Shown: piece by piece, positions 1 to 64,000 of the stretch
Layout of the letters: every line of letters starts with the position of its first letter
How positions within the stretch are numbered: the first letter of the stretch is position 1
NCBI RefSeq assembly: GCF_003234085.1
Contig: NZ_QKSD01000008.1
Location: forward strand, 1 to 64,000
DNA length: 64,000 nucleotides
Direction: 5' to 3'
Origin: Curtobacterium sp. MCPF17_052
GTDB taxonomy: Bacteria > Actinomycetota > Actinomycetes > Actinomycetales > Microbacteriaceae
Made by a program: the position numbers and the translations under genes
Notes under the pieces: model-generated
What the model was told of the DNA's origin: nothing
Seen by the model: the letters and a program-made list of their open reading frames with translations, nothing else
Database searches by the model: none

Positions 1-80
1 TACTGGGTTGATAGGCCGGATGTGGAAGCGGGGACTAACGACCCGTGGAGCTGACCGGTACTAATAAGCCGAAGACTTGA
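1..80 (+). rRNA. rrl: 23S ribosomal RNA, 3' end (partial)
   Basis: The first bases carry the conserved 23S tail, including the block CTGACCGGTACTAATAAGCC just before the mature 3' end. The gene starts left of the window. The exact 3' end is approximate. About 130 bases of spacer follow, with short inverted repeats (CCTGACCC/GGGTCGGG and TCCCGAC/GATCGGGA types) that probably form processing stems. No tRNA is seen in the spacer. Confidence 0.95.
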
Positions 81-210
81 CACACACTTTTTTCCTGACC
101 CTTTCGGGGGTCGGGGCTCGCGTCCACTTTGTGGTTCCCGACAGACGATCGGGAATCAAACTGAATACCGCTACGGCGGAGCAGTCTGAGACCAGTTCTG
201 GTCGATGGTG

Positions 211-328
211 TTCCGGTGGTCATAGCGAGAGGGAAACGCCCGGTCACATTCCGAACCCGGAAGCTAAGCCTCTCAGCGCCGATGGTACTGCAAGGGGGAC
301 CTTGTGGGAGAGTAGGACGCCGCCGGAC
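211..328 (+). rRNA. rrf: 5S ribosomal RNA
   Basis: The segment has the actinobacterial 5S core (AGCGAGAGGGAAACGCCCGG, then the CCGAACCCGGAAGCTAAGCC block) and the usual length of about 117 bases. The ends pair as the 5S terminal helix: TTCCGGTGG at the 5' end with CCGCCGGA at the 3' end. It is the last gene of the rRNA operon whose 23S end opens the window. Confidence 0.95.
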
Positions 329-339
329 TTCTTTTCATG

Positions 340-385
340 AAAACCCCTGACACGGGGAGCATCCGCTCCCTCTGTCAGGGGTTTT
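340..385 (+). terminator. rRNA operon terminator
   Basis: A long stem of about 21 bp (two mismatches) has arms AAAACCCCTGACACGGGGAGC (last base 360) and GCTCCCTCTGTCAGGGGTTTT, with an ATCC loop. The right arm ends in a short T run. It sits 12 bases after 5S and closes the rRNA operon. Confidence 0.93.
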
Positions 386-452
386 CTGCATTTGTCGGCC
401 ACATTGCTCGCTGCCTGGACACCGCGTTCGCAGCAGCCGGTAGACCGGATGC

Positions 453-1385
453 ATGCAGGTCGTCGGAGTCACACAGTTCGGAGGGCCCGAGGCCCTCGCC
501 GTCCACGAGGTCCAGGACGTCCACGCCGGCAGCGGTTCCGTGCGGATCGCCGTCCGAGCGTTCGCGGTGAACCCCACTGACACCGGAGTGCGCGCAGGGG
601 AGCGGGACTCGAGCGCAGCCGCTCCGCCCTACGTTCCCGGGATGGACGCCGCCGGGGTCATCGACGAGGTCGGTCCCGACGTCGAAGGTTGGGCTGTCGG
701 CGACGAGGTCATGGCCATCGCGCTACCCCTCACCGGCCACGGCGGCGCCTACGTCGAGCACCTGGTCGCACCGGTCGGGTCGTTCACCCGCATCCCGCGC
801 AGCAGCTCGATCGAACTCGCGTCCACCGTCCCGATGAACGGCCTCACCGCCGTCCAGATCCTCGAGCTCGCCGGCCTCGAGCGCGGCCAGACCCTCGCGG
901 TCACCGGTGCCGCGGGGCTCCTCGGCAACTACGTCGTGCAGCTCGCCAAGGCCGCCGGGATCACCGTCATCGCGGACACGTCCGAGCAGGACGAGGGGCT
1001 CGTGCACTCGCTCGGCGCGGACCACGTCGTTCCTCGGGGCGACGGGTTCGCCGATGCAGTCCGGGCCATCGTCCCTGAGGGTGCCGACGCCCTCGCGGAC
1101 TGTGCGGTGCAGCGGAACGTCGTCGTCCCGGCCCTCCGCCACGGTGGCGTCTTCCTCGACGTCCGCGGCTGGCAGGGCAACGGCACGGACAGCATCCGCT
1201 TCGAGCAGGTCATGGTCTTCCGCGAGTACCGGTCGTTCGACAAGCTCGAGCGGCTCCGGCACGCGGTCGAGGGCGGCACGATCGTTCCCCGCGTTGCCGA
1301 GGTGCTGCCTGCCTCGCGTGCCGCCGAGGCGCACCGACGCCTCGAAGCCGGCGGGACTCGAGGCCGGTTCGTCCTGACCTGGTGA
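453..1385 (+). CDS. Zinc-type alcohol dehydrogenase-like NADPH:quinone oxidoreductase
   Basis: This is a 310-residue member of the medium-chain dehydrogenase/reductase superfamily, quinone oxidoreductase branch, a cytosolic NADPH-dependent reductase. The N-terminal GroES-like domain carries the family start (GVTQFGGPEALAVHEV, about residues 5-20) and a PGMDAAGVIDEVG block. A Rossmann half follows with the nucleotide-binding motif GAAGLLGNYVVQLAK near residue 152. The structural zinc cysteines of true alcohol dehydrogenases are absent, as in the quinone reductases. The ATG follows the rRNA terminator by 67 bases and no strong Shine-Dalgarno is visible. The gene stands alone and faces the SDR gene across a strong terminator. 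Its 5' end is echoed by a relic at 11292-11390. The substrate is unknown. Confidence 0.88.
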   Translation: MQVVGVTQFGGPEALAVHEVQDVHAGSGSVRIAVRAFAVNPTDTGVRAGERDSSAAAPPYVPGMDAAGVIDEVGPDVEGWAVGDEVMAIALPLTGHGGAYVEHLVAPVGSFTRIPRSSSIELASTVPMNGLTAVQILELAGLERGQTLAVTGAAGLLGNYVVQLAKAAGITVIADTSEQDEGLVHSLGADHVVPRGDGFADAVRAIVPEGADALADCAVQRNVVVPALRHGGVFLDVRGWQGNGTDSIRFEQVMVFREYRSFDKLERLRHAVEGGTIVPRVAEVLPASRAAEAHRRLEAGGTRGRFVLTW

Positions 1386-1433
1386 CGGACGTGAGCACGT
1401 GATGGATGCCACGATCTGACGGAAGTCACCGCG

Positions 1434-1483
1434 TGACGGACGGGAGGCCCGGGACCGACTGGTCCCGGGCCTCCCGTCCGTCA
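1434..1483. terminator. Bidirectional terminator between converging genes
   Basis: A perfect 23-bp inverted repeat with a 4-base loop (GACT); the left arm begins TGACGGACGGGAGGCCCGGG. It lies between the converging quinone oxidoreductase and SDR genes and has no U-tract. The GACGGGAGGC core recurs in other terminators of this window. Confidence 0.9.
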
Positions 1484-1505
1484 TCGGCGTGCCCTGTGAG
1501 CGTGC

Positions 1506-2315
1506 CTAGCCCAGCCGCGTCGCCGCAAGGCCGCCGTCGACGTCGAGGGTCGCACCGTGCACGAAGGCTGCCTCGTCCGAGACCAGCCACCGCACGGCGC
1601 GTGCAATGTCGACCGGGCGGACCGGTGAGCCGGCCGGAGTGCCGGCGGTCATGGCGGCGAGGACCTCCGCGGAGTCTGCATTGCCCGGCGTCGACGTCGC
1701 TCCCGGCGACACGGTGTTCACCCGGACACCGGCCTGCCCGAACTCGGCCGCCCAGGCACGGGTGAGATGCTCGACCGCGGCCTTCGTCGCCGGGTACAGC
1801 GCGGCGAACGGCACGCCCACCCGGGCCATCCACGAGCCGACGTTGACGACCGCTCCGGTGCCGCGCTCTGCCATCGCCGGGGCGAGGCTGCCGACGAGCA
1901 CGTGCGGGGCGCGGACGTTCGTGGTCCAGAGCGCCTCCATGTCAGCGTCGCTGAGGGTCGCGGTCGGTCCGACCGGGTACACGCCTGCGTTGTTGACGAG
2001 GATGTCGACGCGGCCGCTCAGGAGGCTCGTGGCCTGCTCCGCCAGGGCGCGCACCTGGTCCGGGGTGCCGGTCAGGTCGGCCACCAGGGCTTGGGCGGTG
2101 CCGCCGGCTGCCCGGATGTCGGCGACGACGCGATCGGTGCGGGTGGCGTCGCGACCGGTGACGACGACGATGGCGCCCGCGGCGGCGAGTTCGTGTGCGA
2201 TGGCCTCGCCGATGCCGCTCGAGGCTCCCGTGACGAGGGCGGTGCGGCCGGCGAGGGACTGCGCCGAGAGGGTCTGTGTAGTGGGGGTCGGGGTCGTCGT
2301 GTCGTTGGTGGTCAT
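1506..2315 (-). CDS. SDR family oxidoreductase
   Basis: This 269-residue short-chain dehydrogenase/reductase is a cytosolic NAD(P)-dependent enzyme. It shows the full SDR signature: the cofactor loop TGASSGIGEAIA near residue 32, the NNAG motif (ILVNNAGVYPVG), the catalytic Ser in NVGSWMARVG, the YPATK catalytic Tyr-Lys pair, and PGATSTP downstream. The reading frame continues upstream, but the ATG at 2315 is preferred because the Met-Thr-Thr-Asn start leads directly into the Thr/Pro-rich lead and SDR fold. It is divergent from the AraC-family regulator, with 131 bases between the two starts, so that regulator is the likely controller. The substrate is unknown. Confidence 0.88.
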   Translation of the reverse strand: MTTNDTTTPTPTTQTLSAQSLAGRTALVTGASSGIGEAIAHELAAAGAIVVVTGRDATRTDRVVADIRAAGGTAQALVADLTGTPDQVRALAEQATSLLSGRVDILVNNAGVYPVGPTATLSDADMEALWTTNVRAPHVLVGSLAPAMAERGTGAVVNVGSWMARVGVPFAALYPATKAAVEHLTRAWAAEFGQAGVRVNTVSPGATSTPGNADSAEVLAAMTAGTPAGSPVRPVDIARAVRWLVSDEAAFVHGATLDVDGGLAATRLG

Positions 2316-2348
2316 GGTTCGATGCTCGCCGTCGGCGGGACCCCGCAC

Positions 2349-2380
2349 CTTGCCCGGATCGGCACAGTGCTTGCCGGATC
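2349..2380. promoter_or_regulatory. Candidate AraC-family operator (direct repeat)
   Basis: Two near-identical direct repeats, CTTGCCCGGATC (2349-2360) and CTTGCCGGATC (2370-2380), are spaced 21 bases apart, two helical turns, in the intergenic region between the SDR and AraC-type genes. AraC proteins commonly bind such direct repeats. The assignment to this regulator is inference. Confidence 0.4.
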
Positions 2381-2446
2381 CGGTGACGGGGTCCCCGGCC
2401 TCGGTGGACGGACCTGACCGTCGGCTGTCGGAGGTACGGTGGCGGC

Positions 2447-3391
2447 ATGGACCCCGAGGTGGCAGCAGCGCTCGACCGTGCTGCGCGGACCGCTCTCGCG
2501 CACGCCGACCGTCTCGCCGCCGTCCCGCCCGGTGCCTGGCCGGACGGTGGACTGCTCCCCGTCTCCGGAGCCTCTGGTCGGGCAGCCGCCTTGCAGATGC
2601 GCGTCTCGCAGGTCGATGCACCGACGGACCTCGGCTACCAGCGGTACGTGCCGTCCCTGTCCGCGGTCCTCGTCGGCCGGAAGCGCTCCATCGTCGGCGA
2701 CGACGACCAGGAGTGGGGACGCGAGCACTTCCTCATCACACCCGTCGACCTGCCCGTCGTCGCCGGCGTCACCGAGGTGGAGGACCGCGGCTTCGTGGCC
2801 GTCGTCTGGCGACTCGACCCGGTCGTCGTCGGCGAGGTCGTGGCCTCGATGTCCCGCTCGGCAGCCCCGCTCGTCGAACCCCCGCGACTCGGGACGTGGA
2901 CGCCGGCCCTGGCCGACGCCTTCGCTCGGCTGATCGGGCTCCTCGACAACCCGGAGGACGTGCCGGTCCTGTTCCCGCTGGTTTCGCGGGAGGTCGTACT
3001 CCGGCTGCTGCAGACCGAACAGGCACCGCGGATCCTGGCGGCCCTCGACAACGAGTCCGTCGTCGCGAAGGCCACGGCGCTGCTCATCGACCGGCTGGAC
3101 GAACCGTGGTCGATGGACCGGCTCGCGGGCACCCTGCTCACCAGTGCCTCGACGCTGTTCACCCGGTTCAAGCAGACGACGGGGATGTCGCCGGCGCAGT
3201 ACCTCAAGCGTGCGCGGCTGGGGGAGGCACGGCGGCGGATGGTCGTGCTCGGCGAGACCGCGGCCCGTGCGGCGACGGCCGTCGGGTACCGCAGCGCGTC
3301 GCACTTCTCACGGGACTACCGGGAGGCGTACGGCCGGCCGCCGGCCGAGGACGCCGCGGGTGCACGGGAGGCGTTCGCCGCGGTCGGGTGA
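2447..3391 (+). CDS. AraC family transcriptional regulator
   Basis: This 314-residue cytosolic transcription factor has an N-terminal AraC_N-type (cupin-like) effector domain over about residues 15-190 and a C-terminal AraC/XylS double helix-turn-helix. The second half carries the hallmark run TLLTSASTLFTRFKQTTGMSPAQYLK split over residues about 226-251, followed by a second HTH ending GYRSASHFSRDYREAYGRPP. The ATG is followed at once by the Asp-Pro-Glu start. The divergent SDR gene, with direct repeats between the two, is the probable target. The last 76 bases overlap tail-to-tail with the Vsr-type gene on the other strand. The ligand is unknown. Confidence 0.88.
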   Translation: MDPEVAAALDRAARTALAHADRLAAVPPGAWPDGGLLPVSGASGRAAALQMRVSQVDAPTDLGYQRYVPSLSAVLVGRKRSIVGDDDQEWGREHFLITPVDLPVVAGVTEVEDRGFVAVVWRLDPVVVGEVVASMSRSAAPLVEPPRLGTWTPALADAFARLIGLLDNPEDVPVLFPLVSREVVLRLLQTEQAPRILAALDNESVVAKATALLIDRLDEPWSMDRLAGTLLTSASTLFTRFKQTTGMSPAQYLKRARLGEARRRMVVLGETAARAATAVGYRSASHFSRDYREAYGRPPAEDAAGAREAFAAVG

Positions 3392-3831
3392 GCACGCTCG
3401 GACCGTCGTGACGTGATGCGGTCCCACCGGTCGAGCGCAGCCTCGACCAGGTCCGCGGCGGCCGTGACGTCCTCGTGCTCCCAGATCCGGATCACCCGCC
3501 AACCCTCAGCGCGGAGGACGGCGTCGTGCGATGCGTCACGTCGGCAGTTGGCGAGGAGCTTCGCGCGCCACAGCTCGGCGTTGGCCTTGGGCAGGTGTGC
3601 GTGTTCCTCGCACCAGTGCCAGAAGCAGCCGTCGACGAAGACGGCCACACGAGCTCGGGGGAAGACGAGGTCGGCGCGCGCCCTCGTCCGGCTGCTGATC
3701 CGACGGTCGACGAAGAACCGGCGGCCGCGAGCATGGAGGGCCCGACGGAGCGCGAGTTCCGGCGCGGTGTCCCGCCGGCCGAAGCGCGCCATGTGTCGGC
3801 TTCGGTCTTCGTCGGCTTCCCAGTGCTGCAT
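3316..3831 (-). CDS. vsr: Very short patch repair (Vsr-type) endonuclease
   Basis: Vsr nicks DNA 5' of T in T:G mismatches made when 5-methylcytosine deaminates. This 171-residue protein has the family blocks in order: MARFGRRDTAPELALRRALH (from residue 14), RISSRTRARADLVFPRARVAVFVDGCFWHWC split over about residues 44-74 with the nuclease Asp and the Phe-Trp-His motif, then EGWRVIRIWEHE near residue 108. The C-terminal tail is basic and of low complexity. The start is the first ATG at 3831; a second in-frame Met lies at residue 14. It overlaps the end of the AraC gene by 76 bases on the opposite strand. A Dcm-type methyltransferase lies 11 kb away at 15010-16200, not adjacent. Unlike that gene, this one has the GC-rich composition of the core genome. 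Confidence 0.85.
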   Translation of the reverse strand: MQHWEADEDRSRHMARFGRRDTAPELALRRALHARGRRFFVDRRISSRTRARADLVFPRARVAVFVDGCFWHWCEEHAHLPKANAELWRAKLLANCRRDASHDAVLRAEGWRVIRIWEHEDVTAAADLVEAALDRWDRITSRRSERAHPTAANASRAPAASSAGGRPYASR

Positions 3832-3892
3832 CCCGGGACGGTACCGCCGAGATGGCGGCGGATCCCGCGCGATCCTGAAGTCTGTGGACGAC

Positions 3893-3940
3893 GCCGGACG
3901 GGAGGCGCGAGGCGGGACCGCGCCGCGCCTCCCGTCCGGC
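3893..3940. terminator. Terminator downstream of the UvrA-like gene
   Basis: A 17-bp inverted repeat (left arm GCCGGACGGGAGGCGCG, right arm its exact complement) with a GC-rich loop. It lies directly after the stop of the UvrA-like gene, belongs to the GGGAGGC hairpin family of this genome, and has no U-tract. Confidence 0.85.
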
Positions 3941-3951
3941 GACGGCTTCTG

Positions 3952-6393
3952 TCAGAGACCGAGTTCGGAGCGGAGGTACGGGGCCGTGCGGCTGTCCGGG
4001 GAGGCCGCGACCTCGGAGGGCGTGCCGACTGCGACGACCTGGCCGCCGGCGTCGCCTCCGGACGGTCCCATGTCGATGACGTGGTCGGCTGCGGCGACGA
4101 CCGACATCGAGTGCTCCACGACGACGACCGTGTTGCCGGCATCCGTCAGCTGGGACAGCTGTTCCGTCAGGCGCTCGACGTCGGCGGGGTGCAGGCCCGT
4201 GGTCGGCTCGTCGAGGACGTAGAGCGTGTGACCGGAGCGAGCGCGCTGCAGTTCGGTGGCGAGCTTGATGCGCTGGGCCTCGCCGCCGGACAGTTCCGGA
4301 GCGGGCTGCCCGAGTCGCAGGTAGCCGAGCCCGACCTGGCCCAGGGCGTCGAGCGCGCGGGCGGCGGCGGGGATCGCAGCGAGGAACGGGGTGGCCTCGT
4401 CAACGGTCATGCCGAGGACGTCGGCGATGGTCGATCCGTTCCGGCGGACCTCGAGCGTCTCGTCGTTGTAGCGGGAGCCGTGGCACTCCGGGCACGGTGC
4501 CCAGCTCCCCGGCAGGAACAGCAGTTCCACGGAGACCGAGCCCTCGCCCTGGCAGACCTCGCACCGGCCACCCGCGACGTTGAAGGAGAACCGTCCGGCG
4601 GTCCAGCCGCGGGCCTTCGCGTCGTCGGTCGCCGCGAACGCCGTCCGCACCGCGTCGAACAGCCCGGTGTACGTGGCGAGGTTCGACCGGGGGGTCCGGC
4701 CGATCGGCTTCTGGTCGACCTCCACCACGCGGCTGACCGTCGGGTGGTCGACCGCCAGGGCAGGCAGCACCCCGCCGACCAGTGAGGACTTGCCGGAGCC
4801 GGAGACGCCGGTGACGGCGGTGAAGACCCCGAGCGGCAGGTCGACGTCCAGACCGCGGAGGTTGTGGCGCGTGACGTCGCGCAGTGCCAGGGTGCCGATC
4901 GGCGTGCGGGTGGGGCGGGCCTCCCGGTCGGTGCCCCGCGGCTGCAGGAACCGGCGTGTGACGGACGCCTCGACGTCAGCCAGGCCGTCGACCGGTCCGC
5001 TGTACAGGACGGTACCGCCGGCCGTGCCCGCACCCGGACCGACGTCGACGATCCAGTCCGCCTGGCGGACGATGCGCATGTCGTGCTCGACGACGAAGAC
5101 GCTGTTGCCGCTGGCGCGGAGGTCCTCCAGGACCTGGATCAGCGGCTCGGCGTCGGCGGGGTGGAGGCCCGCGCTCGGCTCGTCGAGGACGTAGACGACC
5201 CCGAACAGGCCGCTCCGGAGCTGCGTCGCGATCCGGAGGCGCTGCATCTCGCCGGGGGAGAGCGTCGGCGTCGCGCGGTCGAGGCTCAGGTAGCCGAGGC
5301 CGAGACCGGTGAGCACCTCGACGCGGCCGAGCAGGTCGCGGGCGATGGCGACGGCGACCTCGGTGCGCTCACCCGAGGTCGTGCGCGAGGTGGCCGCTGC
5401 GGCGTCGGTCAGCTCCGCCGTGGGGCGGAGGACCTCGGCGACGCCGGACAACGGCAGGGCGTTGAGGTCGGCGATCGTCATCCCGCCGAATGTCACCGCG
5501 AGAGCCGCCCGCGTCAACCCCGAGCCACCGCACAGCGTGCACGGACCCGACTCGACGAACTGCAGGACCTTCTTCCGCTGCGACTCACTCTGCGAGTCGG
5601 CGAGCGTGTGCAGGACGAACTGTCGCGCGCTCCAGAACTTGCCCTTGTACGGCTTCGCGACCCGGTCGCGCTTCGAGTGCACCTCGACGACGGGCTGCTC
5701 CTCGGTGAAGAGCAGCCAGTCGCGGTCCGCCTGCGGCAGCTCACGCCACGGCAGCTCGATGTCGTAGCCCAGGCCAGCGGTCACGTCGCGTAGGTTCTTG
5801 CCCTGCCACGCTCCAGGCCACGCCGTGATCGCACCGTCGCGGATGCTCAAGGACGGGTCGCGGACGGCGGAGGCCTCGGTCACCTCGTGCGCGACACCGA
5901 GGCCGTGGCAGCGCGGACAGGCGCCGGCGACGGTGTTCGGGGAGAACGAGTCCGAGTACAGCTGCTCGGCGCCCTCGGGGTACGTGCCGGCGCGGGAGAA
6001 GAGCATACGGGTCGAGTTGCTCAGCGTCGTGAGCGTCCCCACCGTCGACCGGGAGCTCGGGGCGCCGCGGCGCTGCTGCAGCGCCACGGCCGGCGGGAGG
6101 CCCGTGATCGACTCCACGTGCGGGGTCGAACCCTGCGCGATGAGGCGGCGAGCGTAGGGGGCCACTGATTCGAGGAAACGGCGCTGTGCCTCGGCGAAGA
6201 CGGTGCCGAACGCGAGGCTCGACTTACCGGAGCCGGAGATCCCCGTGAACGCGACGATGCGGTCGCGGGGGATGTCGACGTCGACGTCGCGGAGGTTGTT
6301 CTCGCGGGCACCGCGGACGCGGATGAACCCGTCGCTCGTGGTGGTGGGGTCGAGGGCTGTGGTCGAGTCGCGGGTCGTGCGTGGTGCGGGCAT
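3952..6393 (-). CDS. Short UvrA-like ABC ATPase (UvrA2-type)
   Basis: This is an 813-residue twin-ABC ATPase of the UvrA family. The first Walker A is GISGSGKSSLAFG near residues 51-63 and the second is GVSGSGKSSLVGG near 526-538. Zinc-binding pairs are visible (CPRCHGLG, CTLCGGSG, CEVCQGEG with CPECHGSR), and both ABC signatures are present (LSPGEMQRL and LSGGEAQRI). Housekeeping UvrA is about 950 residues. Here the segment after RSTVGT that holds the UvrB-interaction domain is missing, as in UvrA2 and drug-resistance UvrA paralogues. It may therefore bind damaged or drug-bound DNA without loading UvrB. An ATG at 6393 directly follows a GTG at 6396; I chose the ATG. It is a single gene with its own terminator. 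Confidence 0.87.
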   Translation of the reverse strand: MPAPRTTRDSTTALDPTTTSDGFIRVRGARENNLRDVDVDIPRDRIVAFTGISGSGKSSLAFGTVFAEAQRRFLESVAPYARRLIAQGSTPHVESITGLPPAVALQQRRGAPSSRSTVGTLTTLSNSTRMLFSRAGTYPEGAEQLYSDSFSPNTVAGACPRCHGLGVAHEVTEASAVRDPSLSIRDGAITAWPGAWQGKNLRDVTAGLGYDIELPWRELPQADRDWLLFTEEQPVVEVHSKRDRVAKPYKGKFWSARQFVLHTLADSQSESQRKKVLQFVESGPCTLCGGSGLTRAALAVTFGGMTIADLNALPLSGVAEVLRPTAELTDAAAATSRTTSGERTEVAVAIARDLLGRVEVLTGLGLGYLSLDRATPTLSPGEMQRLRIATQLRSGLFGVVYVLDEPSAGLHPADAEPLIQVLEDLRASGNSVFVVEHDMRIVRQADWIVDVGPGAGTAGGTVLYSGPVDGLADVEASVTRRFLQPRGTDREARPTRTPIGTLALRDVTRHNLRGLDVDLPLGVFTAVTGVSGSGKSSLVGGVLPALAVDHPTVSRVVEVDQKPIGRTPRSNLATYTGLFDAVRTAFAATDDAKARGWTAGRFSFNVAGGRCEVCQGEGSVSVELLFLPGSWAPCPECHGSRYNDETLEVRRNGSTIADVLGMTVDEATPFLAAIPAAARALDALGQVGLGYLRLGQPAPELSGGEAQRIKLATELQRARSGHTLYVLDEPTTGLHPADVERLTEQLSQLTDAGNTVVVVEHSMSVVAAADHVIDMGPSGGDAGGQVVAVGTPSEVAASPDSRTAPYLRSELGL

Positions 6394-6550
6394 CACTTCG
6401 AGCGTAGGCGGGTCCGGGCGGGCCGGTCATGCTAGGGGTGAGCAGCGATGCGCCGGCCAGCTGTGTCCTCCAAAGTGCGGACTTCCCGATCCTCCGTGTC
6501 ATGTGGAGTATCAGTACCAGTCGGGAAACTCCCGTCGGAAAGGACATCTC

Positions 6551-7036
6551 ATGCGGAAGCACCTCGCACTCGCGGGCGTCGGCCTCATCCTCACGACTTC
6601 ACTCGCGTGCCAGCCAGTCGTCGCTCATGCGGCACCGATGGTCCCTCCTTCGGTGTCGGTCGAGTCTGGGATGACCAGCCTGAGCGTCAAGGACCGGAAT
6701 GAGATCGCCGAGCGGGCTTCCGCGGCGGGCGATGCGGAAGGCGTCAGCGTCGCTCGTGCCATGGCTGCTCGTGCCGAGCGCGTGGCCCACGGTGGCTCCG
6801 AACACCGCAACATCTGGACGACGATCGCCAAGAAGGCCGTGATCCAGGTCCTCCGCTACAGCGTGAACAAGCTCCCGGCGAAGGTCCGCCCGTACGCGAA
6901 CAAGATCATCGGCGTCGTCGAGGACCTCGATCAGTTCCAGCAGGGGGCAGTCGTCACGGCGCTCGTGCACGTCGGAGTGCCCACCGACGTTGCGATCACC
7001 GCGGCACAGTGGATCGTCGTCTTCGTGGGGCTGTGA
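6551..7036 (+). CDS. Small secreted protein, bacteriocin-like (unrecognised family)
   Basis: This 161-residue protein is not in a family I recognise. It starts with a classical Sec signal peptide (MRKHLALAGVGLILTTSL, then CQPVVAHAA, with likely cleavage after AHA-A near residue 28; a lipobox-like LACQ lacks the usual spacing). A polar, Ala-rich middle follows. The C-terminal 70 residues are amphipathic and hydrophobic, from IWTTIAKKAVIQVLRYSVNK to a tail ending WIVVFVGL. A Shine-Dalgarno GGAAAGGA precedes the ATG. The stop is followed after two bases by a small multi-span membrane protein, the arrangement of a secreted antimicrobial peptide and its immunity protein. That role is inference from layout only. 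Confidence 0.75.
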   Translation: MRKHLALAGVGLILTTSLACQPVVAHAAPMVPPSVSVESGMTSLSVKDRNEIAERASAAGDAEGVSVARAMAARAERVAHGGSEHRNIWTTIAKKAVIQVLRYSVNKLPAKVRPYANKIIGVVEDLDQFQQGAVVTALVHVGVPTDVAITAAQWIVVFVGL

Positions 7037-7038
7037 CG

Positions 7039-7494
7039 ATGCAGCCCGACGGGCCGAGACTGCCGGCTTCGTCACTCGGACCCGGTGGGAAGGTGACCCT
7101 GCTGGTGTGGTTTATGTCGGCTCTGCTCGTGTCCAGCGCGCCGTTGGTCGTCGGGGTGGCAACGGTGGCGCTCGTCCCGGGGCTGGGCGGGCTCCGGGCA
7201 GGAGTGACTCCGCTGGTCGTCGTCGGTTGGCTGATGGCCGCGGTGGCGCTGGCGGTCGGGGTCGGTGCTCCGCTCGAACGGGTCGCACGTCGCCTGGTCG
7301 GAGGGCCCCAGTGGGCCGGATCGCTGGCAGCCGAGGCTGCGTCGCTCGGCTTCCTGTGGTTGCTGATGGTGCCGATGACGGCAAGTGGGCTGTCAGCGTT
7401 GCTCGCTTCGAGCATCAGCGTCGTGCTCTACAAGAGCTTCGAACCGCTGATCGAAAGCTGGGGAGCGAGAGACCGCGCGGTGGACGAGGGCTGA
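7039..7494 (+). CDS. Small membrane protein, possible immunity partner
   Basis: This 151-residue protein has about four hydrophobic segments: roughly residues 20-43, 52-72, 100-118 and 120-133, with Arg-rich turns between. The ATG at 7039 lies two bases after the stop of the secreted protein gene, so translation is probably coupled. A GTG 30 bases upstream is possible but would overlap the previous gene. No family is recognised. The pairing suggests self-protection against, or export of, the upstream peptide, which is inference. A strong hairpin follows at 7511-7550. Confidence 0.7.
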   Translation: MQPDGPRLPASSLGPGGKVTLLVWFMSALLVSSAPLVVGVATVALVPGLGGLRAGVTPLVVVGWLMAAVALAVGVGAPLERVARRLVGGPQWAGSLAAEAASLGFLWLLMVPMTASGLSALLASSISVVLYKSFEPLIESWGARDRAVDEG

Positions 7495-7510
7495 TCGGCG
7501 AGGTCCGTAT

Positions 7511-7550
7511 GAGACGAGGTGCGTGGCGGGACCGTCACGCGCCTCGTCTC
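7511..7550. terminator. Terminator after the secreted-peptide pair
   Basis: A 15-bp inverted repeat with one G:U-type mismatch, with arms GAGACGAGGTGCGTG and CACGCGCCTCGTCTC. The loop GCGGGACCGT closely resembles the loop of the hairpin at 9189-9222. Confidence 0.82.
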
Positions 7551-7737
7551 CGTCTTCGCGCCAGCCCTGCGCTTCGTGCAGGAACACCCCCGATCGAGGC
7601 GTTCTGGCCTGAGGCCGGTGTGCGGTTCTCCGACAGCATTCCGCACCTGTTCAGGGCAATGCCGAGGGCGGGACTGTGCGCCCCTAGGCTCCGCATGTCA
7701 GGTGCAATGCCGGGCATCCTTCAGAGTGGGGCAGAGC

Positions 7738-8487
7738 ATGGGTGAAGAACGTCTGCGGTACGAGACGCGCACAGTGAAGACCGTTCGGGGGATGGAAGCG
7801 CGCACTGCTGCGAAGTGGGAGCGGGAGGGCTGGGAAGTCGTCTCCCAAACGCAGCGTCGTGTGCAGTCTGAATTGCAGATTCGTCGATTGGTGCCGAAGC
7901 GGTCATGGCGCACTTGGGCCATCGGCGGCGGAGCGGCAGCCGCTGTGGCCGCAGTCGTCGCCCTGGGGGTGACTGGGGTCTTCGCGGACGACGGCGGAGG
8001 CACGGAAACAGTCGCCACAGGGCCGCGGATGCCGGCGGAAACGCCTGGTGAAGAGAACAGCCCCTCAGCAACGAAGTCGTCGTCTTCCAGGTCGGAAAAC
8101 GTCGTCATTTCTGCTGCGTCCAACCCGGAACTCGCGGCGTTGCTGCAGCTCGGCGATTACTGCGACGCCGCCATCAATAGGTTCGCTGCGACGTACGACG
8201 GTCGCAGCATCATGTTCGATGGCTCGGTCGCGGCGATGAGCCCGCACGGCAACTACAAGACCCGCTACGACATGTTGATCGGGGCAGGGAACTTCAGCGT
8301 AACGGCAGCTCGGGGACCGGCATTCCAGTTCACCGACGTCAACACGGTCTCAGACCTGCATTACGCGGGGAACGTCCCTGACGCGATCGGCGTTGGTACG
8401 AACCTGACAGTGACCGCAACTGTCGGTGATTACAACCCGACGACGTGTCTCTTCCAGCTCCAGCCCGTCAAGACCGAGCTCCGGTAG
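7738..8487 (+). CDS. DUF4839 domain-containing membrane-anchored protein
   Basis: This 249-residue protein has three parts. The N-terminal segment of about 55 residues has the pattern RYETRTVKTVRGMEARTAAK...GWEVVSQ seen in front of DUF4839 in other actinobacteria. One transmembrane helix spans about residues 59-82. The DUF4839 domain fills the last 115 residues and is recognised by NPELAALLQLGDYCDAAI, MFDGSVAAMSPHGNYKTRYD, and the ending CLFQLQPVKT. The linker is Ser/Thr-rich. The start ATG at 7738 is the first Met with this N-terminus. The domain function is unknown. It is probably an extracellular or membrane-anchored accessory protein, and no operon partner is visible. Confidence 0.82.
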   Translation: MGEERLRYETRTVKTVRGMEARTAAKWEREGWEVVSQTQRRVQSELQIRRLVPKRSWRTWAIGGGAAAAVAAVVALGVTGVFADDGGGTETVATGPRMPAETPGEENSPSATKSSSSRSENVVISAASNPELAALLQLGDYCDAAINRFAATYDGRSIMFDGSVAAMSPHGNYKTRYDMLIGAGNFSVTAARGPAFQFTDVNTVSDLHYAGNVPDAIGVGTNLTVTATVGDYNPTTCLFQLQPVKTELR

Positions 8488-8619
8488 GACTCCGACGTTG
8501 ATTTGATTGACCACCGGTGCCATCGTCCAGTACCTGCGAAGCGCAGAACCATCCGAGCGTGAGGGCAACTTCTCGGTGTTCCAGCATTCTCTCCTTCAAC
8601 AGAATCGGCAGTCTGAACA

Positions 8620-9096
8620 GTGATCGAAACAACCGAGAAGCGTCGCACCACCCAGCACATCGGCGCGGCTGGGGAGCTGCTCGTGCAATACCAGCTCCTC
8701 AAGCTCGGGATCGACAGCGCCCGGCTCACAACGGATGCCGGTATCGACCTTGTCGTCTACGCACCGGCGTCCGGCGGCGCTACGACCGTGCAGGTCAAGA
8801 CCGTGGAACGGAGCATGCCCGCTGGCGGCCGCGGACGACTGGCGATCGGTTGGAACTTCCCGCACGAGACGCCGGCACAGTTGATGGCGTTCACCCTCCT
8901 GGAGACGGACCAAGTCTGGCTCTTCAGGATCAAGGAAGCGCAGCAGATCGCTCAACAGCACACGACGAGTGGTGTTCGTCGCCTCTACTGGTACACGGAC
9001 CCCGAGACGCCCCAGCGCGATGGCGTGCCACTCCTCCAGGCGGACATGGCGAACTTCCTGCTGTCGAAGCGTGCTCCGCTGCTGTTCCCACGCTGA
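8620..9096 (+). CDS. PD-(D/E)XK-like nuclease domain protein
   Basis: This 158-residue protein has the core of a restriction-like nuclease fold: an HIGAAGELLVQYQLLKLG helix with the conserved Glu (residues 13-30), then GIDLVVYAP with the catalytic Asp near residue 43, and TVQVKTVE with the Gln-x-Lys pair near residue 56. This matches the small DUF4365-like or archaeal-resolvase-like group. The start is a GTG with no strong ribosome site, so the N-terminus is tentative. It stands alone among accessory genes to the left of the defence island. The substrate is unknown; nuclease activity is inferred from the motif. Confidence 0.68.
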   Translation: MIETTEKRRTTQHIGAAGELLVQYQLLKLGIDSARLTTDAGIDLVVYAPASGGATTVQVKTVERSMPAGGRGRLAIGWNFPHETPAQLMAFTLLETDQVWLFRIKEAQQIAQQHTTSGVRRLYWYTDPETPQRDGVPLLQADMANFLLSKRAPLLFPR

Positions 9097-9150
9097 GTCT
9101 CGACGTCGTGGTCGGCTGATCCTCGACAGCGCCGCCGGTGCCAAGCCCCG

Positions 9151-9183
9151 CCGCTGGATCAGGGCAGGAGGCCCAGCTCCATA
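9151..9183 (+). repeat. Direct repeat, copy 1 (33 bp)
   Basis: GCCGCTGGATCAGGG, six variable bases, then GCCCAGCTCCAT. A second copy with the same ends and the same length lies at 10448-10480. The two bracket the membrane-protein pair at 9260-10391. Confidence 0.6.
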
Positions 9184-9188
9184 GATCG

Positions 9189-9222
9189 GGAGGCGCGTGG
9201 CGGGCCGGTCACGCGCCTCCCG
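9189..9222. terminator. Hairpin terminator
   Basis: A perfect 12-bp stem with arms GGGAGGCGCGTG and CACGCGCCTCCC and loop GCGGGCCGGT. It is a close sister of the hairpin at 7511-7550. It lies after the nuclease-like gene and before the next start. Confidence 0.8.
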
Positions 9223-9259
9223 GTCGGTCGGTACGGTGGGTGTGGGGAACGGGGGATCC

Positions 9260-10093
9260 ATGGTCGACGACAACGCGTGGTCGCCGCCGAAGCGGCGGAA
9301 CGGCATCTGGTGGATCGTGCTGAGTGGTCTGCTGCTGCCCGCCGGGTGGATCGCGTGGCTGCTCGTCGCGCTCGCCGGGTACAACGGCGTCGACAGCTCG
9401 AACCGGTCGCTCTCGGCGCAGACTCTGGGCGACGTCGTGGTGACGGTGATGTGCGCCGGGGTGCCGCTGACCGGGGTCGTCGTGCTGCTGGTGCAGCGAC
9501 GGCGTGACCGATCGGTCACGCTGGTCGGGCCGGTGGCGTGCGCGGTGTTCGCGGTCCTCGCGGCCGGGACGCTCGGGTACCCGACGACGGGGGTGGCGAA
9601 GAGCTGGGCTGCGGATGCCGAGCGCCGTGCGCAACCGCTCACTGAGCTCGAGACGAGCAGGACGCAGACCGAGTCGGAGCAGGACCTCGCAGGCGTCGGA
9701 GAGCTCGCCGTGCGCGCGCTGGGCGAAGACGTGCGTTCCCGGGACGTCGTCCAGGTCACCCTCGAGTGCCCGCTGTCGAATCTGCAGGAGGGCACGCAGT
9801 ACATGTGGCGATGGTCGGTGCCCTCCGACCCGAAGGCCGAGCCGCAGACCGATTCCGAGCGGCAAGCCGATCGGTTGCCAGCGGACGAGGTCGAGCGGCG
9901 ACTGGCTCCCGTACGCCAGGTGTTCCGCGAGGCCGGCCTCCGCGACGCCGACCCGTACGGCTGGGACATCCGCGCGCTCGGGGACGACTGGCTCGCGGAG
10001 GCGAACGCGACCGTGACCAGGAGCTCGGGCGACGTGATGCTCGAGACGACTTGTCTGGCGGGAGGGCCCGGCAACGGGTACGACGATGAGTGA
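9260..10093 (+). CDS. Hypothetical membrane protein
   Basis: This 277-residue protein is not recognised. Three hydrophobic segments fill the N-terminal part (about residues 16-40, 58-76 and 86-107). A soluble, acidic domain of about 165 residues follows, ending with a small Gly-rich tail, and it contains two cysteines (DVVQVTLECPLSNLQ and ETTCLAGG) that could form a disulphide outside the cell. The start ATG at 9260 follows GGGGGATCC. The end overlaps the next small membrane-protein gene by 8 bases, so the two form an operon. The pair is bracketed by the 33-bp direct repeats at 9151 and 10448. Confidence 0.72.
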   Translation: MVDDNAWSPPKRRNGIWWIVLSGLLLPAGWIAWLLVALAGYNGVDSSNRSLSAQTLGDVVVTVMCAGVPLTGVVVLLVQRRRDRSVTLVGPVACAVFAVLAAGTLGYPTTGVAKSWAADAERRAQPLTELETSRTQTESEQDLAGVGELAVRALGEDVRSRDVVQVTLECPLSNLQEGTQYMWRWSVPSDPKAEPQTDSERQADRLPADEVERRLAPVRQVFREAGLRDADPYGWDIRALGDDWLAEANATVTRSSGDVMLETTCLAGGPGNGYDDE

Positions 10094-10391
10094 GTCGGAC
10101 GTGCCCGCTGTCCCGAACCACCGAGCACCGACCCAGGTGTGGGTCGCGCTCGCGGTGTCGGCAGCGTGCACCGTGTACGAACTGCTCGCTGGCGCGCTCG
10201 TGGAGTGGACCGGGCTCGGGTTCGTGCCGCTGCTGCTCGTCGTGCCGGTCTACCTCGTGGCGATCCTGCTGCTCGTGTGGGTCGGGCAGCAGGGCGTCCG
10301 GACAGCGAGGACTCTGGCGATCGTCGTCGGGATCGTGCTCGCGGTGTCGCTGCCGATCTCGATGATCGTGGCGCTGGCGACGTGGGACTGA
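10086..10391 (+). CDS. Small hypothetical membrane protein
   Basis: This 101-residue protein has three predicted membrane helices (about residues 17-35, 44-65 and 74-97) and a short polar N-terminus. The ATG overlaps the end of the preceding gene by 8 bases, indicating coupled translation and joint function. The family is not recognised. Confidence 0.68.
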   Translation: MSESDVPAVPNHRAPTQVWVALAVSAACTVYELLAGALVEWTGLGFVPLLLVVPVYLVAILLLVWVGQQGVRTARTLAIVVGIVLAVSLPISMIVALATWD

Positions 10392-10447
10392 CTACGGTCG
10401 GCCGCTCCTGCACGGTCCGCTGAGGCTGCCCGGCCGCCGGATCTCCC

Positions 10448-10480
10448 GCCGCTGGATCAGGGGACCAAGCCCAGCTCCAT
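10448..10480 (+). repeat. Direct repeat, copy 2 (33 bp)
   Basis: Same ends as the copy at 9151-9183 (GCCGCTGGATCAGGG ... GCCCAGCTCCAT), with six differing bases in the middle. It does not fold as a tRNA end. It could mark a past recombination or an old gene-tail duplication. Confidence 0.6.
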
Positions 10481-10667
10481 TGCACGTGTGACCGGAGGAT
10501 GGCGCGAACTGAGCGTCTCGTCTCGTCTCGTGCTTGCTATCTTGTGTCCGCAGCGGCATCGAGACTGGTCGAGCCCCCGACACCGACGGCTGAGCACTGC
10601 GCTGCAGGACTCAACAGATGCCAAAAGCTCCGCTCCTCTGACAGGATCTGCTTCGCATCGCAGCCGC

Positions 10668-11237
10668 ATGCATAATCGTCGTGTGCCGTACCCCATGTGG
10701 AGCTACTTCCCCCGGAACGCCAGACCCGAAGAGTGGGCGCTCGGACTCGTCGAGAGCGTAGAGCGAAGTCGCTCGACTCTCGATACGACCGAGGTGTCAA
10801 GCGAGAGCGTCACCAAGTTGACGAGTGACGCCGTTCTCGAGGTCTTGCGGCCTGCGATGGAGGATCTCGGCTTCCAGGTCGAGTCAGGGAAATCGCGAGG
10901 CCAACGGATCGAGCGACCCGTGCTCTACGGAGACAACGGTCGACCCGAAGTGAAGTACGAAATCGACGCGTTCCACGATGAACTTGGTATTGCGGTTGAA
11001 GTTGAGGCGGGGCGAGGGGCTATGAGTAACGCCGCTTATCGCGACATCATCAGGACCTCTCTGCTTCTCGACGCGGACTACTTCGTTTTGATGATGCCGA
11101 TCGAGTACAGGTATCAGTCAAGCGGCCGTGTCCTGATGACTGAGGCATTTGCGAAGACCAGAGATCAGTTGTCGGCGATCTACGCCTCCCGCCGCCTGCG
11201 CCTTCCATTCGCCGCGGTCCTGCTCATCGGCTACTGA
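10668..11237 (+). CDS. Restriction-endonuclease-like protein (PD-(D/E)XK-like)
   Basis: This 189-residue protein is of a widespread but poorly characterised nuclease-like group. A predicted helix (TSDAVLEVLRPAMEDLGFQVE) is followed by strands holding the likely active site: KYEIDAFHDELGIAVEVEAG (residues 97-116), with Asp100 and Glu111 or Glu113 placed as in PD-(D/E)XK enzymes. Then NAAYRDIIRTSLLLDADYFV and the MMPIEYRYQSSG block complete the core. Starts at ATG 10668, GTG 10683 or ATG 10695 are all possible; I chose the first. Codon use is less GC-biased than in core genes, which fits acquisition. It is the first gene of the accessory stretch leading to the AIPR island. The target is unknown. 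Confidence 0.65.
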   Translation: MHNRRVPYPMWSYFPRNARPEEWALGLVESVERSRSTLDTTEVSSESVTKLTSDAVLEVLRPAMEDLGFQVESGKSRGQRIERPVLYGDNGRPEVKYEIDAFHDELGIAVEVEAGRGAMSNAAYRDIIRTSLLLDADYFVLMMPIEYRYQSSGRVLMTEAFAKTRDQLSAIYASRRLRLPFAAVLLIGY

Positions 11238-11291
11238 GCCGTCCGGTGCCGCGTCAGATTGCGTCAACGGTCGTGCGCTCAGACCAAGAGG

Positions 11292-11390
11292 AAGCAGGTC
11301 GTCGGAGTTCGGAGGGCCCGCCGCCCTCGCCGTCCACGAGGTACCGGAGCCGCACGCCGGTGCGGGGCCACGAGCTGACATCGTTGCAGG
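11292..11390 (+). pseudogene. Relic of a quinone oxidoreductase 5' end
   Basis: About 99 bases match the first codons of the quinone oxidoreductase gene at 453: both contain GCAGGTCGTCGGAGT and TTCGGAGGGCCCG, then CCCTCGCCGTCCACGAGGT. The translated remnant reads EFGGPAALAVHEVPEPHAGA before homology stops. No start codon or downstream body remains. It marks the left edge of the AT-richer island and looks like a leftover of the gene interrupted or deleted when the island arrived. Confidence 0.7.
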
Positions 11391-12083
11391 TTGCCCGGGC
11401 TCCGTGGAGCGGTCTTACGAGCGTCAGCACCGGAACGGCGGGACGCGACACGGCACCGCACGGCACGGCACGGCCGAGGGAACTGGCTCCCGACAACGGA
11501 GTCCAGTTCACAGATGCCCAACCGAGAAGTTATAGCTGCTCTAGATGCTGATGAGAGCCATAGTTGCGTCGCCGAAAGAACGCAATCTGTGCCGACGGGG
11601 ATCTCGGTTGGTAGCTTGCTCGTTACGGCGACCCTTTCCGACGGTTGCGAGCGCTATCCCACGGTGCGGTCACTCCCAGAAGGCGTCCTTTGGTGGATCC
11701 TATAATCGGCGGGCACCGAGGCGGAGACTCTTCGAGCGCGCGTAATGAACCAAGACCTGACAATTACAGTCGCTCGTCCGACGCACATCCCGCGAGGGCC
11801 GAGCGGAGGCATTCGCTTCATTTCGCACGCCGGGAGATATCAGCACCATCAGGGGGAATATCGACCGGAAGAGGTAGCGCCGGCGGCGGAAGCACGCCCG
11901 TGCCTCGGAAGTTGTTGCGGCGGTCCCCGCCTCCAAGTAATCGGCAACTTTCGCGCCGCGCAGCCTGCTGCCCGGTGCGTCCCTCGTAGTGGGGGGCACG
12001 CAAGAAGTGCGCGATCCTCGACTCTTGCTACTGTAGATGGGTCAGATGTTTGGATCTTGGTTTACAAGCATGGGGGTAGCGGC
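11391..12083. other. Noncoding stretch upstream of the AIPR gene
   Basis: Nearly 700 bases without a convincing gene. Composition falls from GC-rich to mixed. A short tandem run of CACGG/CGGCA units lies near 11448-11475. The AIPR reading frame stays open back to 11745, but this part translates to Arg/Pro-rich sequence with no family match, so it is treated as untranslated. It presumably contains the AIPR promoter; I could not place it. Confidence 0.5.
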
Positions 12084-14240
12084 ATGGGGTCGGCTGATCG
12101 GGCAGTTGTTGCGAAGCTTATTGAGGAGTTTGGGCAATCAAACTATCCGGGCGTGCACGACGATAAGGTGTTCGAACGCTTCGCTGTTGTGCAGTGTCTG
12201 AAACCTGTTGACCTCGGATTTGATGAGATCGAAGATGGGATTGTTGACGGAACAACCGACGGTGGAGTCGACGCCGTGTTCACGACCGTTAACGACATGC
12301 TCGTCGAGCCCGACAGCCCCTTCCTGGAAGCGAACTCGGACGCGATTGCTGGGCTGTCGAGAAACTTTGACCTGCGACTTCATATCGTCCAATCGAAGAA
12401 CCAGACTTCATGGGCGGAGTCAGTGTGGGAAAAGCTGCTTTCCGCATTACCGGAGCTTATATCGCTCGAATCGGATTTCGATGAGATTCGAGGTCGAGTC
12501 AAATCCGAGGTTGTCGACAGGTTCGACATTTTTCGTTCCTTGCTTCTGAACACTGCGTCGCGCTTCCCTCTCGTGACGGTACGAGTGTTCTATGTTTCGA
12601 AGGGTATAGCTGCGAACCGGACCAAATCTCTTACCGCGAAGGCAACGAAGGTGGGAGAAGCACTGCAATCGGTGCTGCCCTCCAAGGCGTCAGTCGAGAC
12701 CGTACACGTTGGCGTAGAGGAACTCTATGAAAGGACTGGATGGGCGATCTCGAAGCCAGCGACCCTTCGGTTCAGGGACCTTGTCGAAGTAGACGGCGCG
12801 GTCCTCGGGGTTGCGACCATTCAAAGTTTCCTGGAATTTATCCGCGACGAATTTGGCGTGCTTCGGCAAGACATATTCGATGCTAACGTGCGAGACTACG
12901 AGGGCAAGAACGCGGTGAATGGGTCTATCTTGGCGACCCTATCTGAACCGGAAGCTACCCCCTTCTGGTGGCTGAACAACGGGGTGACCGTGATCGGGGA
13001 TGAGTTGCAGAAGTCGGGTGCCTCTGTCGTTGTGGACCGACCCCTGATCGTGAATGGCTTGCAGACAAGTCACGTCATCGACTTAGCCGCGCGCCAGCAA
13101 AAGCTTGTGCCGGAGCGCGCTTCCGACGGAATTGTCGTTCGAATCCTGGAAAGCGATGACGAAGTTGCTCGCGATAAGATTATCGCCAGCACGAACAATC
13201 AGACGAAGGTGCCGAGCTCCGCGCTATACGCGTCCCAACCGGAGCAGCGCGAGATCGAGCGTTTTCTCGCGATGCACGACTGGTATTATGAGCGCAGAAA
13301 GAACTTGTACCGCAACCGGGGAGTTGACCCTGCTCGGCGTGTGTCAGTTGGACTTTTGGCGCAGGCCATGATTGCGCTCCTATTGAAGGAGCCGGACACC
13401 GCGCGAGCCCGGCCTTCTACCGGTCTGAAGCGGAATTACGAAGACCTTTTCGCGTCAAGTCTCAATCTCGAGGCCTACCTTGTGGCATTGCGGACGCTTT
13501 CGCAGACGGATGCATTCCTGAAGTCGGAAAAAGCGAGGTCAGTATCAAATGACATTTCAAATGTCCGATTTTACATGCTTGCGGCCTACGCGCTTCGTGC
13601 GTCAAATGTAGGGAGTGTCTCTGAGTTTGATTACACGCAAGCATGGAGAAGGATTCCGAAGGAATTTGACTCTGACATCGCCACAGCGGCGCTCCTACGC
13701 ATCGAGGCAATCGCCAAATACTCGATCACGGATCGGCCTGGGGCTACGCGAGATGCTCTGTTCAAGAATGCGGACTTCAGATTGTCCGTGCTAGAGGCAG
13801 CTATTTTGAGTGACGTCGAACCTCCAGTACTAGCGAAAGAATTCTCAAGCTCAGTTATATCTTGGATCGGAAGTAAGAGCGCGGACGGCCGCGTGAACGC
13901 AAACGTTCCGGCGATGACTCTCCTCGTCCTCCGGAGGGCCATCGATCAGCTGCCGGTCGACCGCTTGAGCTACCGGACTAGCCGCGGGCACCTGTCAGGA
14001 TTGAATGGGGGTTTTGTTAATCGTGTGCTCCGAGAGCACGGATATGCCCAGAGCTTCACTTCGGAGGCTGGCCGCACCTCTCGGGGAACTCTCGCCTTGG
14101 CCGATGAATTCACGGATTGGGTCAACTCTTGGGCATCAAAGAACGTACTTGTAGACTCCAGAAGTGTTCGCTCGGTACTGGTTCAGGCCGCCGAGGCTTC
14201 AGTGATCGATTTCATCGTCGATCAGAAATTGGCTGTCTAG
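12084..14240 (+). CDS. AIPR family (abortive infection phage resistance) protein
   Basis: This 718-residue protein contains the AIPR domain of phage-resistance loci. The diagnostic part runs from about residue 275 to 430: NAVNGSILATL, FWWLNNGVTVIGDEL near residue 294, RPLIVNGLQTSHVI near 320, IIASTNNQTKVPSSAL near 366, and a helix with YYERRKN and ISVG-like RRVSVGLLAQAM. The N-terminal 100 residues hold GTTDGGVDAVFTTVND and LRLHIVQSKNQTSW, resembling a PD-(D/E)XK core (Asp, then Gln-x-Lys). The ATG at 12084 with GGGGGTA upstream is chosen over the longer open frame. Base composition is clearly lower in GC than the surroundings. It converges with the GIY-YIG/methyltransferase operon, with 42 bases of overlap. 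Its likely role is phage or plasmid defence. Confidence 0.87.
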   Translation: MGSADRAVVAKLIEEFGQSNYPGVHDDKVFERFAVVQCLKPVDLGFDEIEDGIVDGTTDGGVDAVFTTVNDMLVEPDSPFLEANSDAIAGLSRNFDLRLHIVQSKNQTSWAESVWEKLLSALPELISLESDFDEIRGRVKSEVVDRFDIFRSLLLNTASRFPLVTVRVFYVSKGIAANRTKSLTAKATKVGEALQSVLPSKASVETVHVGVEELYERTGWAISKPATLRFRDLVEVDGAVLGVATIQSFLEFIRDEFGVLRQDIFDANVRDYEGKNAVNGSILATLSEPEATPFWWLNNGVTVIGDELQKSGASVVVDRPLIVNGLQTSHVIDLAARQQKLVPERASDGIVVRILESDDEVARDKIIASTNNQTKVPSSALYASQPEQREIERFLAMHDWYYERRKNLYRNRGVDPARRVSVGLLAQAMIALLLKEPDTARARPSTGLKRNYEDLFASSLNLEAYLVALRTLSQTDAFLKSEKARSVSNDISNVRFYMLAAYALRASNVGSVSEFDYTQAWRRIPKEFDSDIATAALLRIEAIAKYSITDRPGATRDALFKNADFRLSVLEAAILSDVEPPVLAKEFSSSVISWIGSKSADGRVNANVPAMTLLVLRRAIDQLPVDRLSYRTSRGHLSGLNGGFVNRVLREHGYAQSFTSEAGRTSRGTLALADEFTDWVNSWASKNVLVDSRSVRSVLVQAAEASVIDFIVDQKLAV

Positions 14241-15017
14241 AGCGGACGTACGTTCCTCCGTTGATTCGCTCAGCAGATTGCCAACAAGAGCCTGGGTGTT
14301 GATAGCATCTGCGGTCGGTCTCGACCGACCCTCGGCGTACGCGAGCCGAGCAGCAGCTAGGTCGGCGAGCCGGATGGCTTGAATCACGATCACCCGTCGG
14401 AGTCCCGCGGAGACCTCCCCCCTCTCGTGGGCGACTGCAGCTACCCGTCCTAGGGTCTCTGCGCGCCGCGCGATTCGAACGTCGGGGTGCTCACGGTCCT
14501 CCCGGAGTTCGCTTGGAATCAAGGAAAAATGATAGGATCGTGGCAGTTCGATTCGTCTCGAGCGAGGCGGAATCTTCTCATTCAGGATTGCTCGATACTT
14601 TGATTCCTCGATCGCAGTGAGGTATGCGGAATATTCGAGCTGATCAATAGCCGTCGTTTTTTCCTTCGACGGGAGCTGTCGAGTGTGCTCCGCCGGCCAC
14701 AGCTCCACCTCCGCCACCTCGAACGGATCGAGGATGCGGTAAGCGAGGGTGTCTGTCCGTTGGCCTCGGAGATGTCTGCCAACCCGAGTGGCGAAGTCTT
14801 CCTTCGTTTGGCCGACGTAAATTGGCTCGCCGTCGTAGTCGTAGAAAGCGTAGACACCAATACAATTTCCGAGGCGCTTTCCGGAGTCTTCATCGACGGC
14901 ATTAAGCGCTTCGGAAAGAAGTTGCCTGAATCCCCGCACGAATCTGGTGGGGAGTGAATTTCTTGCGGGAGGTTGGTGGTCTGGTTCGTTGTACGATGCG
15001 ATACCGCGGCTACCCAT
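14199..15017 (-). CDS. GIY-YIG nuclease family protein (candidate restriction enzyme)
   Basis: This 272-residue protein has an N-terminal GIY-YIG nuclease domain: GVY at residues 54-56 (IGVYAFYDYDGEPIYVGQT), YVG at 67-69, a conserved Arg at 78 (FATRVGRHLRG), and the metal-binding Glu at 128 in DQLEYSAYL. A C-terminal region of about 130 residues, ending in an acidic tail, is unassigned. The ATG has a good ribosome site (GGGAGGTGG). It overlaps the stop of the cytosine methyltransferase gene by 8 bases, so the two are co-translated. This is the layout of a type II restriction-modification pair in which the nuclease is of the Eco29kI/Hpy188I type. The assignment as the cognate nuclease is inference. 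It is AT-richer than the core genome. Confidence 0.82.
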   Translation of the reverse strand: MGSRGIASYNEPDHQPPARNSLPTRFVRGFRQLLSEALNAVDEDSGKRLGNCIGVYAFYDYDGEPIYVGQTKEDFATRVGRHLRGQRTDTLAYRILDPFEVAEVELWPAEHTRQLPSKEKTTAIDQLEYSAYLTAIEESKYRAILNEKIPPRSRRIELPRSYHFSLIPSELREDREHPDVRIARRAETLGRVAAVAHERGEVSAGLRRVIVIQAIRLADLAAARLAYAEGRSRPTADAINTQALVGNLLSESTEERTSALDSQFLIDDEIDH

Positions 15018-16200
15018 CGTGGACCACCTCCCGAGAGTGATCTGAAGTTGTAGGTCGACCAGCTAATGGGCGAAGGTAATTCTCACTCAGCCAGCGTACA
15101 ACTGGAACTGCAACCGCGTCTCCAAACGCAAACAGGGCCTGGTTTGTGCGGGCTGCGCTGAGGTCAAAATCGCCGGCCCCCATCAAACGAGCATATTCTA
15201 GCGGGGTCATCCAACGGACCTTTATGTCGCCTAACCCCAGGCGAACGACAGCCTGTTTCGATGACCCGCCACGAGCGGTACGGAGGCAGCCTGAGATGTC
15301 GTCGGGCCTAACTTCCCAAGTTGCGACGCCATTCCTTGTTCGACGATAAGCGGTTCGGTAAGTAAATTCCCCTGCGGATTTTAGCTTGTTGACGCGGTCG
15401 AGCTGTATGGTCGACAGTGATGTCTCAAACTTGTTGACACGCTCTCCATCCCACCACCGGCTATCGTCATCGCCCATTTGTTCTACCGTGTCAGAAAGTC
15501 CTGTGGTCATGATTGGCGGAGGAGCAGGCAGGGCTGCTCGATGTGTTCGTAAGGAGGGGTCGGCAAAGAACGATTGTAGAAAAGCAGGTCGTAGTTCGTT
15601 TGGTTTTTCGTCGGCACTCAGGGGAGTCTCGAGGCTAGCAACGACGAAGAGACGTGGCCGCGATTGGGGTACGAATCGGCGGGCATCGATTGTCAAAACA
15701 TCGACGGAATAGCCTAGGCTATTAAAGGCTTTGATCGCGGCGGTGAGATCATCACCGCCGTGCGAGCTCGCGAGTCCTACGACGTTCTCGAGGACGGCAA
15801 TACGAGGGCGATCCTCTTCTAGTTCAGCGAGAAGCTTCACAAAGTGCCAAAACGCCATTGATTCGCCAGACTGCAAGCCTCCTCTTGAACCTGCTAGCGA
15901 CAGGTCAGTACAAGGAGAAGAAGCCCACGCCACGGTGGCGTTCTTGGGCAACTGGTCTACGCTGACTGAATGGATATCGCCGACGACATAGTTATGTTTG
16001 TCCGCATTCTCGAATTGTTTCTTGTACATCTCGAATTTGGCTGGCTCATAATCATTGGCCCAACTCACTTCGAAGCCGGCTGCTTCTAAGCCTAGGCGAG
16101 CGAGTCCGATCCCTGCGAAGAACTCGAGTACTTTTGGGCGCTCGTCCGGTCCGGGTGTGAGGTTTGGCACGTCTTCGAGACTACCTGCGACCGCCGACAC
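15010..16200 (-). CDS. dcm: DNA cytosine-5 methyltransferase
   Basis: This 396-residue C5-cytosine DNA methyltransferase uses S-adenosylmethionine. The motifs are in canonical order: I, VLEFFAGIGLARLGLEAAGF (from residue 24); IV, SSPCTDLSLAG with the catalytic Cys97; VI, AVLENVVGL near 135-143; VIII, RRFVPQSRPRLFVVAS near 173. A variable target-recognition region follows, then motifs IX-X (EYARLMGAGDF and FGDAVAVPVVRWL). A GTG start at 16200 gives this N-terminus; another GTG 30 bases downstream is possible, and neither has a strong ribosome site. The gene leads an operon with the GIY-YIG gene. The lower GC than the flanking DNA supports transfer. The target sequence cannot be read from the protein. 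Confidence 0.9.
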   Translation of the reverse strand: MSAVAGSLEDVPNLTPGPDERPKVLEFFAGIGLARLGLEAAGFEVSWANDYEPAKFEMYKKQFENADKHNYVVGDIHSVSVDQLPKNATVAWASSPCTDLSLAGSRGGLQSGESMAFWHFVKLLAELEEDRPRIAVLENVVGLASSHGGDDLTAAIKAFNSLGYSVDVLTIDARRFVPQSRPRLFVVASLETPLSADEKPNELRPAFLQSFFADPSLRTHRAALPAPPPIMTTGLSDTVEQMGDDDSRWWDGERVNKFETSLSTIQLDRVNKLKSAGEFTYRTAYRRTRNGVATWEVRPDDISGCLRTARGGSSKQAVVRLGLGDIKVRWMTPLEYARLMGAGDFDLSAARTNQALFAFGDAVAVPVVRWLSENYLRPLAGRPTTSDHSREVVHDG

Positions 16201-16716
16201 CTTAGGTGCTCAGCAACTGGTTGCGTGCCACTCGAGTGGTTCGTCGCGCTGCCCCGAGGCCGGGGCGGGGTGGGTGGAGGCAGGCGGGGTCACCGGCGAT
16301 GCCGCTCTCCTTGTGATGGGGTGTGAACGTGGCCGTGGGGGTCCTGGAAGATCGTTCCAAGCCTGTGATCCTCGACTCCGTTGGTGGTTCCGACGCCTCC
16401 GCCGTCGGTCTCGGACGGTGTGCGCCCTGGATCAAGTAGGGCGAGAGACCGCCGCCGATGACGGGTAGGTCCTGTACGGCGGGGCAGCCTCGTCCGTAGG
16501 CGGTAGCGCCCGCTTGCGTGACGCTCGACCACAGATTGACGGACCCGGGCGTTGCAGTTGTCGGGTCGCGTCGGAGTCACGCCCAGTTCACAGCCACGGA
16601 AGCGAGCCGCGGCGCGCGACTGCCTCATTCGGTTCTCGGCACCCGCCGTCAAAAATCCGTGTTCTAGTGGAACCGGCCGCAAGTGCTGGTGTTTACGGGA
16701 GGGTTCCGTGTTTCCG
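16201..16716. other. Intergenic stretch, no gene seen
   Basis: About 515 bases between the methyltransferase start and the end of the murP-like relic. Open frames here are Arg/Pro-rich and match nothing I know. I see no transposase remnant, tRNA or convincing hairpin. The methyltransferase promoter should lie at the left end. The composition changes here from mixed back to GC-rich, so it probably contains the right junction of the island. Confidence 0.4.
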
Positions 16717-18270
16717 CTAGTTCTCGACGGAGGAGTGCGCGCGCCAGCCATTGCCATTGACGGTCGCAAGCTTCATTGACGAATCAGCCAGAAGTCCCAG
16801 ACCGAGCAACGATGCCGTAAGCGGCACCGACCCGGGTGAGGTCAACGGAGCCACTGAAGCCGACTGCGCCTCCAGATCAGCCAGCACCGAGTCGGACACT
16901 CCGAACAACAACGTCGCCACGAACCCGACGACGTACGCCACCACGAGCCCGACCCGTACCCGAGCAACGCCCACCTGTACCCGGACGAACCGTTCAGTAG
17001 CGCGATGAGCGACAGGTCGGACGCGCCGACGGCGATCGCCCCGATTGAGTGCCCGAGCTGCCCGAACAACCCGACGACACCGCCACCGAACGCTCCACCG
17101 ATACACGCGGTGATGAACGGCCGACCCAGGGGGAGCGTCACTCCGTAGATCAGGGGCTCACCGACACCGAGGAACCCGACTGGCAGCGCACCCCGAATGG
17201 TCCGCACCATCGAGGCGTTCAAGCGGAACCGCACCCACAGCGCTATGCACCGATCTGCCCGGCACCACCATCGCGAGCACCGGCAGCAGCATGGTCCACC
17301 CGGTCTGGTCGATCAGGGTGGTCTGAATAGGGGTGAGCCCCTGGTGCATGTTGGTCATGACGAGCGGCAGGAACAGGCTTCCAAGCACGAAGCCGGCGAA
17401 GGCTCCACAGTTCGCGAGCAGCCAGGTCGCAGCGGTGTCGTTAGCGACCGAGACGACACCCGCGACGCACATGAGCACGCCGAGGGTGATCGAGCCGGCG
17501 ACGAGCACGGTCACGGTCGGCACCACGATGAGTGCGATGACGTCGGGCGTGATCCGACGTATGAAGCGCTCGACCCACGCGGCGAGGATGCCGCCGGCCA
17601 GTGCACCGAGCACACCGCCCTGCCCGGGCGTCAGGGTCTCGCCGAACACCGTGACGTTCGCGACACCGGCTGCGACGATGATGCCGTCGACCGCACCGCC
17701 GAGGACGGGCGTGCTGCCGAACTCCTTCGCGGCGTTCATGCCGACGAAGACGGCGAGCAGCGAGAGGATTCCGGACGATAGCACCCCGAGGAACGGCGTC
17801 ACCCCGGGCACCTACCCCAGGTTCGTCAAGATGCCGTTGATACCGGCGATCAGCCCGCAGGCGATCAGCGCGGGGATGAGCAGGATGAAGATCGCGGAGG
17901 TCTTCCGGATCGCGCGCATGGTGCGGCCGTCTGAACGAGCCCGCGCAGTTGCCTTGATCTCGGCTCCGCAAGCCGCGAGTTCTTCAGGTGAGGACCCACC
18001 AGCCGCAGCCGACGGGGCGGCCGCGCGCAGAGCTTCCAGGCCATCGGCCACGCGGTCGACGAGACCCGGGCCGAGCACGATCTGCAGGTTCGAGCCGGCC
18101 GCGATGGTGGCCATGACGCCGTCGGTGGACTTGAGTTCTTCGAGCGCGACGGACGAGTCGGACACGACCTCGACCCGCAGGCGGGTCATGCAGTTCTCGA
18201 CGTCGGCGATGTTCGCGGAACCGCCGACGGCGCCGAGGATCTGCTGGGCGAGTTGCTGGGCATCGGGCAC
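16717..18270 (-). pseudogene. Broken PTS EIIBC permease (murP-like)
   Basis: This is a phosphotransferase-system EIIB-EIIC permease of the glucose/sucrose/MurNAc family with several lesions. From a GTG at 18270 the EIIB domain is intact and keeps the phosphorylated Cys (DVENCMTRLRVEVV). EIIC begins IFILLIPALIACGLIAGING and is cut by an in-frame TAG at 17812-17814. The same frame resumes GVTPFLGVLSSGILS and continues through several membrane helices. A deletion and frameshift near 17240 leads to [20 protein letters not shown] and [13 protein letters not shown] in another frame, and a second shift near 17000 leads to the C-terminus in a third frame. Three independent defects make sequencing error unlikely. 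The adjacent murQ remnant suggests an N-acetylmuramate transporter. Confidence 0.85.
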
Positions 18271-18313
18271 TGCTGTGCTCCTCGGGAAAGGGGAAACGGA
18301 AAGGGGAACGGGG

Positions 18314-18616
18314 CTACAGAACTGCGCGCAACGAGCCAGCAGCAGCATCGAGGCGAGAACGCACGTCGGCCGCGGAGGCGCCGGTCAGGATCACGGCGAT
18401 GGCGGTCTTCACCTCGCCGTCCGAGGCATCGAGCGCCGTCTGGACCTCGGCGGGGGGAGCGCCCGTGATGGCGATGTCGGCCTCCCGCCCCGCGGCCGAG
18501 TCAAGGTTGCACGCTACGGAGACCGACAGGGCGGAGCGGCGCGGGGCCTCCAGGATGGCCGCGATCACGTAGGGCGTCCTGCCGGACGCGCTGATCCCGA
18601 CGACCTCGTCGTCGGG
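18314..18616 (-). pseudogene. murQ: murQ remnant (N-acetylmuramate-6-phosphate etherase)
   Basis: About 100 codons remain. The N-terminal side gives EVVGISASGRTPYVIAAIL, the conserved SIS-domain Ser-x-Ser-Gly-Arg-Thr loop of MurQ, then ACNLDSAAGREADIAI. Directly after it comes the MurQ C-terminus (ALDASDGEVKTAIAVILTG, then ASAADVRSRLDAAAG). The roughly 100 residues between these parts in intact MurQ are deleted, as is the first third of the gene. The stop lies 44 bases upstream of the murP-like relic, so the two formed an operon for recycling or scavenging MurNAc that has been lost. No gene is seen from 18617 to 18840. Confidence 0.82.
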
Positions 18617-18840
18617 ATCAGGTAGAGCGGCAGTCCGAGGACTGCGCCGTGCGAGCGCCTGCAACGTTTACAGACGTTCGTTGCCGCAGTCGGCTACTGA
18701 ACCTCATCACGGGCGAGGATCGAACCCTCCTCGCGGTGAACGAGTTTGAGGCGGAAGCGGGCGCCGAGCGAAAGCGGGAGCGCGGCTGCTATCTGGGCGT
18801 TGGCGCAGCGCCGCGATCACGGCTCGCGCGGCGCTGCCCC

Positions 18841-19140
18841 TCACCCCATCCGGTGCAGCCCTGTCGGCGTCCCCGGCCCCTCAGCCCGGGTGCTTTCCGC
18901 GGCCACGAGTCGCCCCACGGTCGCCCTTCGGACCGTGTCCGGCTGCAACTCCACCCCCGAGCACCACTTCGCGCAACCGCCGCAGCTCGGTCTTCGTGAA
19001 CGGTCTCCCGTAGCTGCGCCACCGCGTACTCGAGGATTTCGTCGTGCGCTTGCACCATCGCCCCCGCTGAGGCGACGGGCACCAGGCGCGCCCGCTCTTC
19101 GTCGATCGGCAGGGAGACAGCTGGCACGACGTCGAGGTGA
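18841..19140 (-). pseudogene. Truncated second nrtR copy
   Basis: This segment matches residues from about 103 to the C-terminus of the intact NrtR at 22701-23345. It reads HLDVVPA, then RARLVPVASAGAMVQAHDEI and LEYAVAQLRE. After a deletion of roughly 40 bases it shifts frame to VVLG-like GVELQPDTVRRATVGRLV, ending AEGPGTPTGLHR. The first half, with the Nudix part, is absent. The break lies only 11 bases from the stop of the epeB-like gene. Many substitutions separate the two copies, so this is an old paralogue or duplication. Confidence 0.8.
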
Positions 19141-19151
19141 CGACGTCGACT

Positions 19152-19907
19152 TCACATCGGCAGGAAGTCGAACCTACGAACTTTGGCGAGGACAGCCCAA
19201 GCAGCGGCCAACACGATCGCGGCGATCAGGTTCAAGACGATCGACAGACCCGAGATCGGCGGCAGGAAGCCACCGCTCGGACCAGTGAGGGTCAGCGGCA
19301 GGATGTTCGCGTAGAGGTTGACCGTGAACAGCTGCCCCCCGACGCCGATGAAGAACTCTTGCGTGTTCGGCGCCCCGATCCGCCAGAGCAAGACGGCCTG
19401 CACGCCGATGACGACGAGCAGCCCGACGGCGAAGAACGAAGTCGAAACTCCTCGACCACGGAGCACTTTCGACAGCGTTGCGAGGAAAGTCACCGAGAGC
19501 AGGAACGCCGCGATCGAAACGACCTTCGCCAGCGTCACGTACCCGATCACGGCTGCCGCGTCTGCTCCTGCGGGTTCGAGGAGGCTCTGCAGCTGCAGAC
19601 CGACCGTCAGGAGGTGCTGGACGGTGAGCAACACGGCGAGGACGCCCAGTTTGAGGCCGACGAGCTGCCAGCGACTTCTGGTGCTGATCTGGAACAGCTG
19701 GTCACGCCCGAGAACGACGAACGCGAACACCACGACGGCTGAGTAGACAGTCGTCGCGCTCCAGCACAACAAGGTGCACAGCGCTCGTATGACGTCCAAG
19801 GTGACGATGTTGGATGCGAGCACGGCGGCTACGCCGGTCACCGTCGTGGCGAGGTACGCGGCGACGAACACCGGCAGGTGCTTGCGGAACTCAACGCGCC
19901 AGAGCAT
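19152..19907 (-). CDS. epeB: Epipeptide ABC transporter permease (EpeB/YydJ-like)
   Basis: This 251-residue integral membrane protein has about six hydrophobic spans (roughly residues 11-32, 42-66, 84-104, 120-145, 156-174 and 220-244). Charged loops and the WRVEFRKHLPVF start are typical of ABC-2-like permeases of small exporters. It overlaps the end of the ATPase gene by 17 bases and is last in the operon, the position of yydJ (epeB) in Bacillus subtilis. There EpeAB protects the producer from its own epipeptide. Sequence similarity to YydJ cannot be judged by eye; the assignment rests on topology and gene order. Only 11 bases beyond its stop, the truncated nrtR relic begins. Confidence 0.82.
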   Translation of the reverse strand: MLWRVEFRKHLPVFVAAYLATTVTGVAAVLASNIVTLDVIRALCTLLCWSATTVYSAVVVFAFVVLGRDQLFQISTRSRWQLVGLKLGVLAVLLTVQHLLTVGLQLQSLLEPAGADAAAVIGYVTLAKVVSIAAFLLSVTFLATLSKVLRGRGVSTSFFAVGLLVVIGVQAVLLWRIGAPNTQEFFIGVGGQLFTVNLYANILPLTLTGPSGGFLPPISGLSIVLNLIAAIVLAAAWAVLAKVRRFDFLPM

Positions 19908-20577
19908 CAGCGGAGATCACTTCCTTGACTCGTGCTTCCAGACCGCCGCGTGCAGCAATCGCATGGACGTCTTCGCGCAGGACGAGCGCACCGTCGTGCA
20001 CGACGATCGCTTCGTCGAAGAGGTCTTCCAGTCCTGCCACGAGGTGCGTCGAGATGAGCGCAGTGGAACCTGACAAGCGGTGCTTTCCGATCAGATGCAC
20101 CAAGCGGTCCCGTGTCCAGGGGTCGACAGCGGCGAGCGGTTCGTCGAACACGTACAGCTGGCAGCGTCGGCTCAGGACGAGGCCGAGGTGGATCTGCTCC
20201 GACATCCCCTTGGATGCCTGGCTGACCCTGAGGTCATCGGGAAGACCGAGCTCGGCGAAGATCCTCCGAGCGACGTCGGCATCGAAGTCTGACCACAGCT
20301 GCTGTGCGAGTGCGACGCACTGATCGAGTCGGAGGTGTCCGTAGAGGAATGGTGCGTCGGGGAGGTAGGCGATGGAGTTGCCGTGGCGGGAGAGCACTCC
20401 GCGGTACCTGTTGATCACCCCGCACATCGACCGTATGAGTGTGCTCTTGCCGGCCCCGTTCTGACCGAACAGCCCGATCACGTGGCCCCGGTCCTCGATC
20501 GTCAGTGAGAGGTCGTCGACGGCGGTTCGACGGCCGAACCGCACGGTCAAGCCTTGGATCGTCAGGAGGTCAGGCAA
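19891..20577 (-). CDS. epeA: Epipeptide ABC transporter ATPase (EpeA/YydI-like)
   Basis: This 228-residue single-domain ABC ATPase has Walker A GLFGQNGAGKSTLIRSMCGV (residues 35-54), a Q-loop-like AYLPDAPFLYGHLRLDQ, a degenerate signature ASKGMSEQIHLGLVLSR, Walker B LYVFDEPLAAVD, and the H-switch LISTHLVAGLEDL. The ATG overlaps the stop of the protease gene by 8 bases, and its own end overlaps the permease by 17 bases. The pair should form an exporter or an immunity transporter at the cytoplasmic membrane. In B. subtilis the equivalent YydIJ (EpeAB) confers self-resistance to the YydF epipeptide. The place in the operon supports that role here. Confidence 0.88.
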   Translation of the reverse strand: MPDLLTIQGLTVRFGRRTAVDDLSLTIEDRGHVIGLFGQNGAGKSTLIRSMCGVINRYRGVLSRHGNSIAYLPDAPFLYGHLRLDQCVALAQQLWSDFDADVARRIFAELGLPDDLRVSQASKGMSEQIHLGLVLSRRCQLYVFDEPLAAVDPWTRDRLVHLIGKHRLSGSTALISTHLVAGLEDLFDEAIVVHDGALVLREDVHAIAARGGLEARVKEVISADALAR

Positions 20578-21331
20578 TGAGGTTCCTTGTCAGTGCGAGG
20601 GTGGTGCGGATGACCACGAAGACGATGAAGACGACGCCCGCGACCTTGATGCCGATCAGCCACGGGGGGTTCGCCGGGAGAGTGCGTGCAGCGTCGACGC
20701 CGGCTAGGGCGAGGAGCACCCGGTAACCGTCGGAGTTCAAGATCGGTACGACGTTCCAGGCCACCGCTATGAAGACCAGGTGTGCCGCGACTTCGATGCC
20801 TGAGGACCGGACGGCCCAGGTGTTCCCCACCAGCAGGAGGGCGTTGGTGGCGAGGTTCGCCAAGATGCCGGCAGCATGGACGATGACCTGTTCCTGTCTG
20901 CTCAGGAGCAGGCTCTGGTTCATCCGGACGTAGAACGCCGGGAAGACCCGGTAGTTGAGTTTGAACCCGACACGATCGACCGAGCGGCCGAATCCGCGGA
21001 GCACGAGGATGTGTGCTCCTTCGTGGATGAGGACGGAGAACACCAGGTAGACGGCCGCTGCGATCGCTGCTGACGAGTCCTCCGGCGTCGTGCTCGTCGG
21101 CAGGAGCATGGCATTGACTGCGAGGAGTGCCGGGAGCGTTCCGACGGTGCTCCACGCAGCCCAGGTCGGAGCAGACGACCGCCGGATTCGCGCGGCGGTC
21201 CGTATCGACTCGGGCAACGAGTCGACGGGGGCGCGGTAGTAGGTACGCTCCAGGCGATCGAAGACCACCGCGTGTCCGCCAGAGATGCGGAGTTCGCATC
21301 GATCATCGGCGTAGACCTGATCAGGCCGCAT
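20570..21331 (-). CDS. epeP: M50-type membrane protease (EpeP/YydH-like)
   Basis: This 253-residue polytopic protein has site-2-protease features: the zinc motif HEGAH at residues 103-107 inside a membrane helix (VFSVLIHEGAHILV), and the third ligand in NVVPILNSDG at 193-202, matching the family's Asn-x-x-Pro...Asp-Gly pattern. About five or six spans are seen. The N-terminal 50 residues are soluble (RCELRISGGHAVVFDRLERT). The frame is open much further upstream, but the ATG at 21331 overlaps the radical SAM stop by 11 bases as in the other junctions of the operon, so it is chosen. YydH (EpeP) is thought to cut the leader from the modified precursor; here the expected cut is just before the Trp of the 18-residue core. 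Confidence 0.88.
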   Translation of the reverse strand: MRPDQVYADDRCELRISGGHAVVFDRLERTYYRAPVDSLPESIRTAARIRRSSAPTWAAWSTVGTLPALLAVNAMLLPTSTTPEDSSAAIAAAVYLVFSVLIHEGAHILVLRGFGRSVDRVGFKLNYRVFPAFYVRMNQSLLLSRQEQVIVHAAGILANLATNALLLVGNTWAVRSSGIEVAAHLVFIAVAWNVVPILNSDGYRVLLALAGVDAARTLPANPPWLIGIKVAGVVFIVFVVIRTTLALTRNLIA

Positions 21332-22274
21332 CGACAGCTGCCCAGTACGCGTCGACCTGTGGCCTGATGAGGGCGATCGATTCCTCGTCCCTGAAGACGA
21401 TCGAGCACAGTTCGCAGGCCGAGACCACTTCGGTGACCGTGGCGGCGGGTGCGTCCGGTGCGACCCGCCGTATCGCGTCGATGAACCACTGGAACCCCTC
21501 GCGCTGCATGATCCCGAGCAGGGCATTGCGCTCGAACGTGTCGACCACTTGCTGGAACGACTGTGCACCTGCCCGGCCGAGTGTCATCCTCGTGTCGAAG
21601 ATCGGCGGCGAACAGCATGGGTACACGTTGCCGTCGTTGTGGAAGATCACCTGATTCCCCGGGCAGTGCAGCATGCCCCGGGTGATCGGGCGGCGGTGGA
21701 AATCGGACTCCGGAAGCGATCGTGCCTCGCCGGCAGGAACGACGGGGAACTGGGTGACCTGGATGCCGTGAACGCTGTCACCGAGTTCTGCCAGCAGTGC
21801 GCGAGAGTCCTGCGATCGACTCACGCACATGTTGAGCACGACCTTGATACGTCTGTCGTGCGAAGCATCGAGGATGTTCCTGATCCGCTCAGGTTTGACG
21901 TAGGGCGAGTGGAAGTCGTCGTAGCTCAGCGTGAGCTCCCGCAGTCCGGCATCCTCGAACTCGGCCAGGACTCGGTCTGCGGCTCGGCGTGTGACCCCCC
22001 AGAAGCCGTTGGTCACGCACGAGGCCACTCGTCCGCTGGCGGTGATCCGGGCGATGATCGACATCGTCCGAGCCCGCCGGATGAGGGGCTCACCGCCGGT
22101 GAGGCCGATCTCGCGCACATTGGGCTCGCGGAGGAGCTCGTCGACGATGTTGTCGACAAGGTCGTCGTCGAGGTTGGCCGTCGCGTTCGGAGAACTGCTG
22201 ACGCAGCAGTGTGCGCATCGTGCGTTGCACTTCGAATCGAAGTTGATGCCGACGCTCCAGCGTGGCTCAGCCAT
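21321..22274 (-). CDS. epeE: Radical SAM peptide epimerase (EpeE/YydG-like)
   Basis: This 317-residue radical SAM protein has the cluster motif KCNARCAHC (Cys16, Cys20, Cys23) and the SAM-binding GGEP at residues 60-63 in LTGGEPLIRRA. The C-terminal part has five cysteines: Cys204 (LHCPGN), Cys220-Cys221 (NVYPCCSPP), and Cys287 and Cys290 (ACELC). These could bind an auxiliary cluster and supply the thiol hydrogen donor that YydG uses when it turns L-residues of the precursor into D-residues. Which Cys donates cannot be told from sequence. A ribosome site ACGAGGA precedes the ATG. The gene lies 62 bases after the precursor gene and overlaps the protease gene. Predicted job: epimerise Val32 and Ile40 of the precursor peptide in the cytosol. 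Confidence 0.9.
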   Translation of the reverse strand: MAEPRWSVGINFDSKCNARCAHCCVSSSPNATANLDDDLVDNIVDELLREPNVREIGLTGGEPLIRRARTMSIIARITASGRVASCVTNGFWGVTRRAADRVLAEFEDAGLRELTLSYDDFHSPYVKPERIRNILDASHDRRIKVVLNMCVSRSQDSRALLAELGDSVHGIQVTQFPVVPAGEARSLPESDFHRRPITRGMLHCPGNQVIFHNDGNVYPCCSPPIFDTRMTLGRAGAQSFQQVVDTFERNALLGIMQREGFQWFIDAIRRVAPDAPAATVTEVVSACELCSIVFRDEESIALIRPQVDAYWAAVDAA

Positions 22275-22336
22275 GGTTTGTCCTCGTGTTGCTGTCGGGA
22301 AACAGTGGGCCCCCGCCCCGATCCCCGGACTGGTGA

Positions 22337-22477
22337 TCAGCCCTTACCGCTGCCGACGATCACGGCGCCGCCGCTTCCGACGACGAAGTACCACAGGTCG
22401 TCCACGACGTCGAGTTCTGCAACCCTGTCGTCCAGCGTGAAGCTCTGGAGCATGTTGGCGCTCTCGTTGTTCTGCAT
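22337..22477 (-). CDS. epeX: Epipeptide precursor (EpeX/YydF-like)
   Basis: This 46-codon gene encodes the RiPP precursor. The leader begins MQNNESANMLQSF and contains the acidic stretch LDDRVAELDVVDDL. The last 18 residues (29-46) are WYFVVGSGGAVIVGSGKG. The B. subtilis epipeptide is WYFVKSKENRWILGSGH: the first four residues, the Ile at core position 12 and the GSG at 14-16 coincide without a gap, as does the DL just before the Trp. The two residues that YydG epimerises (Val and Ile) therefore correspond to Val32 and Ile40 here. The middle of the core is Gly/Ala-rich rather than charged. The ribosome site AAAGGAGGG three bases before the ATG is nearly perfect and stronger than any neighbour's. 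The gene is too short for routine gene callers. Confidence 0.93.
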   Translation of the reverse strand: MQNNESANMLQSFTLDDRVAELDVVDDLWYFVVGSGGAVIVGSGKG

Positions 22478-22519
22478 GTTCCCTCCTTTCGAGTTCGTTG
22501 GGGCGGGCACGGGGCGGGG

Positions 22520-22560
22520 CGTGCAACACCATACTCAAATCCAGAACATCAGACCAGCAC
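22520..22560 (-). promoter_or_regulatory. Possible epe operon promoter
   Basis: The only AT-richer stretch between nrtR and the precursor gene. Read on the minus strand it carries a -10-like TATGGT (22528-22533) with TGA-rich sequence before it but no clear -35 box. It would give a leader of about 45 bases before the epeX start. Weak evidence. Confidence 0.3.
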
Positions 22561-22678
22561 TTCCGTGATTCGGGCGCGACGATCTCGCCGCGACGCTGCC
22601 GCGACGCTGCCGCGGTGTCGTCGACCGGCTCGCTCAGTGCCTCTGGGGGCACGGGTGCGCGAGCAGGGCTCCCGCGAC

Positions 22679-22700
22679 GAGCGACACGCTGCTGTCGCTC
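22679..22700. terminator. Short hairpin after nrtR
   Basis: An 8-bp stem (GAGCGACA/TGTCGCTC) with a 6-base loop lies exactly after the nrtR stop. It probably separates nrtR transcription from the epe operon. No U-tract follows. A short tandem CGCGACGCTGC repeat lies nearby at about 22588-22609. Confidence 0.55.
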
Positions 22701-23345
22701 TCACCCCCGCCGGTACAACCCCGCCGGCTTCCCCGGCCCCTCCGCCCGCTTCCCCTCGGCAATCACGAGCCGCCCCACCATCGCCCTCCGGAACGTGTCT
22801 GGCTGCAACTCCACCCCGAGCACCACTTCGTGCAACCGCCGCAGCTCCGTCATCGTGAACGGCTCCGCCAGCAGCCCGTGCGGGTCCGGCCGCTCCCGAT
22901 GGTCCTCCCGCAGCTGTGCCACGGCGTACTCGAGGATGTCGTCGTGCGCGTGCACCATCGCCCCCGCTGCCGCGACGGGTACCAGGCGCGCCCGCCCGGG
23001 GTCGATCGTCAGGGCAGCGGCGGGCACGACGTCGAGGTGCGCCACCGACAGCACCCACCCCCGGGAGTCCCGCGCCGGGTCGTCGAACACGTGCAGCTGC
23101 CGCGGCGCGAGCCCCTCGACGCCAGCCTTCTCGCGCAGGGACCGCAGCACCGAGTCGGCGAGCCGTTCGCCCTCGTGGACGAACGTCCCCGGCAGTCGCC
23201 AGTCACCGTCGACGGCATCACGGACCTGCAGGACCGACAGCTCGCCGTCGACGACGGTCAGGACCGCGGTGTCGACCGCCACGGAGGGGTGCGGGTATTC
23301 CGCCAGACGCTTGCCGCTCGGGTCGCGGTACTCGGTGTCAGCCAC
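22701..23345 (-). CDS. nrtR: NrtR-family Nudix-related transcriptional regulator
   Basis: This 214-residue protein has an N-terminal Nudix-fold domain (about residues 18-140) with a degenerate Nudix box: GTFVHEGERLADSVLRSLRE then KAGV, where the second catalytic Glu is Lys. The C-terminal winged helix is FTMTELRRLHEVVLGVELQP, DTFRRAMVGRLV, ending GKPAGLYRRG, the mark of the NrtR group. NrtR proteins sense ADP-ribose-type ligands and repress NAD or ADP-ribose genes. A GTG at 23345 is preferred because it leaves the palindromic sites at 23356-23374 and 23396-23421 upstream. An ATG at 23378 would place one of them inside the gene. It is divergent from an ADP-ribosylglycohydrolase, the likely target, with autoregulation possible. 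Confidence 0.87.
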   Translation of the reverse strand: MADTEYRDPSGKRLAEYPHPSVAVDTAVLTVVDGELSVLQVRDAVDGDWRLPGTFVHEGERLADSVLRSLREKAGVEGLAPRQLHVFDDPARDSRGWVLSVAHLDVVPAAALTIDPGRARLVPVAAAGAMVHAHDDILEYAVAQLREDHRERPDPHGLLAEPFTMTELRRLHEVVLGVELQPDTFRRAMVGRLVIAEGKRAEGPGKPAGLYRRG

Positions 23346-23355
23346 GGGCAGGAGT

Positions 23356-23374
23356 TTACGCGCACTTGCGCTAA
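23356..23374. promoter_or_regulatory. Second NrtR-like palindrome (imperfect)
   Basis: TTACGCGCACTTGCGCTAA is an imperfect inverted repeat with the same GCGCTAA half-site as the perfect palindrome 22 bases away. It lies just upstream of the chosen nrtR start, a position suited to autoregulation. Confidence 0.55.
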
Positions 23375-23395
23375 TCACCAGACCCGTGCAAGATC

Positions 23396-23421
23396 GGGTT
23401 AGCGCTGGACTGCGCTAACCC
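23396..23421. promoter_or_regulatory. Palindromic operator, probable NrtR site
   Basis: A perfect 10-bp inverted repeat, GGGTTAGCGC and GCGCTAACCC, separated by TGGACT. It ends 18 bases before the ATG of the ADP-ribosylglycohydrolase gene and overlaps its promoter/leader region. Its place between nrtR and that gene suggests that NrtR binds it. Confidence 0.75.
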
Positions 23422-23439
23422 GCATCCGGAGGTCTCGAC

Positions 23440-24387
23440 ATGAACGAGCACACCACGATCCTCGACCGCGCCGTCGGCGCCGTCCTCGGCTCCGCCGCCG
23501 GCGACGCCCTCGGCGCCGGCTACGAGTTCGGCCCGCCCGTCCCGGAACCGACGCCGATCCTGATGCAGGGTGGCGGCTCGTTCGGGTGGCGACCAGGGGA
23601 GTGGACGGACGACACGAGCATGGCCGTGCCGATCCTCCAGGCCGTCGCCCGAGGTGACGACCCGGCTGCGGAAGCCACCCTCGACGGCTTGGTCGTCGCC
23701 TGGGCGCAGTGGGCGCAGACCGCACCAGACGTCGGGATCCAGACGAGGAGCGTCCTGGGCGGTCTGGAGGCTCGGACCGCCTCCGCCAGCCGCGTTGCTG
23801 CCCGCCAGGTGCACGAGTCAACCGGCCGGTCGGCCGGGAACGGGTCGCTCATGCGGACGGCACCGCTCGTCCTCGCGTACCTGCGCGACGACGACGGCGA
23901 GGAGGAGCGGCTCGCCTCGGCGGCCCGCGCCGTCAGCGACCTGACCCACCACGAAGCGGACGCGGGGGACGCGTGCGTGCTGTGGTGCGTCGCGATCCGG
24001 CACGCGGTGCTGCACGGCGAGCTCGACGTCCTGCGGGGGCTGGACGTGCTCGCGCCGGCGGCTCGACGGACGTGGACGGAACGACTCGTCGCCGCGGAGC
24101 ACGCGGAGCCGGTGGCCTTCACCGCGACGAACGGGTGGGTCGTGTCGGCGCTGCAGGCGGCCTACGCGGCGGTGCGGTCGTCGACCTCGCTCGAGGACGC
24201 CCTCGTCCGAGCAGTCCGGTCGGGCAACGACACGGACACGGTCGCGGCGATCGCGGGCGGGCTGGCCGGTGCGCTGTACGGGGCGGCGGCGCTGCCGGAG
24301 GAGTGGCGGGCCGTCCTGCACGGGTGGCCGGAGCTGCGGGCAGACGACCTCGTGGCGATGTCGGAGCGGGCGGTCGGCGGGCGCTGA
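23440..24387 (+). CDS. ADP-ribosylglycohydrolase family protein (copy 1)
   Basis: This 315-residue all-helical hydrolase of the DraG/ARH family removes ADP-ribose from modified proteins, DNA or small molecules. The metal-binding motif EWTDDTSMAVPIL lies near residues 50-62; GNGSLMRTAPLVL and VSDLTHHEADAGDAC follow in the middle; the C-terminal metal site is GNDTDTVAAIAGGLAGALYG. A ribosome site GGAGG precedes the ATG. The gene is divergent from nrtR with a perfect palindrome between them, so expression probably follows ADP-ribose or NAD status. A paralogue with the same length and motifs lies at 45417-46385. The natural substrate cannot be told from sequence. Confidence 0.9.
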   Translation: MNEHTTILDRAVGAVLGSAAGDALGAGYEFGPPVPEPTPILMQGGGSFGWRPGEWTDDTSMAVPILQAVARGDDPAAEATLDGLVVAWAQWAQTAPDVGIQTRSVLGGLEARTASASRVAARQVHESTGRSAGNGSLMRTAPLVLAYLRDDDGEEERLASAARAVSDLTHHEADAGDACVLWCVAIRHAVLHGELDVLRGLDVLAPAARRTWTERLVAAEHAEPVAFTATNGWVVSALQAAYAAVRSSTSLEDALVRAVRSGNDTDTVAAIAGGLAGALYGAAALPEEWRAVLHGWPELRADDLVAMSERAVGGR

Positions 24388-24404
24388 CCGGTGGCACTGG
24401 AGCC

Positions 24405-24441
24405 GGCGTCGGAAGCTGGCGTGGGGGGAGTTTCCGACGCC
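24405..24441. terminator. Terminator between converging genes
   Basis: A 10-bp stem GGCGTCGGAA/TTCCGACGCC with a 17-base loop, placed between the converging ADP-ribosylglycohydrolase and DUF4395 genes. Confidence 0.75.
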
Positions 24442-24451
24442 CGACCCGGTG

Positions 24452-24931
24452 CTACGCGATGCTGCTGCGGCCGCGGAAGACGCCGACGCGCACGAGCCAG
24501 ACGTACATCAGGCACCCGATGCAGACGTCGAACGCCGCGTTGAGGAACGCGGCGACCAGGGCGACGGCAGCGCCGACCGGTGCGGCGTAGGGGACGCCGA
24601 GGAGGGCCAGGACGAGGGCGACACCGGTCACGACGAGACCGACGCGCTGGGCGAAGGTCGGGGGCTCGGGAGCCTCGAGTTCGGCGGGCGGGGCGAGCCG
24701 CGGGCGCACCAGCCGGCGGAACAGTGCGCCGTACGGGTGGCGGGCGATGCCGGCGAAGCCTCCCCAGGTGAAGAGTGCGGCGATGACGGCGAGCAGGACG
24801 ATGCCGATCGTCCGCGTGCTGTCATTGAGGGTGAGGACGATGTCGAGCGCGAGCAGGACCGTCGTGATCGCGGCGCCGAAGCGGGGCGAACGTGGGTCGA
24901 TCCCTCGGGAGGGTGCAGGGCTGGTGGTCAT
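24452..24931 (-). CDS. DUF4395 family membrane protein
   Basis: This 159-residue membrane protein has four helices: about residues 20-36, 40-60, 97-115 and 118-150. It contains the family pattern DPRSPRFGAAITTVLL near the start and FDVCIGCLMYVWLVRVG near the end, with two conserved cysteines (CIGC). DUF4395 proteins often sit beside a membrane-bound thioredoxin, as here: the ATG overlaps the stop of the thioredoxin gene by 4 bases. The CxxC next to the membrane could exchange electrons with that partner, which is inference. Confidence 0.85.
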   Translation of the reverse strand: MTTSPAPSRGIDPRSPRFGAAITTVLLALDIVLTLNDSTRTIGIVLLAVIAALFTWGGFAGIARHPYGALFRRLVRPRLAPPAELEAPEPPTFAQRVGLVVTGVALVLALLGVPYAAPVGAAVALVAAFLNAAFDVCIGCLMYVWLVRVGVFRGRSSIA

Positions 24932-25392
24932 GGGTGCTCCTCGGTGAGGACGGCGTCGAGCGCGGCGATGAGTTCGGGCTGGCGGGGCGGTCCACCGAAG
25001 CGGGCACGGACGGTCTGTGTTCCGTCCACGAGGAGCACGGTCGGGGTCTGCATCACGTCGAAGCGCCGCGCGAGCTCCGGGCGTTCGGCGAGGTCGATCT
25101 CGAGTCGGCGGACGCGGGCTGGGCTCCCGGCCGTCGTCGACTTCGATGCGGCGACCGCGTCGAGTTGCCTCGCCGTGGCGGGGCAGCGTGCGCAGGTGGG
25201 CGTCGAGAACTGGAGGAGCGTGGCGGCGGTGCCGAACGCCTCCCGGTCGGCGAGGTCGGCAACTGTCGTCGCATCGCTGCCTCGAGGTGTGACCACGCGC
25301 GCTCGGCCGGTGCGGCTGCGGAGCAGCAGACCGAGGATCGTCGCGACGGCGAGGACGCCGGCGACGATCGCGAGTGAGAGGGCGACAGTCAT
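24928..25392 (-). CDS. Membrane-anchored thioredoxin-like protein
   Basis: This 154-residue protein begins with one membrane helix (MTVALSLAIVAGVLAVATIL, residues 1-20). A thioredoxin fold follows with the redox motif CARC at residues 67-70 (FSTPTCARCPATARQLD) and the cis-Pro in DVMQTPTVLLVDG. The ATG at 25392 starts at the membrane helix; a longer frame upstream lacks a match. The gene is translationally coupled to the DUF4395 gene by a 4-base overlap. The pair probably carries out thiol exchange at the cell surface, for example reduction of secreted disulphides. Confidence 0.87.
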   Translation of the reverse strand: MTVALSLAIVAGVLAVATILGLLLRSRTGRARVVTPRGSDATTVADLADREAFGTAATLLQFSTPTCARCPATARQLDAVAASKSTTAGSPARVRRLEIDLAERPELARRFDVMQTPTVLLVDGTQTVRARFGGPPRQPELIAALDAVLTEEHP

Positions 25393-25446
25393 GGTCTGGA
25401 CACTACGTCGCGTGGCCCGCTGGACCAAGGGTGTTGAGCGGTGTGA

Positions 25447-25962
25447 CTAGTCCGCAACGCCCAGCCGCTCGCACTCCGCCCACTGCTCGGGGCGGCGCTT
25501 GTCCAGCCATGCGGTGAACTCGCGGTAGCCGCGGTAGTTCGTGAAGACCATGAACTGCTTCTTCCGCTGCTCGTTCCAGGCGGTGAGGCTGATGAACGTC
25601 ACACTGCCGTTCGACTGCTTGCCGAGACGGAGCGTGTGGATGTCCTCGACTTCGCGGCGGTGGAACTTGCCGAAGCCGGACTTCACGTCGTAATGCCGGT
25701 CGTAGACGTTGATCCGCCCGGCGGCGAGAGCCAGGCCAAGCAGCAAGGACCCCGCTCCGAGGACGATGAAGATGCCGAACGCGGGGCTGTCGTCCGAGCC
25801 CGCGATGAGCTGGAAGACGAGCCCCGGAACCCCGATCACCAGGCCGATCACGCCGAGGGCCAGGAAGATCACCCCGGGGAACAGCGGCCGGCGCACGACG
25901 ATCTGCGGCGCCACCTCCGCCTTGGTCGCGCTTCCGCCCCACTGGTTGATGCTGTCGCTCAT
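25447..25962 (-). CDS. Hypothetical membrane protein
   Basis: This 171-residue protein is not recognised by name. The soluble N-terminus (MSDSINQWGGSATKAEV) is followed by two membrane helices at about residues 32-50 and 60-83, then a beta-rich C-terminal domain of about 85 residues resembling PH-like membrane-associated domains (INVYDRHYDVKSGFGKFHRR, VTFISLTAWNEQRKKQF). The ATG at 25962 has an excellent ribosome site (GAAGGGGGA). It is monocistronic and divergent from the small DUF1653 gene. Confidence 0.75.
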   Translation of the reverse strand: MSDSINQWGGSATKAEVAPQIVVRRPLFPGVIFLALGVIGLVIGVPGLVFQLIAGSDDSPAFGIFIVLGAGSLLLGLALAAGRINVYDRHYDVKSGFGKFHRREVEDIHTLRLGKQSNGSVTFISLTAWNEQRKKQFMVFTNYRGYREFTAWLDKRRPEQWAECERLGVAD

Positions 25963-26036
25963 CGTTCCCCCTTCGACGGACACCGTACCGGGAACGGCGG
26001 CGCCCGGTTGGCTGTCGTCTCCGTAGCATCGGGAGG

Positions 26037-26255
26037 ATGAGCGATGACGTGACCCCTGGGCGGTACCGGCACTTCAAGGGCGGGGAGTACCAGGTTGTGC
26101 TCCTGGCACAGGACGTCGAGACCGAGGAGCCGGTCGTCGTGTACCAGGCGCTGTACGGCGAGCACGGGCACTGGGTGCGAGGCCTCGCGGACTTCACCGC
26201 ACACGTGTTGCGTGACGGCTACGACGGCCCGCGGTTCGCTCGACTCGAGTCCTGA
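26037..26255 (+). CDS. DUF1653 domain-containing protein
   Basis: This 72-residue protein matches the small DUF1653 family along its whole length: PGRYRHFKGGEYQVVLLAQD, then EEPVVVYQALYGEHGHWVR and a C-terminal LADFTAHV. No catalytic residues are known for the family. It is single and divergent from the hypothetical membrane protein, with 74 bases between the starts. Confidence 0.85.
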   Translation: MSDDVTPGRYRHFKGGEYQVVLLAQDVETEEPVVVYQALYGEHGHWVRGLADFTAHVLRDGYDGPRFARLES

Positions 26256-26427
26256 ATCGGGGCGGGTCTGCTCCCGCCCCGGGAGCTGCCGTGACCAGAC
26301 CCGGCACCCGTACCCGCGAGCCCGAGCTCGCAGTGATCGCCGTGCACACCGCAACGATCGTCGCTAGTGCGACCATCGAGGCGAGGACTGTGCTGACCAC
26401 GATCCAGGTGGCGTTGATGATCCTCAT
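26194..26427 (-). CDS. Possible small membrane protein
   Basis: A 77-codon frame starts with one strong hydrophobic segment (ATWIVVSTVLASMVALATIV, residues 6-25) and then turns into an Arg/Pro-rich tail without features. It lies 44 bases downstream of the four-helix membrane-protein gene on the same strand and overlaps DUF1653 on the other strand by 62 bases. The ribosome site is weak. It may be real only in its first half, or not at all. Confidence 0.3.
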   Translation of the reverse strand: MRIINATWIVVSTVLASMVALATIVAVCTAITASSGSRVRVPGLVTAAPGAGADPPRFRTRVERTAGRRSRHATRVR

Positions 26428-26471
26428 CAATGGCTTCTGCCACTTGTGTCTCAGACCATGTTGTCGAACCG

Positions 26472-26852
26472 TCAGAAGCGCTTCATGGTCCACGCTGCTC
26501 GCAACCTCGGTGCGTAGTACCAGCCGGTGACGCAACCCGTGAACAAGATGATGGCTCCGACGCCGATCGCACCATCAGCGGTCGGCCCTGCGACCAGTGC
26601 GACTACGAACGCCACTCCTGCGAGGGCGAGAAGCCCTGGATCGCGCTGGCTCGTGCCCGTCCAGGGTGCAGATCGCTCGCGTCCCCGTCGTCGCTTCGAC
26701 ACGAGGAACAACACTGCCGCAGCGCTGTTGAGGACGAACCACACGGAGAACAGCACCAGCCGCCCCGTGTCGTTGCTGAAGACGGCCGCGACCAACGCCG
26801 GCAGGCCCAGGATCGCGGTGCCGACCGCGAGGGATCGACTCGTCGAACTCAT
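26472..26852 (-). CDS. Small four-helix membrane protein, possible immunity partner
   Basis: This 126-residue protein has four hydrophobic segments (about residues 8-25, 31-50, 72-88 and 90-108) with a basic loop KRRRGRERS between the second and third. It is unrecognised. A good ribosome site GAGGAGAG precedes the ATG. It is divergent from a secreted Gly/Ala-rich peptide gene, with starts 91 bases apart. This mirrors the secreted/membrane pair at 6551-7494, suggesting a self-protection role, which is inference. Confidence 0.68.
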   Translation of the reverse strand: MSSTSRSLAVGTAILGLPALVAAVFSNDTGRLVLFSVWFVLNSAAAVLFLVSKRRRGRERSAPWTGTSQRDPGLLALAGVAFVVALVAGPTADGAIGVGAIILFTGCVTGWYYAPRLRAAWTMKRF

Positions 26853-26943
26853 GATCTCTCCTCGTTGTTGCTGTTCGCCGAAAGGTTCGGTAGAAACTGT
26901 CCTACCAGAATCCTGGAATATCAGCGACTTGAAGGAGAGCCCG

Positions 26944-27564
26944 ATGGGCATCAGCGTCAGAGCACTGGTCATGGCAACCTCGGTGATCACCGCGGTCTCG
27001 AGCATCGGTGCAGCGGCGCCAGCGTCGGCCGCGAATCCCGATCCGCTTGCTCCGCACGCCGTGCCGATCTCCACGCAGACGGTGGATGCGGAGGACTACC
27101 TGCTGAAGTACGGCTTGAACGAGCGGTCTGGTGCCTTCGACGTCGACCTCAAGGTCGGGAGCGGACTCCGACTCGACACCGACGCTCAGGGTGCCTTGCT
27201 CGTGCAGACCGAGGAAGGGGAGCTACGCGATCGTCTGGACCTCCCGGCTCTCGCCGGGGAGCAACTGGCTGTGTCTCGCTGGACCTTGGTCAGCGACACC
27301 GAGGCCGAAGTCAGCATCACGCAGAGCGCGATCGACAACGCGTCGTCCGCTGCTGGCCAGGCTGTTGAGCGGATCCGTGCACCGAAGAAGGCCTGGTACG
27401 ACTGCATGTCGTCTCACGGCGTCAGTGGTGCGCTCGCGGGCGCCGCGGCCGGGTGCGCGACCACGATCGCGATCGGCTGCGTCGAAGGAGCGGTGACAGG
27501 CGGAACGGTGGGCATGATCGGTTCGATCGTCGCTGCGCTGTGGACCTGTCGCGGGAAGTACTGA
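26944..27564 (+). CDS. Secreted protein with bacteriocin-like C-terminus
   Basis: This 206-residue protein is of no family I recognise. A Sec signal peptide (SVRALVMATSVITAVSSIGA, then APASA, with cleavage near residue 30) is followed by a polar domain of about 120 residues. The C-terminal 55 residues are Gly/Ala-rich and hydrophobic: SHGVSGALAGAAAGCATTIA, then GCVEGAVTGGTVGMIGSIVA and a WTCRGKY end. Four cysteines (one in YDCMSSHG, then C..C..C) could form two disulphides. GxxxG patterns of this sort occur in pore-forming class II bacteriocins and in the glycine-zipper family. The ribosome site GAAGGAGAG is strong. Precursor-like architecture and a divergent small membrane protein suggest an antimicrobial; this is inference. 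Confidence 0.75.
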   Translation: MGISVRALVMATSVITAVSSIGAAAPASAANPDPLAPHAVPISTQTVDAEDYLLKYGLNERSGAFDVDLKVGSGLRLDTDAQGALLVQTEEGELRDRLDLPALAGEQLAVSRWTLVSDTEAEVSITQSAIDNASSAAGQAVERIRAPKKAWYDCMSSHGVSGALAGAAAGCATTIAIGCVEGAVTGGTVGMIGSIVAALWTCRGKY

Positions 27565-27569
27565 CGGCG

Positions 27570-27607
27570 GGGCGCAGGGCACGGCCTGATGTGCGTGCCC
27601 TGCGCCC
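27570..27607. terminator. Terminator of the secreted-peptide gene
   Basis: A perfect 14-bp stem (GGGCGCAGGGCACG/CGTGCCCTGCGCCC) with a 10-base loop, six bases after the stop codon. Confidence 0.88.
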
Positions 27608-27683
27608 AGAAGATGTCCTCCGTCCGCCCGGTCACGTCGGCGCCCGCCCCTACCCTGGACGGACACCGACAGCAGGGAGCGCA

Positions 27684-30600
27684 GTGCAGATCACCGAGGA
27701 CGGCCGAGCCCTGCTCAGCCCGAGCGACCTCACCACGTGGGCGACCTGTGAGTGGGCGTTCCTCCGCCGCCTCGACGCCAAGCTCGGCCGCGGCGAACCC
27801 CTGCCCGACGAGCACGACGACATGCTCGACCGGACAGCCCGCCTGGGGGACCAGCACGAGCTCGACTACCTCGAGATCCTCAAGGAAACCCACGACGTCG
27901 TGGAGTTCGACCGTCCGGCCCCGCCCCAGTACCGGGAGGCCGCAGCCGCAGCGCTCCAGGTCATGCGGGACGGCGCCGACGTCCTGTACCAGCCGACGTT
28001 CCACGCCCCCGCGTCGGCGGACGGCACGGGCTTCATCGGCTTCGCGGACTTCATCATCCGCAACGACCGCGGTGAGTACGAGGTCTACGACACCAAGCTC
28101 GCCCGCCACGCCAAGATCAGTGCCCTGCTGCAGCTCGCCGCCTACGCCGAGCAGATGCGTGCGCACGGCATCCCGACCGGGCAGCAGGTGCACCTGGTCC
28201 TCGGCGACCGCACGACGACCACGCACGAGTTGGCCGACATCGTGCCGGTGTACCGCACGCAGCGTGCCGAGCTGATCCGGGTGATCGCCGAGCGGCTGGC
28301 CGCCGACGAGCCGATGCAGTGGGGCGACCCTCGGTACTCCAGTTGTGGGCGGTGCTCCGCCTGCCAGCAGGAGGTGCAGCGACATCGCGACCTGGTCCTC
28401 GTCGCCGGCATGCGCCTGGACCAGCGGACGAAGCTGATCCGGCAGGGTGTGCGGTCGATCGACGACCTGGCGGTCCGGACCGCACCGGTGTCGACCATGT
28501 CGAAGACGACGCTGGATCGTCTGGTGCGGCAGGCGAGCCTCCAGATCGAGACAGAGCGAGCAGCCGGACAAGCCGGACGAGCAGGGCCGGCCTTCGACGT
28601 CCTCGACCCACGTGCCCTCGACGCGATCCCCGCACCGGACCCCGGCGACGTCTTCTTCGACTTCGAGGGCGACCCGCTGCACACCGAGGACGGCGTGCAC
28701 TGGGGCCTCGACTACCTGTTCGGTCTGGTCGACGACCAGGCCGAGTTCCGGGCGTTCTGGGCGCACACCGTCCGCGACGAGCGACAGGCGCTCGTGGACT
28801 TCCTGGCGTACATCGCCGAGCGCCGCGAGCGGTACCCGGACATGCACATCTACCACTACGCCGCGTACGAGCGGACGCACCTGCTGTCCCTCGCGGCACG
28901 GCACGGCGTGGGGGAGGACGCGGTCGACGACCTGCTGCGCGCCGGTGTCCTCGTCGACCTGTACCCGATCGTGCGGAAGGCGCTGGTCGTCGGCAGCCGC
29001 AGCTACTCGATCAAGAAGCTCGAGCCGCTGTACATGGGCGACGACTTGCGGCTCAGCGACGTGACGAACGCGGCCGACAGCATCACCGCCTACGTCGACG
29101 CGATCACCGAACTCCACACCGGCGATCCCGCCGAGGGCCAGCGGCAGCTCGACCAGGTCGCCGACTACAACGCCTACGACTGCCGGTCGACGCTGCGCCT
29201 CCGCGACTGGCTGCTGGGCCTCCGTGCCGAGCACGCGCCCGACGCCACGACGACCACGACCGAGCTGGAGGGCCTCCCGCCCATCCCCGTCGAGCGCGAG
29301 CCGAACCCGGTGTACGTCGCGCTGGCCGCCGAGACGGCGGACGTCGACGCCCTCGACCGCACGCCCGACCAGACCGCGCTCGCGCTCGCCGCGGCCGCGA
29401 TCGACTACCACCGCCGCGAGGCGAAGACGTTCTGGCAGGACCACTTCGACCGGCTGCGGAACCCGGTCGACGAGTGGGCCGACACCCGAGACGTGCTCGT
29501 CGTCGAACGCGCCTCCGTCGAGCGTGACTGGGCGACGCTGCCGCGCGCCCGCTCACAGTCGCGGGAGATCCGGTTGTCGGGGACGCTCGCGCCCGGCTCC
29601 AGGCTCCGGGCGGGAGGCTCGCCCCACCTCGTCTACGACGACCCACTCCCGGCGTCGATCACCGCCCCGGGCCCCGGCTCGAAGGGTGCGACGGACCGCG
29701 CCGTGATCCTGGAGGTGTGGGACAACGGCGACGCCACCGAGGTGCTCGTCCTCGAACGACTTCCCGTCGGCGGTGGCGAGCCGCACACCGGGTTCCCGGT
29801 TGCGCTGGCGCCGTCGTCGCCCCCGCGGGCGAAGCCGCAGCCCGAGGCGATCGCCGAATGGGGCGCCGAGGTGCTCGACGCACTGCCGGAGATGCTGCCC
29901 GATCCGGCGCTCGACCTCCTCCGGCGCGTGCCGCCTCGCGGGCCCCTCGTACCGGTCGTGGGGGACGACACGGTGGGTGCCGTGGTGGCGACCCTGCTCA
30001 GGCTGGACCGGTCGTACCTGGCGATCCAGGGGCCTCCCGGCACCGGCAAGACGTACGTCGGGTCGAACGTCGTCGCGAAGCTCGTCCGCGAGCACGGGTG
30101 GCGGGTCGGCGTCGTCGGACAGTCGCACGCGACGAGCGAGAACTTCCTCGACGCGGTCATCGCCGCCGGGGTCCCCGCCGACCGGGTGGTGAAGCAGCCG
30201 AAGAGCGGCGCTGACCCCGAAGACATCGAGGCCGCCGACTGGACGCCGGTGAAGAACGGCGCGGCCATCGCAGCGTTCCTGCAGTCCTGCTCGGACACCG
30301 GCACCGGGGGAGTCGTCGGCGGGACGGCGTGGACCTTCGCGAACGAGTCGACCATCGCGCGGCACTCCCTGGACCTGCTCGTCGTCGACGAGGCGGGGCA
30401 GTTCTCGCTCGCGCCGACCATCGCCTCCGCCATCGCCGCCACACGCCTGCTGCTCCTCGGCGACCCGCAGCAGCTGCCGCAGGTGTCGCAGGGCTCGCAC
30501 CCCGAGCGGGTCGACGAGTCTGCACTCGGCTGGCTGGCCGACGGCGAGCACGTGCTCCCGCCGGAGTTCGGGTACTTCCTGGCGCAGACCCGGCGGATGG

Positions 30601-31172
30601 AACCGGCCCTGACCGCGGCGGTGTCGGGGTTGTCCTACGACGGGCAGCTCGCGTCGATGGTGTCCGGGCGGCACCTCGACGGGATCGAGCCCGGCGTGCA
30701 CCCGGTGCCCGTCGTGCACGCGGGGAACACGACCTCGTCGCTGGAGGAAGCAGCGCAGGTCGTCGCGCTCGTCGCCGACATCGTCGGGCGCACCTGGACC
30801 GATGACCGAGGCACCCGCCAGCTGACCGACGAGGACGTCATCGTCGTCGCGCCCTACAACGCGCAGGGTGCGGTCATCCGGGACGCTCTCGACCGGGCAG
30901 GTTTCCACGGCACCCAGGTCGGGACCGTCGACCTGTTCCAGGGCCGGGAGGCCGTGGTCTCGATCACCTCGCTGGCCGCGTCCTCCGCTGCGGACATCCC
31001 ACGCGGGCTCGACTTCTTGCTCATGCCGAACCGGCTGAACGTGGCGCTGTCGCGGGCGAAGTGGGCGGCGTACCTCGTGCACTCGCCGGCGTTGACGACA
31101 GCGCTGCCGCCGTCGATCCCGGGGCTGGCGCTGTTGTCGCGGTTCATCGAGTTGGTGGCGCCGCGGGAGTGA
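27684..31172 (+). CDS. TM0106-type RecB-like nuclease fused to SF1 helicase
   Basis: This 1162-residue cytosolic fusion protein starts with a TM0106-type RecB-family nuclease domain (LSPSDLTTWATCEWAFLRRL; catalytic ...EVYDTKLARHAK near residue 131) and a Cys cluster YSSCGRCSACQQE near 218-230 that probably holds an Fe-S or zinc site. An RNase-H-like exonuclease segment follows (VFFDFEGDPLHTEDG near 323; YDCRSTLRLRDWL near 498). The C-terminal half is an SF1 (Upf1/DNA2-like) helicase: Walker A GPPGTGKTYVGSNV near 782, Walker B VVDEAGQF near 900, GDPQQLPQVS, and motifs V-VI (TVDLFQGREA, RLNVALSRAK). GTG 27684 is chosen because it starts the family N-terminus and follows AGCAGGGAG. It probably acts in DNA repair or defence; the precise role is unknown. 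Confidence 0.88.
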   Translation: MQITEDGRALLSPSDLTTWATCEWAFLRRLDAKLGRGEPLPDEHDDMLDRTARLGDQHELDYLEILKETHDVVEFDRPAPPQYREAAAAALQVMRDGADVLYQPTFHAPASADGTGFIGFADFIIRNDRGEYEVYDTKLARHAKISALLQLAAYAEQMRAHGIPTGQQVHLVLGDRTTTTHELADIVPVYRTQRAELIRVIAERLAADEPMQWGDPRYSSCGRCSACQQEVQRHRDLVLVAGMRLDQRTKLIRQGVRSIDDLAVRTAPVSTMSKTTLDRLVRQASLQIETERAAGQAGRAGPAFDVLDPRALDAIPAPDPGDVFFDFEGDPLHTEDGVHWGLDYLFGLVDDQAEFRAFWAHTVRDERQALVDFLAYIAERRERYPDMHIYHYAAYERTHLLSLAARHGVGEDAVDDLLRAGVLVDLYPIVRKALVVGSRSYSIKKLEPLYMGDDLRLSDVTNAADSITAYVDAITELHTGDPAEGQRQLDQVADYNAYDCRSTLRLRDWLLGLRAEHAPDATTTTTELEGLPPIPVEREPNPVYVALAAETADVDALDRTPDQTALALAAAAIDYHRREAKTFWQDHFDRLRNPVDEWADTRDVLVVERASVERDWATLPRARSQSREIRLSGTLAPGSRLRAGGSPHLVYDDPLPASITAPGPGSKGATDRAVILEVWDNGDATEVLVLERLPVGGGEPHTGFPVALAPSSPPRAKPQPEAIAEWGAEVLDALPEMLPDPALDLLRRVPPRGPLVPVVGDDTVGAVVATLLRLDRSYLAIQGPPGTGKTYVGSNVVAKLVREHGWRVGVVGQSHATSENFLDAVIAAGVPADRVVKQPKSGADPEDIEAADWTPVKNGAAIAAFLQSCSDTGTGGVVGGTAWTFANESTIARHSLDLLVVDEAGQFSLAPTIASAIAATRLLLLGDPQQLPQVSQGSHPERVDESALGWLADGEHVLPPEFGYFLAQTRRMEPALTAAVSGLSYDGQLASMVSGRHLDGIEPGVHPVPVVHAGNTTSSLEEAAQVVALVADIVGRTWTDDRGTRQLTDEDVIVVAPYNAQGAVIRDALDRAGFHGTQVGTVDLFQGREAVVSITSLAASSAADIPRGLDFLLMPNRLNVALSRAKWAAYLVHSPALTTALPPSIPGLALLSRFIELVAPRE

Positions 31173-31176
31173 GCCC

Positions 31177-31192
31177 GCGGGCAGCCGCCCGC
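31177..31192. terminator. Hairpin between converging genes
   Basis: GCGGGC and GCCCGC arms with an AGCC loop, between the helicase stop and the end of the converging membrane-protein gene. Short stem, moderate support. Confidence 0.5.
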
Positions 31193-31196
31193 AGCG

Positions 31197-32084
31197 TCAA
31201 CTGACCTCGACGGTCCCGACCGTGGAGTTGAACGAGGCGGTCGTCCCGAACTGGCCTCCACGCAGCGTCACCGCCCAAGCGGACGCGTCCGGGGACACCG
31301 AGTACGTCACCTGTGCACCCTGGGGGACGGCCGCCAGCCCGGTGCCGTCGAGGAGCCGGACGGTGGCTTCGTCTCCGGTGCTGACGACGAGCGTCGGCGG
31401 GAACGGCCCAGCGCCGAACCGCTGACGCATTGCGAATGCGAGGGTGCCGGCAGCCTGCGCGAGCGCGCTCCGCTCCTCGGCAGTCGAGGCCGGAAGTGCG
31501 GCCGGCACAGTACCGGAACTGTTGCTCGTCGTCTCGGGCGCCGCGGGCATCGGAACAGCTGGCGCGGCGCTCTGCTCGGTCGCACCCTGGTCGACGGACC
31601 GGCCCACCGGCGCGTCCGTCGGAGACACCGCCACGAGCTCGCGGCCGTGGTCGGCGATCGGCAGCGACAGGGCGGGCAGTGCGACGCCGGCCATCCCGAG
31701 CAAGAACGCGATCACCGCGTAGACCATCAGCGCTGTCCCGACCGCGCCGAGCACTGCGCCACCCCGACCGAAGGCACGCACCGCTGCCGATCCCCACCGG
31801 GCGACCCGCACCGCGTGCGTGCCGACCACCATCGCGGTGACCCCGATGGTCGACGCGACGAAGCCGCTCGAGACACCGTTCTGCTGCGGCTCGACGAGAG
31901 CCAGGACCATGCTGCCGCCGCCGAGCAGCATCGCGAGCCAGGCGTACGCGGCGGGGCGGGTCCGGCGCTTGGCCGACGTCGCTCCGTAGGTCGTCATCGT
32001 CGCGATCGGCGGGATCGAACGACCACCACCAGACCGGGTTTCGGAAGGGGACCAATCACGTGGCCCCGGATCGCCGAGCGGCAT
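31197..32084 (-). CDS. Hypothetical membrane protein with extracytoplasmic domain
   Basis: This 295-residue protein is not recognised. The polar N-terminus (MPLGDPGPRDWSPSETRSGG) is followed by three or four membrane helices between about residues 45 and 140, an Ala/Pro/Ser-rich linker (about 150-195), and a small beta-rich domain at the C-terminus (TLVVSTGDEATVRLLDGTG, TYSVSPDASAWAVTLRGG) reminiscent of pilin-like or Ig-like folds. The ATG at 32084 has the ribosome site GGGGGAAC. It converges with the nuclease-helicase gene. Confidence 0.75.
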   Translation of the reverse strand: MPLGDPGPRDWSPSETRSGGGRSIPPIATMTTYGATSAKRRTRPAAYAWLAMLLGGGSMVLALVEPQQNGVSSGFVASTIGVTAMVVGTHAVRVARWGSAAVRAFGRGGAVLGAVGTALMVYAVIAFLLGMAGVALPALSLPIADHGRELVAVSPTDAPVGRSVDQGATEQSAAPAVPMPAAPETTSNSSGTVPAALPASTAEERSALAQAAGTLAFAMRQRFGAGPFPPTLVVSTGDEATVRLLDGTGLAAVPQGAQVTYSVSPDASAWAVTLRGGQFGTTASFNSTVGTVEVS

Positions 32085-32216
32085 GATGTTCCCCCTGTTC
32101 GCCGTGGACCGGTCCATCCTGGCGTGGAAGAGAGGGGCTGAGGCATCCCCAGTTTTGGTGCGGTGCGAGTTCCACCGCGCGTTCCTGACGCAGGAGGGTC
32201 AGCTCGAGATGGCCGC

Positions 32217-32855
32217 TCAGCCCCCGGCCGCACCGCCCCCGGCAGTGGCCGCCGTCTGACGGCTCTGCACCACGGACTTCACCGCGCCCGCGACCCAGTC
32301 CCCGTCCGTCAGCGCCTTGACGCGCTGCCGGTCGACTTTGCCGAACTGCCCACGCAGCGTCCCGGTGGCGTTGAGCAGCCCGATGAGCGCGACCGCGAAC
32401 GGCGAGGGTGCGACGCCGAGGTGCAGGACGTCACCGATCTCCCCGCGCAGGAGCTTCGTCGGCCCACCGTCCCGCTCCGGCCAGCGGGCCGAGGGGAAGA
32501 TCCCGAGCACCCGGTGCTCCTGCCGCGTCACGAGCCCGCGGTCGACGAGCCCGGCGAGCAGGGCCTCCCGCAGCGCACCGTTCGCGTTCCGCGAGACCCA
32601 GGACGACGGCCGTCGCGGCGCCGGCGAGAGGTCGATCTGTTCCTTCATCCCGTCGATCACCGGGTCACCGACGGGAGCGGACTTCGCCGGGATCACCTTG
32701 CGCCCGTCGAACTGCAGCACTCCGCGGAGCGCCAGGTCGCCGAGCACTGCACCCGCGGCTCCGGGGTCGAACGTCTGGCCCGTGGTGGCGAGCTTGCCGT
32801 CCGGGCGCAGGAGCAGCAGCGCGTACGCCTGCGGCAGCGTCAGCTGGGCGGGCAT
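32217..32855 (-). CDS. GPP34 (GOLPH3/Vps74-like) family protein
   Basis: This 212-residue protein is of the GPP34 family, the bacterial relatives of eukaryotic Golgi phosphoprotein 3, which binds phosphoinositide membranes. It shows the family start LTLPQAYALLLLRPDGKLAT, a helical repeat with LGDLALRGVLQFDGRKVIP, then LREALLAGLVDRGLVTRQEH and FAVALIGLLNATGTL. The tail is Ala/Gly-rich. It lies two bases after the SseB-domain gene and is its operon partner. The function in actinobacteria is unknown; membrane association is inferred from the family. Confidence 0.85.
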   Translation of the reverse strand: MPAQLTLPQAYALLLLRPDGKLATTGQTFDPGAAGAVLGDLALRGVLQFDGRKVIPAKSAPVGDPVIDGMKEQIDLSPAPRRPSSWVSRNANGALREALLAGLVDRGLVTRQEHRVLGIFPSARWPERDGGPTKLLRGEIGDVLHLGVAPSPFAVALIGLLNATGTLRGQFGKVDRQRVKALTDGDWVAGAVKSVVQSRQTAATAGGGAAGG

Positions 32856-32857
32856 CG

Positions 32858-33286
32858 TCAGTCCTCGTCGGCCTCGGGCGGCACGCCGCCGATGCCCGCG
32901 CGCAGTCCGGCCACGACGTCGGCCTGCAGGAAGTTCGCCGCTTCGGCGCTGGTCGGGTCGACGACGATCCCGAACTCCTCGGGCAGCGCGGTGACGAGTT
33001 CGGCCATCGGCATCGCGCGTGCTTCCAAGCCCGGGAGGCTCGTGGCCAGCTGGGCAGGATCGGTGAAGACCGGCACGAACGGACGGTCACGCAGGACGAC
33101 GTGCGCCACGCTGCCCTCCTCGGGCTCACCGCTGGTGCCGGCGGCCTTCCACGGAACCCAGGCAGCGCTGCCGAGGAACCCCTCCGCCGATTCGCCCATG
33201 CGTCGCCGCAGGTCGCCGGCGGCGTCGGGTCCGGTGTTCTCGGCTCCGGGCCCGAAGCTGGACCCTGTCGTTCCGTTGGCGCTCAT
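32858..33286 (-). CDS. SseB N-terminal domain protein
   Basis: This 142-residue protein resembles the N-terminal domain of SseB: VPVFTDPAQLATSLPG, then LVTALPEEFGIVVDPTSAEA ending in a predicted helix. The stretch HVVLRDRPFVPVFTD, with the phrase vPvFTd, is diagnostic. Two ATGs are possible; the one at 33286 has the strong ribosome site GGAGGGGAACGCG, while the one at 33319 has none. It is followed directly by the GPP34 gene. The role is unknown; SseB domains are often found in small actinobacterial proteins outside virulence. Confidence 0.75.
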   Translation of the reverse strand: MSANGTTGSSFGPGAENTGPDAAGDLRRRMGESAEGFLGSAAWVPWKAAGTSGEPEEGSVAHVVLRDRPFVPVFTDPAQLATSLPGLEARAMPMAELVTALPEEFGIVVDPTSAEAANFLQADVVAGLRAGIGGVPPEADED

Positions 33287-33347
33287 CGCGTTCCCCTCCA
33301 CGGTCGTGTCACCGGCCATGCTGCCACGCAGGACGGGCGGAACAGGC

Positions 33348-33379
33348 GGGGCGCGCCTCCCGTCAGGAAGGCGCGCCCC
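33348..33379. terminator. Terminator of the SDR gene
   Basis: A stem of about 11 bp, GGGGCGCGCCT/AGGCGCGCCCC, with loop CCCGTCAGGA, just after the stop of the SDR gene at 33401. GC-rich and without a U-tract. Confidence 0.75.
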
Positions 33380-33400
33380 GGTGACACGGACCGCGGAAGG

Positions 33401-34210
33401 TCAGTACTTGGCGGACTGCCCGCCGTCGATCGGGACGACCGCGGCGTTGATGTACGACGCGTCGTCCGAGAGCAGGAAGGCGACGACCGCGGCGATCTCG
33501 GGTGCCTCGCCGTAGCGCTTGGTGGGGTTGATCTGGATGAACTCCTCCGCGGCCTTGCGCGGGTTCTCCGGGTCGATCTGCTTCATCGAGTTCTCGACCA
33601 TCGGCGTCCAGATGGCGCCCGGTGCGATCGCGTTGATGCGGATGCCGAACTCGCCGTACTCGACGGCGGAGTTGCGGGTCAGGCCGACGACGCCGTGCTT
33701 GGCGGCCGCGTAGCCGGACTGGTTGCCGACGCCGCGGATGCCGCCGACGCTGGCGGTGTTGACGACCATGCCGGAGCCCTGCTCGCGCATCACGGCGAGG
33801 ACCTTCTCGAGGCCCAGGAACACGCCGCGGAGGTTGATCGAGACGACCTTGTCGAACTCGGCGGCGGTGAACGACTCGGTGAGGTTCTGCTTGCCCTCGA
33901 TGCCGGCGTTGTTGAAGAAGCCGTCGATGCGGCCGAAGCGCTCGACCGTGGCGGCGACGTACGCCTCGACCTGGGCCTCGTCGGACACGTCGGCGATGGT
34001 GGTGAGGACCTCGGCGTCGGGAGCGACATCGATCACGGCGGACTTCGTGGCTTCGAGGCCCTGCTCGGAGACGTCGACGAGCGCGAGCTTCGCGCCCTCG
34101 GTGGCCAGACGGACGGCGGTCGCGCGGCCGAGGCCGGAGCCGCCGCCGGTGATGAGGACGACGCGGTCGGCGAAGCGGGTGCTGGTGCTCGTGGAGCTGG
34201 TGTCGGTCAT
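33401..34210 (-). CDS. SDR family oxidoreductase (glucose 1-dehydrogenase/FabG-like)
   Basis: This 269-residue classical short-chain dehydrogenase has the cofactor motif ITGGGSGLGRATAVRLA near residue 20 with an acidic residue after strand 2 (ALVDVSEQG) favouring NAD. It also has the NNAG motif (GFFNNAGIEG), the catalytic Ser in VNTASVGGIRG, the SGYAAAKHGVVGL Tyr-Lys pair, and the C-terminal SYINAAVVPIDGGQSAKY. The Ser/Thr-rich N-terminus starts at the ATG at 34210. The next gene on this strand starts 953 bases upstream, so this gene has its own promoter, probably in the AT-richer bases near 34320-34350. The substrate is unknown; 2,5-diketo or cyclic alcohol substrates are common in this branch. 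Confidence 0.88.
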   Translation of the reverse strand: MTDTSSTSTSTRFADRVVLITGGGSGLGRATAVRLATEGAKLALVDVSEQGLEATKSAVIDVAPDAEVLTTIADVSDEAQVEAYVAATVERFGRIDGFFNNAGIEGKQNLTESFTAAEFDKVVSINLRGVFLGLEKVLAVMREQGSGMVVNTASVGGIRGVGNQSGYAAAKHGVVGLTRNSAVEYGEFGIRINAIAPGAIWTPMVENSMKQIDPENPRKAAEEFIQINPTKRYGEAPEIAAVVAFLLSDDASYINAAVVPIDGGQSAKY

Positions 34211-34371
34211 GTGGTGGAGGCCTCCTGCGGTCTTCGACGATGAAGGGCTCGGGGTCCGGGGAGCGTCCGTGTCACGGCGCGGCGCCGAGCGGCGAGTCCG
34301 GTCCGGCGGCGTCCGCCGGACGAGAGTTACGCTACAGGTGTTGTCTGACTGCGAGCGGTGTGCTCGGTGGC

Positions 34372-35163
34372 TCAGCAGCTGGTGAGGACCCGCTCCATCG
34401 CGTCCCGCTCGGCCGGCACGACCCACAGTCGGTACTGCGCCTTCACCGCGACCTGGTGCTCGACGTACTCGCAGCGGAAGTCCTTGGCCGCGGGCAGCCA
34501 GGTCGCGGCGTCGGCGGAGCGCTTCTGGGAGTTTGAGTGCCCGTCGACCGCGAACAGGTTCTCGGGGTCGTTCGCCAGGGCCTGCCGTTCGGCTCGGGAC
34601 AGCTGCTGCGCCCCGGTGCGCCAGGCGTTCTCGAGGGCGACGACGTGGTCGATCTGCACCAGGGTCGAGGTCGTGTTCCCCCGCACGAATGCGATCTCGC
34701 CACCGGTGTACGGCGAGACGAGGTCGCCGGACAGTACCTTGCAGGGCCCCTGGCGGACGATGTCGGTCAGGTCCCGCGCCAGGACGTCGTTCCGGGTGTC
34801 GCAGCCGTTGTGGTCGACGTCGAGCCAGGGGGTGCCGAAGTCGGCTTCTCGGTCGTAGCCGGTGGCGGGCGCCTTCCCCTTCACCGGGAGGGCAGCAAGC
34901 GTCGCGCGGGCAGCGTCGGCGGACTGACTGGAGGCCCGGCTCGGCCCCGTCGTCGCGGGCGTCTGCGCCGATGTGGTCACGGTGGGACGTGGGGTGGTGC
35001 CGAGGGCGCCCGTGTCGGTGGTGGTGCTGCCGGCGCTCGTCGTTGCGTCCGCTCCGGTGGAGAGCACTCCTGACGAGAACAGCGCCCACACGCCCATCGC
35101 GAGGACGAGCGTGACGATCGAGGACTGGACGGTGGCACGGGTGCGGCGTCGGCGGGACGTCAT
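34372..35163 (-). CDS. Secreted HNH endonuclease family protein (DUF1524)
   Basis: This 263-residue protein has an uncleaved-signal or signal-anchor helix at about residues 14-36 (SSIVTLVLAMGVWALFSSGV), a Ser/Thr/Ala-rich linker, and a C-terminal nuclease of the secreted DUF1524/HNH type: TPWLDVDHNGCDTRNDVLAR, the histidine motif VQIDHVVALENAWRTGA, then NDPENLFAVDGHSNSQKRSA with the Asn and a final WLP. Two disulphide-capable pairs of Cys are present. The start ATG at 35163 avoids a longer frame without matches. It probably degrades extracellular DNA for nutrition or interference. Confidence 0.87.
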   Translation of the reverse strand: MTSRRRRTRATVQSSIVTLVLAMGVWALFSSGVLSTGADATTSAGSTTTDTGALGTTPRPTVTTSAQTPATTGPSRASSQSADAARATLAALPVKGKAPATGYDREADFGTPWLDVDHNGCDTRNDVLARDLTDIVRQGPCKVLSGDLVSPYTGGEIAFVRGNTTSTLVQIDHVVALENAWRTGAQQLSRAERQALANDPENLFAVDGHSNSQKRSADAATWLPAAKDFRCEYVEHQVAVKAQYRLWVVPAERDAMERVLTSC

Positions 35164-35264
35164 GTTCGGTGGTGCTCCTGGTGGTGCTCGGGGGACCCGA
35201 CGATCCTGCCGGAGGCCGCCGACACCCTGGGACGCACGCGCCGCAGTCCGCGTAGGCAGGAGCC

Positions 35265-36044
35265 ATGACCGACTACGCACAACCGTCCGTGCCCGTCACC
35301 GGAGGCTCGATGCCGCTCCTCGGCTTCGGCACCTGGCAGATCGAGGAGCCTGACGCTCCCGCCGCGGTGGCCGCCGCCCTCGAGGCCGGCTACCGCCACA
35401 TCGACACCGCCACCGGCTACGGCAACCAGCGCGGCGTCGGCAAGGCCATTGCCGACTCGGGCCTTCCCCGCGAGGACCTGTTCATCACGACGAAGCTGCC
35501 GCCGGACAACGCCGACCGCGTCCGCGAGACCATCGAGGAGAGCCTGGACCAGCTCGGCCTCGACCACCTGGACCTGTGGCTCATCCACTGGCCGCCGAAC
35601 GGCGAGGCCCGTCCCGACGTGTGGCAGCAGCTCGTCGAGGCGCAGCAAGCGGGGCTGACGCGGGCGATCGGTGTGAGCAACTACTCGCTCGACCAGATCG
35701 ACGAGCTGATCCAGGGGACGGGTGCGACGCCGGCCGTGAACCAGATCCGCTGGAGCCCGGTCGAGTTCGACCGCACGGTCGCGGACGGGCTCCGGGACCG
35801 CGGTGTGGTGCTCGAGGGCTACAGCCCGTTCAAGGCGAGCAACCTGCAGGACCCGACGCTCGTGGAGATCGCCGAGGCCCACGACGCCGATGCCGCACAG
35901 GTCATCGTCGCTTGGCACGTCGCCCACCAGTTCGTCGTCATCCCGAAGTCGTCGAACCCGGATCGCATCCGGTCGAACGCCGCCGGCGCGACGCTCGAAC
36001 TCAGCGCCGACGAGATCGCCCACATCGACGGCCTCGCCGCCTGA
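35265..36044 (+). CDS. Aldo/keto reductase
   Basis: This 259-residue NADPH-dependent aldo/keto reductase of the AKR3/AKR5-like prokaryotic group has GFGTWQIEEPDA near the start, the catalytic tetrad Asp/Tyr/Lys/His in AGYRHIDTATGYGNQRGVG, then FITTKLPPDN and DLWLIHWPPNGE, the signature GVSNYSLDQIDELI, and the cofactor site VIPKSSNPDRIRSNA. It is slightly shorter than the usual 275 residues. Single gene, followed by the three-copy GAGACGCCGCCGAACCCCC repeat. Probable role: reduction of keto acids or aldehydes. Confidence 0.9.
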   Translation: MTDYAQPSVPVTGGSMPLLGFGTWQIEEPDAPAAVAAALEAGYRHIDTATGYGNQRGVGKAIADSGLPREDLFITTKLPPDNADRVRETIEESLDQLGLDHLDLWLIHWPPNGEARPDVWQQLVEAQQAGLTRAIGVSNYSLDQIDELIQGTGATPAVNQIRWSPVEFDRTVADGLRDRGVVLEGYSPFKASNLQDPTLVEIAEAHDADAAQVIVAWHVAHQFVVIPKSSNPDRIRSNAAGATLELSADEIAHIDGLAA

Positions 36045-36060
36045 CCCGTCCCGAGCGGCC

Positions 36061-36148
36061 GAGACGCCGCCGAACCCCCGAGACGCCGCCGAACCCCCGA
36101 GACGCCGCCGAACTCTGCGGCGTCTCGGAAGGTCGGCGGCGTCTCGGG
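36061..36148. repeat. Tandem repeat with hairpin (terminator-like)
   Basis: Three tandem 19-base units beginning GAGACGCCGCCGAA lie at 36061, 36080 and 36099. Two reverse-complement units, CGGCGTCTCGG (36118-36128) and CGGCGGCGTCTCGGG (36134-36148), follow. The third direct copy folds with either reverse copy. The element lies between the converging aldo/keto reductase and VapC-like loci, so it can act as a bidirectional terminator that has expanded by repeat slippage. Confidence 0.75.
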
Positions 36149-36212
36149 CCGACGGCGGAGCGTCGCGATGGCTGGGGTGACCCCGGCAGGAGAGCCCTGC
36201 CCCGCCTCGGAA

Positions 36213-36661
36213 TCACCGAGCTGACGGCAGCCATTCCCACCAGCCCGGTCCTGATGCAGGTGCCGCGTCCTCGGCTGGTTCGTCAACGACCGAGAAATCA
36301 ACGCGGCGTGCTGCCGCAGCGAGGCGGCGGTCGAGCGTGGCGATCGCGGTGCTGGTGCGCATTGCGACTGCGAGGACCGCTGCATCCGGCCCCCGCAGCC
36401 GTTCACGAGCCGCCAACGTGCTGATGCTGCGCACCAGGTCGCCGTCGACTCCGAAGGCGATCACGTTGAGCGCTGTGATGGCCTCGAGGTGTTCGTTGTA
36501 CAAGCCGTCCAAGGCCGGACGGACGAGTACTTCCGCCAGGGTCACCGTCGCCGTCGCGACTCGTCCCACTCATGGGATTCGATGATGTCGACGGCGAGCT
36601 CGTGACAAGCGTCCTGCCGATCGAGCCAACCGATCAGGATGTTGGCATCGAGCGTCAGCAA
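36213..36661 (-). pseudogene. Frameshifted VapC-type PIN-domain toxin
   Basis: The PIN ribonuclease is split over two frames. From a TTG at 36661, overlapping the stop of the upstream gene by 7 bases, frame one reads LLTLDANILIGWLDRQ with the first catalytic Asp, then CHELAVDIIESHEW, and runs out at a TGA near 36542. Frame two, offset by one base, continues VATATVTLAEVLVRPALDGL, then RGPDAAVLAVAMRTSTAIAT with the second acidic residues and LDRRLAAAARRV. Joined, the two give a normal PIN domain of about 145 residues. A single-base change near 36570 is enough to explain it. The toxin is likely inactive, unless frameshifting occurs. Confidence 0.75.
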
Positions 36662-36894
36662 TCGCCTGTCGTCCGCAGCCGCTCGAGGTACCCCGCCGGG
36701 TAGTGCCCGGCCCCGTTGCCCGCCACGAGCGTGATCCGGTGCCCGTTGGGCAGCACGAACTCAGAGGTGCTGGAACCCAGCCGGCGGACCGCGCCGGTGT
36801 CCGGTTCCCTCGCAGCCAGCACGCTCAGGCGGGACGAGCCGGGGGCATCGGAGAACGGAGTCGCAGTGTGGGGGTCGGAAGTCTCGAGGAGCAT
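36655..36894 (-). CDS. Putative antitoxin of the VapBC-like pair
   Basis: This 79-residue protein is of no recognised fold. It begins MLLETSDPHTATPFSDAPGS and ends with the beta-rich stretch EFVLPNGHRITLVAGNGAGH, then YPAGYLERLRTTGDC. Its stop overlaps the start of the PIN toxin gene, the usual antitoxin-toxin layout. The assignment is by position only. Confidence 0.55.
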   Translation of the reverse strand: MLLETSDPHTATPFSDAPGSSRLSVLAAREPDTGAVRRLGSSTSEFVLPNGHRITLVAGNGAGHYPAGYLERLRTTGDC

Positions 36895-36959
36895 CCCCGG
36901 ACGCTAACCAGCCCCTGGCCTCGACACCAAGGACTGTGAATGCCACATTCCGCCGCCGG

Positions 36960-40310
<3,351 letters not shown>

Positions 40311-40422
40311 CGGGGCTGCTGGCACAGGGACATCGTGCCAGGCCCCGCCGACGCTCGTCGTCCGGGTGGCGTTGGTACGGTCGGACGAGCGCCGGAGGGG
40401 CGCGGAAGACGAGGGGGAACAC

Positions 40423-40989
40423 ATGTCGAGGAAGAGCATCCAGCAGAGCGGGACCGGGGTCGTCGTGGCGCTGCTCGCCGCGGTCGCACTGACCGGCTGC
40501 GCGGGCGGCGGGGACACGGAGACCGCCGAGGGCACGCCGACGCCGACGCGCGCGGCCGGGACGCCGGGCAAGGCGACCTGCGAACTGCTCGGGACCGACG
40601 GCGGAACGGTCTCGATGACCGAGACCGCCGACTCGTACACGATCGAGTTCCGAGGCGTCCCGCGGGACGCGGCGGACGACCGGACGTCCTACAGCGTGCA
40701 GGTCGACGACGACGACCGGCAGGCCTACGCCGGCATGCTCATGAGCTGGGACCGGGACGTGCTGCGGAACTACGGCACGACGGACGACCCGGAGGCCGAC
40801 GAGGTCGAGGTCGACGGGGAACCCGAGGAGACCGGCGACGTCGTGCGCGGCACGTTCCCGAAGGTCGCGGACGGCCCGGCCTCGTGGTGGTCGCCCGAGT
40901 ACACGACGATCACGGATTCCGGGGTGCAGCGTCACGTGTGCACGGAGGACGGCCAGGTCGTGCCGTACACGGCGCTGGCGGCCGGGTAG
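40423..40989 (+). CDS. Secreted lipoprotein, hypothetical
   Basis: This 188-residue protein has a lipoprotein signal peptide: basic MSRKS, a hydrophobic core VVVALLAAVALTGC, and a lipobox LTGC with the modified Cys at about residue 26. A Thr/Ala/Pro linker follows, then an acidic beta-rich domain with two cysteines (KATCELLGTDGG and RHVCTEDGQVVPY). The ribosome site GAGGGGGAAC is strong. The family is unrecognised. It is anchored on the outer face of the membrane and divergent from the SNF2 gene. Confidence 0.8.
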   Translation: MSRKSIQQSGTGVVVALLAAVALTGCAGGGDTETAEGTPTPTRAAGTPGKATCELLGTDGGTVSMTETADSYTIEFRGVPRDAADDRTSYSVQVDDDDRQAYAGMLMSWDRDVLRNYGTTDDPEADEVEVDGEPEETGDVVRGTFPKVADGPASWWSPEYTTITDSGVQRHVCTEDGQVVPYTALAAG

Positions 40990-41088
40990 CAGGCGGTCGC
41001 CGCGCTGTCCGGGCCGTCGTCCGGATCAGGTCACGCCCGTTCGGGGGCTGGTTCGCATCCGCTTTGGTGAGACATCATCGGGAGCATC

Positions 41089-41532
41089 ATGCTGCAGTCA
41101 CTCGTCTACATGAGCTCGGCCACCCAGCCGTTCGACGACCCCGCCCTCGACGAGGTCCTGAACTACTCGCGCGAGCGGAACACCGCCGACGGTCTCACCG
41201 GCATGCTCGTGCACCGCTCCGGCCGGTTCATGCAGCTGCTGGAGGGTCCGCACGACGCGGTCATCGCCACCTACAGCCGGATCGTCGGCGATCCGCGCCA
41301 TGACGAGGTCCGACTGCTGGTGGAGGAGTCGATCCACACCCGTCGGTTCCCGGAGTGGACGATGGCGTTCGACCGCGACGAGCAGGTCGAGCCGCCCGAG
41401 GGGTTCGACGAGTTCCTGGCCTCCGGCGACGCCAGCGCCGATGCGAGCCGAGCGCGCGAGCTGCTGCGCTGGTTCCGCAACCACCCGATGGCAGCGCCGA
41501 CGGCCTCGCTCGGCAAGCACCGACGCGACTGA
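41089..41532 (+). CDS. BLUF-domain blue-light photoreceptor
   Basis: This 147-residue short BLUF protein binds FAD and senses blue light. The key residues are present: Tyr7 in SLVYMSSATQPF, Asn31 in RERNTADGLTGMLVH, and Gln49 in GRFMQLLEGPHDAV. Also present are IVGDPRHDEVRLL and the FPEWTMAFD Trp/Met region that senses the flavin state. A C-terminal helical tail of about 35 residues may couple to a partner. No effector domain is fused and no obvious partner is adjacent, so it is likely a stand-alone photoreceptor interacting in trans. A ribosome site GGGAGC precedes the ATG. Confidence 0.93.
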   Translation: MLQSLVYMSSATQPFDDPALDEVLNYSRERNTADGLTGMLVHRSGRFMQLLEGPHDAVIATYSRIVGDPRHDEVRLLVEESIHTRRFPEWTMAFDRDEQVEPPEGFDEFLASGDASADASRARELLRWFRNHPMAAPTASLGKHRRD

Positions 41533-41556
41533 CACCCCGCGCACCGCCGCACGCAG

Positions 41557-41587
41557 CGACCCGACCACCCCCTGGATGGTCGGGTCG
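41557..41587. terminator. Terminator after the BLUF gene
   Basis: A perfect 11-bp stem CGACCCGACCA/TGGTCGGGTCG with a 9-base loop, between the converging BLUF and permease genes. A GTGGTC(T/C)GG direct repeat follows. Confidence 0.82.
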
Positions 41588-41630
41588 CTGTGGTCTGGTC
41601 GCTGTGGTCCGGGGGGGCAGTGGTCTGCGG

Positions 41631-43049
41631 TCAGCGGTCCGCGGGCTGGGCGAGCTCGCTGTGCTTCCGCGAGTACCCGAAGTACACACCGAGCCCGATC
41701 GCGAACCACACCGCGAACCGCACCCACGTCTCCCACTGCAGGAACGAGACGAGCCACAGGGACGCCAGCACGCCGATGGCGGGCACGACCGGCATGAAGG
41801 GCATCCGGAACTGCCGGTCGAGGTCCGGCTGCCGGTAGCGGAGCACGATGACCGCCGTGCAGACCACGACGAACGCCAGCAGGATGCCGATGTTGGTCAG
41901 TTCGGCGACGACCCCGATCGGCAGCACCCCGGCCAGCACGGCCGACGCGATGCCGAGGATCCAGGTGACCCGGGTCGGCACGTGCCGCTTCGGATCCGTC
42001 TTCGCGAACCACTTCGGCATCAGCCCGTCGCGACTCATCGAGAACCAGACGCGCGAGGCGCCGAGCATGAACGTCACCAGGACGGTGACGATGCCGACGA
42101 TGGCACCGATCGCGATGACGTTCGCGACGCCTCCGAGCCCGACCGACGCGAACGCCGACGAGAACCCGGACGCCGGGTCGATGTCCTGGTAGTCCTGCAT
42201 CCCGGTCAGCACGAGCGTGGCGAGGACGTAGAGCACCATCGAGATGCCGAGGGACAGCAGGATCGCCTTCGGCATGTGCTTGCGGGCGTCGGTGGACTCC
42301 TCGGCAGCGGTCGACATCGCGTCGTAGCCGAACACGGCGAAGAACACGGTCGCGGCGCCGGTCATCACACCGCCGAACCCGAACGGGAAGTACGGCGAGT
42401 AGTTGGCGCTGTCGATGTGGAACACCCCGAGCACGACGATCAGGACGACGAGCGCGACCTTGATCCCGACCGCGACGAACTCGAAGCGCGCGGCGCTCCG
42501 GATGCCCCGGGTGAGGACGAACGCGGTGAGCAGACAGAGCGCGATCGCGAAGACGTCGACGACGTGCCCGTCACCGGTGCCGGGCGCGCCGAGCATCCAG
42601 GCGGGCAGGTCGATGCCGAACTGGCCGACCAGGAACCCGACGTAGCCGGAGATGCCGATCGCGACCACCGCCACGATCGCCGTGTACTCGAGCAGCAGGT
42701 CCCAGCCGATGAACCAGCCGACGATCTCGCCGAGCACCGCGTACCCGTACGTGTACGCACTGCCGGCCTTCGGGATGAGCCCGGCGAACTCCGCGTACGA
42801 CAGCGCTGCCGCAGCACTCGCGACGCCGGCGACGAGGAACGAGATGAGGACGGCGGGTCCGGCGACACCGTTCGCGACCGTGCCGGCGAGGGTGAAGATC
42901 CCGGCGCCGATGATGCCGCCGATGCCGATCGCGGTGAGCTGCCAGAGGCCGAGGTGGCGCTTCAGGCCGCCCTCGCCCCCGGAGTCGTCGTCGATGGTGT
43001 CGATCGGCTTCCGTCGGAACAGGGTCGAGGGGTTCGGCGTCGTTGCCAT
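41631..43049 (-). CDS. APC-family amino acid permease (CAT-like)
   Basis: This 472-residue amino acid transporter has about 12 membrane helices. The first helix carries the APC signature GIGGIIGAGIFTLAGTVANG, helix 3 FAGLIPKAGSAYTYGYAVLG, helix 6 AVFGYDAMSTAAEESTDARK with the conserved Glu pair, then RVWFSMSRDGLMPKWFAKTD. A polar start MATTPNPSTLFRRKPIDTID precedes helix 1. The length and blocks match the cationic amino acid transporter (CAT) branch. The substrate (Arg/Lys or others) is not certain. It is the last gene of its strand before the BLUF terminator. A second APC permease lies at 46480. Confidence 0.9.
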   Translation of the reverse strand: MATTPNPSTLFRRKPIDTIDDDSGGEGGLKRHLGLWQLTAIGIGGIIGAGIFTLAGTVANGVAGPAVLISFLVAGVASAAAALSYAEFAGLIPKAGSAYTYGYAVLGEIVGWFIGWDLLLEYTAIVAVVAIGISGYVGFLVGQFGIDLPAWMLGAPGTGDGHVVDVFAIALCLLTAFVLTRGIRSAARFEFVAVGIKVALVVLIVVLGVFHIDSANYSPYFPFGFGGVMTGAATVFFAVFGYDAMSTAAEESTDARKHMPKAILLSLGISMVLYVLATLVLTGMQDYQDIDPASGFSSAFASVGLGGVANVIAIGAIVGIVTVLVTFMLGASRVWFSMSRDGLMPKWFAKTDPKRHVPTRVTWILGIASAVLAGVLPIGVVAELTNIGILLAFVVVCTAVIVLRYRQPDLDRQFRMPFMPVVPAIGVLASLWLVSFLQWETWVRFAVWFAIGLGVYFGYSRKHSELAQPADR

Positions 43050-43158
43050 GCGGCCATCCTGCACCCGTTCCGGCGGAACGGTACCGGTCGTTCCAGGTGC
43101 ATCGAACCGGACGGAGCACGGGCCTCCCGGTCGGCCGACGTGCCCGCGTGACGGACCG

Positions 43159-43494
43159 TCAGCGTTGCGCGTACGGCCACCAGAACGGCGGCGGGAGCGC
43201 CCCACCGGTCAGGATGACCAGACCCTGGTAGCCGAGCATGCCGACGCCGAGCAGGCCGAGGACGGCTGCGGCCCACGCCCACCGGCGGGCCCCACGGTGT
43301 CGGCGGCCGCGGCCGATGGTGACCGCTCGCCAAGCCGAGAGGAGTCCGAGACCGCCGAAGAGGAAGCCGATCGCGAGGTGCCGGCCGACGGCCTCGGCGG
43401 GCAGGATCAGCCCCTGCAGGAACGCGAAGCCACCCAGCAGCACGGCTGCGGTGGCGGGGGCGGCCGGGGGTTCGTGGTCGCGTGCGCGGGCCAT
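43159..43494 (-). CDS. Small hypothetical membrane protein
   Basis: This 111-residue protein has three helices (about residues 14-33, 42-58 and 75-95) and a conserved-looking end GGALPPPFWWPYAQR. It starts MARARDHEPPAAP. It is unrecognised. It lies 109 bases upstream of the APC permease on the same strand and may form an operon with it. Confidence 0.65.
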   Translation of the reverse strand: MARARDHEPPAAPATAAVLLGGFAFLQGLILPAEAVGRHLAIGFLFGGLGLLSAWRAVTIGRGRRHRGARRWAWAAAVLGLLGVGMLGYQGLVILTGGALPPPFWWPYAQR

Positions 43495-43538
43495 GTCCCG
43501 ACCGTACCGTCGAACGCGTGCGGTCAGGAGGAGGCACG

Positions 43539-43622
43539 ATGGGGACCATGCGTTCCCTCCTCGGCGTCCTGGCTGGCACCGTCTCCTTCCTGGCCGGCAC
43601 CGGGATCGGGGGCCGGTCGTGA
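43539..43622 (+). CDS. 27-residue leader-type peptide, coupled to next gene
   Basis: A very short frame: MGTMRSLLGVLAGTVSFL then AGTGIGGRS. It has a near-ideal ribosome site (AGGAGG) 5 bases before the ATG. Its TGA overlaps the GTG start of the next gene in the form GTGA. The peptide is hydrophobic enough to insert in the membrane. It is probably a translational enhancer of the downstream gene or a tiny membrane protein. Confidence 0.5.
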   Translation: MGTMRSLLGVLAGTVSFLAGTGIGGRS

Positions 43623-44032
43623 CACGCGCGGGCGGCGCGCGGTCCGGCCCGGATCCTGTCGGCGGCCGGGAGGCCCGTCCCGCCCTGCGCGGCGGCCGTC
43701 GCGTCGCCGACGTGGTCGCGACCGTCGTCCTGCTGCTGCTCGGGGCGGTCGCGACCGTCGTCGCGAGTCGCGGGATCCAGTTCATGGCGCTCTCGTTCGG
43801 GTCGTGCGACGCGCCCGGCAACCGGTGCGACGAAGGGCTCGGCGGCACGGTCGTGACGCTCGGCCCGGTGGTCGTCGCCCTGGTGTTCCTCGTCACCCTC
43901 GTGCTGTGTGTGCTCCGGCTGGTGCGCCGGCGGCTGACCTGGCCGGTGGCGCTCCTCGGTCTCGGGGTGCTCGTGGTGGTCTTCGTCGTGGCACGGCTGC
44001 TCGCCGGCGGGGCGGTCTCGATCGGGATCTGA
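43619..44032 (+). CDS. Small hypothetical membrane protein
   Basis: This 137-residue protein has three helices (about residues 31-55, 78-100 and 109-128). A Cys pair in SFGSCDAPGNRCDEGLGG sits on the outer loop, suited to a disulphide. The start is GTG, overlapping the stop of the 27-residue peptide. It is of unknown family; similar short membrane proteins are common in Microbacteriaceae. Confidence 0.65.
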   Translation: MTRAGGARSGPDPVGGREARPALRGGRRVADVVATVVLLLLGAVATVVASRGIQFMALSFGSCDAPGNRCDEGLGGTVVTLGPVVVALVFLVTLVLCVLRLVRRRLTWPVALLGLGVLVVVFVVARLLAGGAVSIGI

Positions 44033-44124
44033 TCGGTCCTGCACATCCCCGGGCACGGCGGCTGTTGTCCACAGCGGACGGCTCCGGCGCCCTCGGGAGC
44101 AGGGTGGACGGCGAGGCTGGGGGC

Positions 44125-44565
44125 ATGCCAGACACCGACGTGCTCGAGCGACTCGAGCGAACCGCAGTCCGTACCGACGACGACGTGGTCGACCTCGTCG
44201 TCGCGCTCCTCGAGACCCCTGTCCGACGACAGTGCTGGGTGCTGTTCCTCAGCGACCGCGGCATCCCGGTGCAGCTCGTGCTGCCCGTCGCCGACCTGCC
44301 GTACCAGCCCGACGACCAGGTCGAGGACTTCGGCGCCCTGGTCGAGGACGTCGTCCGACAGGTCGGCGCGGCGGAGGTCGTCCTCGCCTGGGAACGGCCG
44401 GGTGCCACGGGGTTGTTCCCGGTCGACTGGGAATGGGTCGACGCGATGGCCTGCACCCTCGACGAACACGATGTACGGCTCCGCGGGCAGGTCGTGGTGC
44501 ACGACGACGGGGCGTCGATGGTGGAGCTCGACGACGACGAGCCGGTCGCTTCGGCAGCGGCGTGA
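44125..44565 (+). CDS. Hypothetical protein
   Basis: This 146-residue soluble acidic protein has an alternating strand-helix pattern: CWVLFLSDRGIPVQLVLPVA, FGALVEDVVRQVGAAEVVLA, then WERPGATGLFPVDWEWVDAM. I have seen no named domain that fits. The ATG follows GGCTGGGGGC. Single gene. A 15-base tandem repeat follows its stop. Confidence 0.7.
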   Translation: MPDTDVLERLERTAVRTDDDVVDLVVALLETPVRRQCWVLFLSDRGIPVQLVLPVADLPYQPDDQVEDFGALVEDVVRQVGAAEVVLAWERPGATGLFPVDWEWVDAMACTLDEHDVRLRGQVVVHDDGASMVELDDDEPVASAAA

Positions 44566-44586
44566 ACGGCCCGGGCGCAGCCCCGC

Positions 44587-44646
44587 GCCTGTCAGCACTG
44601 TGCCTGTCGGCGTTGTGCCGGTCAGTTCTGTGCCTGTCAGTTCTGG
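44587..44646. repeat. Four 15-base tandem repeats
   Basis: Four units of the type GCCTGTCAGTTCTGT (44587, 44602, 44617, 44632) lie between converging genes. The last one reaches into the 3' end of the lysozyme-fold gene on the minus strand and includes its stop codon. Copy-number change here would alter or extend that protein's C-terminus. Confidence 0.75.
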
Positions 44647-45257
44647 GGCGCTGTGTCCGGTACGGTCTCGCCGGTCAGACCCTCGACCACGCGCTTCGCC
44701 GTCGGCCAGTACTTCGCGTAGTGGTCGGGGTCGGCGTTCACCTGCACCGCGTGCGCCATCTGCGTCGGCGTCATGGTCTTCCACCCGGGCACTTTGACGA
44801 GCTTCGCGTAGAACATCGACGCCGCGGTGTACGGGTCCATCCGCTGCTCGTACGTGCCCCAGGCACCGTTGTCCCGCTGCTGGAAGATCCCGCGGCTGTC
44901 CGGACCGACGGCGTCGCCACGGTCCAGGTTCACGAGCCCGGACTCGCCGATCGCGGTCATCACGCCGACCGCCTGGGTGTGCGGGCCGATGCCGAGCTCG
45001 CGAGCGGCCCGGATCACCTGCGCGGCGTTCACCAGACGGTCCTGACAGAAACCACCGACCGGCCCTGCCGGCACCACGACGCCACCGACGGTCTGCGCAG
45101 CCGCGGCCGGGCAGGTGAGCGCCCGGGGTGTCGCCGAGGACGACGCCAGCCCGCTCAACGAGTTCACCGCGACGACGATCAGGACGATGACCCCGATCAC
45201 CGCGGCGACCACACCGACGCCGAACACCGACGCGAGTGCGATGCCGGCACGGCGCAT
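44637..45257 (-). CDS. Secreted lysozyme-fold (transglycosylase-like) protein
   Basis: This 206-residue protein has one N-terminal signal anchor (ALASVFGVGVVAAVIGVIVL, residues 8-27). A small Cys-containing segment follows (LTCPAAAAQTVGG; GGFCQDRLVNAAQ), then a lysozyme-like domain with the catalytic Glu105 in VMTAIGESGLVNLDRGD, GIFQQRDNGAWGTYEQRMDP, and AHAVQVNADPDHYAKYW. This is the widespread actinobacterial wall-hydrolase-like domain that often accompanies tape-measure or conjugation proteins; here it stands alone. The ATG at 45257 begins MRRAGIAL. It probably acts on peptidoglycan outside the membrane. Confidence 0.83.
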   Translation of the reverse strand: MRRAGIALASVFGVGVVAAVIGVIVLIVVAVNSLSGLASSSATPRALTCPAAAAQTVGGVVVPAGPVGGFCQDRLVNAAQVIRAARELGIGPHTQAVGVMTAIGESGLVNLDRGDAVGPDSRGIFQQRDNGAWGTYEQRMDPYTAASMFYAKLVKVPGWKTMTPTQMAHAVQVNADPDHYAKYWPTAKRVVEGLTGETVPDTAPQN

Positions 45258-45416
45258 GGTGCGGTCCTTCGTCAGGTGGAGCGGGGCGGGGGGCCTCGAC
45301 GGGCCGGAGCGGTCCGGACCGGGGTCCGGTACGACGAGGCTAGGCGTTCCGACTGGACGACACACGTGCCGACATGCCCCCGGTTCGCGGCACTAGCGTG
45401 GAGCGCGGAGGGAACC

Positions 45417-46385
45417 ATGGACACAGCGATGCAGAACCGGGCGCTCGGCGCCGTGTTGGCGAGTGCGTGCGGGGACGCCCTGGGGGCACCGTACGAGTTC
45501 GGCCCGGCACTGGCCGCCGACCGCCCCGTCGAGATGCGCGGCGGCGGCCCCTTCGGGTGGGAACCGGGGGAGTGGACCGACGACACCAGCATGGCGATCC
45601 CGGTGCTGGAAGCGGTCGCGAACGGTGCCCGGTGGAACGAACCCCGCACCCACGGGCGGCTGCTCGCGGCCTGGTCCGACTGGGCGCAGGACGCGCCGGA
45701 CGTCGGTGCGCAGACCCGGGCGGTGCTCGGGCGGATGTCGGCCAACACCGAGGACGCCGCGAAGGCCGCCGCCCGCGCCGTGCACGAGCAGAACGGGCAG
45801 TCGGCGGGCAACGGGTCGCTGATGCGGACGACGCCGCTCGTGCTCGGGTTCCTCGGTGACGGCGCGAAGAAGCCCCTCGCCGTCGCCGCCCGGCGGGTCA
45901 GCGACCTCACCCACCACGAGGACGACGCCGGGGACGCCTGCGTCCTCTGGACCGTGGCGATCCGGCACGCGATCCGTCGAGGCCGCCTCGACGTCCGACG
46001 CGGCGTGCCGATGCTGCCGCGGGAGCGTCGGACCCTGTGGCTCGACCGGATCGCCGAGGCCGAGTCCTCGACACCCGAGGACCACACCGCCCGCAACGGA
46101 TGGGTCGTCGCGTCGCTGCAGGCCGCGGTCGCCGCGATCACCCTCGGCGACGGCGTCGTGGACACCCTCGAACGTGCGGTCCGCGGCGGCGGGGACACCG
46201 ACACCGTCGCCGCGATCACCGGCGGACTGGCCGGGGCACTCGCCGGGGCGTCGGCGCTGCCGGAGCAGTGGACGGTCCTGGTGCACGGGTGGCCGGGCAA
46301 GCGACTCGACTGGATGCGTGCGCTCGCCGTCCGTGCCGTCGAGCGCACGCCCGGTCCCCTCGGGATGCCGGCCCGCCGGAGCTGA
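45417..46385 (+). CDS. ADP-ribosylglycohydrolase family protein (copy 2)
   Basis: This 322-residue protein is a paralogue of the gene at 23440. It has the same blocks: CGDALGAPYEFGPALAADRP, EWTDDTSMAIPVLEAV, GNGSLMRTTPLVLGF, VSDLTHHEDDAGDACVLW, and the C-terminal GGDTDTVAAITGGLAGALAG. Ribosome site GGAGGGAACC. No nrtR-like palindrome is seen in front of it, so it is probably regulated differently. It is divergent from the lysozyme-fold gene and converges with the APC permease at the terminator 46402. Confidence 0.9.
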   Translation: MDTAMQNRALGAVLASACGDALGAPYEFGPALAADRPVEMRGGGPFGWEPGEWTDDTSMAIPVLEAVANGARWNEPRTHGRLLAAWSDWAQDAPDVGAQTRAVLGRMSANTEDAAKAAARAVHEQNGQSAGNGSLMRTTPLVLGFLGDGAKKPLAVAARRVSDLTHHEDDAGDACVLWTVAIRHAIRRGRLDVRRGVPMLPRERRTLWLDRIAEAESSTPEDHTARNGWVVASLQAAVAAITLGDGVVDTLERAVRGGGDTDTVAAITGGLAGALAGASALPEQWTVLVHGWPGKRLDWMRALAVRAVERTPGPLGMPARRS

Positions 46386-46401
46386 CGTCCGGTAGCCAGA
46401 G

Positions 46402-46430
46402 AGGCCCGGCACCCGTGGGGTGCCGGGCCT
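46402..46430. terminator. Bidirectional terminator
   Basis: A perfect 13-bp stem AGGCCCGGCACCC/GGGTGCCGGGCCT with a GTG loop, between the converging ADP-ribosylglycohydrolase and permease genes. Confidence 0.9.
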
Positions 46431-46479
46431 GTGCCTGGCCGCGGTGGAGCGGGTCAGCGGCGGGTGTCAGCGGCCGGTG

Positions 46480-47937
46480 TCAGCGATCGTGGTCCTCCCG
46501 GGCGTCCCGCTGCACGGCAGTCGGTTCCGTGACGACTCCGGTCGGCGCCTTCTCGGCGGTCTTCCGACCGTGGGTGAACCACGTCACGAGCCAGAGCACG
46601 ATGCCGAGCGCCAGCAGCGCACCGGCGATCTGGTACTGCTCCCACGCGCGGCCGGACGAGAACGGCAGCACGAGCCACAGGCAGGCGACGATGCCGATCA
46701 CCGGGATCACGACCCCGGCCTTGAAGTGCCGGTGGCCGACCCGGTCGCGGCGGAGCACCAGCACCGAGGTGTTCACCACCGCGAACACCGCGAGCAGCAG
46801 CAGCGAGGTCGTCCCGCCGAGGATCACCACGATCGGCGACTCCGGGTCGAGCGACACCCAGCCGATCAGGGCCAGCGAGATCAGGGTCGTGAAGACGATG
46901 GCGTTCGACGGGGTGCGGCGCGCGGGCGAGACCCGGCCGAGGAAGGCCGGCAGCACGCCCTGCTTGCTCATGCCGTACAGCAGCCGGGACGCCATCATCA
47001 TGTTGATCAGCGCGGTGTTGGCGACGGCGAACATCGAGATGAACGGCAGGACGGCACCGATCGGGAAGTCCGGTGCGGCGGTCTGCACGACGGTGACCAG
47101 CGGCGTCTCGTTGCCGGCCAGCTCACCGATCGGCACGACGGCCACGGCGCAGATCGACACCAGGACGTAGATCACGGCGGTGATGCCGAGGCCCGTCAGC
47201 ATGACGCGGGGGAAGATCCGCGACGGGTCCTTGGTCTCCTCGGCCATGTTCACCGAGTCCTCGAAACCGACCATCGCGAAGAAGGCCAACGACGTCGCGG
47301 TCGAGATGCTCAGCAGCAGGCTCTTGTCCTCGGGCGTCTCGAACATCACCACGCGCGAGAAGTCCGCGTTGCCGCCGGCGATCGCGGTGAAACCGACCAG
47401 GATCACGAGCACCAGACCCGAGAGCTCGACGAGGGTCAGCACCACGTTCGTCTTCACGCTCTCGCTGACGCCGCGGAAGTTCACCGCCATCACGGCGAGC
47501 ATGAAGCCCATCGCGATGAGCATCACGACTGTGTTCGGCAGCTCCAGGCCGAATCCGACGCCGAGGTTCGCGGCGAACGCCCGGGACGCCGTCGACGCCG
47601 AGGTGATGCCGGAACACATCACGATGAACGTCACGATGAACGTGACGAAGTGGACACCGAACGCCTTGTGCACGTAGAGCGCCGCACCCGCCGTCTGCGG
47701 GTACTTCGTCACGAGCTCGAGGTACGAGAACGCCGTGAGCAACGCCACCGAGAACGCGATGAGGAACGGCAGCCACGCGGCCCCGCCGACCTCGGCCGCG
47801 ACCTGCCCGGTGAGGGCGTACACGCCGGTGCCGAGGATGTCCCCGACGATGAACAGGAGCAGGAGTTTCGGACCGATCACACGGCGGAGCTCGGTCTGCT
47901 GCCCCGGGTCGCGCTCGGTCTTCGTCGTGGTCGCCAT
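46480..47937 (-). CDS. APC-family amino acid permease
   Basis: This 485-residue transporter has about 12 helices and the APC start LLLLFIVGDILGTGVYALTG. It also has TAGAALYVHKAFGVHFVTFI, helix 6 AFFAMVGFEDSVNMAEETKD with the substrate-site Glu residues, and LLYGMSKQGVLPAFLGRVSP. Unlike the permease at 41631 it lacks the Gly-Ile-Ile-Gly-Ala signature form and belongs to another APC branch. The last 30 residues are polar. The substrate is unknown. It is single and divergent from an acidic protein gene. Confidence 0.9.
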   Translation of the reverse strand: MATTTKTERDPGQQTELRRVIGPKLLLLFIVGDILGTGVYALTGQVAAEVGGAAWLPFLIAFSVALLTAFSYLELVTKYPQTAGAALYVHKAFGVHFVTFIVTFIVMCSGITSASTASRAFAANLGVGFGLELPNTVVMLIAMGFMLAVMAVNFRGVSESVKTNVVLTLVELSGLVLVILVGFTAIAGGNADFSRVVMFETPEDKSLLLSISTATSLAFFAMVGFEDSVNMAEETKDPSRIFPRVMLTGLGITAVIYVLVSICAVAVVPIGELAGNETPLVTVVQTAAPDFPIGAVLPFISMFAVANTALINMMMASRLLYGMSKQGVLPAFLGRVSPARRTPSNAIVFTTLISLALIGWVSLDPESPIVVILGGTTSLLLLAVFAVVNTSVLVLRRDRVGHRHFKAGVVIPVIGIVACLWLVLPFSSGRAWEQYQIAGALLALGIVLWLVTWFTHGRKTAEKAPTGVVTEPTAVQRDAREDHDR

Positions 47938-48033
47938 GCATCACCCTGTTCCTGCTGAGCCGTTCCTGTCCAGTCCCACAGCAAAATCGGTCGGCGCGGA
48001 CAGGGCCAGCGGTCGGTCGATACGCTGCCCTGC

Positions 48034-48468
48034 ATGGACGAGGCGTCGACGACCACCGAAGAACCGATCGAGTTCGCGGACTTCAACGCGAAGCTGCTCG
48101 TCCTCGACGTGCTCTGCTACGACCTGGACGTCATCGAGCCCTACGACGGGGACGACGACGACGAGGACGCGGTGGTGGACGACGAGGACGTGGACGGCCA
48201 GGACGACCGGGCCCGTGAGTACTACGACGACCTCGACCTGCTGCCGTCGCAGCTCGACCTGGTCACCGAACTGACCGTCGACTCGGACCTCGAGATCCTG
48301 CAGGACCTGCACCCGGGGTGGGATGGCTCCGACGACCGCTACGACCCGCAGAACTGGGACGACGTCGTCGACCTGCCGTCGCTCAAGGTCGTCTACGCGG
48401 CGGCTCCGCTGCCGGCGCACGTGTCCGATGCGCTCGCTGTGAAGGGCGTCGAGGTCCGGTCGGCCTGA
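48034..48468 (+). CDS. Acidic hypothetical protein
   Basis: This 144-residue protein is extremely Asp-rich in the middle (DGDDDDEDAVVDDEDVDGQD, residues 38-57). It is flanked by ordered parts: FADFNAKLLVLDVLCYDLDV before, and LKVVYAAAPLPAHVSDALAV after. This layout resembles DUF6892-type proteins, but I am not sure. Stand-alone gene with its ATG at 48034. The Asp-rich loop could bind metal. Confidence 0.68.
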   Translation: MDEASTTTEEPIEFADFNAKLLVLDVLCYDLDVIEPYDGDDDDEDAVVDDEDVDGQDDRAREYYDDLDLLPSQLDLVTELTVDSDLEILQDLHPGWDGSDDRYDPQNWDDVVDLPSLKVVYAAAPLPAHVSDALAVKGVEVRSA

Positions 48469-48489
48469 CCGGCACGGCGACCGGCTGCG

Positions 48490-49146
48490 TCAGCGCAGTG
48501 CCGCCAACTGCTGTGTGAACTGCGTCGCACCGCCCTGTGCCGGGTGCCGGACCGCGATCGCGTCGATGCCGGCGCTCGCGAGTGCTCCCTGCGCCTTCCG
48601 TCCCACCGCGACGAACCGTCGGGCACCAACCGCCTCGGCCAGCGCGAGCGCGACCGGGGCACCGTCGCGGACCTCGGCCGGACGCGGTGTCCGGTTCGTC
48701 AGCCGGTCCGGGGCGACGAACGGGTGGTGCGGGAACACGGCCCAGAGCACTGGCAGGGGGCCGTGCCAGCCGCGCAGCGCAGCGTGCACGACCCGCGAGG
48801 ACGCCTCCCACGGGGCCGTCGGCTCGGGCGGCAGCGCGAAGGGCACGTCGGCGAACAGCCCGTCGGGGTCCTGCAGCTCCCGCATGCTCGTGAACGGGAT
48901 GCCGGTGTTCGTCATGCCGCGCCAGCCGGGTGCCTCGGCGACCAGGATCGTGTCGGCGGCGGGTCCGAAGCGCCGCAGGTAGCGGTCGAGGTTCGCTCGC
49001 CGCAGCGCACCGGCCGCGGGCGAGCCCGGGCCCGAAGCACCGCCGGCGACGAACAGCGCCTCGGCATCGGCAGCGGTCGGCACGCCGTCGAGGGCGTCCC
49101 AGAACGCGGTGAGGTCGAGCGCGGGTTCGAGCACCGGGTCCGACAC
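48490..49146 (-). CDS. Uracil-DNA glycosylase superfamily protein
   Basis: This 218-residue protein has the uracil-DNA glycosylase-like fold: ILVAEAPGWRGMTNTGIPFT (motif 1 region, near residue 67), a central VLWAVFPHHPFVAPDRLTNR, then a late RRFVAVGRKAQGALASAGID and the C-terminal HPAQGGATQFTQQL, in place of the classic HPS loop. The motif 1 GEAPG of family 4 is altered to AEAPG. It is co-directional with the glycosyltransferase gene, which stops 11 bases before its start, so they share a transcript. Probable base-excision function; activity not certain. Confidence 0.8.
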   Translation of the reverse strand: MSDPVLEPALDLTAFWDALDGVPTAADAEALFVAGGASGPGSPAAGALRRANLDRYLRRFGPAADTILVAEAPGWRGMTNTGIPFTSMRELQDPDGLFADVPFALPPEPTAPWEASSRVVHAALRGWHGPLPVLWAVFPHHPFVAPDRLTNRTPRPAEVRDGAPVALALAEAVGARRFVAVGRKAQGALASAGIDAIAVRHPAQGGATQFTQQLAALR

Positions 49147-49157
49147 GAGCAGCTCCG

Positions 49158-50357
49158 TCAGCGCCCGAGGACCCGCAGGTAGACCTGCTCGAGTCCGGCC
49201 GCCGACCGCTCCCAGCTGAGACGTTCGGCGTGCTCCCGCCCGGCCGAGGCCAGGGCAGCGGCGTACTCCGGCTCGGTCAGGATGCGCTGGATCTCCGATG
49301 CCCAGACCGCGGGGTCGCGGGACTCGAGGACCACCCCGGTCTCGCCGTCGACCACGGCTTCGCGGAGGCCTCCGGCGGCGGCGGCCACGACGGGCACCCC
49401 GGATGCGGAGCCCTCGAGCGCCACCAGGCCGTACGTCTCGGAGTGCGAGGGCACCAGGACCGCTGCTGCTCCGCGGAACAGGAACGCCAGGTCGGCACGC
49501 GACTGGGGTCCGATGAAGGTGACGCGGTCGGCGATGCCCCGCGACTCGGCGAGCCGACGCAGTTCGGTCACGTGGTCGCCCGCTTCGCTCGAGGCGTCCC
49601 CGGCGATGACGAGGGTGGGGCGGGCCTCCTGGTCGATCCCGGCGATGGCCTCGATCGCCAGGTCGAGGCCCTTGAGCGGCTGCACGCGGGCCGCGGCGAC
49701 CACGTAGGGGGCGGTTGCCCGGCGTGCGCCGACGCTGGCCGGTCGGAACACCGACCCGTCGACCCCCGGCGGCACGATCCAGACGCGCGCGGGGTCGCCG
49801 CCGAGTCGGGCGCGGACCGTGTGGGCCTCGGCTTCGCTGACGACGACCACGGCGTCGGACTCGCGCGCGAGGCGTTCTTCGCCGGCCATCCGACCAGCGG
49901 ACTCCGGGCGCTCACCCTCGGAGAGCGGTGTCGCGCTGTCAGCGGCGATCGAGTGGAACGACTGGACGTGCGGCACGCCGCGGTCGCGGGCGACGGGCAG
50001 GGCCGCGGCGCCGGAGAACCAGTGGTGCGAGTGCAGGACGTCGAACGGCCCGAGCGCGGCCAGGCCCCGGCGGAACGGTTCGATGAAGGCGTCGTGCTCG
50101 CCCTTGGGGACCGGCTCGGCGGGACCGGCCGACAGGAACCGCAGGCACACGCCGGGCACGAGGGCGACGGAGTCCGGCTGCGTCGGCGCCGAGCGGCGGG
50201 TGATGATGTCGACCTGGTGACCGCGGTCTGCCAGGGCTTCGGCCTGGTGGCGGACCACGACGTTCATGCCGCCGACCTCACCGGATCCGGGTTCGTCGCC
50301 GGGGGAGGTGTGCAACGAGACCAGCCCGATGCGCAACGGTTCGGTCGTGGTGCTCAC
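49158..50357 (-). CDS. Glycosyltransferase family 4 (MshA-like)
   Basis: This 399-residue GT-B fold glycosyltransferase has the N-terminal acceptor part GLVSLHTSPGDEPGSGEVGG then MNVVVRHQAEALADRGHQVD, and FDVLHSHHWFSGAAALPVAR. The C-terminal UDP-sugar domain has VAAARVQPLKGLDLAIEAIA, GPQSRADLAFLFRGAAAVLV, and the E-x7-E motif SETYGLVALEGSASGVPVVA. The His-Thr-Ser-Pro and GGMNV blocks are those of MshA, the D-inositol-3-phosphate N-acetylglucosaminyltransferase of mycothiol synthesis, but other GT4 enzymes share them. No other msh gene is in the window, so the substrate remains open. The UDG-like gene follows 11 bases later on the same transcript. Confidence 0.85.
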   Translation of the reverse strand: MSTTTEPLRIGLVSLHTSPGDEPGSGEVGGMNVVVRHQAEALADRGHQVDIITRRSAPTQPDSVALVPGVCLRFLSAGPAEPVPKGEHDAFIEPFRRGLAALGPFDVLHSHHWFSGAAALPVARDRGVPHVQSFHSIAADSATPLSEGERPESAGRMAGEERLARESDAVVVVSEAEAHTVRARLGGDPARVWIVPPGVDGSVFRPASVGARRATAPYVVAAARVQPLKGLDLAIEAIAGIDQEARPTLVIAGDASSEAGDHVTELRRLAESRGIADRVTFIGPQSRADLAFLFRGAAAVLVPSHSETYGLVALEGSASGVPVVAAAAGGLREAVVDGETGVVLESRDPAVWASEIQRILTEPEYAAALASAGREHAERLSWERSAAGLEQVYLRVLGR

Positions 50358-50366
50358 CGGGCCAGC

Positions 50367-51200
50367 CTAGCGAGCGGGACGCTGCGACCGGCGCGCGGGG
50401 GCGACGAGGGCCGGCAACCGGCCCTGCCCGTCGAGCGGGTCGGACGGGAGGCCCGGATCGCCACCCAGCACCTGCACCCGTTCGTCACCGTGTCGCTCCC
50501 AGAAGGACGCCGTCCAGGCGCAGAGGACGCCGTCGAGCAGGTCCTCACGGTGTTTGTGCGTCGGCCCGTGCAGCACGGACGGGTCGCGGAGGTCCCGGGT
50601 GAGCTGGTGCGCGTCGAGGTCGAGCGGTGGGTCGAACACCGTGGTGCGCATGCGCCGGACGAGTTCGTCGAACGCCTCCGCCCGGCGCTGCCGTGCGACG
50701 GCCGGGGGGACGGACGTGTCGAGCCGCTTGTAGCGGGGCCGTTCGTCGTCGTAGCCGAACTCCTCCACCCCCACGAGCGTCGTGTACGGGTAGCACTCGA
50801 ACACCGCCGGGACGGTCCGGGCGCGCATGGCAGCGGTGTCGCTGACGTAGGTCACGCCCAGGGCCGTCAGCCGGTCGAGCAGCCGCGCCCCGGCGCTCGC
50901 GGCCGAGGCCAGGTTGGTCGGGTTCGCGGCGACCTTCCACCGGCCGTAGCGCTGCCCGACCTGGCGTTCGGCCTCACGGACACCCGTCGGGTTGGTGACG
51001 ACGAGCGACGCGTCGACTGCGATCAGGCTCCGGGGGCCGAGCCGTTCGGCGATCCAGGCGGTGACCTCGTCGACGCCGCGGGCCCAACCGGCGTCCGTCA
51101 CCCGGCCGTCACCGTCGAGCGCGGCCAGACCGGTCTCGTTCGGAGCACGTCGTTCGGTGCCGAGGCCCCAGGCCAGGTCCACCCCGAGGTACGCGCTCAC
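50367..51200 (-). CDS. DUF429 domain-containing protein
   Basis: This 277-residue protein is of the DUF429 family, which has an RNase-H-like/actin-like fold. It begins with the motif SAYLGVDLAWGLGTERRAPN, then LIAVDASLVVTNPTGVREAE, VPAVFECYPYTTLVGVEEFG, and DLLDGVLCAWTASFWERHGD, matching the family's Asp-containing strands. GTG 51200 is used because it begins the conserved YLGVDLAWG block. The last 35 residues are low complexity. It is nine bases upstream of the GT4 gene on the same strand and probably heads that operon. The function is unknown; the fold suggests nucleic acid or nucleotide hydrolysis. Confidence 0.8.
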   Translation of the reverse strand: MSAYLGVDLAWGLGTERRAPNETGLAALDGDGRVTDAGWARGVDEVTAWIAERLGPRSLIAVDASLVVTNPTGVREAERQVGQRYGRWKVAANPTNLASAASAGARLLDRLTALGVTYVSDTAAMRARTVPAVFECYPYTTLVGVEEFGYDDERPRYKRLDTSVPPAVARQRRAEAFDELVRRMRTTVFDPPLDLDAHQLTRDLRDPSVLHGPTHKHREDLLDGVLCAWTASFWERHGDERVQVLGGDPGLPSDPLDGQGRLPALVAPARRSQRPAR

Positions 51201-51267
51201 CGGTCCATCCTGCCGGGTCCGGTCCCGGTCCGTCCCGTGCTCCCGTCGTTGGAGTAGGTTCCGCTGC

Positions 51268-52287
51268 ATGGCGACACCGGCGACGACGCTCACCGTGCAC
51301 GGACCCGACGGCGAGCGGGAGGTCCGGATCTCCAGCCCGTCCCGCGTGCTGTGGCCGGACCTCGGCATCACCAAGCTCGATCTGGCCCGGTACCTGGTCG
51401 CCGTGGGGGACGGCTTCGTCCGTGCCAACGGCGACCGACCGATCTCGCTGCAGCGGTTCCCGGACGGCGTCGACGGGGAGCAGTTCTTCTCGAAGAACCC
51501 GCCGAAGGGCGCTCCCGAGTACGTGCGGGCGGTGACGGTCACCTACCCGAGCGCCCGGAGCCACCCGCAGCTGGTGATCGACGAACCGGCCGTCGCGGTG
51601 TGGGCAGCGCAGATGAACACCGTCGTGTTCCACCCCTGGGCCTCCCGAGCGGAGGACACCGACCACCCGGACCAGCTCCGCATCGACCTGGACCCGCAGC
51701 CGGGCACGGACTTCCACGACGCCGTCCCCGCCGCGCACGAGTTGCGGAAGGTCCTGGCCGAGGTCGGACTGGAGGCGTGGGTGAAGACCAGCGGCAACCG
51801 TGGCCTGCACGTCTTCGCCCCGATCGAACCCGCGTACGAGTTCCTGGACGTCCGACACGCGGTGATCGCCGCCGCCCGCGAACTCGAACGGCGGATGCCC
51901 GAGCAGGTCACGACCGCCTGGTGGAAGGAGGAGCGCGGCTCGCGGATCTTCGTCGACTTCAACCAGGCGAACCGCGACCGGACGATGGCCGGTGCCTACA
52001 GCCCGCGTGCGCTACCGAACGCGGCGGTGTCGACACCGCTGGCCTGGGACGAACTCGATGATGCCGACCCGACGGCGTTCACGATCCTGACCGTGCCCAC
52101 GAGGCTCGACACGACCGGGGACCCGTGGGAGTCGATGTCAGCCGAACCCCGGAGCATCGACCCACTGCTCGAGTGGTGGCGGCGCGACCTGGAGCATGGT
52201 CTCGGCGAACTGCCGTTCCCGCCCGACTTCCCGAAGATGCCGGGCGAGCCGCCGCGCGTGCAGCCGTCACGGGCCAAGAAGGCCTGA
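51268..52287 (+). CDS. LigD-type polymerase/primase (non-homologous end joining)
   Basis: This 339-residue archaeo-eukaryotic primase-fold polymerase is of the LigD-Pol family. Conserved blocks: RVLWPDLGITKLDLARYLVA, SLQRFPDGVDGEQFFSKNPP, the catalytic Asp pair in LRIDLDPQPGTDFHDAV near residue 140, VKTSGNRGLHVFAPI, and RIFVDFNQANRDRTMAGAYS. It fills in bases at breaks joined by Ku and ligase. Here the polymerase is a separate gene rather than fused to the ligase. The ATP-dependent ligase lies 490 bases away, convergently oriented, and no Ku gene is in the window. The tail is basic. Confidence 0.92.
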   Translation: MATPATTLTVHGPDGEREVRISSPSRVLWPDLGITKLDLARYLVAVGDGFVRANGDRPISLQRFPDGVDGEQFFSKNPPKGAPEYVRAVTVTYPSARSHPQLVIDEPAVAVWAAQMNTVVFHPWASRAEDTDHPDQLRIDLDPQPGTDFHDAVPAAHELRKVLAEVGLEAWVKTSGNRGLHVFAPIEPAYEFLDVRHAVIAAARELERRMPEQVTTAWWKEERGSRIFVDFNQANRDRTMAGAYSPRALPNAAVSTPLAWDELDDADPTAFTILTVPTRLDTTGDPWESMSAEPRSIDPLLEWWRRDLEHGLGELPFPPDFPKMPGEPPRVQPSRAKKA

Positions 52288-52317
52288 GCGCGCACCAGCT
52301 CGTCCGGGAGGACCTGC

Positions 52318-52467
52318 TCAGATGATCGAGGAGGAGTCCTCGCGGCGCAGGTCGTCGTCGTCGACGCGGGAGGTCTGCAGCGGCAACCCGACCGTCGCCG
52401 TGTGCAGCCGGGTCAGGCGGGACCAGGTCCGGCGGTTGCCCTGCGTGATGCCGTCGAGGACGATCAT
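52318..52467 (-). CDS. Small hypothetical protein (49 residues)
   Basis: A 49-residue frame starting MIVLDGITQGNRRTWSRL, with the acidic ending DDDDLRREDSSSII. Its ATG overlaps the stop of the upstream 53-residue gene in the form ATGA, supporting real translational coupling. Unknown function. It would be missed by callers with a length cut-off. Confidence 0.5.
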   Translation of the reverse strand: MIVLDGITQGNRRTWSRLTRLHTATVGLPLQTSRVDDDDLRREDSSSII

Positions 52468-52625
52468 GCGCCCAGGCCGATCGTGACGAAGGCGAGCGCG
52501 GCGGCGGTGACGCCTGCGATCCCGCTGATGATCGCGCTGGTCTGCAGGGCACGCTGGTGACGTGCTTCGCGGACCTCGCTGAGAGGGTTGCGCTGTGCTC
52601 GGCGAACGAGGATCTCGTTGCTCAT
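52464..52625 (-). CDS. Small hypothetical membrane protein (53 residues)
   Basis: A 53-residue protein: MSNEILVRRAQRNPLSEVRE, then a basic segment and one membrane helix TSAIISGIAGVTAAALAFVT at the C-terminal end. A 4-base overlap joins it to the 49-residue gene downstream. The AT-richer region upstream (52680-52720) is the likely promoter, with the palindrome TAGTTCGGCTAACTA at 52703-52717. Function unknown. Confidence 0.6.
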   Translation of the reverse strand: MSNEILVRRAQRNPLSEVREARHQRALQTSAIISGIAGVTAAALAFVTIGLGA

Positions 52626-52702
52626 GTCCACTCCGATCCATGATCTCGAGGGGGTGGAGAACCACCGTTTCCCTGATGTCTCGAATGCTTCCACACAATC
52701 AC

Positions 52703-52717
52703 TAGTTCGGCTAACTA
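52703..52717. promoter_or_regulatory. Small palindrome in promoter region
   Basis: TAGTT and AACTA arms around CGGCT, in the AT-richest part of the gap between the ligase end and the small membrane protein start. It could be a repressor site. Weak support. Confidence 0.3.
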
Positions 52718-52751
52718 CTGATGACGAGCGAGCGCCAAATGGACAACTCGA

Positions 52752-52767
52752 CCCCCGTTCGCGGGGG
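52752..52767. terminator. UUCG-tetraloop hairpin after the ligase gene
   Basis: CCCCCG-TTCG-CGGGGG, a 6-bp all-GC stem closed by a TTCG tetraloop, 9 bases beyond the ligase stop. It is a very stable small terminator without a U-tract. Confidence 0.75.
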
Positions 52768-52776
52768 CGGGGAGTG

Positions 52777-53823
52777 TCAGCTCAGGACGTCGTCGAGGTC
52801 GTACGCCGCCGGCACCTCGAGCTGGTCGAACCCGCACGAGCGAGCCTGCCGATCTGGCCGCCACCGGGCGAACTGCACCGTGTGGCGGAAGCGGTCACCC
52901 TCCATCTGGTCGTACCGGACCTCGAGCACCCGTTCCGGCGCGAGCCGGACGAACGACGTGTCGCGACCCGACGAGAACCGCGACCGTTCGCCGTCACCGG
53001 TGACTGGCCTCCCGTCCGCGTCCCGCTCGACGAGCGGTTCGAGTTCGTCCACCAGTTCACGCCGACGCTTGTCGGAGAACGCCGAGACGCCGCCGACCAT
53101 CCGCAGTTCACCGTCCTCGTCGTACAGCCCGAGCAGCAGCGAGCCGACGCCCGTCCCGCTCTTGTGCACCCGGTAGCCGACCGCGACGACGTCGGCCTCG
53201 CGGTGGTGCTTGACCTTGAGCATGGTGCGCTTGTTCGGCTCGTACGGACGCTGCCGCGGCTTCGCGACGACCCCGTCCAGGCCGGCGCCCTCGAACGACG
53301 TGAGCCATCGACGGGCCGTCTCGACGTCGAGCGTGGTCCGGGTCACGAAGAGGGGATCGGTCAGATCGGCGCCGAGGGACTCGAGGGCCGCCCGTCGGTC
53401 GTCGAACGGGCGGGAGGTCAGGTCCTCCCCGTCCACGTGCAGCAGATCGAACGCCACGAACTGCGCCGGCGTCTCGACCGAGAGCTTCGCGATGCGTGAA
53501 GCCGCCGGGTGGATCCGTTGGGACAGCGCTTCCCAGTCGAGCTTCTCGTGCCCGGGCTCCCCGGACCGCACGATCACCTCGCCGTCCAGGACGACGGGGC
53601 CCGGACGGCTGCCCAACTGCGCGCGGAACGCCTCGACCAGTTCGGGGAAGTAGCGGGTGAGCGGCTTCGCCCCGCGGCTGCCGATCTCGACGTCGTCGCC
53701 GTCGATCGTCACGATGCCGCGGAAGCCGTCCCACTTCGGCTCGTACCGCAGTCCGCCGGTGACGCTGTCCGGATCCGGGACGGCGGCGACGGCCTTGGCG
53801 AGCATGGGCGCGATGGTCTCCAT
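52777..53823 (-). CDS. ATP-dependent DNA ligase (LigC/LigD type)
   Basis: This 348-residue ligase has the nucleotidyltransferase motif I EPKWDGFRGIV with the adenylated Lys30. Then come IGSRGAKPLTRYFPELVEAF (III), VLDGEVIVRSG, VAFDLLHVDGEDLTSRPFDD, motif IV EGAGLDGVVAKPR, and motif V TMLKVKHHREADVVAVGYR. An OB-fold follows. It has the length of the stand-alone LigC-type ligases rather than the large LigD. The converging partner 490 bases away is a LigD-Pol gene, which fits an end-joining unit split over two genes. It acts in double-strand break repair or base-excision-like gap sealing. Confidence 0.92.
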   Translation of the reverse strand: METIAPMLAKAVAAVPDPDSVTGGLRYEPKWDGFRGIVTIDGDDVEIGSRGAKPLTRYFPELVEAFRAQLGSRPGPVVLDGEVIVRSGEPGHEKLDWEALSQRIHPAASRIAKLSVETPAQFVAFDLLHVDGEDLTSRPFDDRRAALESLGADLTDPLFVTRTTLDVETARRWLTSFEGAGLDGVVAKPRQRPYEPNKRTMLKVKHHREADVVAVGYRVHKSGTGVGSLLLGLYDEDGELRMVGGVSAFSDKRRRELVDELEPLVERDADGRPVTGDGERSRFSSGRDTSFVRLAPERVLEVRYDQMEGDRFRHTVQFARWRPDRQARSCGFDQLEVPAAYDLDDVLS

Positions 53824-53916
53824 GCCGCCTGTCTACGCGCTCGTCGCCGACGACGGCCTGGAGGCACGGTGCGCGGCCGCCCCGCCCGCTCGGCCCGTGC
53901 TCACTACGCTGGTCGC

Positions 53917-54936
53917 GTGTCGAACCCGTCGCCCGTCAGCCCCGTGCAGGCCGCGGCGCTCGCCGCAGGTGAGCTGCCACCCGTCGAGGAGGTCCGCCCC
54001 GGCATCTGGACGCTCGCGGTCCCGTTCCGCGGTGGTGTGCCCGACGCCACGCTGGTCTACGTCGTCGCCGGGGACGACGGGGCGCTCGCGGTGATCGACC
54101 CCGGCTGGAGCGACGGCGGCGAACTCGACGTCCTGACCGAGGGCCTCCGGACGATCGGACGCGGGGTGGAGGACGTCACCCTGGTCGCGGTCACCCACCT
54201 GCACGCCGACCACCTCGGCTCGGCCGCTGCGCTCCGTCGCCGTTCAGGAGCCCCGATCGCGATGCACCCGGCCGAGGTCCGTGCCCTCCAGCACGCCCGT
54301 GCCGATGCCGAGCGGAACGAGCGGGACGCCCGGACCTGGGGAGTCCCCGACGACCGGTTGGACGGTGTCCTGGCGGTGTGGGGCTCCGGTCGGCAGCTCG
54401 GGCAGGGGACCGTCGAGGCGCCGTTCGCCGACCTGCTGCTCCATGACGGCGAGCGACTGCCGATCCCAGGCCGGGACCTCCGTGTGCTGTGGACCCCGGG
54501 CCACACCGGTGGCCACGTCTGCTTCGTCGACGAGCGGGACGGCCTGCTGTTCACGGGCGACCACGTCCTGCCCAGGATCAACTCCGGCATCGGCCTGGGT
54601 GGGCGGACCGACTCGAACCCCCTGCGGGACTCGCTCGACTCCTTGGCCGCCCTCGAGCCGTACGCCGGGCTCGAGGTCTGCCCGGGCCACGAGTACCGGT
54701 TCCACGACGTGGTCGCCCGGGCTCGGGTGCTGGCCGCGCACCGCGACGAGCGGACCCGGCACGTCGCCGACGCGCTGGACGCCCTGGACCGCCCGACGGT
54801 GTTCGAGGTGGCGTCACGCGTGCCGTTCAGCGGCGGCATCGAGTCCATGTCCGGCTATCTTCTGGCGAGCGCCCTGAGCCAGACGGTGTTCCACGCCGAC
54901 CTGCTCGGACGCGCCGGAGAACTCCGCCGAGCCTGA
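53917..54936 (+). CDS. MBL-fold metallo-hydrolase
   Basis: This 339-residue metallo-beta-lactamase-fold hydrolase has the metal motif THLHADHLGSA, giving His94, His96, Asp98 and His99. Further ligands are in the VLWTPGHTGGHVCFV and LLFTGDHVLP blocks, and the late histidine is in LEVCPGHEYRFHD. A C-terminal helical extension ends VASRVPFSGG, then MSGYLLASALSQTVFHADLL, typical of this actinobacterial subgroup. The start is GTG. The substrate is unknown; the group includes glyoxalase II-like thioesterases. Confidence 0.88.
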   Translation: MSNPSPVSPVQAAALAAGELPPVEEVRPGIWTLAVPFRGGVPDATLVYVVAGDDGALAVIDPGWSDGGELDVLTEGLRTIGRGVEDVTLVAVTHLHADHLGSAAALRRRSGAPIAMHPAEVRALQHARADAERNERDARTWGVPDDRLDGVLAVWGSGRQLGQGTVEAPFADLLLHDGERLPIPGRDLRVLWTPGHTGGHVCFVDERDGLLFTGDHVLPRINSGIGLGGRTDSNPLRDSLDSLAALEPYAGLEVCPGHEYRFHDVVARARVLAAHRDERTRHVADALDALDRPTVFEVASRVPFSGGIESMSGYLLASALSQTVFHADLLGRAGELRRA

Positions 54937-54959
54937 GCACACGTCAGCTGCTCGGGAAG

Positions 54960-55604
54960 TCAGCCGAGCGTCGTCGCCAGGCGTTCCATGACCACCCGTG
55001 CATCCGCGAACTCGGCAGCGGCGTGGTCGGCCAACGGTGCGAGTCCGGGCAGCCGGTCGGCGAGGGTCGCACTGACCACGACGGGGTGCACCTTCATGCC
55101 GAGTGCCGTGCCGAGGATGATGTCGAGCACCGGCGACGCATGGTCCCAGTGCTCCGTCGGCGTCCCCGCGTCGTACGTGCCACCGCGGCTGACGACGGTC
55201 ACGACGGGACGCCCGGCGAGGGGCTGCGGCGTGCCGTCGGGGCCGGGGACGAGCACGCCGGGGATGTGCACGCGGTCGAGCCAGGCCTTGAGGCTGGACG
55301 GCACCGTGTAGTTGTACAGCGGTGAACCGATCACGACGACGTCGGCGGCCAGCAGTTCGTCGATGACGTCCTGGCGCAGCTGCTCGGCTGCGTCGGGTAC
55401 GGACTCCGCTGCCGTGCGGTCGGCTGCAGCCCAGTGCAGCGCCGACGTCTCGAGGTGCGGCAGCGGGTCCACGTGCAGGTCGCGGCGGACGACCGTGTAC
55501 TCCGGGCCGCGGGCACGCCAGGCGTCGGCGAAGGCGGCGGTCAGGGCGCGGGAGCGGGAGTGGGACAGGTCGGCGGAGGAATCGATGTGCAGCAGGCTCG
55601 GCAT
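54960..55604 (-). CDS. azoR: FMN-dependent NADH-azoreductase
   Basis: This 214-residue flavodoxin-fold reductase has LLHIDSSADLSHSRSRALTA (phosphate loop with Ser17-Ser19 region), PLYNYTVPSSLKAWLDRV, the flavin-binding VVTVVSRGGTYDAGTPTEHW, and the C-terminal helix. The length and blocks fit the AzoR family. It reduces quinones and azo compounds with NADH. Single gene. It converges with the MBL gene. Confidence 0.9.
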   Translation of the reverse strand: MPSLLHIDSSADLSHSRSRALTAAFADAWRARGPEYTVVRRDLHVDPLPHLETSALHWAAADRTAAESVPDAAEQLRQDVIDELLAADVVVIGSPLYNYTVPSSLKAWLDRVHIPGVLVPGPDGTPQPLAGRPVVTVVSRGGTYDAGTPTEHWDHASPVLDIILGTALGMKVHPVVVSATLADRLPGLAPLADHAAAEFADARVVMERLATTLG

Positions 55605-55669
55605 GGCTCCAACGCTAGCCGCGCCGTCCGGTCCGGGAGATGCGCGTCACCGACCTGTGGACGACGGAA

Positions 55670-55705
55670 CGGCCCCGCCGATCCGTGGAGGGATCGACGG
55701 GGCCG
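55670..55705. terminator. Terminator after the surface-protein gene
   Basis: A 15-bp stem CGGCCCCGCCGATCC/GGATCGACGGGGCCG with a GTGGAG loop and one mismatch, 22 bases beyond the stop of the surface-protein gene read on the minus strand. Confidence 0.82.
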
Positions 55706-55727
55706 CGGGAGGAGCCTCCCGTCCGGA

Positions 55728-57404
55728 TCAGCGCTGCGCGCGTCGGCGGACGGTGCGCAGGCCCACCAGTGCCGCACCGGCGGCGAGCATGCCGAGCGCC
55801 CAGGGCAGGGAGTCGGTCGCGTCCGTACCCGTGTAGGCCAGGCGGCCATGCGCGTGCGCGTGTGCGGCGGTGCGGACCGGGACGGTGCCGATCGGCGCGG
55901 CTGCCACCGGGGGCGTGACCACCGGGGGAGCCGCGACCGGGGCGGTGGCGGTCGGGACGACCTCGACGGCGAAGCTCGTCGCGAAGTCGCCGGCGGCCGC
56001 CGTCAGGTTGTGGACCGAGGCGTGCGGGAAGGTCACGTTCAGGAAGTTGCCGTAGTCACCGAGGTCGGGGTCTTCGCGCACGACGTCGGAGGCGATGTCC
56101 GAGGTGATGGCGAGCTCCGGCGAGTTGCCGTCCTCGTCGGTCACCGTGTTGCCGAACCGGTCGACCAGGTCGCCGTTGACGAGGAGCGTGCCGCCCTGCT
56201 TGACGGTCGGACGGCCGCCGTCGATGTCGGTCGTCTCGCTCTCCCAGCTGTCGGACGAGAAGTGGTACTTCTCGATCTCGGTCGTGACGTGGCCACGTGC
56301 ATCGATGATCCAGCTCGTCAGCGTGCCGTCCGTGGGCCCGCCGTCGTCGATGCCGCTCTTGATGTACTGGAGGAACGAGGCGCGGTCGGCCGAGAAGACC
56401 TGCACGCCGGCCGCAGCCGCTGCGTCGACGTTCAGCTCGACGTACTGCGTGACGGTCGTACCGCCGCTGGTCGCGGTGACGGCGAACTCGCTGTACAGCG
56501 CGTCTTCGGTCGTACCGGACAGGACGCCGGTCGCTGCGTCGAACGTGATGCCGTCGGGCAGCTGGTCGTCCGGCGTGCCCTCGGGCTCCTCGCCGTCGTC
56601 CTCGGCCTCATCCGGGTAGGCCCAGGCGAGCGCGAAGGTCGGTGCCGGCGATCCCGTGGCCCGGAACGTGTACGAGAACGCCTCGCCGGCGGTGGTGTCG
56701 AGCGCGAAACGCTCCCCGTCCGGGTCGAGACCGGCGGTGACCGGCTTGCCGGCCGCGTCGACGAACACCGGGTCCTGGGTGACGGCGGCCGACTTCGCGG
56801 ACGCGACCTCGACGGAGTCGTCACGCAGCGTGTTCGTGACCGTGACGGTGACGACCTTCGTGACGTCGCCCGGCTGGACGACGTAGCTGCCGTCGTCTAT
56901 GTCGGTGGCGACGCCGCCGACGGACCAGAGGTACGAGAACGAGGTGGGCTTGGTGAAGCCGGAGGTCGTCGCGACGAGCGTCGAGCCGACCTTGGCGGTA
57001 CCGGAGAGCTTGACCGTGGCGGTCGAGACTGCCGTGGGGGCGACCGGAGCCGCAGCGGTGGGCGCGGCAGCCGTCGGCGTGGTGCCGGTGGGTGCATCGC
57101 CAGCGGTCGGGGCCGGCGTCGCCGTGGGTGCGGGGCTCGTCGGGTCCGCGACCGGCGGAGCGGTCGGCGCGGTGCCGGTGGGCGCGCCGGCGGCCGTCCC
57201 CGCGTCGGCCGGGAGGCCCGGAGCAGTCGGGGCGGTCGAGTCGCCACCCGAGACGGCCGGCGCGGTCGCGGCGGTGTCGGCCGGAGCCTCGGCGGCGTAC
57301 GCGGTGGTAGCGGTCATGACGCCGAGACCGGTCGTCAGGCCGATCAGAGCAGTTGCGGTGCCGACGGCGCAAGCGCGTCGGACGAAGGCGGTGCTGCGGT
57401 GCAC
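55728..57404 (-). CDS. LAxTG-anchored surface protein with Ig-like domains
   Basis: This 558-residue secreted protein has a signal peptide (FVRRACAVGTATALIGLTTG to about residue 37), then an Ala/Pro/Thr-rich low-complexity linker over about residues 40-125. Ig-like domains follow (AKVGSTLVATTSGFTKPTSF; a He_PIG-type PDGITFDAATGVLSGTTEDA). The C-terminus has the sortase signal LAYTG, a hydrophobic helix (ALGMLAAGAALVGL), and a basic tail RTVRRRAQR. The start is GTG with the ribosome site GGGGGAA. It is covalently attached to the cell wall by a class E-type sortase (LAxTG). Its N-terminus differs from those of the next two genes. Confidence 0.85.
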   Translation of the reverse strand: MHRSTAFVRRACAVGTATALIGLTTGLGVMTATTAYAAEAPADTAATAPAVSGGDSTAPTAPGLPADAGTAAGAPTGTAPTAPPVADPTSPAPTATPAPTAGDAPTGTTPTAAAPTAAAPVAPTAVSTATVKLSGTAKVGSTLVATTSGFTKPTSFSYLWSVGGVATDIDDGSYVVQPGDVTKVVTVTVTNTLRDDSVEVASAKSAAVTQDPVFVDAAGKPVTAGLDPDGERFALDTTAGEAFSYTFRATGSPAPTFALAWAYPDEAEDDGEEPEGTPDDQLPDGITFDAATGVLSGTTEDALYSEFAVTATSGGTTVTQYVELNVDAAAAAGVQVFSADRASFLQYIKSGIDDGGPTDGTLTSWIIDARGHVTTEIEKYHFSSDSWESETTDIDGGRPTVKQGGTLLVNGDLVDRFGNTVTDEDGNSPELAITSDIASDVVREDPDLGDYGNFLNVTFPHASVHNLTAAAGDFATSFAVEVVPTATAPVAAPPVVTPPVAAAPIGTVPVRTAAHAHAHGRLAYTGTDATDSLPWALGMLAAGAALVGLRTVRRRAQR

Positions 57405-57609
57405 GGGTTCCCCCAGGGTCCATGTCCGGTCAGATGCCGGAACGTATGAATCAGCCGAGAATCCCCGACGTGGTCGGATCGTATTGGTAAAGGGTGAACC
57501 GATCGGTTCCGAATATCCGAATGTGACCCGAGTTGGGGGGAGTGTGCGGTTTCCCGCAAGGCGCTCGGCGCGCACGGAGTTCGGCGCACACGGCACTCGG
57601 CGCACACGG

Positions 57610-57644
57610 ACGAGGGGCGCGTCCGGGTCGGGCACGCCCCTCGT
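57610..57644. terminator. Terminator of surface protein 2
   Basis: A 10-bp stem ACGAGGGGCG/CGCCCCTCGT with a 15-base loop, directly after the stop of the second surface-protein gene on the minus strand. Confidence 0.8.
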
Positions 57645-57654
57645 CGTTCGTGGC

Positions 57655-59460
57655 TCAGGCCCGACGACGCCGTGCGCGCAGGGTGAGCAGCGCCACACCG
57701 GACGCGAGCAGGCCGAGGCCCCAGGCGATCGGACCCGTCGTGTCGGCGCCCGTGAAGGCGAGGCTGCCGGTGGTGCCGGTGCCGGTGCCGGTGGTGCCGG
57801 CGGACGGGACGACGGTGACGGGGAACGTGGTCGAGACACCCTGGCTCGTGACGGTCAACGTGTGCGTCGACGCGTGCGGGAACGTGACGTCCGCGTTCCA
57901 CCCGGCCCGCTCGACCACGTCCGAAGCGACGTCACTCGTCACGGTGTCGGGCGTCCTGCCGTCCCAGTCGCCGTCCAGCGGGACCGTGATGTTGCCGAAG
58001 GCGTCGACCGGCGCCGCTGCGATCCGCAGCGTGCCGCCCTGCGGGACGGTCGGGCGGCCACCGGTCGTCCGCTCGATGTCGTGCTGCGGTCCGTTCGGGA
58101 ACCAGGTGGTCTCCACCGAGCCGTCGGGCTGGATCGTCCAGGTGCGCTGCTCCCGCAGGTCCCCGGGGCGGGTCACCGTCACGAGGGCACCGACCGCCGG
58201 AGCGGGGGCCGTGCGGAGGTCGACGTACTGCGTGGCGGTCTGTTCGCCGGAGGTCGCGACGACGGCGAACGTGTAGTGGGCCGCCTGGGTGTCCGTGCCG
58301 CTGAGCACCCCGGTGGTCGGGTCCAGCGTGATGCCCGCCGGGAACGAGGCGCCGATGTCCGAGGCCGGGAACGGCTGCCCGTCCGGCCGCACGATCGAGT
58401 AGCGCACCGGCTCGTCGACGGGCCCTCCGGAAGCCTGGAACGTGTGCGAGAACGCCTTGCCGGCCTGCGCGAGGAGCTGGACGGCGTGGTCCTCGGTCGT
58501 GCCGCCGGTGAAGGACAGCCCGCCGTCGTCCTCCGCCGGGGCGACGGACAGCAGGATCCGCTCCGACAGCCCATCGCCCGGGTGGTACGGCGTCGTGACG
58601 TGGACCCAGATCTGGTCGCGGAGCGGCGTCGAGGATTCGAGGGTCCCGGAGAGCACCCCGTCCTCCGAGAGGGTCACGCCCGCGGGCAGCACGCTCGGGT
58701 CCGCGGTGCCGCTGATGGAGCCGTTCACGAAGAAGGACAGGTCGGGGTTGTCAACGGGAGCGAGGTCGACGGAGAAGGGCTCACCGCTGGTCACCGGGAC
58801 GACGCGCTGGCCGTAGATGAACCGCCGGTCGGAGTCCTCGACGACGACCGTGCTGCTCGGTGCACTGGTGACCGACGTCGGCGTCATGCCGGGAGCCGTG
58901 CCGGTGACGGTGACCGTGAAGGTGCCGTCGGCCTGCTCCGGGTCCACGACGTAGGTCCGCTGGGTGCCCTGGTCGCGGTTCGCGAGGACCGGGTGGTGGA
59001 AGTCCCACCGGTACGTGAAGGTCGTGCCCGCCGGCCAGCCGGCCGTGTCCGCGGAGATGGTCTGCCAGGCGCGGGTCGTGCCGACGATCGCGACCGTGCC
59101 GGCAGGGGTCGCCGTCGGGGCGTCCGCGCTCGGCGTGGGCGTCGCCGCAGCGGGGGCGACGGTGGCCGGGACGGCAGCCTCCGGGAGCGTCGGCGCTGCG
59201 GGCGTGGCCGTCGGGGCCGGCGGGGTCGTCGCGGCCGGGGTGCCCGCAGCAGCGCTCGCCGGGCCCGCAGCCGAGTCGGCGGTCGGGCCGTCGGCCGGTG
59301 CGTCGACGCTGGTGGACGTCCCGACGGCAGCGTTCGGTGCGAGCTCGTCGGCCGAGGCGCTGACCGCCCCGATGCCGAACGCTGAGGACGCCGCGACGAT
59401 GGCGACGGCGGAGCCGATGGCCGCGATCCGGTGGATCGGCGGCAGGCAGGTCTTGTGCAT
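57655..59460 (-). CDS. LAxTG-anchored surface protein with Ig-like domains (paralogue 2)
   Basis: This 601-residue cell-wall protein starts with MHKTCLPPIHRIAAIGSAVA, then IVAASSAFGIG, a signal peptide identical to that of the next gene. A Thr/Ala/Pro-rich linker (about 45-115) is followed by beta-rich domains: WPAGTTFTYRWDFHHPVL, LPAGVTLSEDGVLSGTLESS, FPAGITLDPTTGVLSGTDTQ. These are repeated He_PIG-like Ig units. The end is LAFTG, the helix IAWGLGLLASGVALLTL and RARRRRA. The 5' end and upstream 175 bases are nearly identical to those of the gene at 59767. The function is probably adhesion or wall structure. Confidence 0.87.
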   Translation of the reverse strand: MHKTCLPPIHRIAAIGSAVAIVAASSAFGIGAVSASADELAPNAAVGTSTSVDAPADGPTADSAAGPASAAAGTPAATTPPAPTATPAAPTLPEAAVPATVAPAAATPTPSADAPTATPAGTVAIVGTTRAWQTISADTAGWPAGTTFTYRWDFHHPVLANRDQGTQRTYVVDPEQADGTFTVTVTGTAPGMTPTSVTSAPSSTVVVEDSDRRFIYGQRVVPVTSGEPFSVDLAPVDNPDLSFFVNGSISGTADPSVLPAGVTLSEDGVLSGTLESSTPLRDQIWVHVTTPYHPGDGLSERILLSVAPAEDDGGLSFTGGTTEDHAVQLLAQAGKAFSHTFQASGGPVDEPVRYSIVRPDGQPFPASDIGASFPAGITLDPTTGVLSGTDTQAAHYTFAVVATSGEQTATQYVDLRTAPAPAVGALVTVTRPGDLREQRTWTIQPDGSVETTWFPNGPQHDIERTTGGRPTVPQGGTLRIAAAPVDAFGNITVPLDGDWDGRTPDTVTSDVASDVVERAGWNADVTFPHASTHTLTVTSQGVSTTFPVTVVPSAGTTGTGTGTTGSLAFTGADTTGPIAWGLGLLASGVALLTLRARRRRA

Positions 59461-59635
59461 TGGGTTCCCCCCTGGGATGACGTGTGGCCGGGCTGCCCGA
59501 TGGCGTGCCCGTAGCCAGATCGTAGGGTCCGCAGAGGCCGCGGAACCGGTCGACACGGTCACGAAACCGTCACGGAAAACGTGCCGAGAAACCCGTCATG
59601 ATCGGGGATTTCCCGACATGGTGCCCTCAGGATCG
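59371..59635 (-). repeat. Duplicated segment, copy 1 (265 bp)
   Basis: It covers the first 90 bases of the gene ending at 59460 plus its promoter region and ends in GGTGCCCTCAGGATCG. The second copy, exactly as long, is 61279-61543. The left and right thirds are near-identical, the middle diverged. Both include a repeated CGTGAC motif and a -10-like TACGAT or TACGCT region upstream of the start. In copy 2 the far end is the last codons of the lysR gene, so copy 1 holds a stranded lysR tail. Confidence 0.85.
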
Positions 59636-59680
59636 CGCCGCTCGGTCGGATGGAGCTGGCTCCGGTGTTCCGACGGGCGC

Positions 59681-59720
59681 CCCGGGGTGCCCCGGGGTGC
59701 CCCGGGGTGCCCCGGGGCGC
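59681..59720. repeat. Four 10-base tandem repeats (CCCGGGGTGC)
   Basis: Four units of CCCGGGGTGC, the last CCCGGGGCGC, lie between the end of duplicated copy 1 and the terminator of surface protein 3. Each unit contains a CCCGGGG palindrome. Confidence 0.85.
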
Positions 59721-59721
59721 A

Positions 59722-59758
59722 CTGGAGGGGCGTGCCCGACTCGGACACGCCCCTCCAG
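59722..59758. terminator. Terminator of surface protein 3
   Basis: A 13-bp stem CTGGAGGGGCGTG/CACGCCCCTCCAG with an 11-base loop, 8 bases beyond the stop of the gene at 59767 on the minus strand. Confidence 0.88.
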
Positions 59759-59766
59759 CTGCTCGT

Positions 59767-61368
59767 TCAGGCTCGACGTCGACGCACCCGTGCCACGAGG
59801 AGCGCCGCTCCGGCCGCCAGCAGACCGAGGGCCCAGGCGATCGGCCCGGTCTCGTCGGCACCCGTGAAGGCGAGGTGGCCGGACGGCGCCGAGCCACTGC
59901 CGGGGCTGCCCGTTCCGGACGCGGTGCCACCGGCGGCCGCGGGGGTCGTCGGGGTGGCAGTCGTTGCCGTCGCCGCCACGCCGACCGTGAAGCTGATCGT
60001 CCGGCCGTCGGGGGCGGTCCCCGTGAGCGTCCGGACGCCGGGCGAGGAGAACGTGACCGCCGTGCCCGGGTCGTACTTGCCGAGCGTGTCACCGGCGACC
60101 GAGGAAGCCCAGTCGTCGTCGATGACCGGGATCGGCTGGCGGTTGCCGTAGCGGTCGACCAGGCCGGTGTTCACGGTGATGGTCGAGCCCACCGTCGACG
60201 TGATGGGCGTGGACGCCGGCGCCTGGTCGTCCGAGAGCGCGTCGAGGTACTCCGTCGTCCCGTCGGCCGACACCGTCCAGGAGCGGGAGTGTGGCGGGTC
60301 GTAGTCCGTCACGAAGGCTCGTAGTTGCGTGTCCGCCGCCAGGCCCACCGTCAGCTGCACGTGCTGCCCGGGCGCTCCCGCGGGTTCCTGGGAGGTCCGG
60401 GCCAGGACCCAGAAGTCGACGACCTGGGCCGTCGTGGTGGACCCGGAGAGCACGCCGTCGCTGGACAGTGTCAGCCCCGCGGGGAGGGCTGCGGCGTCGA
60501 TCGGACCGTCGGCCGACGAGCTCACGCCGTACCGGAGGCTTCCCTGGTCGCCGGTCAGTGCCTGGATCGGCACCGAGATCGTCTCGCCGGCACGAGCCGT
60601 GAGCTCGCGGACACCTGCGCCGGTGAACGTCGTCTCGTTGTTGAAGTCCGCGTGGACCGGGGCGCTGGTGACGGTCGTCGGGTCCTCGCCCGGTGCGGTG
60701 CCGGTGACCGCGACGGTCAGGTCGCTCGTCGCGTCCGGGTGGCCGAGCACGTAGGTCTCGCTCGTGGCGCCGGCGATGACGCGCGTCCCGACGACCGGCC
60801 CCGACAGGGTCCACTGGTAGGTGAAGGTCGTGCCGGCAGGCCAGCCGTCGGTCACGGCGCGGAGCGTGTGCCAGGTCGTGGCCGTCCCGGTGACCGCGAC
60901 GGTGCCGGCTGCCGTCGCGGACGGGGCGGCGGCTGCGGTCGGCGTGACGGCCACCGGCGTGACGGCCACCGGCGTGACGGTCGTGGTCGTCGCTGGTGCG
61001 CGAGGGACGGTCGGTGCAGCCGGTGCAGCCGGTGCAGTCGGTGTCGTTGTCGGTGCGGGCGTGGCTGCCGGAGTGGGTACACCGTGATCGCGGCCGGTCT
61101 CTCCCGGCGCAGCGTCGGCACCCGAGGTCGAGCCGACCGCCGGATCGGTCGGACCGGTCGCTGGCGCGCCGACCCCGGTGGTCGCGCCGACCCCGGTGGA
61201 CGCGTCGGCACCCGTGGACGTCACGACACTCGTGTCCGGCACCGACTCGTCAGCGGAGGCGCTGCTGACGCTGACGCCGATGCCGAACGCTGAGGACGCC
61301 GCGACGATGGCGACGGCGGAGCCGATGGCCGCGATCCGGTGGATCGGCGGCAGGCAGGTCTTGTGCAT
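59767..61368 (-). CDS. LAxTG-anchored surface protein (paralogue 3)
   Basis: This 533-residue protein shares its signal peptide and 5' region with paralogue 2 (MHKTCLPPIHRIAAIGSAVA start). The linker is Thr/Ala/Asp-rich with TPVAVTPVAVTP-like short repeats. The domain part contains WPAGTTFTYQWTLSGPVVGT, LPAGLTLSSDGVLSGSTTTA, and VDRYGNRQPIPVIDDDW, equivalent in position to the He_PIG-like unit of paralogue 2 but with fewer units. It ends with LAFTG, the helix IAWALGLLAAGAALL and VARVRRRRA. It was probably produced by duplication of paralogue 2 followed by divergence of the domains. The gene start has the ribosome site GGGGGGAAC. Confidence 0.87.
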   Translation of the reverse strand: MHKTCLPPIHRIAAIGSAVAIVAASSAFGIGVSVSSASADESVPDTSVVTSTGADASTGVGATTGVGAPATGPTDPAVGSTSGADAAPGETGRDHGVPTPAATPAPTTTPTAPAAPAAPTVPRAPATTTTVTPVAVTPVAVTPTAAAAPSATAAGTVAVTGTATTWHTLRAVTDGWPAGTTFTYQWTLSGPVVGTRVIAGATSETYVLGHPDATSDLTVAVTGTAPGEDPTTVTSAPVHADFNNETTFTGAGVRELTARAGETISVPIQALTGDQGSLRYGVSSSADGPIDAAALPAGLTLSSDGVLSGSTTTAQVVDFWVLARTSQEPAGAPGQHVQLTVGLAADTQLRAFVTDYDPPHSRSWTVSADGTTEYLDALSDDQAPASTPITSTVGSTITVNTGLVDRYGNRQPIPVIDDDWASSVAGDTLGKYDPGTAVTFSSPGVRTLTGTAPDGRTISFTVGVAATATTATPTTPAAAGGTASGTGSPGSGSAPSGHLAFTGADETGPIAWALGLLAAGAALLVARVRRRRA

Positions 61369-61543
61369 TGGGTTCCCCCCTGGGATGACGTGCGAGCGGG
61401 CCGCCCAGTGGCTGGCCCGTGGCCAGAGCGTACGGCGCGAAAGTGTCGCGGAACCGTCCGGGATGGTCACGAAACCGTCACGGAAAAAGTGCCCGGAAAC
61501 CCGTCATGATCGGGGATTTCCCGACATGGTGCCCTCAGGATCG
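61279..61543 (-). repeat. Duplicated segment, copy 2 (265 bp)
   Basis: The same structure as copy 1 at 59371-59635: signal peptide codons, leader, promoter and the final codons of lysR (stop at 61535-61537). Equal length with many exact blocks, for example GATCGGGGATTTCCCGACAT. Confidence 0.85.
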
Positions 61544-62437
61544 GGGAGCGCCGGCCGCCCGCTCGAGCGCCGTCCGGAACGCCGACACCGCCGGGGACTC
61601 GGCGCTCGCGATGCGCTGCGCCGTGAAGAGGGTCCGGCGTCCCGGTTCCGGCAGCTCGAGCAGTCGGCAGCTCGTCGACCGGCCGGCCCAGACCAGGTCC
61701 GGCATCAGGGCCACCGCGTTGCCGGACTCGATGAGCCGGATCTGCGCCTGCAGGTCGGCGGTCTCGTACCGGACGTCGGGTTCGAAGCCGGCACGTCGGC
61801 AGGTCTGCTCGGCGAAGTGCCGGGAGGCTGCACCACGTGGTTCCATCACCCACGGCAGCGTCGCGGCGTCCTCGAGCGAGGCCACTGGCCAGAGCGCCGT
61901 CGCCACCGGCGGCAGCGCCAACCGCACCGGGTCCGTCGTCAGGTCGCGCCGGTCGAGCCCCGGGAACCGCGGTGCCGCGTGCGCCGGGTACTGCTCGGCG
62001 ATCACCATGTCGAAGTCCCGGGCCCAGGTCTCGTTGAGCGCCGTCTCCGGTTCGCGCTGCACCATCTCGACCCGGACGTCGGGGTGCTCGAGCGCCATCG
62101 TGCGGAGCGCGGACGGCATCAGCGCGAGCGCGGCCGACTGGAACACCGCGACCCGGATGCGCCCCTGCACGCTCGTCAGCGTCGACTCGACCGAGGCCTG
62201 CGCACGCTCCAGGGTGTCGAGCACCTCGCCCGCTGCCGCGACCAGCACCTCGGCCTGCGGCGTGAGTTGCAGGCGTCTCCCGGCACGGCGGAGCAGCTGG
62301 ACGCCGGCCTCGCGCTCGAGCACGGCGAGCTGCTGCGACACCGCCGACGGGGTGAAGTTCATCGCTTCGGCGACGGCTGCGACCGTGCCCCGGATCGACA
62401 GCTCACGGAGGAGCACTAGGCGACGGACGTCGAGCAT
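61535..62437 (-). CDS. LysR family transcriptional regulator
   Basis: This 300-residue LysR-type regulator has an N-terminal winged helix-turn-helix (VRRLVLLRELSIRGTVAAVA, then EAMNFTPSAVSQQLAVLERE, residues 4-44) and a C-terminal periplasmic-binding-like effector domain with VRVEMVQREPETALNETWAR and GNAVALMPDLVWAGRS. The ATG at 62437 begins MLDVRRLVLL; an upstream Met adds 11 residues. It is divergent from putA, whose start lies 82 bases away, so proline or an amino acid intermediate is the likely signal. The last codons lie inside duplicated segment copy 2. Confidence 0.9.
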   Translation of the reverse strand: MLDVRRLVLLRELSIRGTVAAVAEAMNFTPSAVSQQLAVLEREAGVQLLRRAGRRLQLTPQAEVLVAAAGEVLDTLERAQASVESTLTSVQGRIRVAVFQSAALALMPSALRTMALEHPDVRVEMVQREPETALNETWARDFDMVIAEQYPAHAAPRFPGLDRRDLTTDPVRLALPPVATALWPVASLEDAATLPWVMEPRGAASRHFAEQTCRRAGFEPDVRYETADLQAQIRLIESGNAVALMPDLVWAGRSTSCRLLELPEPGRRTLFTAQRIASAESPAVSAFRTALERAAGAPRS

Positions 62438-62519
62438 GTCGAAAGCGTAGCTGAGCTGAACGGAATGCATCAGGAACGGTTGCTTCCGCTACCGAAAGAG
62501 CGCCCGTCACACTGTCCCC

Positions 62520-64000
62520 ATGACCGACGTCCAGCCGCGCTCCGACGCTGCCGCCCCGACCGTCCACGACGACCTCGCCGACGCGTCCGTCGCGCTCGTC
62601 CGACAGTGGCTCGCCGAGGCCGAGACGTACCCCGTCGACGGCTCCGCGAAGCAGCTCGCCGGCGTCCTCGCCGACCCGAAGGGCCTCGCCTTCGCCGTCG
62701 GCTTCGTGGACGGCGTCGTCCGCCCCGAGGACCTCGCCGTCGCGGCCCGCAAGCTCCGCGCCATCGCGCCGGACGCACCCGGGTTCCTGCCCGCCGCGCT
62801 CCGCGGACTGGTGCGCCTCGGTGGCGGACTGGCACCGAGCCTCCCGACCGTCGTCGTGCCGATCGCCCGACGGGTGCTGCGGACCATGGTCGGCCACCTC
62901 ATCGTCGACGCGACGGACGCGAAGCTCGGCCCCGCGATCGCGGGGATCAAGCAGGACGGCGTCCGCCTCAACGTGAACCTGCTCGGCGAAGCCGTGCTCG
63001 GGGAGCGCGAAGCCGCACGGCGTCTCGCCGGCACCCACGCGCTTCTCAGCCGTGACGACGTCGACTACGTCTCGATCAAGGTCTCCTCGACGGTCCATCC
63101 GCACTCGCCGTGGGCGTTCGACCACGCCGTCGACGACATCGTCGAGCAGCTCCGCCCGCTGTTCGAGCGGGCCGCAGCGGCATCGCCGAAGAAGTTCATC
63201 AACCTCGACATGGAGGAGTACAAGGACCTCGACGTCACCATCGCGGTCTTCACGAAGCTCCTCGACGAGCCGCAGTTCGCCGACCTCGAAGCGGGGATCG
63301 TCCTGCAGGCGTACCTGCCCGACGCCCTCGCCGCGATGGAGCACCTGCAGGAGTGGTCGGCCGCCCGCCGGGCACGCGGCGGCGCGGACATCAAGGTCCG
63401 GCTCGTCAAGGGCGCGAACCTGCCGATGGAGCAGGTCGAGGCGTCCGTACACGGCTGGCCGCTCGCGACGTGGCACACCAAGCAGGACTCGGACACGAAC
63501 TACAAGCGCGTGCTCGACTGGGCGCTGACGCCCGAGCGCATCGCGAACGTGCGGGTCGGCGTCGCCGGGCACAACCTGTTCGACGTCGCGCACGCGTGGC
63601 TGCTGGCCGGGCAGCGCGGGGTCCGGGACGGCATCGAGTTCGAGATGCTGCTCGGCATGGCGCAGGGGCAGGCCGCCGCGGTGAAGAAGACCGTCGGCTC
63701 ACTGCTCCTCTACACGCCGGTCGTGCACCCGGGGGAGTTCGACGTCGCCATCGCCTACCTGATCCGCCGTCTCGAAGAGGGCGCGTCGCAGGACAACTTC
63801 ATGTCCGCGGTGTTCTCGCTCGCGTCCTCCCCGACGCTCTTCGCCCGCGAGGAAGCCCGCTTCCGCGACTCGCTGGCACCGCTCGCCCTGCCCGGCGGAC
63901 TCGACGCCCCGGCACCGCACCGCGTCGCGGACCGGTACGCCGCCGTCGACCGCCCGGCGCCCGGCCACTTCGAGAACACGCCGGACAGTAACCCGTCCGT
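62520..64000 (+). CDS. putA: Proline dehydrogenase part of PutA (partial, runs off the end)
   Basis: The gene is open at the right edge, so it has no stop in the window. The 493 visible codons start MTDVQPRSDAAAPTVHDDLA and contain the proline dehydrogenase barrel: VRLNVNLLGEAVLGEREAAR, YVSIKVSSTVHPHSPWAFDH, KKFINLDMEEYKDLDVTIAV, VLQAYLPDALAAM, and VRLVKGANLPMEQVEASVHG. Then RVGVAGHNLFDVAHAWLLA and LLGMAQGQAAAVKKTVG follow. In the bifunctional actinobacterial PutA an aldehyde dehydrogenase domain follows; whether it does here cannot be seen. It oxidises proline to P5C with FAD. The divergent LysR gene is the likely regulator. No match in the first 20 residues to a DNA-binding domain. Confidence 0.92.
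   Translation, partial: MTDVQPRSDAAAPTVHDDLADASVALVRQWLAEAETYPVDGSAKQLAGVLADPKGLAFAVGFVDGVVRPEDLAVAARKLRAIAPDAPGFLPAALRGLVRLGGGLAPSLPTVVVPIARRVLRTMVGHLIVDATDAKLGPAIAGIKQDGVRLNVNLLGEAVLGEREAARRLAGTHALLSRDDVDYVSIKVSSTVHPHSPWAFDHAVDDIVEQLRPLFERAAAASPKKFINLDMEEYKDLDVTIAVFTKLLDEPQFADLEAGIVLQAYLPDALAAMEHLQEWSAARRARGGADIKVRLVKGANLPMEQVEASVHGWPLATWHTKQDSDTNYKRVLDWALTPERIANVRVGVAGHNLFDVAHAWLLAGQRGVRDGIEFEMLLGMAQGQAAAVKKTVGSLLLYTPVVHPGEFDVAIAYLIRRLEEGASQDNFMSAVFSLASSPTLFAREEARFRDSLAPLALPGGLDAPAPHRVADRYAAVDRPAPGHFENTPDSNPS

Follow-up and report, generated by a model that had tools for sequence, protein, structure and literature searches.

A predicted epipeptide operon of the epeXEPAB type in the actinobacterium Curtobacterium

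A complete actinobacterial epipeptide operon of the epeXEPAB type is very probably present in the window (the whole stretch of 64,000 nucleotides that was analysed), which comes from the plant- and soil-associated genus Curtobacterium. The predicted product is a peptide some 18 residues long, which the encoded proteins would epimerise, cut and export. Its genes, and the predicted parts of the precursor, are the following:

22477-22337, minus strand: epeX, precursor, 46 aa
22477-22394, minus strand: EpeX leader
22393-22340, minus strand: predicted EpeX core, WYFVVGSGGAVIVGSGKG, after a putative cleavage site
22384-22382 and 22360-22358, minus strand: codons of EpeX Val32 and Ile40, both predicted to be epimerised
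22274-21321, minus strand: epeE, radical SAM peptide epimerase (YydG family), 317 aa
21331-20570, minus strand: epeP, M50-type membrane metalloprotease, 253 aa
20577-19891, minus strand: epeA, ABC transporter ATPase, 228 aa, TTG start
19907-19152, minus strand: epeB, predicted ABC transporter membrane subunit, 251 aa

An earlier note on this DNA had described five genes on one strand with short gaps or overlaps, and the five frames are indeed open and co-directional. The epeX-epeE gap is 62 nt, and the next genes overlap by 11 nt (epeE/epeP), 8 nt (epeP/epeA) and 17 nt (epeA/epeB); order and overlaps place an ABC ATPase and a predicted permease behind epeP. The note had also pointed to the content and order of B. 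subtilis yydFGHIJ (epeXEPAB), whose genes and their roles are described in PMC12871923 and PMC7026026. Gene order and the family matches of EpeE, EpeP and EpeA agree with this: Both loci have five genes in the same order, with a YydG-family epimerase, an M50 protease and an ABC pair. They differ in phylum, and the Curtobacterium EpeX and EpeP score under curated cut-offs. Comparison with the G015 orthologues gives dN/dS values of 0.21 (epeX), 0.11 (epeE), 0.35 (epeP), 0.14 (epeA) and 0.30 (epeB), which shows that the operon is under purifying selection; values against Leaf183 are higher (0.51 for epeX, 0.59 for epeB). The family scores, the dN/dS values against G015 and the repetition of the gene order in other loci place the operon beyond chance.

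Five other actinobacterial loci have all five genes, arranged as in the window: those of Curtobacterium sp. Leaf183, G015, Microbacteriaceae bacterium VKM Ac-2855, Boudabousia and Cellulomonas. They share with it a V or an I at position 4 of the core and differ from it in their flanks and in the middle of the core. This order also appears in one Lactobacillales-order genome (G884), with an ATPase matching PF00005 and a permease without a Pfam match. A near-identical pair of variant loci, G195 and G1032, which have the same family handle as Boudabousia, resembles the window in its short precursor, a core starting W-H-F-I, a YydG-like enzyme and an M50-like protease. Their core, WHFITCGIIIGSGGC, is shorter and has two Cys, and in these loci epeAB gives way to a different ABC ATPase with an FtsX-type permease (PF02687). 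Within Curtobacterium the operon is rare (3 of 66 species genomes).

EpeE passes the curated cut-off of the YydG family (TIGR04078, 304.1 bits vs. 300), so the profile search suggested earlier bears out its assignment. Among 14 control genomes, only B. subtilis exceeds this cut-off, and the function therefore rests on few studied relatives. Residues 7-311 match the solved structure of B. subtilis YydG (PDB 8ai1, E 1.7e-66). The CxxxCxxC motif reported earlier is present (C16, C20, C23), and nine cysteines are invariant in nine sequences, including these three and C204, C220, C221, C287 and C290. C221 aligns opposite residue 248 of the 8ai1 chain, which we take to be Cys223, assuming that the 344-residue chain has 25 added residues (native length 319). 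Cys223 has been proposed to donate the hydrogen in the B. subtilis enzyme (PMC8326336, PMC5682303). The alignment thus suggests that C221 occupies the place of this donor, and that the cluster cysteines are kept. Proteusin epimerases of the PoyD type also use radical SAM chemistry to epimerise Val/Ile-like residues in RiPPs; the description in PMC8326336 gives them one cluster and no significant homology to EpeE.

The corresponding search with the YydF profile, TIGR04077, bears out the assignment of EpeX only in part: The E-value (2.8e-8) fits the family, but the score (33.6 bits) is just below the curated cut-off of 35. When EpeX is aligned with 10 relatives, L22, D26, D27, W29, I40 and G42 are invariant. 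A comparison of EpeX with solved structures gave nothing meaningful (best E 0.12). Mature EPE of B. subtilis is WYFVKSKENRWILGSGH with D-Val at position 4 and D-Ile at position 12 (PMC7026026), and Val4 and Ile12 of the predicted Curtobacterium core are in register with these two epimerised residues. Both cores start with WYFV, have GSG near the end and place the two target residues eight apart. The seven residues between them show zero identity (VGSGGAV here vs. KSKENRW in B. subtilis), and those of Curtobacterium are uncharged; by count, the core charge is about +1, as against about +2 in B. subtilis. Since no middle residue is shared and there is no charge there, the activity of the B. subtilis peptide cannot be carried over. 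V or I at position 4 and I at position 12 are found in the window, G015, Leaf183, VKM Ac-2855, Cellulomonas and the Lactobacillales-order genome. Boudabousia has the second Ile one residue closer, at position 11; this, together with the shorter core of G195 and G1032, indicates that the eight-residue spacing is not universal. Besides the two middles given above, NSGNGKW, VSEHGGW and KSSSGAW are found between the two sites across the set.

EpeP matches NF058609 (YydH/LiaK; E 3e-48, 164.6 bits), below the curated cut-off of 225, and PF02163 (29.5 bits), above the cut-off of 27.2. The HEGAH and later NSDG motifs mentioned in the note are both found, and H103-E104-xx-H107 and D201 are invariant in five sequences. 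In B. subtilis, deletion of epeP is reported not to abolish the peptide fully (PMC10885120). EpeP is also a weak match to the daptide protease family (NF041824), and we have rejected a daptide cluster: The score is 56.3 bits, far below the cut-off of 300, and a YydG-family maturase defines the operon in the window. EpeA matches PF00005 (E 9.8e-15) and is 45-79% identical to EpeA of the five other actinobacterial loci. No Pfam or NCBIfam match is found for EpeB. It is hydrophobic by hydropathy and helical in a poor predicted model (pLDDT 58.8), and its gene follows epeA in six actinobacterial loci, window included; place, hydropathy and co-conservation lead us to predict that EpeB is an ABC membrane subunit. 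The proposal that the ABC pair gives immunity stands in part: EpeAB of B. subtilis is described as an autoimmunity transporter, but resistance to added peptide is attributed mainly to LiaIH, not to EpeAB (PMC7026026, PMC12871923).

The cassette occupies a variable site and is flanked on each side by a copy of the nrtR 3' end. The features around it are:

22701..23345, minus strand: intact NrtR-like Nudix/winged-helix gene, upstream (PF21906, PF00293)
22528..22551, minus strand: block upstream of epeX, TGATGTTCTGGATWTGAGTAKGGT, common to the G015 operon; predicted promoter region
18840..19139, minus strand: degraded second copy of the nrtR-like 3' end, similar to 22700-23039

Four epe-free relatives lose synteny with the window at the end of the intact NrtR-like gene, and homology with L018 ends at 22551. 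The degraded copy lies 12 bases past epeB and is 74% identical to 22700-23039 over 341 gapped columns (254 of 299 ungapped columns). The VKM Ac-2855 and Boudabousia copies of the cassette are bracketed by different direct repeats, which in VKM Ac-2855 involve an FHA gene. A reading of these repeats as specific to the cassette is weakened by the epe-free locus L086, in which a second piece of nrtR (227 bases, 81%) is present too, and by other direct repeats in the window, up to 83%.

We propose that, after translation of EpeX, the SAM radical chemistry of EpeE would abstract the C-alpha hydrogens of Val32 and Ile40, after which Cys221 would give back a hydrogen from the other face, leading to D-residues. 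EpeP would then cut before Trp29 in the membrane, producing WYFVVGSGGAVIVGSGKG with D-Val4 and D-Ile12, and EpeAB may protect the producer. The product would likely kill neighbouring Gram-positive bacteria through their membranes.

Several other readings have been considered. The epimerised peptide might be a signal, or a kin-directed, cannibalism-like factor, instead of a weapon against other species. In fact, two precursor homologues (P0044 and P0045) are annotated at source as 'YydF family exported signaling peptide', and EPE of B. subtilis is described both as a toxin used in cannibalism and as a factor in intra-species fitness (PMC12871923, PMC7614699). On the other hand, an ABC pair is found behind the peptide genes in all eight actinobacterial loci (epeAB in six, the FtsX-type pair in two), an arrangement that fits protection from a toxic product, and an unsystematic look beside the loci revealed no shared regulator gene. 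We consider a signal or kin-directed factor possible, though rather unlikely. Much harder to accept is that a radical SAM maturase of another type, forming a thioether or a carbon-carbon crosslink, acts on EpeX. EpeE does have a SPASM match above its cut-off (PF13186, 27.2 bits), as in crosslinking maturases. A better match to another RiPP maturase family, which the note had named as evidence against an epipeptide operon, is not found among NCBIfam models: The next-best family reaches only 42.2 bits, vs. 304.1 for YydG. EpeX has no cysteine and so cannot itself supply a thioether, which together with the same scores rejects a sactipeptide or ranthipeptide. Cys221 is also kept at the place of the H donor, and a crosslinked product is very improbable.

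It may also be asked whether the cassette is a decaying remnant whose genes, though intact, are silent, lying in a variable region among broken ones. The PTS/MurQ-like neighbours at 16717-18664 are broken, and 193 bases present in relatives are missing there; a sigma-70 consensus scan for an epe promoter found no site (0.4 expected by chance). Against this, none of the five frames is interrupted, dN/dS vs. G015 is 0.11-0.35, the upstream block is common to G015, and identical or near-identical precursors P0040, P0041 and P0042 occur on 6, 5 and 1 contigs. A remnant is thus improbable, and we retain an intact epipeptide operon as the preferred reading.

Judging by its title, the study of Popp et al. 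(2021) places the epe locus in Firmicutes. A literature search pairing epipeptide with Curtobacterium found no paper. The locus is called 'conserved among Firmicutes' in PMC12871923 and 'widely distributed among firmicutes' in PMC7614699, and the epipeptide examples named in PMC8326336 are all from Bacillota. Epipeptide clusters, perhaps including one from an actinobacterial host, were tried in E. coli without success according to PMC9576775. With the operon in the window, the class would reach beyond Firmicutes into a second phylum. The note had anticipated such an extension by an actinobacterial member with a different core, and both points agree with what we find: EpeE is over the YydG cut-off in Curtobacterium, and the core has a VGSGGAV middle. 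It is an extension rather than a new kind, since family models and public annotation already name the parts. If the actinobacterial branch works, this would suggest that the class is defined by the pair of D-residues and the distance between them rather than by the remainder of the core, the five core middles would be a natural substrate set for probing EpeE recognition, and a ribosomal antimicrobial would be indicated in Curtobacterium.

The EpeE tree has 48 rows and is unrooted (midpoint), with no outgroup. We have used 40 of 52 EpeE-like proteins, dropping P0031, P0034-P0039 and P0057-P0061 as fragments or distant matches. A branch with values of 96/94 separates 10 known actinobacterial rows (window included) and 35 metagenomic or unlabelled rows from three Bacillota rows, one of which, G992, has a long branch and is below the family cut-off. 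As actinobacterial and Bacillota EpeE are separate in this unrooted tree, a recent transfer from Bacillus is unlikely. We may tentatively suggest an old actinobacterial branch with two D-residues eight apart, in which the neutral, glycine-rich middle of the Curtobacterium core could make it a neutral membrane-spanning or pore-forming peptide, and whose five-gene cassette might move as a unit, landing between host duplications (nrtR, FHA, the Boudabousia repeat); taken as a whole, this picture is doubtful.

The protein searches scored 7998 candidates sharing most words, and at least 52 EpeE-like proteins were found. Nine records (L005-L013) have matches of 21-32% identity, and the four scored with TIGR04078 fall short. 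These are the Lactovum, Enterococcus and two Streptococcus genomes, which with 79.5-86.2 bits are not members of the YydG family. The other weak-identity records come from Chromatiales, Aestuariibacter and three other gammaproteobacteria.

The earlier note had claimed five close-set or overlapping genes on one strand, and this is borne out: five ORFs follow one another on the minus strand, from 22477 to 19152 of the window. The first two are separated by 62 bases, and each later gene overlaps the one before it, by 11, 8 and 17 bases in turn. The check proposed for the radical SAM protein, a search with TIGR04078 (YydG family), also supports the claim. EpeE, the epimerase, reaches 304.1 bits (cut-off 300), and the next family only 42.2 bits. 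The precursor EpeX matches TIGR04077 (YydF) with an E-value of 2.8e-8 and 33.6 bits, the cut-off being 35. The protease EpeP is above the cut-off of PF02163, and its match to NF058609 (YydH/LiaK-type metalloprotease) has an E-value of 3e-48 and 164.6 bits, with a cut-off of 225. Of the three proteins with a curated cut-off for the epe system itself, EpeX and EpeP therefore fall short, which would fit models made mainly from Bacillota. EpeA is an ABC ATPase by its match to PF00005, and scans of EpeB against the Pfam and NCBIfam families gave no match.

The known class gains an extension at the phylum level, to Actinobacteria. It is an extension and not a new kind of system, because single proteins of Actinobacteria are already labelled in public annotation: P0013 of VKM Ac-2855 as "YydG family" and the precursor homologues P0044 and P0045 as "YydF family". 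Five of nine precursor homologues are also annotated with PF27801, a family absent from the Pfam copy used here. Among the matches listed from the open-access literature, as far as their text was available, we recognised none that deals with an epipeptide locus of Actinobacteria. The abstract of Popp et al. 2021 is said to describe the epe locus as restricted to Firmicutes.

The complete five-gene order is found in six actinobacterial loci: the window, L018, L021, L067/L004 (L067 from VKM Ac-2855), L019 (Boudabousia) and L113. For EpeB, the Boudabousia and Cellulomonas loci give weak matches, at 26-27% identity with E-values of 9e-10 and 3e-5. The five-gene order also occurs in G884, a Lactobacillales genome; its ATPase matches PF00005, and the last gene has no Pfam match. 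When the window is compared with the orthologous operon of G015, dN/dS is 0.21 for epeX, 0.11 for epeE, 0.35 for epeP, 0.14 for epeA and 0.30 for epeB. Against Curtobacterium sp. Leaf183, for epeX, epeE and epeB only, the values are 0.51, 0.19 and 0.59.

A variant, epe-like locus is found in G195 and G1032, two species of one genus with near-identical loci (L020 4048-8078 and L114 4108-8138). Here the genes for precursor, epimerase and protease precede not epeAB but a different pair, which codes for an FtsX-type permease (PF02687) and another ABC ATPase (PF00005).

The mature peptide of B. subtilis is given as WYFV(D)KSKENRWI(D)LGSGH in PMC7026026. Aligned with it without gaps, the window core, WYFVVGSGGAVIVGSGKG, has Val at position 4 and Ile at position 12. 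The following cores all have V or I at position 4 and I at position 12.

Predicted cores of other epe loci
G015 locus: WYFVVGSSGGVIVGSG
Leaf183 locus (G045): WYFVVGQGGAVIVGG
VKM Ac-2855 locus: WYFIVSEHGGWIMGS
Cellulomonas locus (G1246): WYFINSGNGKWIAGA
G884 locus (genome of the order of Enterococcus): WYFVKSSSGAWIAGSGR

There are two exceptions: the Boudabousia core, WYFIKKGGNWILGSG, has its second Ile at position 11, and the core shared by G195 and G1032, WHFITCGIIIGSGGC, is shorter and contains two Cys. In an alignment of 11 actinobacterial precursors (six from the loci and five from a protein search), all have Ile at position 40 and V or I at position 32. Between the two target sites, the window core and the B. 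subtilis peptide have no residue in common. Trp at core position 11 recurs in several of all the loci, and Lys5 and Ser6 are found in the two Bacillota. The register of the two target residues is likely what selection keeps. The only charged side chain of the window core is a single lysine. The B. subtilis peptide has two Lys and one each of Arg, Glu and His, and the Curtobacterium peptide may therefore act in a different way.

Solved B. subtilis YydG (8ai1) aligns with residues 7-311 of EpeE. Nine cysteines are invariant across nine aligned sequences: C16, C20, C23, C24, C204, C220, C221, C287 and C290. C221 is opposite residue 248 of the 344-residue 8ai1 chain. With a native length of 319 for YydG, residue 248 would be Cys223 and C221 its counterpart. 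In PMC8326336 and PMC5682303, Cys223 is proposed as the residue which returns hydrogen. In EpeP, H103, E104, H107 and D201 are kept in all five sequences.

According to PMC7026026, PMC12871923, PMC10885120 and PMC5682303, taken as a group, YydG abstracts the C-alpha hydrogens of Val36 and Ile44, and the mature peptide depolarises and stiffens membranes. EpeP is proposed to cleave the peptide and set it free, and its deletion leaves some product (PMC10885120). In B. subtilis, EpeAB gives autoimmunity and LiaIH the main resistance to added peptide (PMC7026026 and PMC12871923). The host genome has one PspA/LiaH-family gene above the cut-off (G000:C29:177616-178308), which could take the part of LiaIH.

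Searches with TIGR04078 or EpeE, counting the window's genome (76.6% complete), detect the epimerase in 3 of 66 Curtobacterium species genomes, 5 of 198 relatives, 5 of 396 genomes of the order and 1 of 396 of the phylum. For comparison, the order to which Enterococcus termitis belongs has it in 1 of 395 genomes, and the relatives of G884 have it in 2 of 246, the second one under the cut-off. The system is sparse in the sampled genomes of both phyla. Among the 66 Curtobacterium genomes, only the window's protein passes the TIGR04078 cut-off (G015 292.9 bits, G045 285.8); EpeE of VKM Ac-2855 reaches 331.9 bits. In an unrooted tree of 48 rows, one branch (96/94) splits known-actinobacterial from Bacillota EpeE.

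The operon adjoins nrtR, an NrtR-like gene at 22701-23345 on the minus strand. Four operon-free close relatives (G007, G019, G020 and G025) share 91-93% with the window, starting at the nrtR end (22675-22708) and going rightwards; the left part has no match in them over 10-11 kb on that side, except the nrtR copy. This degraded copy of the nrtR 3' end (18840-19139) agrees with 22700-23039 in 254 of 299 ungapped columns and lies between epeB and a broken PTS/MurQ-like block (PTS EIIB and SIS-domain, MurQ-like genes, 16717-18664), in which 193 bases found in relatives are absent at 18467. Of 17 further Curtobacterium loci, 12 have a PTS/MurQ-like block at a distance of 0.4 to about 5 kb from nrtR. 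Behind nrtR, G007 has an N6 methylase and an AAA ATPase, and G020 a C5 cytosine methylase (L055 1-10265 and L056 5227-16001). The epe operon therefore occupies a variable site, with a copy of the end of the same host gene on either side. As epe-free close relatives have other cargo at this place, the 3' end of nrtR appears to be a hotspot for insertions.

Direct repeats bracket the operon in three of nine loci, the window included, each time of different host sequence; among the nine, L020 and L114 are nearly the same. In VKM Ac-2855 they are 870 bases long with 99.9% identity (L067 5028-5897 and 9941-10810) and contain an FHA gene and the start of the next gene; in Boudabousia they have 227 bases and 96% identity (L019 3850-4076 and 8892-9118). 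Self-comparison found none in L018, L021, L020, L066, L113 and L114. Single-crossover integration of a circle would give such a layout. In controls from one genus, counted after the pattern had been seen, 3 of 21 epe-free Curtobacterium loci (8-16 kb) have a direct repeat of at least 150 bases at 70% identity or more, none above 82%. In one of the three, L086, the repeat is itself a second nrtR piece, which shows that nrtR can be duplicated in the absence of epe. Further direct repeats occur in the window; the best of them, unrelated to the operon, has 83% identity over about 369 columns (59277-59635 and 61176-61543). The G+C content of the operon is 63.9% (window 69.4%), and at third positions 77-87% in the epe genes vs 92% in the two genes to their right, as would be expected of acquired DNA.

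Some other loci may be mentioned. L099 (2653-8924) has a gene that distantly resembles the epimerase and, at 242.4 bits, misses the cut-off; it is preceded by an ABC ATPase gene and followed by LytTR regulator and AgrB genes. By reading only, the locus also has genes for a kinase, a short peptide and an M50-like protein. In L005, L009 and L011 (Lactovum, Streptococcus), the radical SAM genes have a longer ORF upstream with a hydrophobic stretch rich in Ala, Val and Gly, as judged by reading, possibly a different precursor family. Near the epe operon, a low G+C block of the window (11745-16200) codes for an 831-aa AIPR/AbiU-like protein with a DUF4928 (restriction-enzyme-like) end, a GIY-YIG protein and a C5 cytosine methylase; it is likely a restriction-modification or abortive-infection locus.
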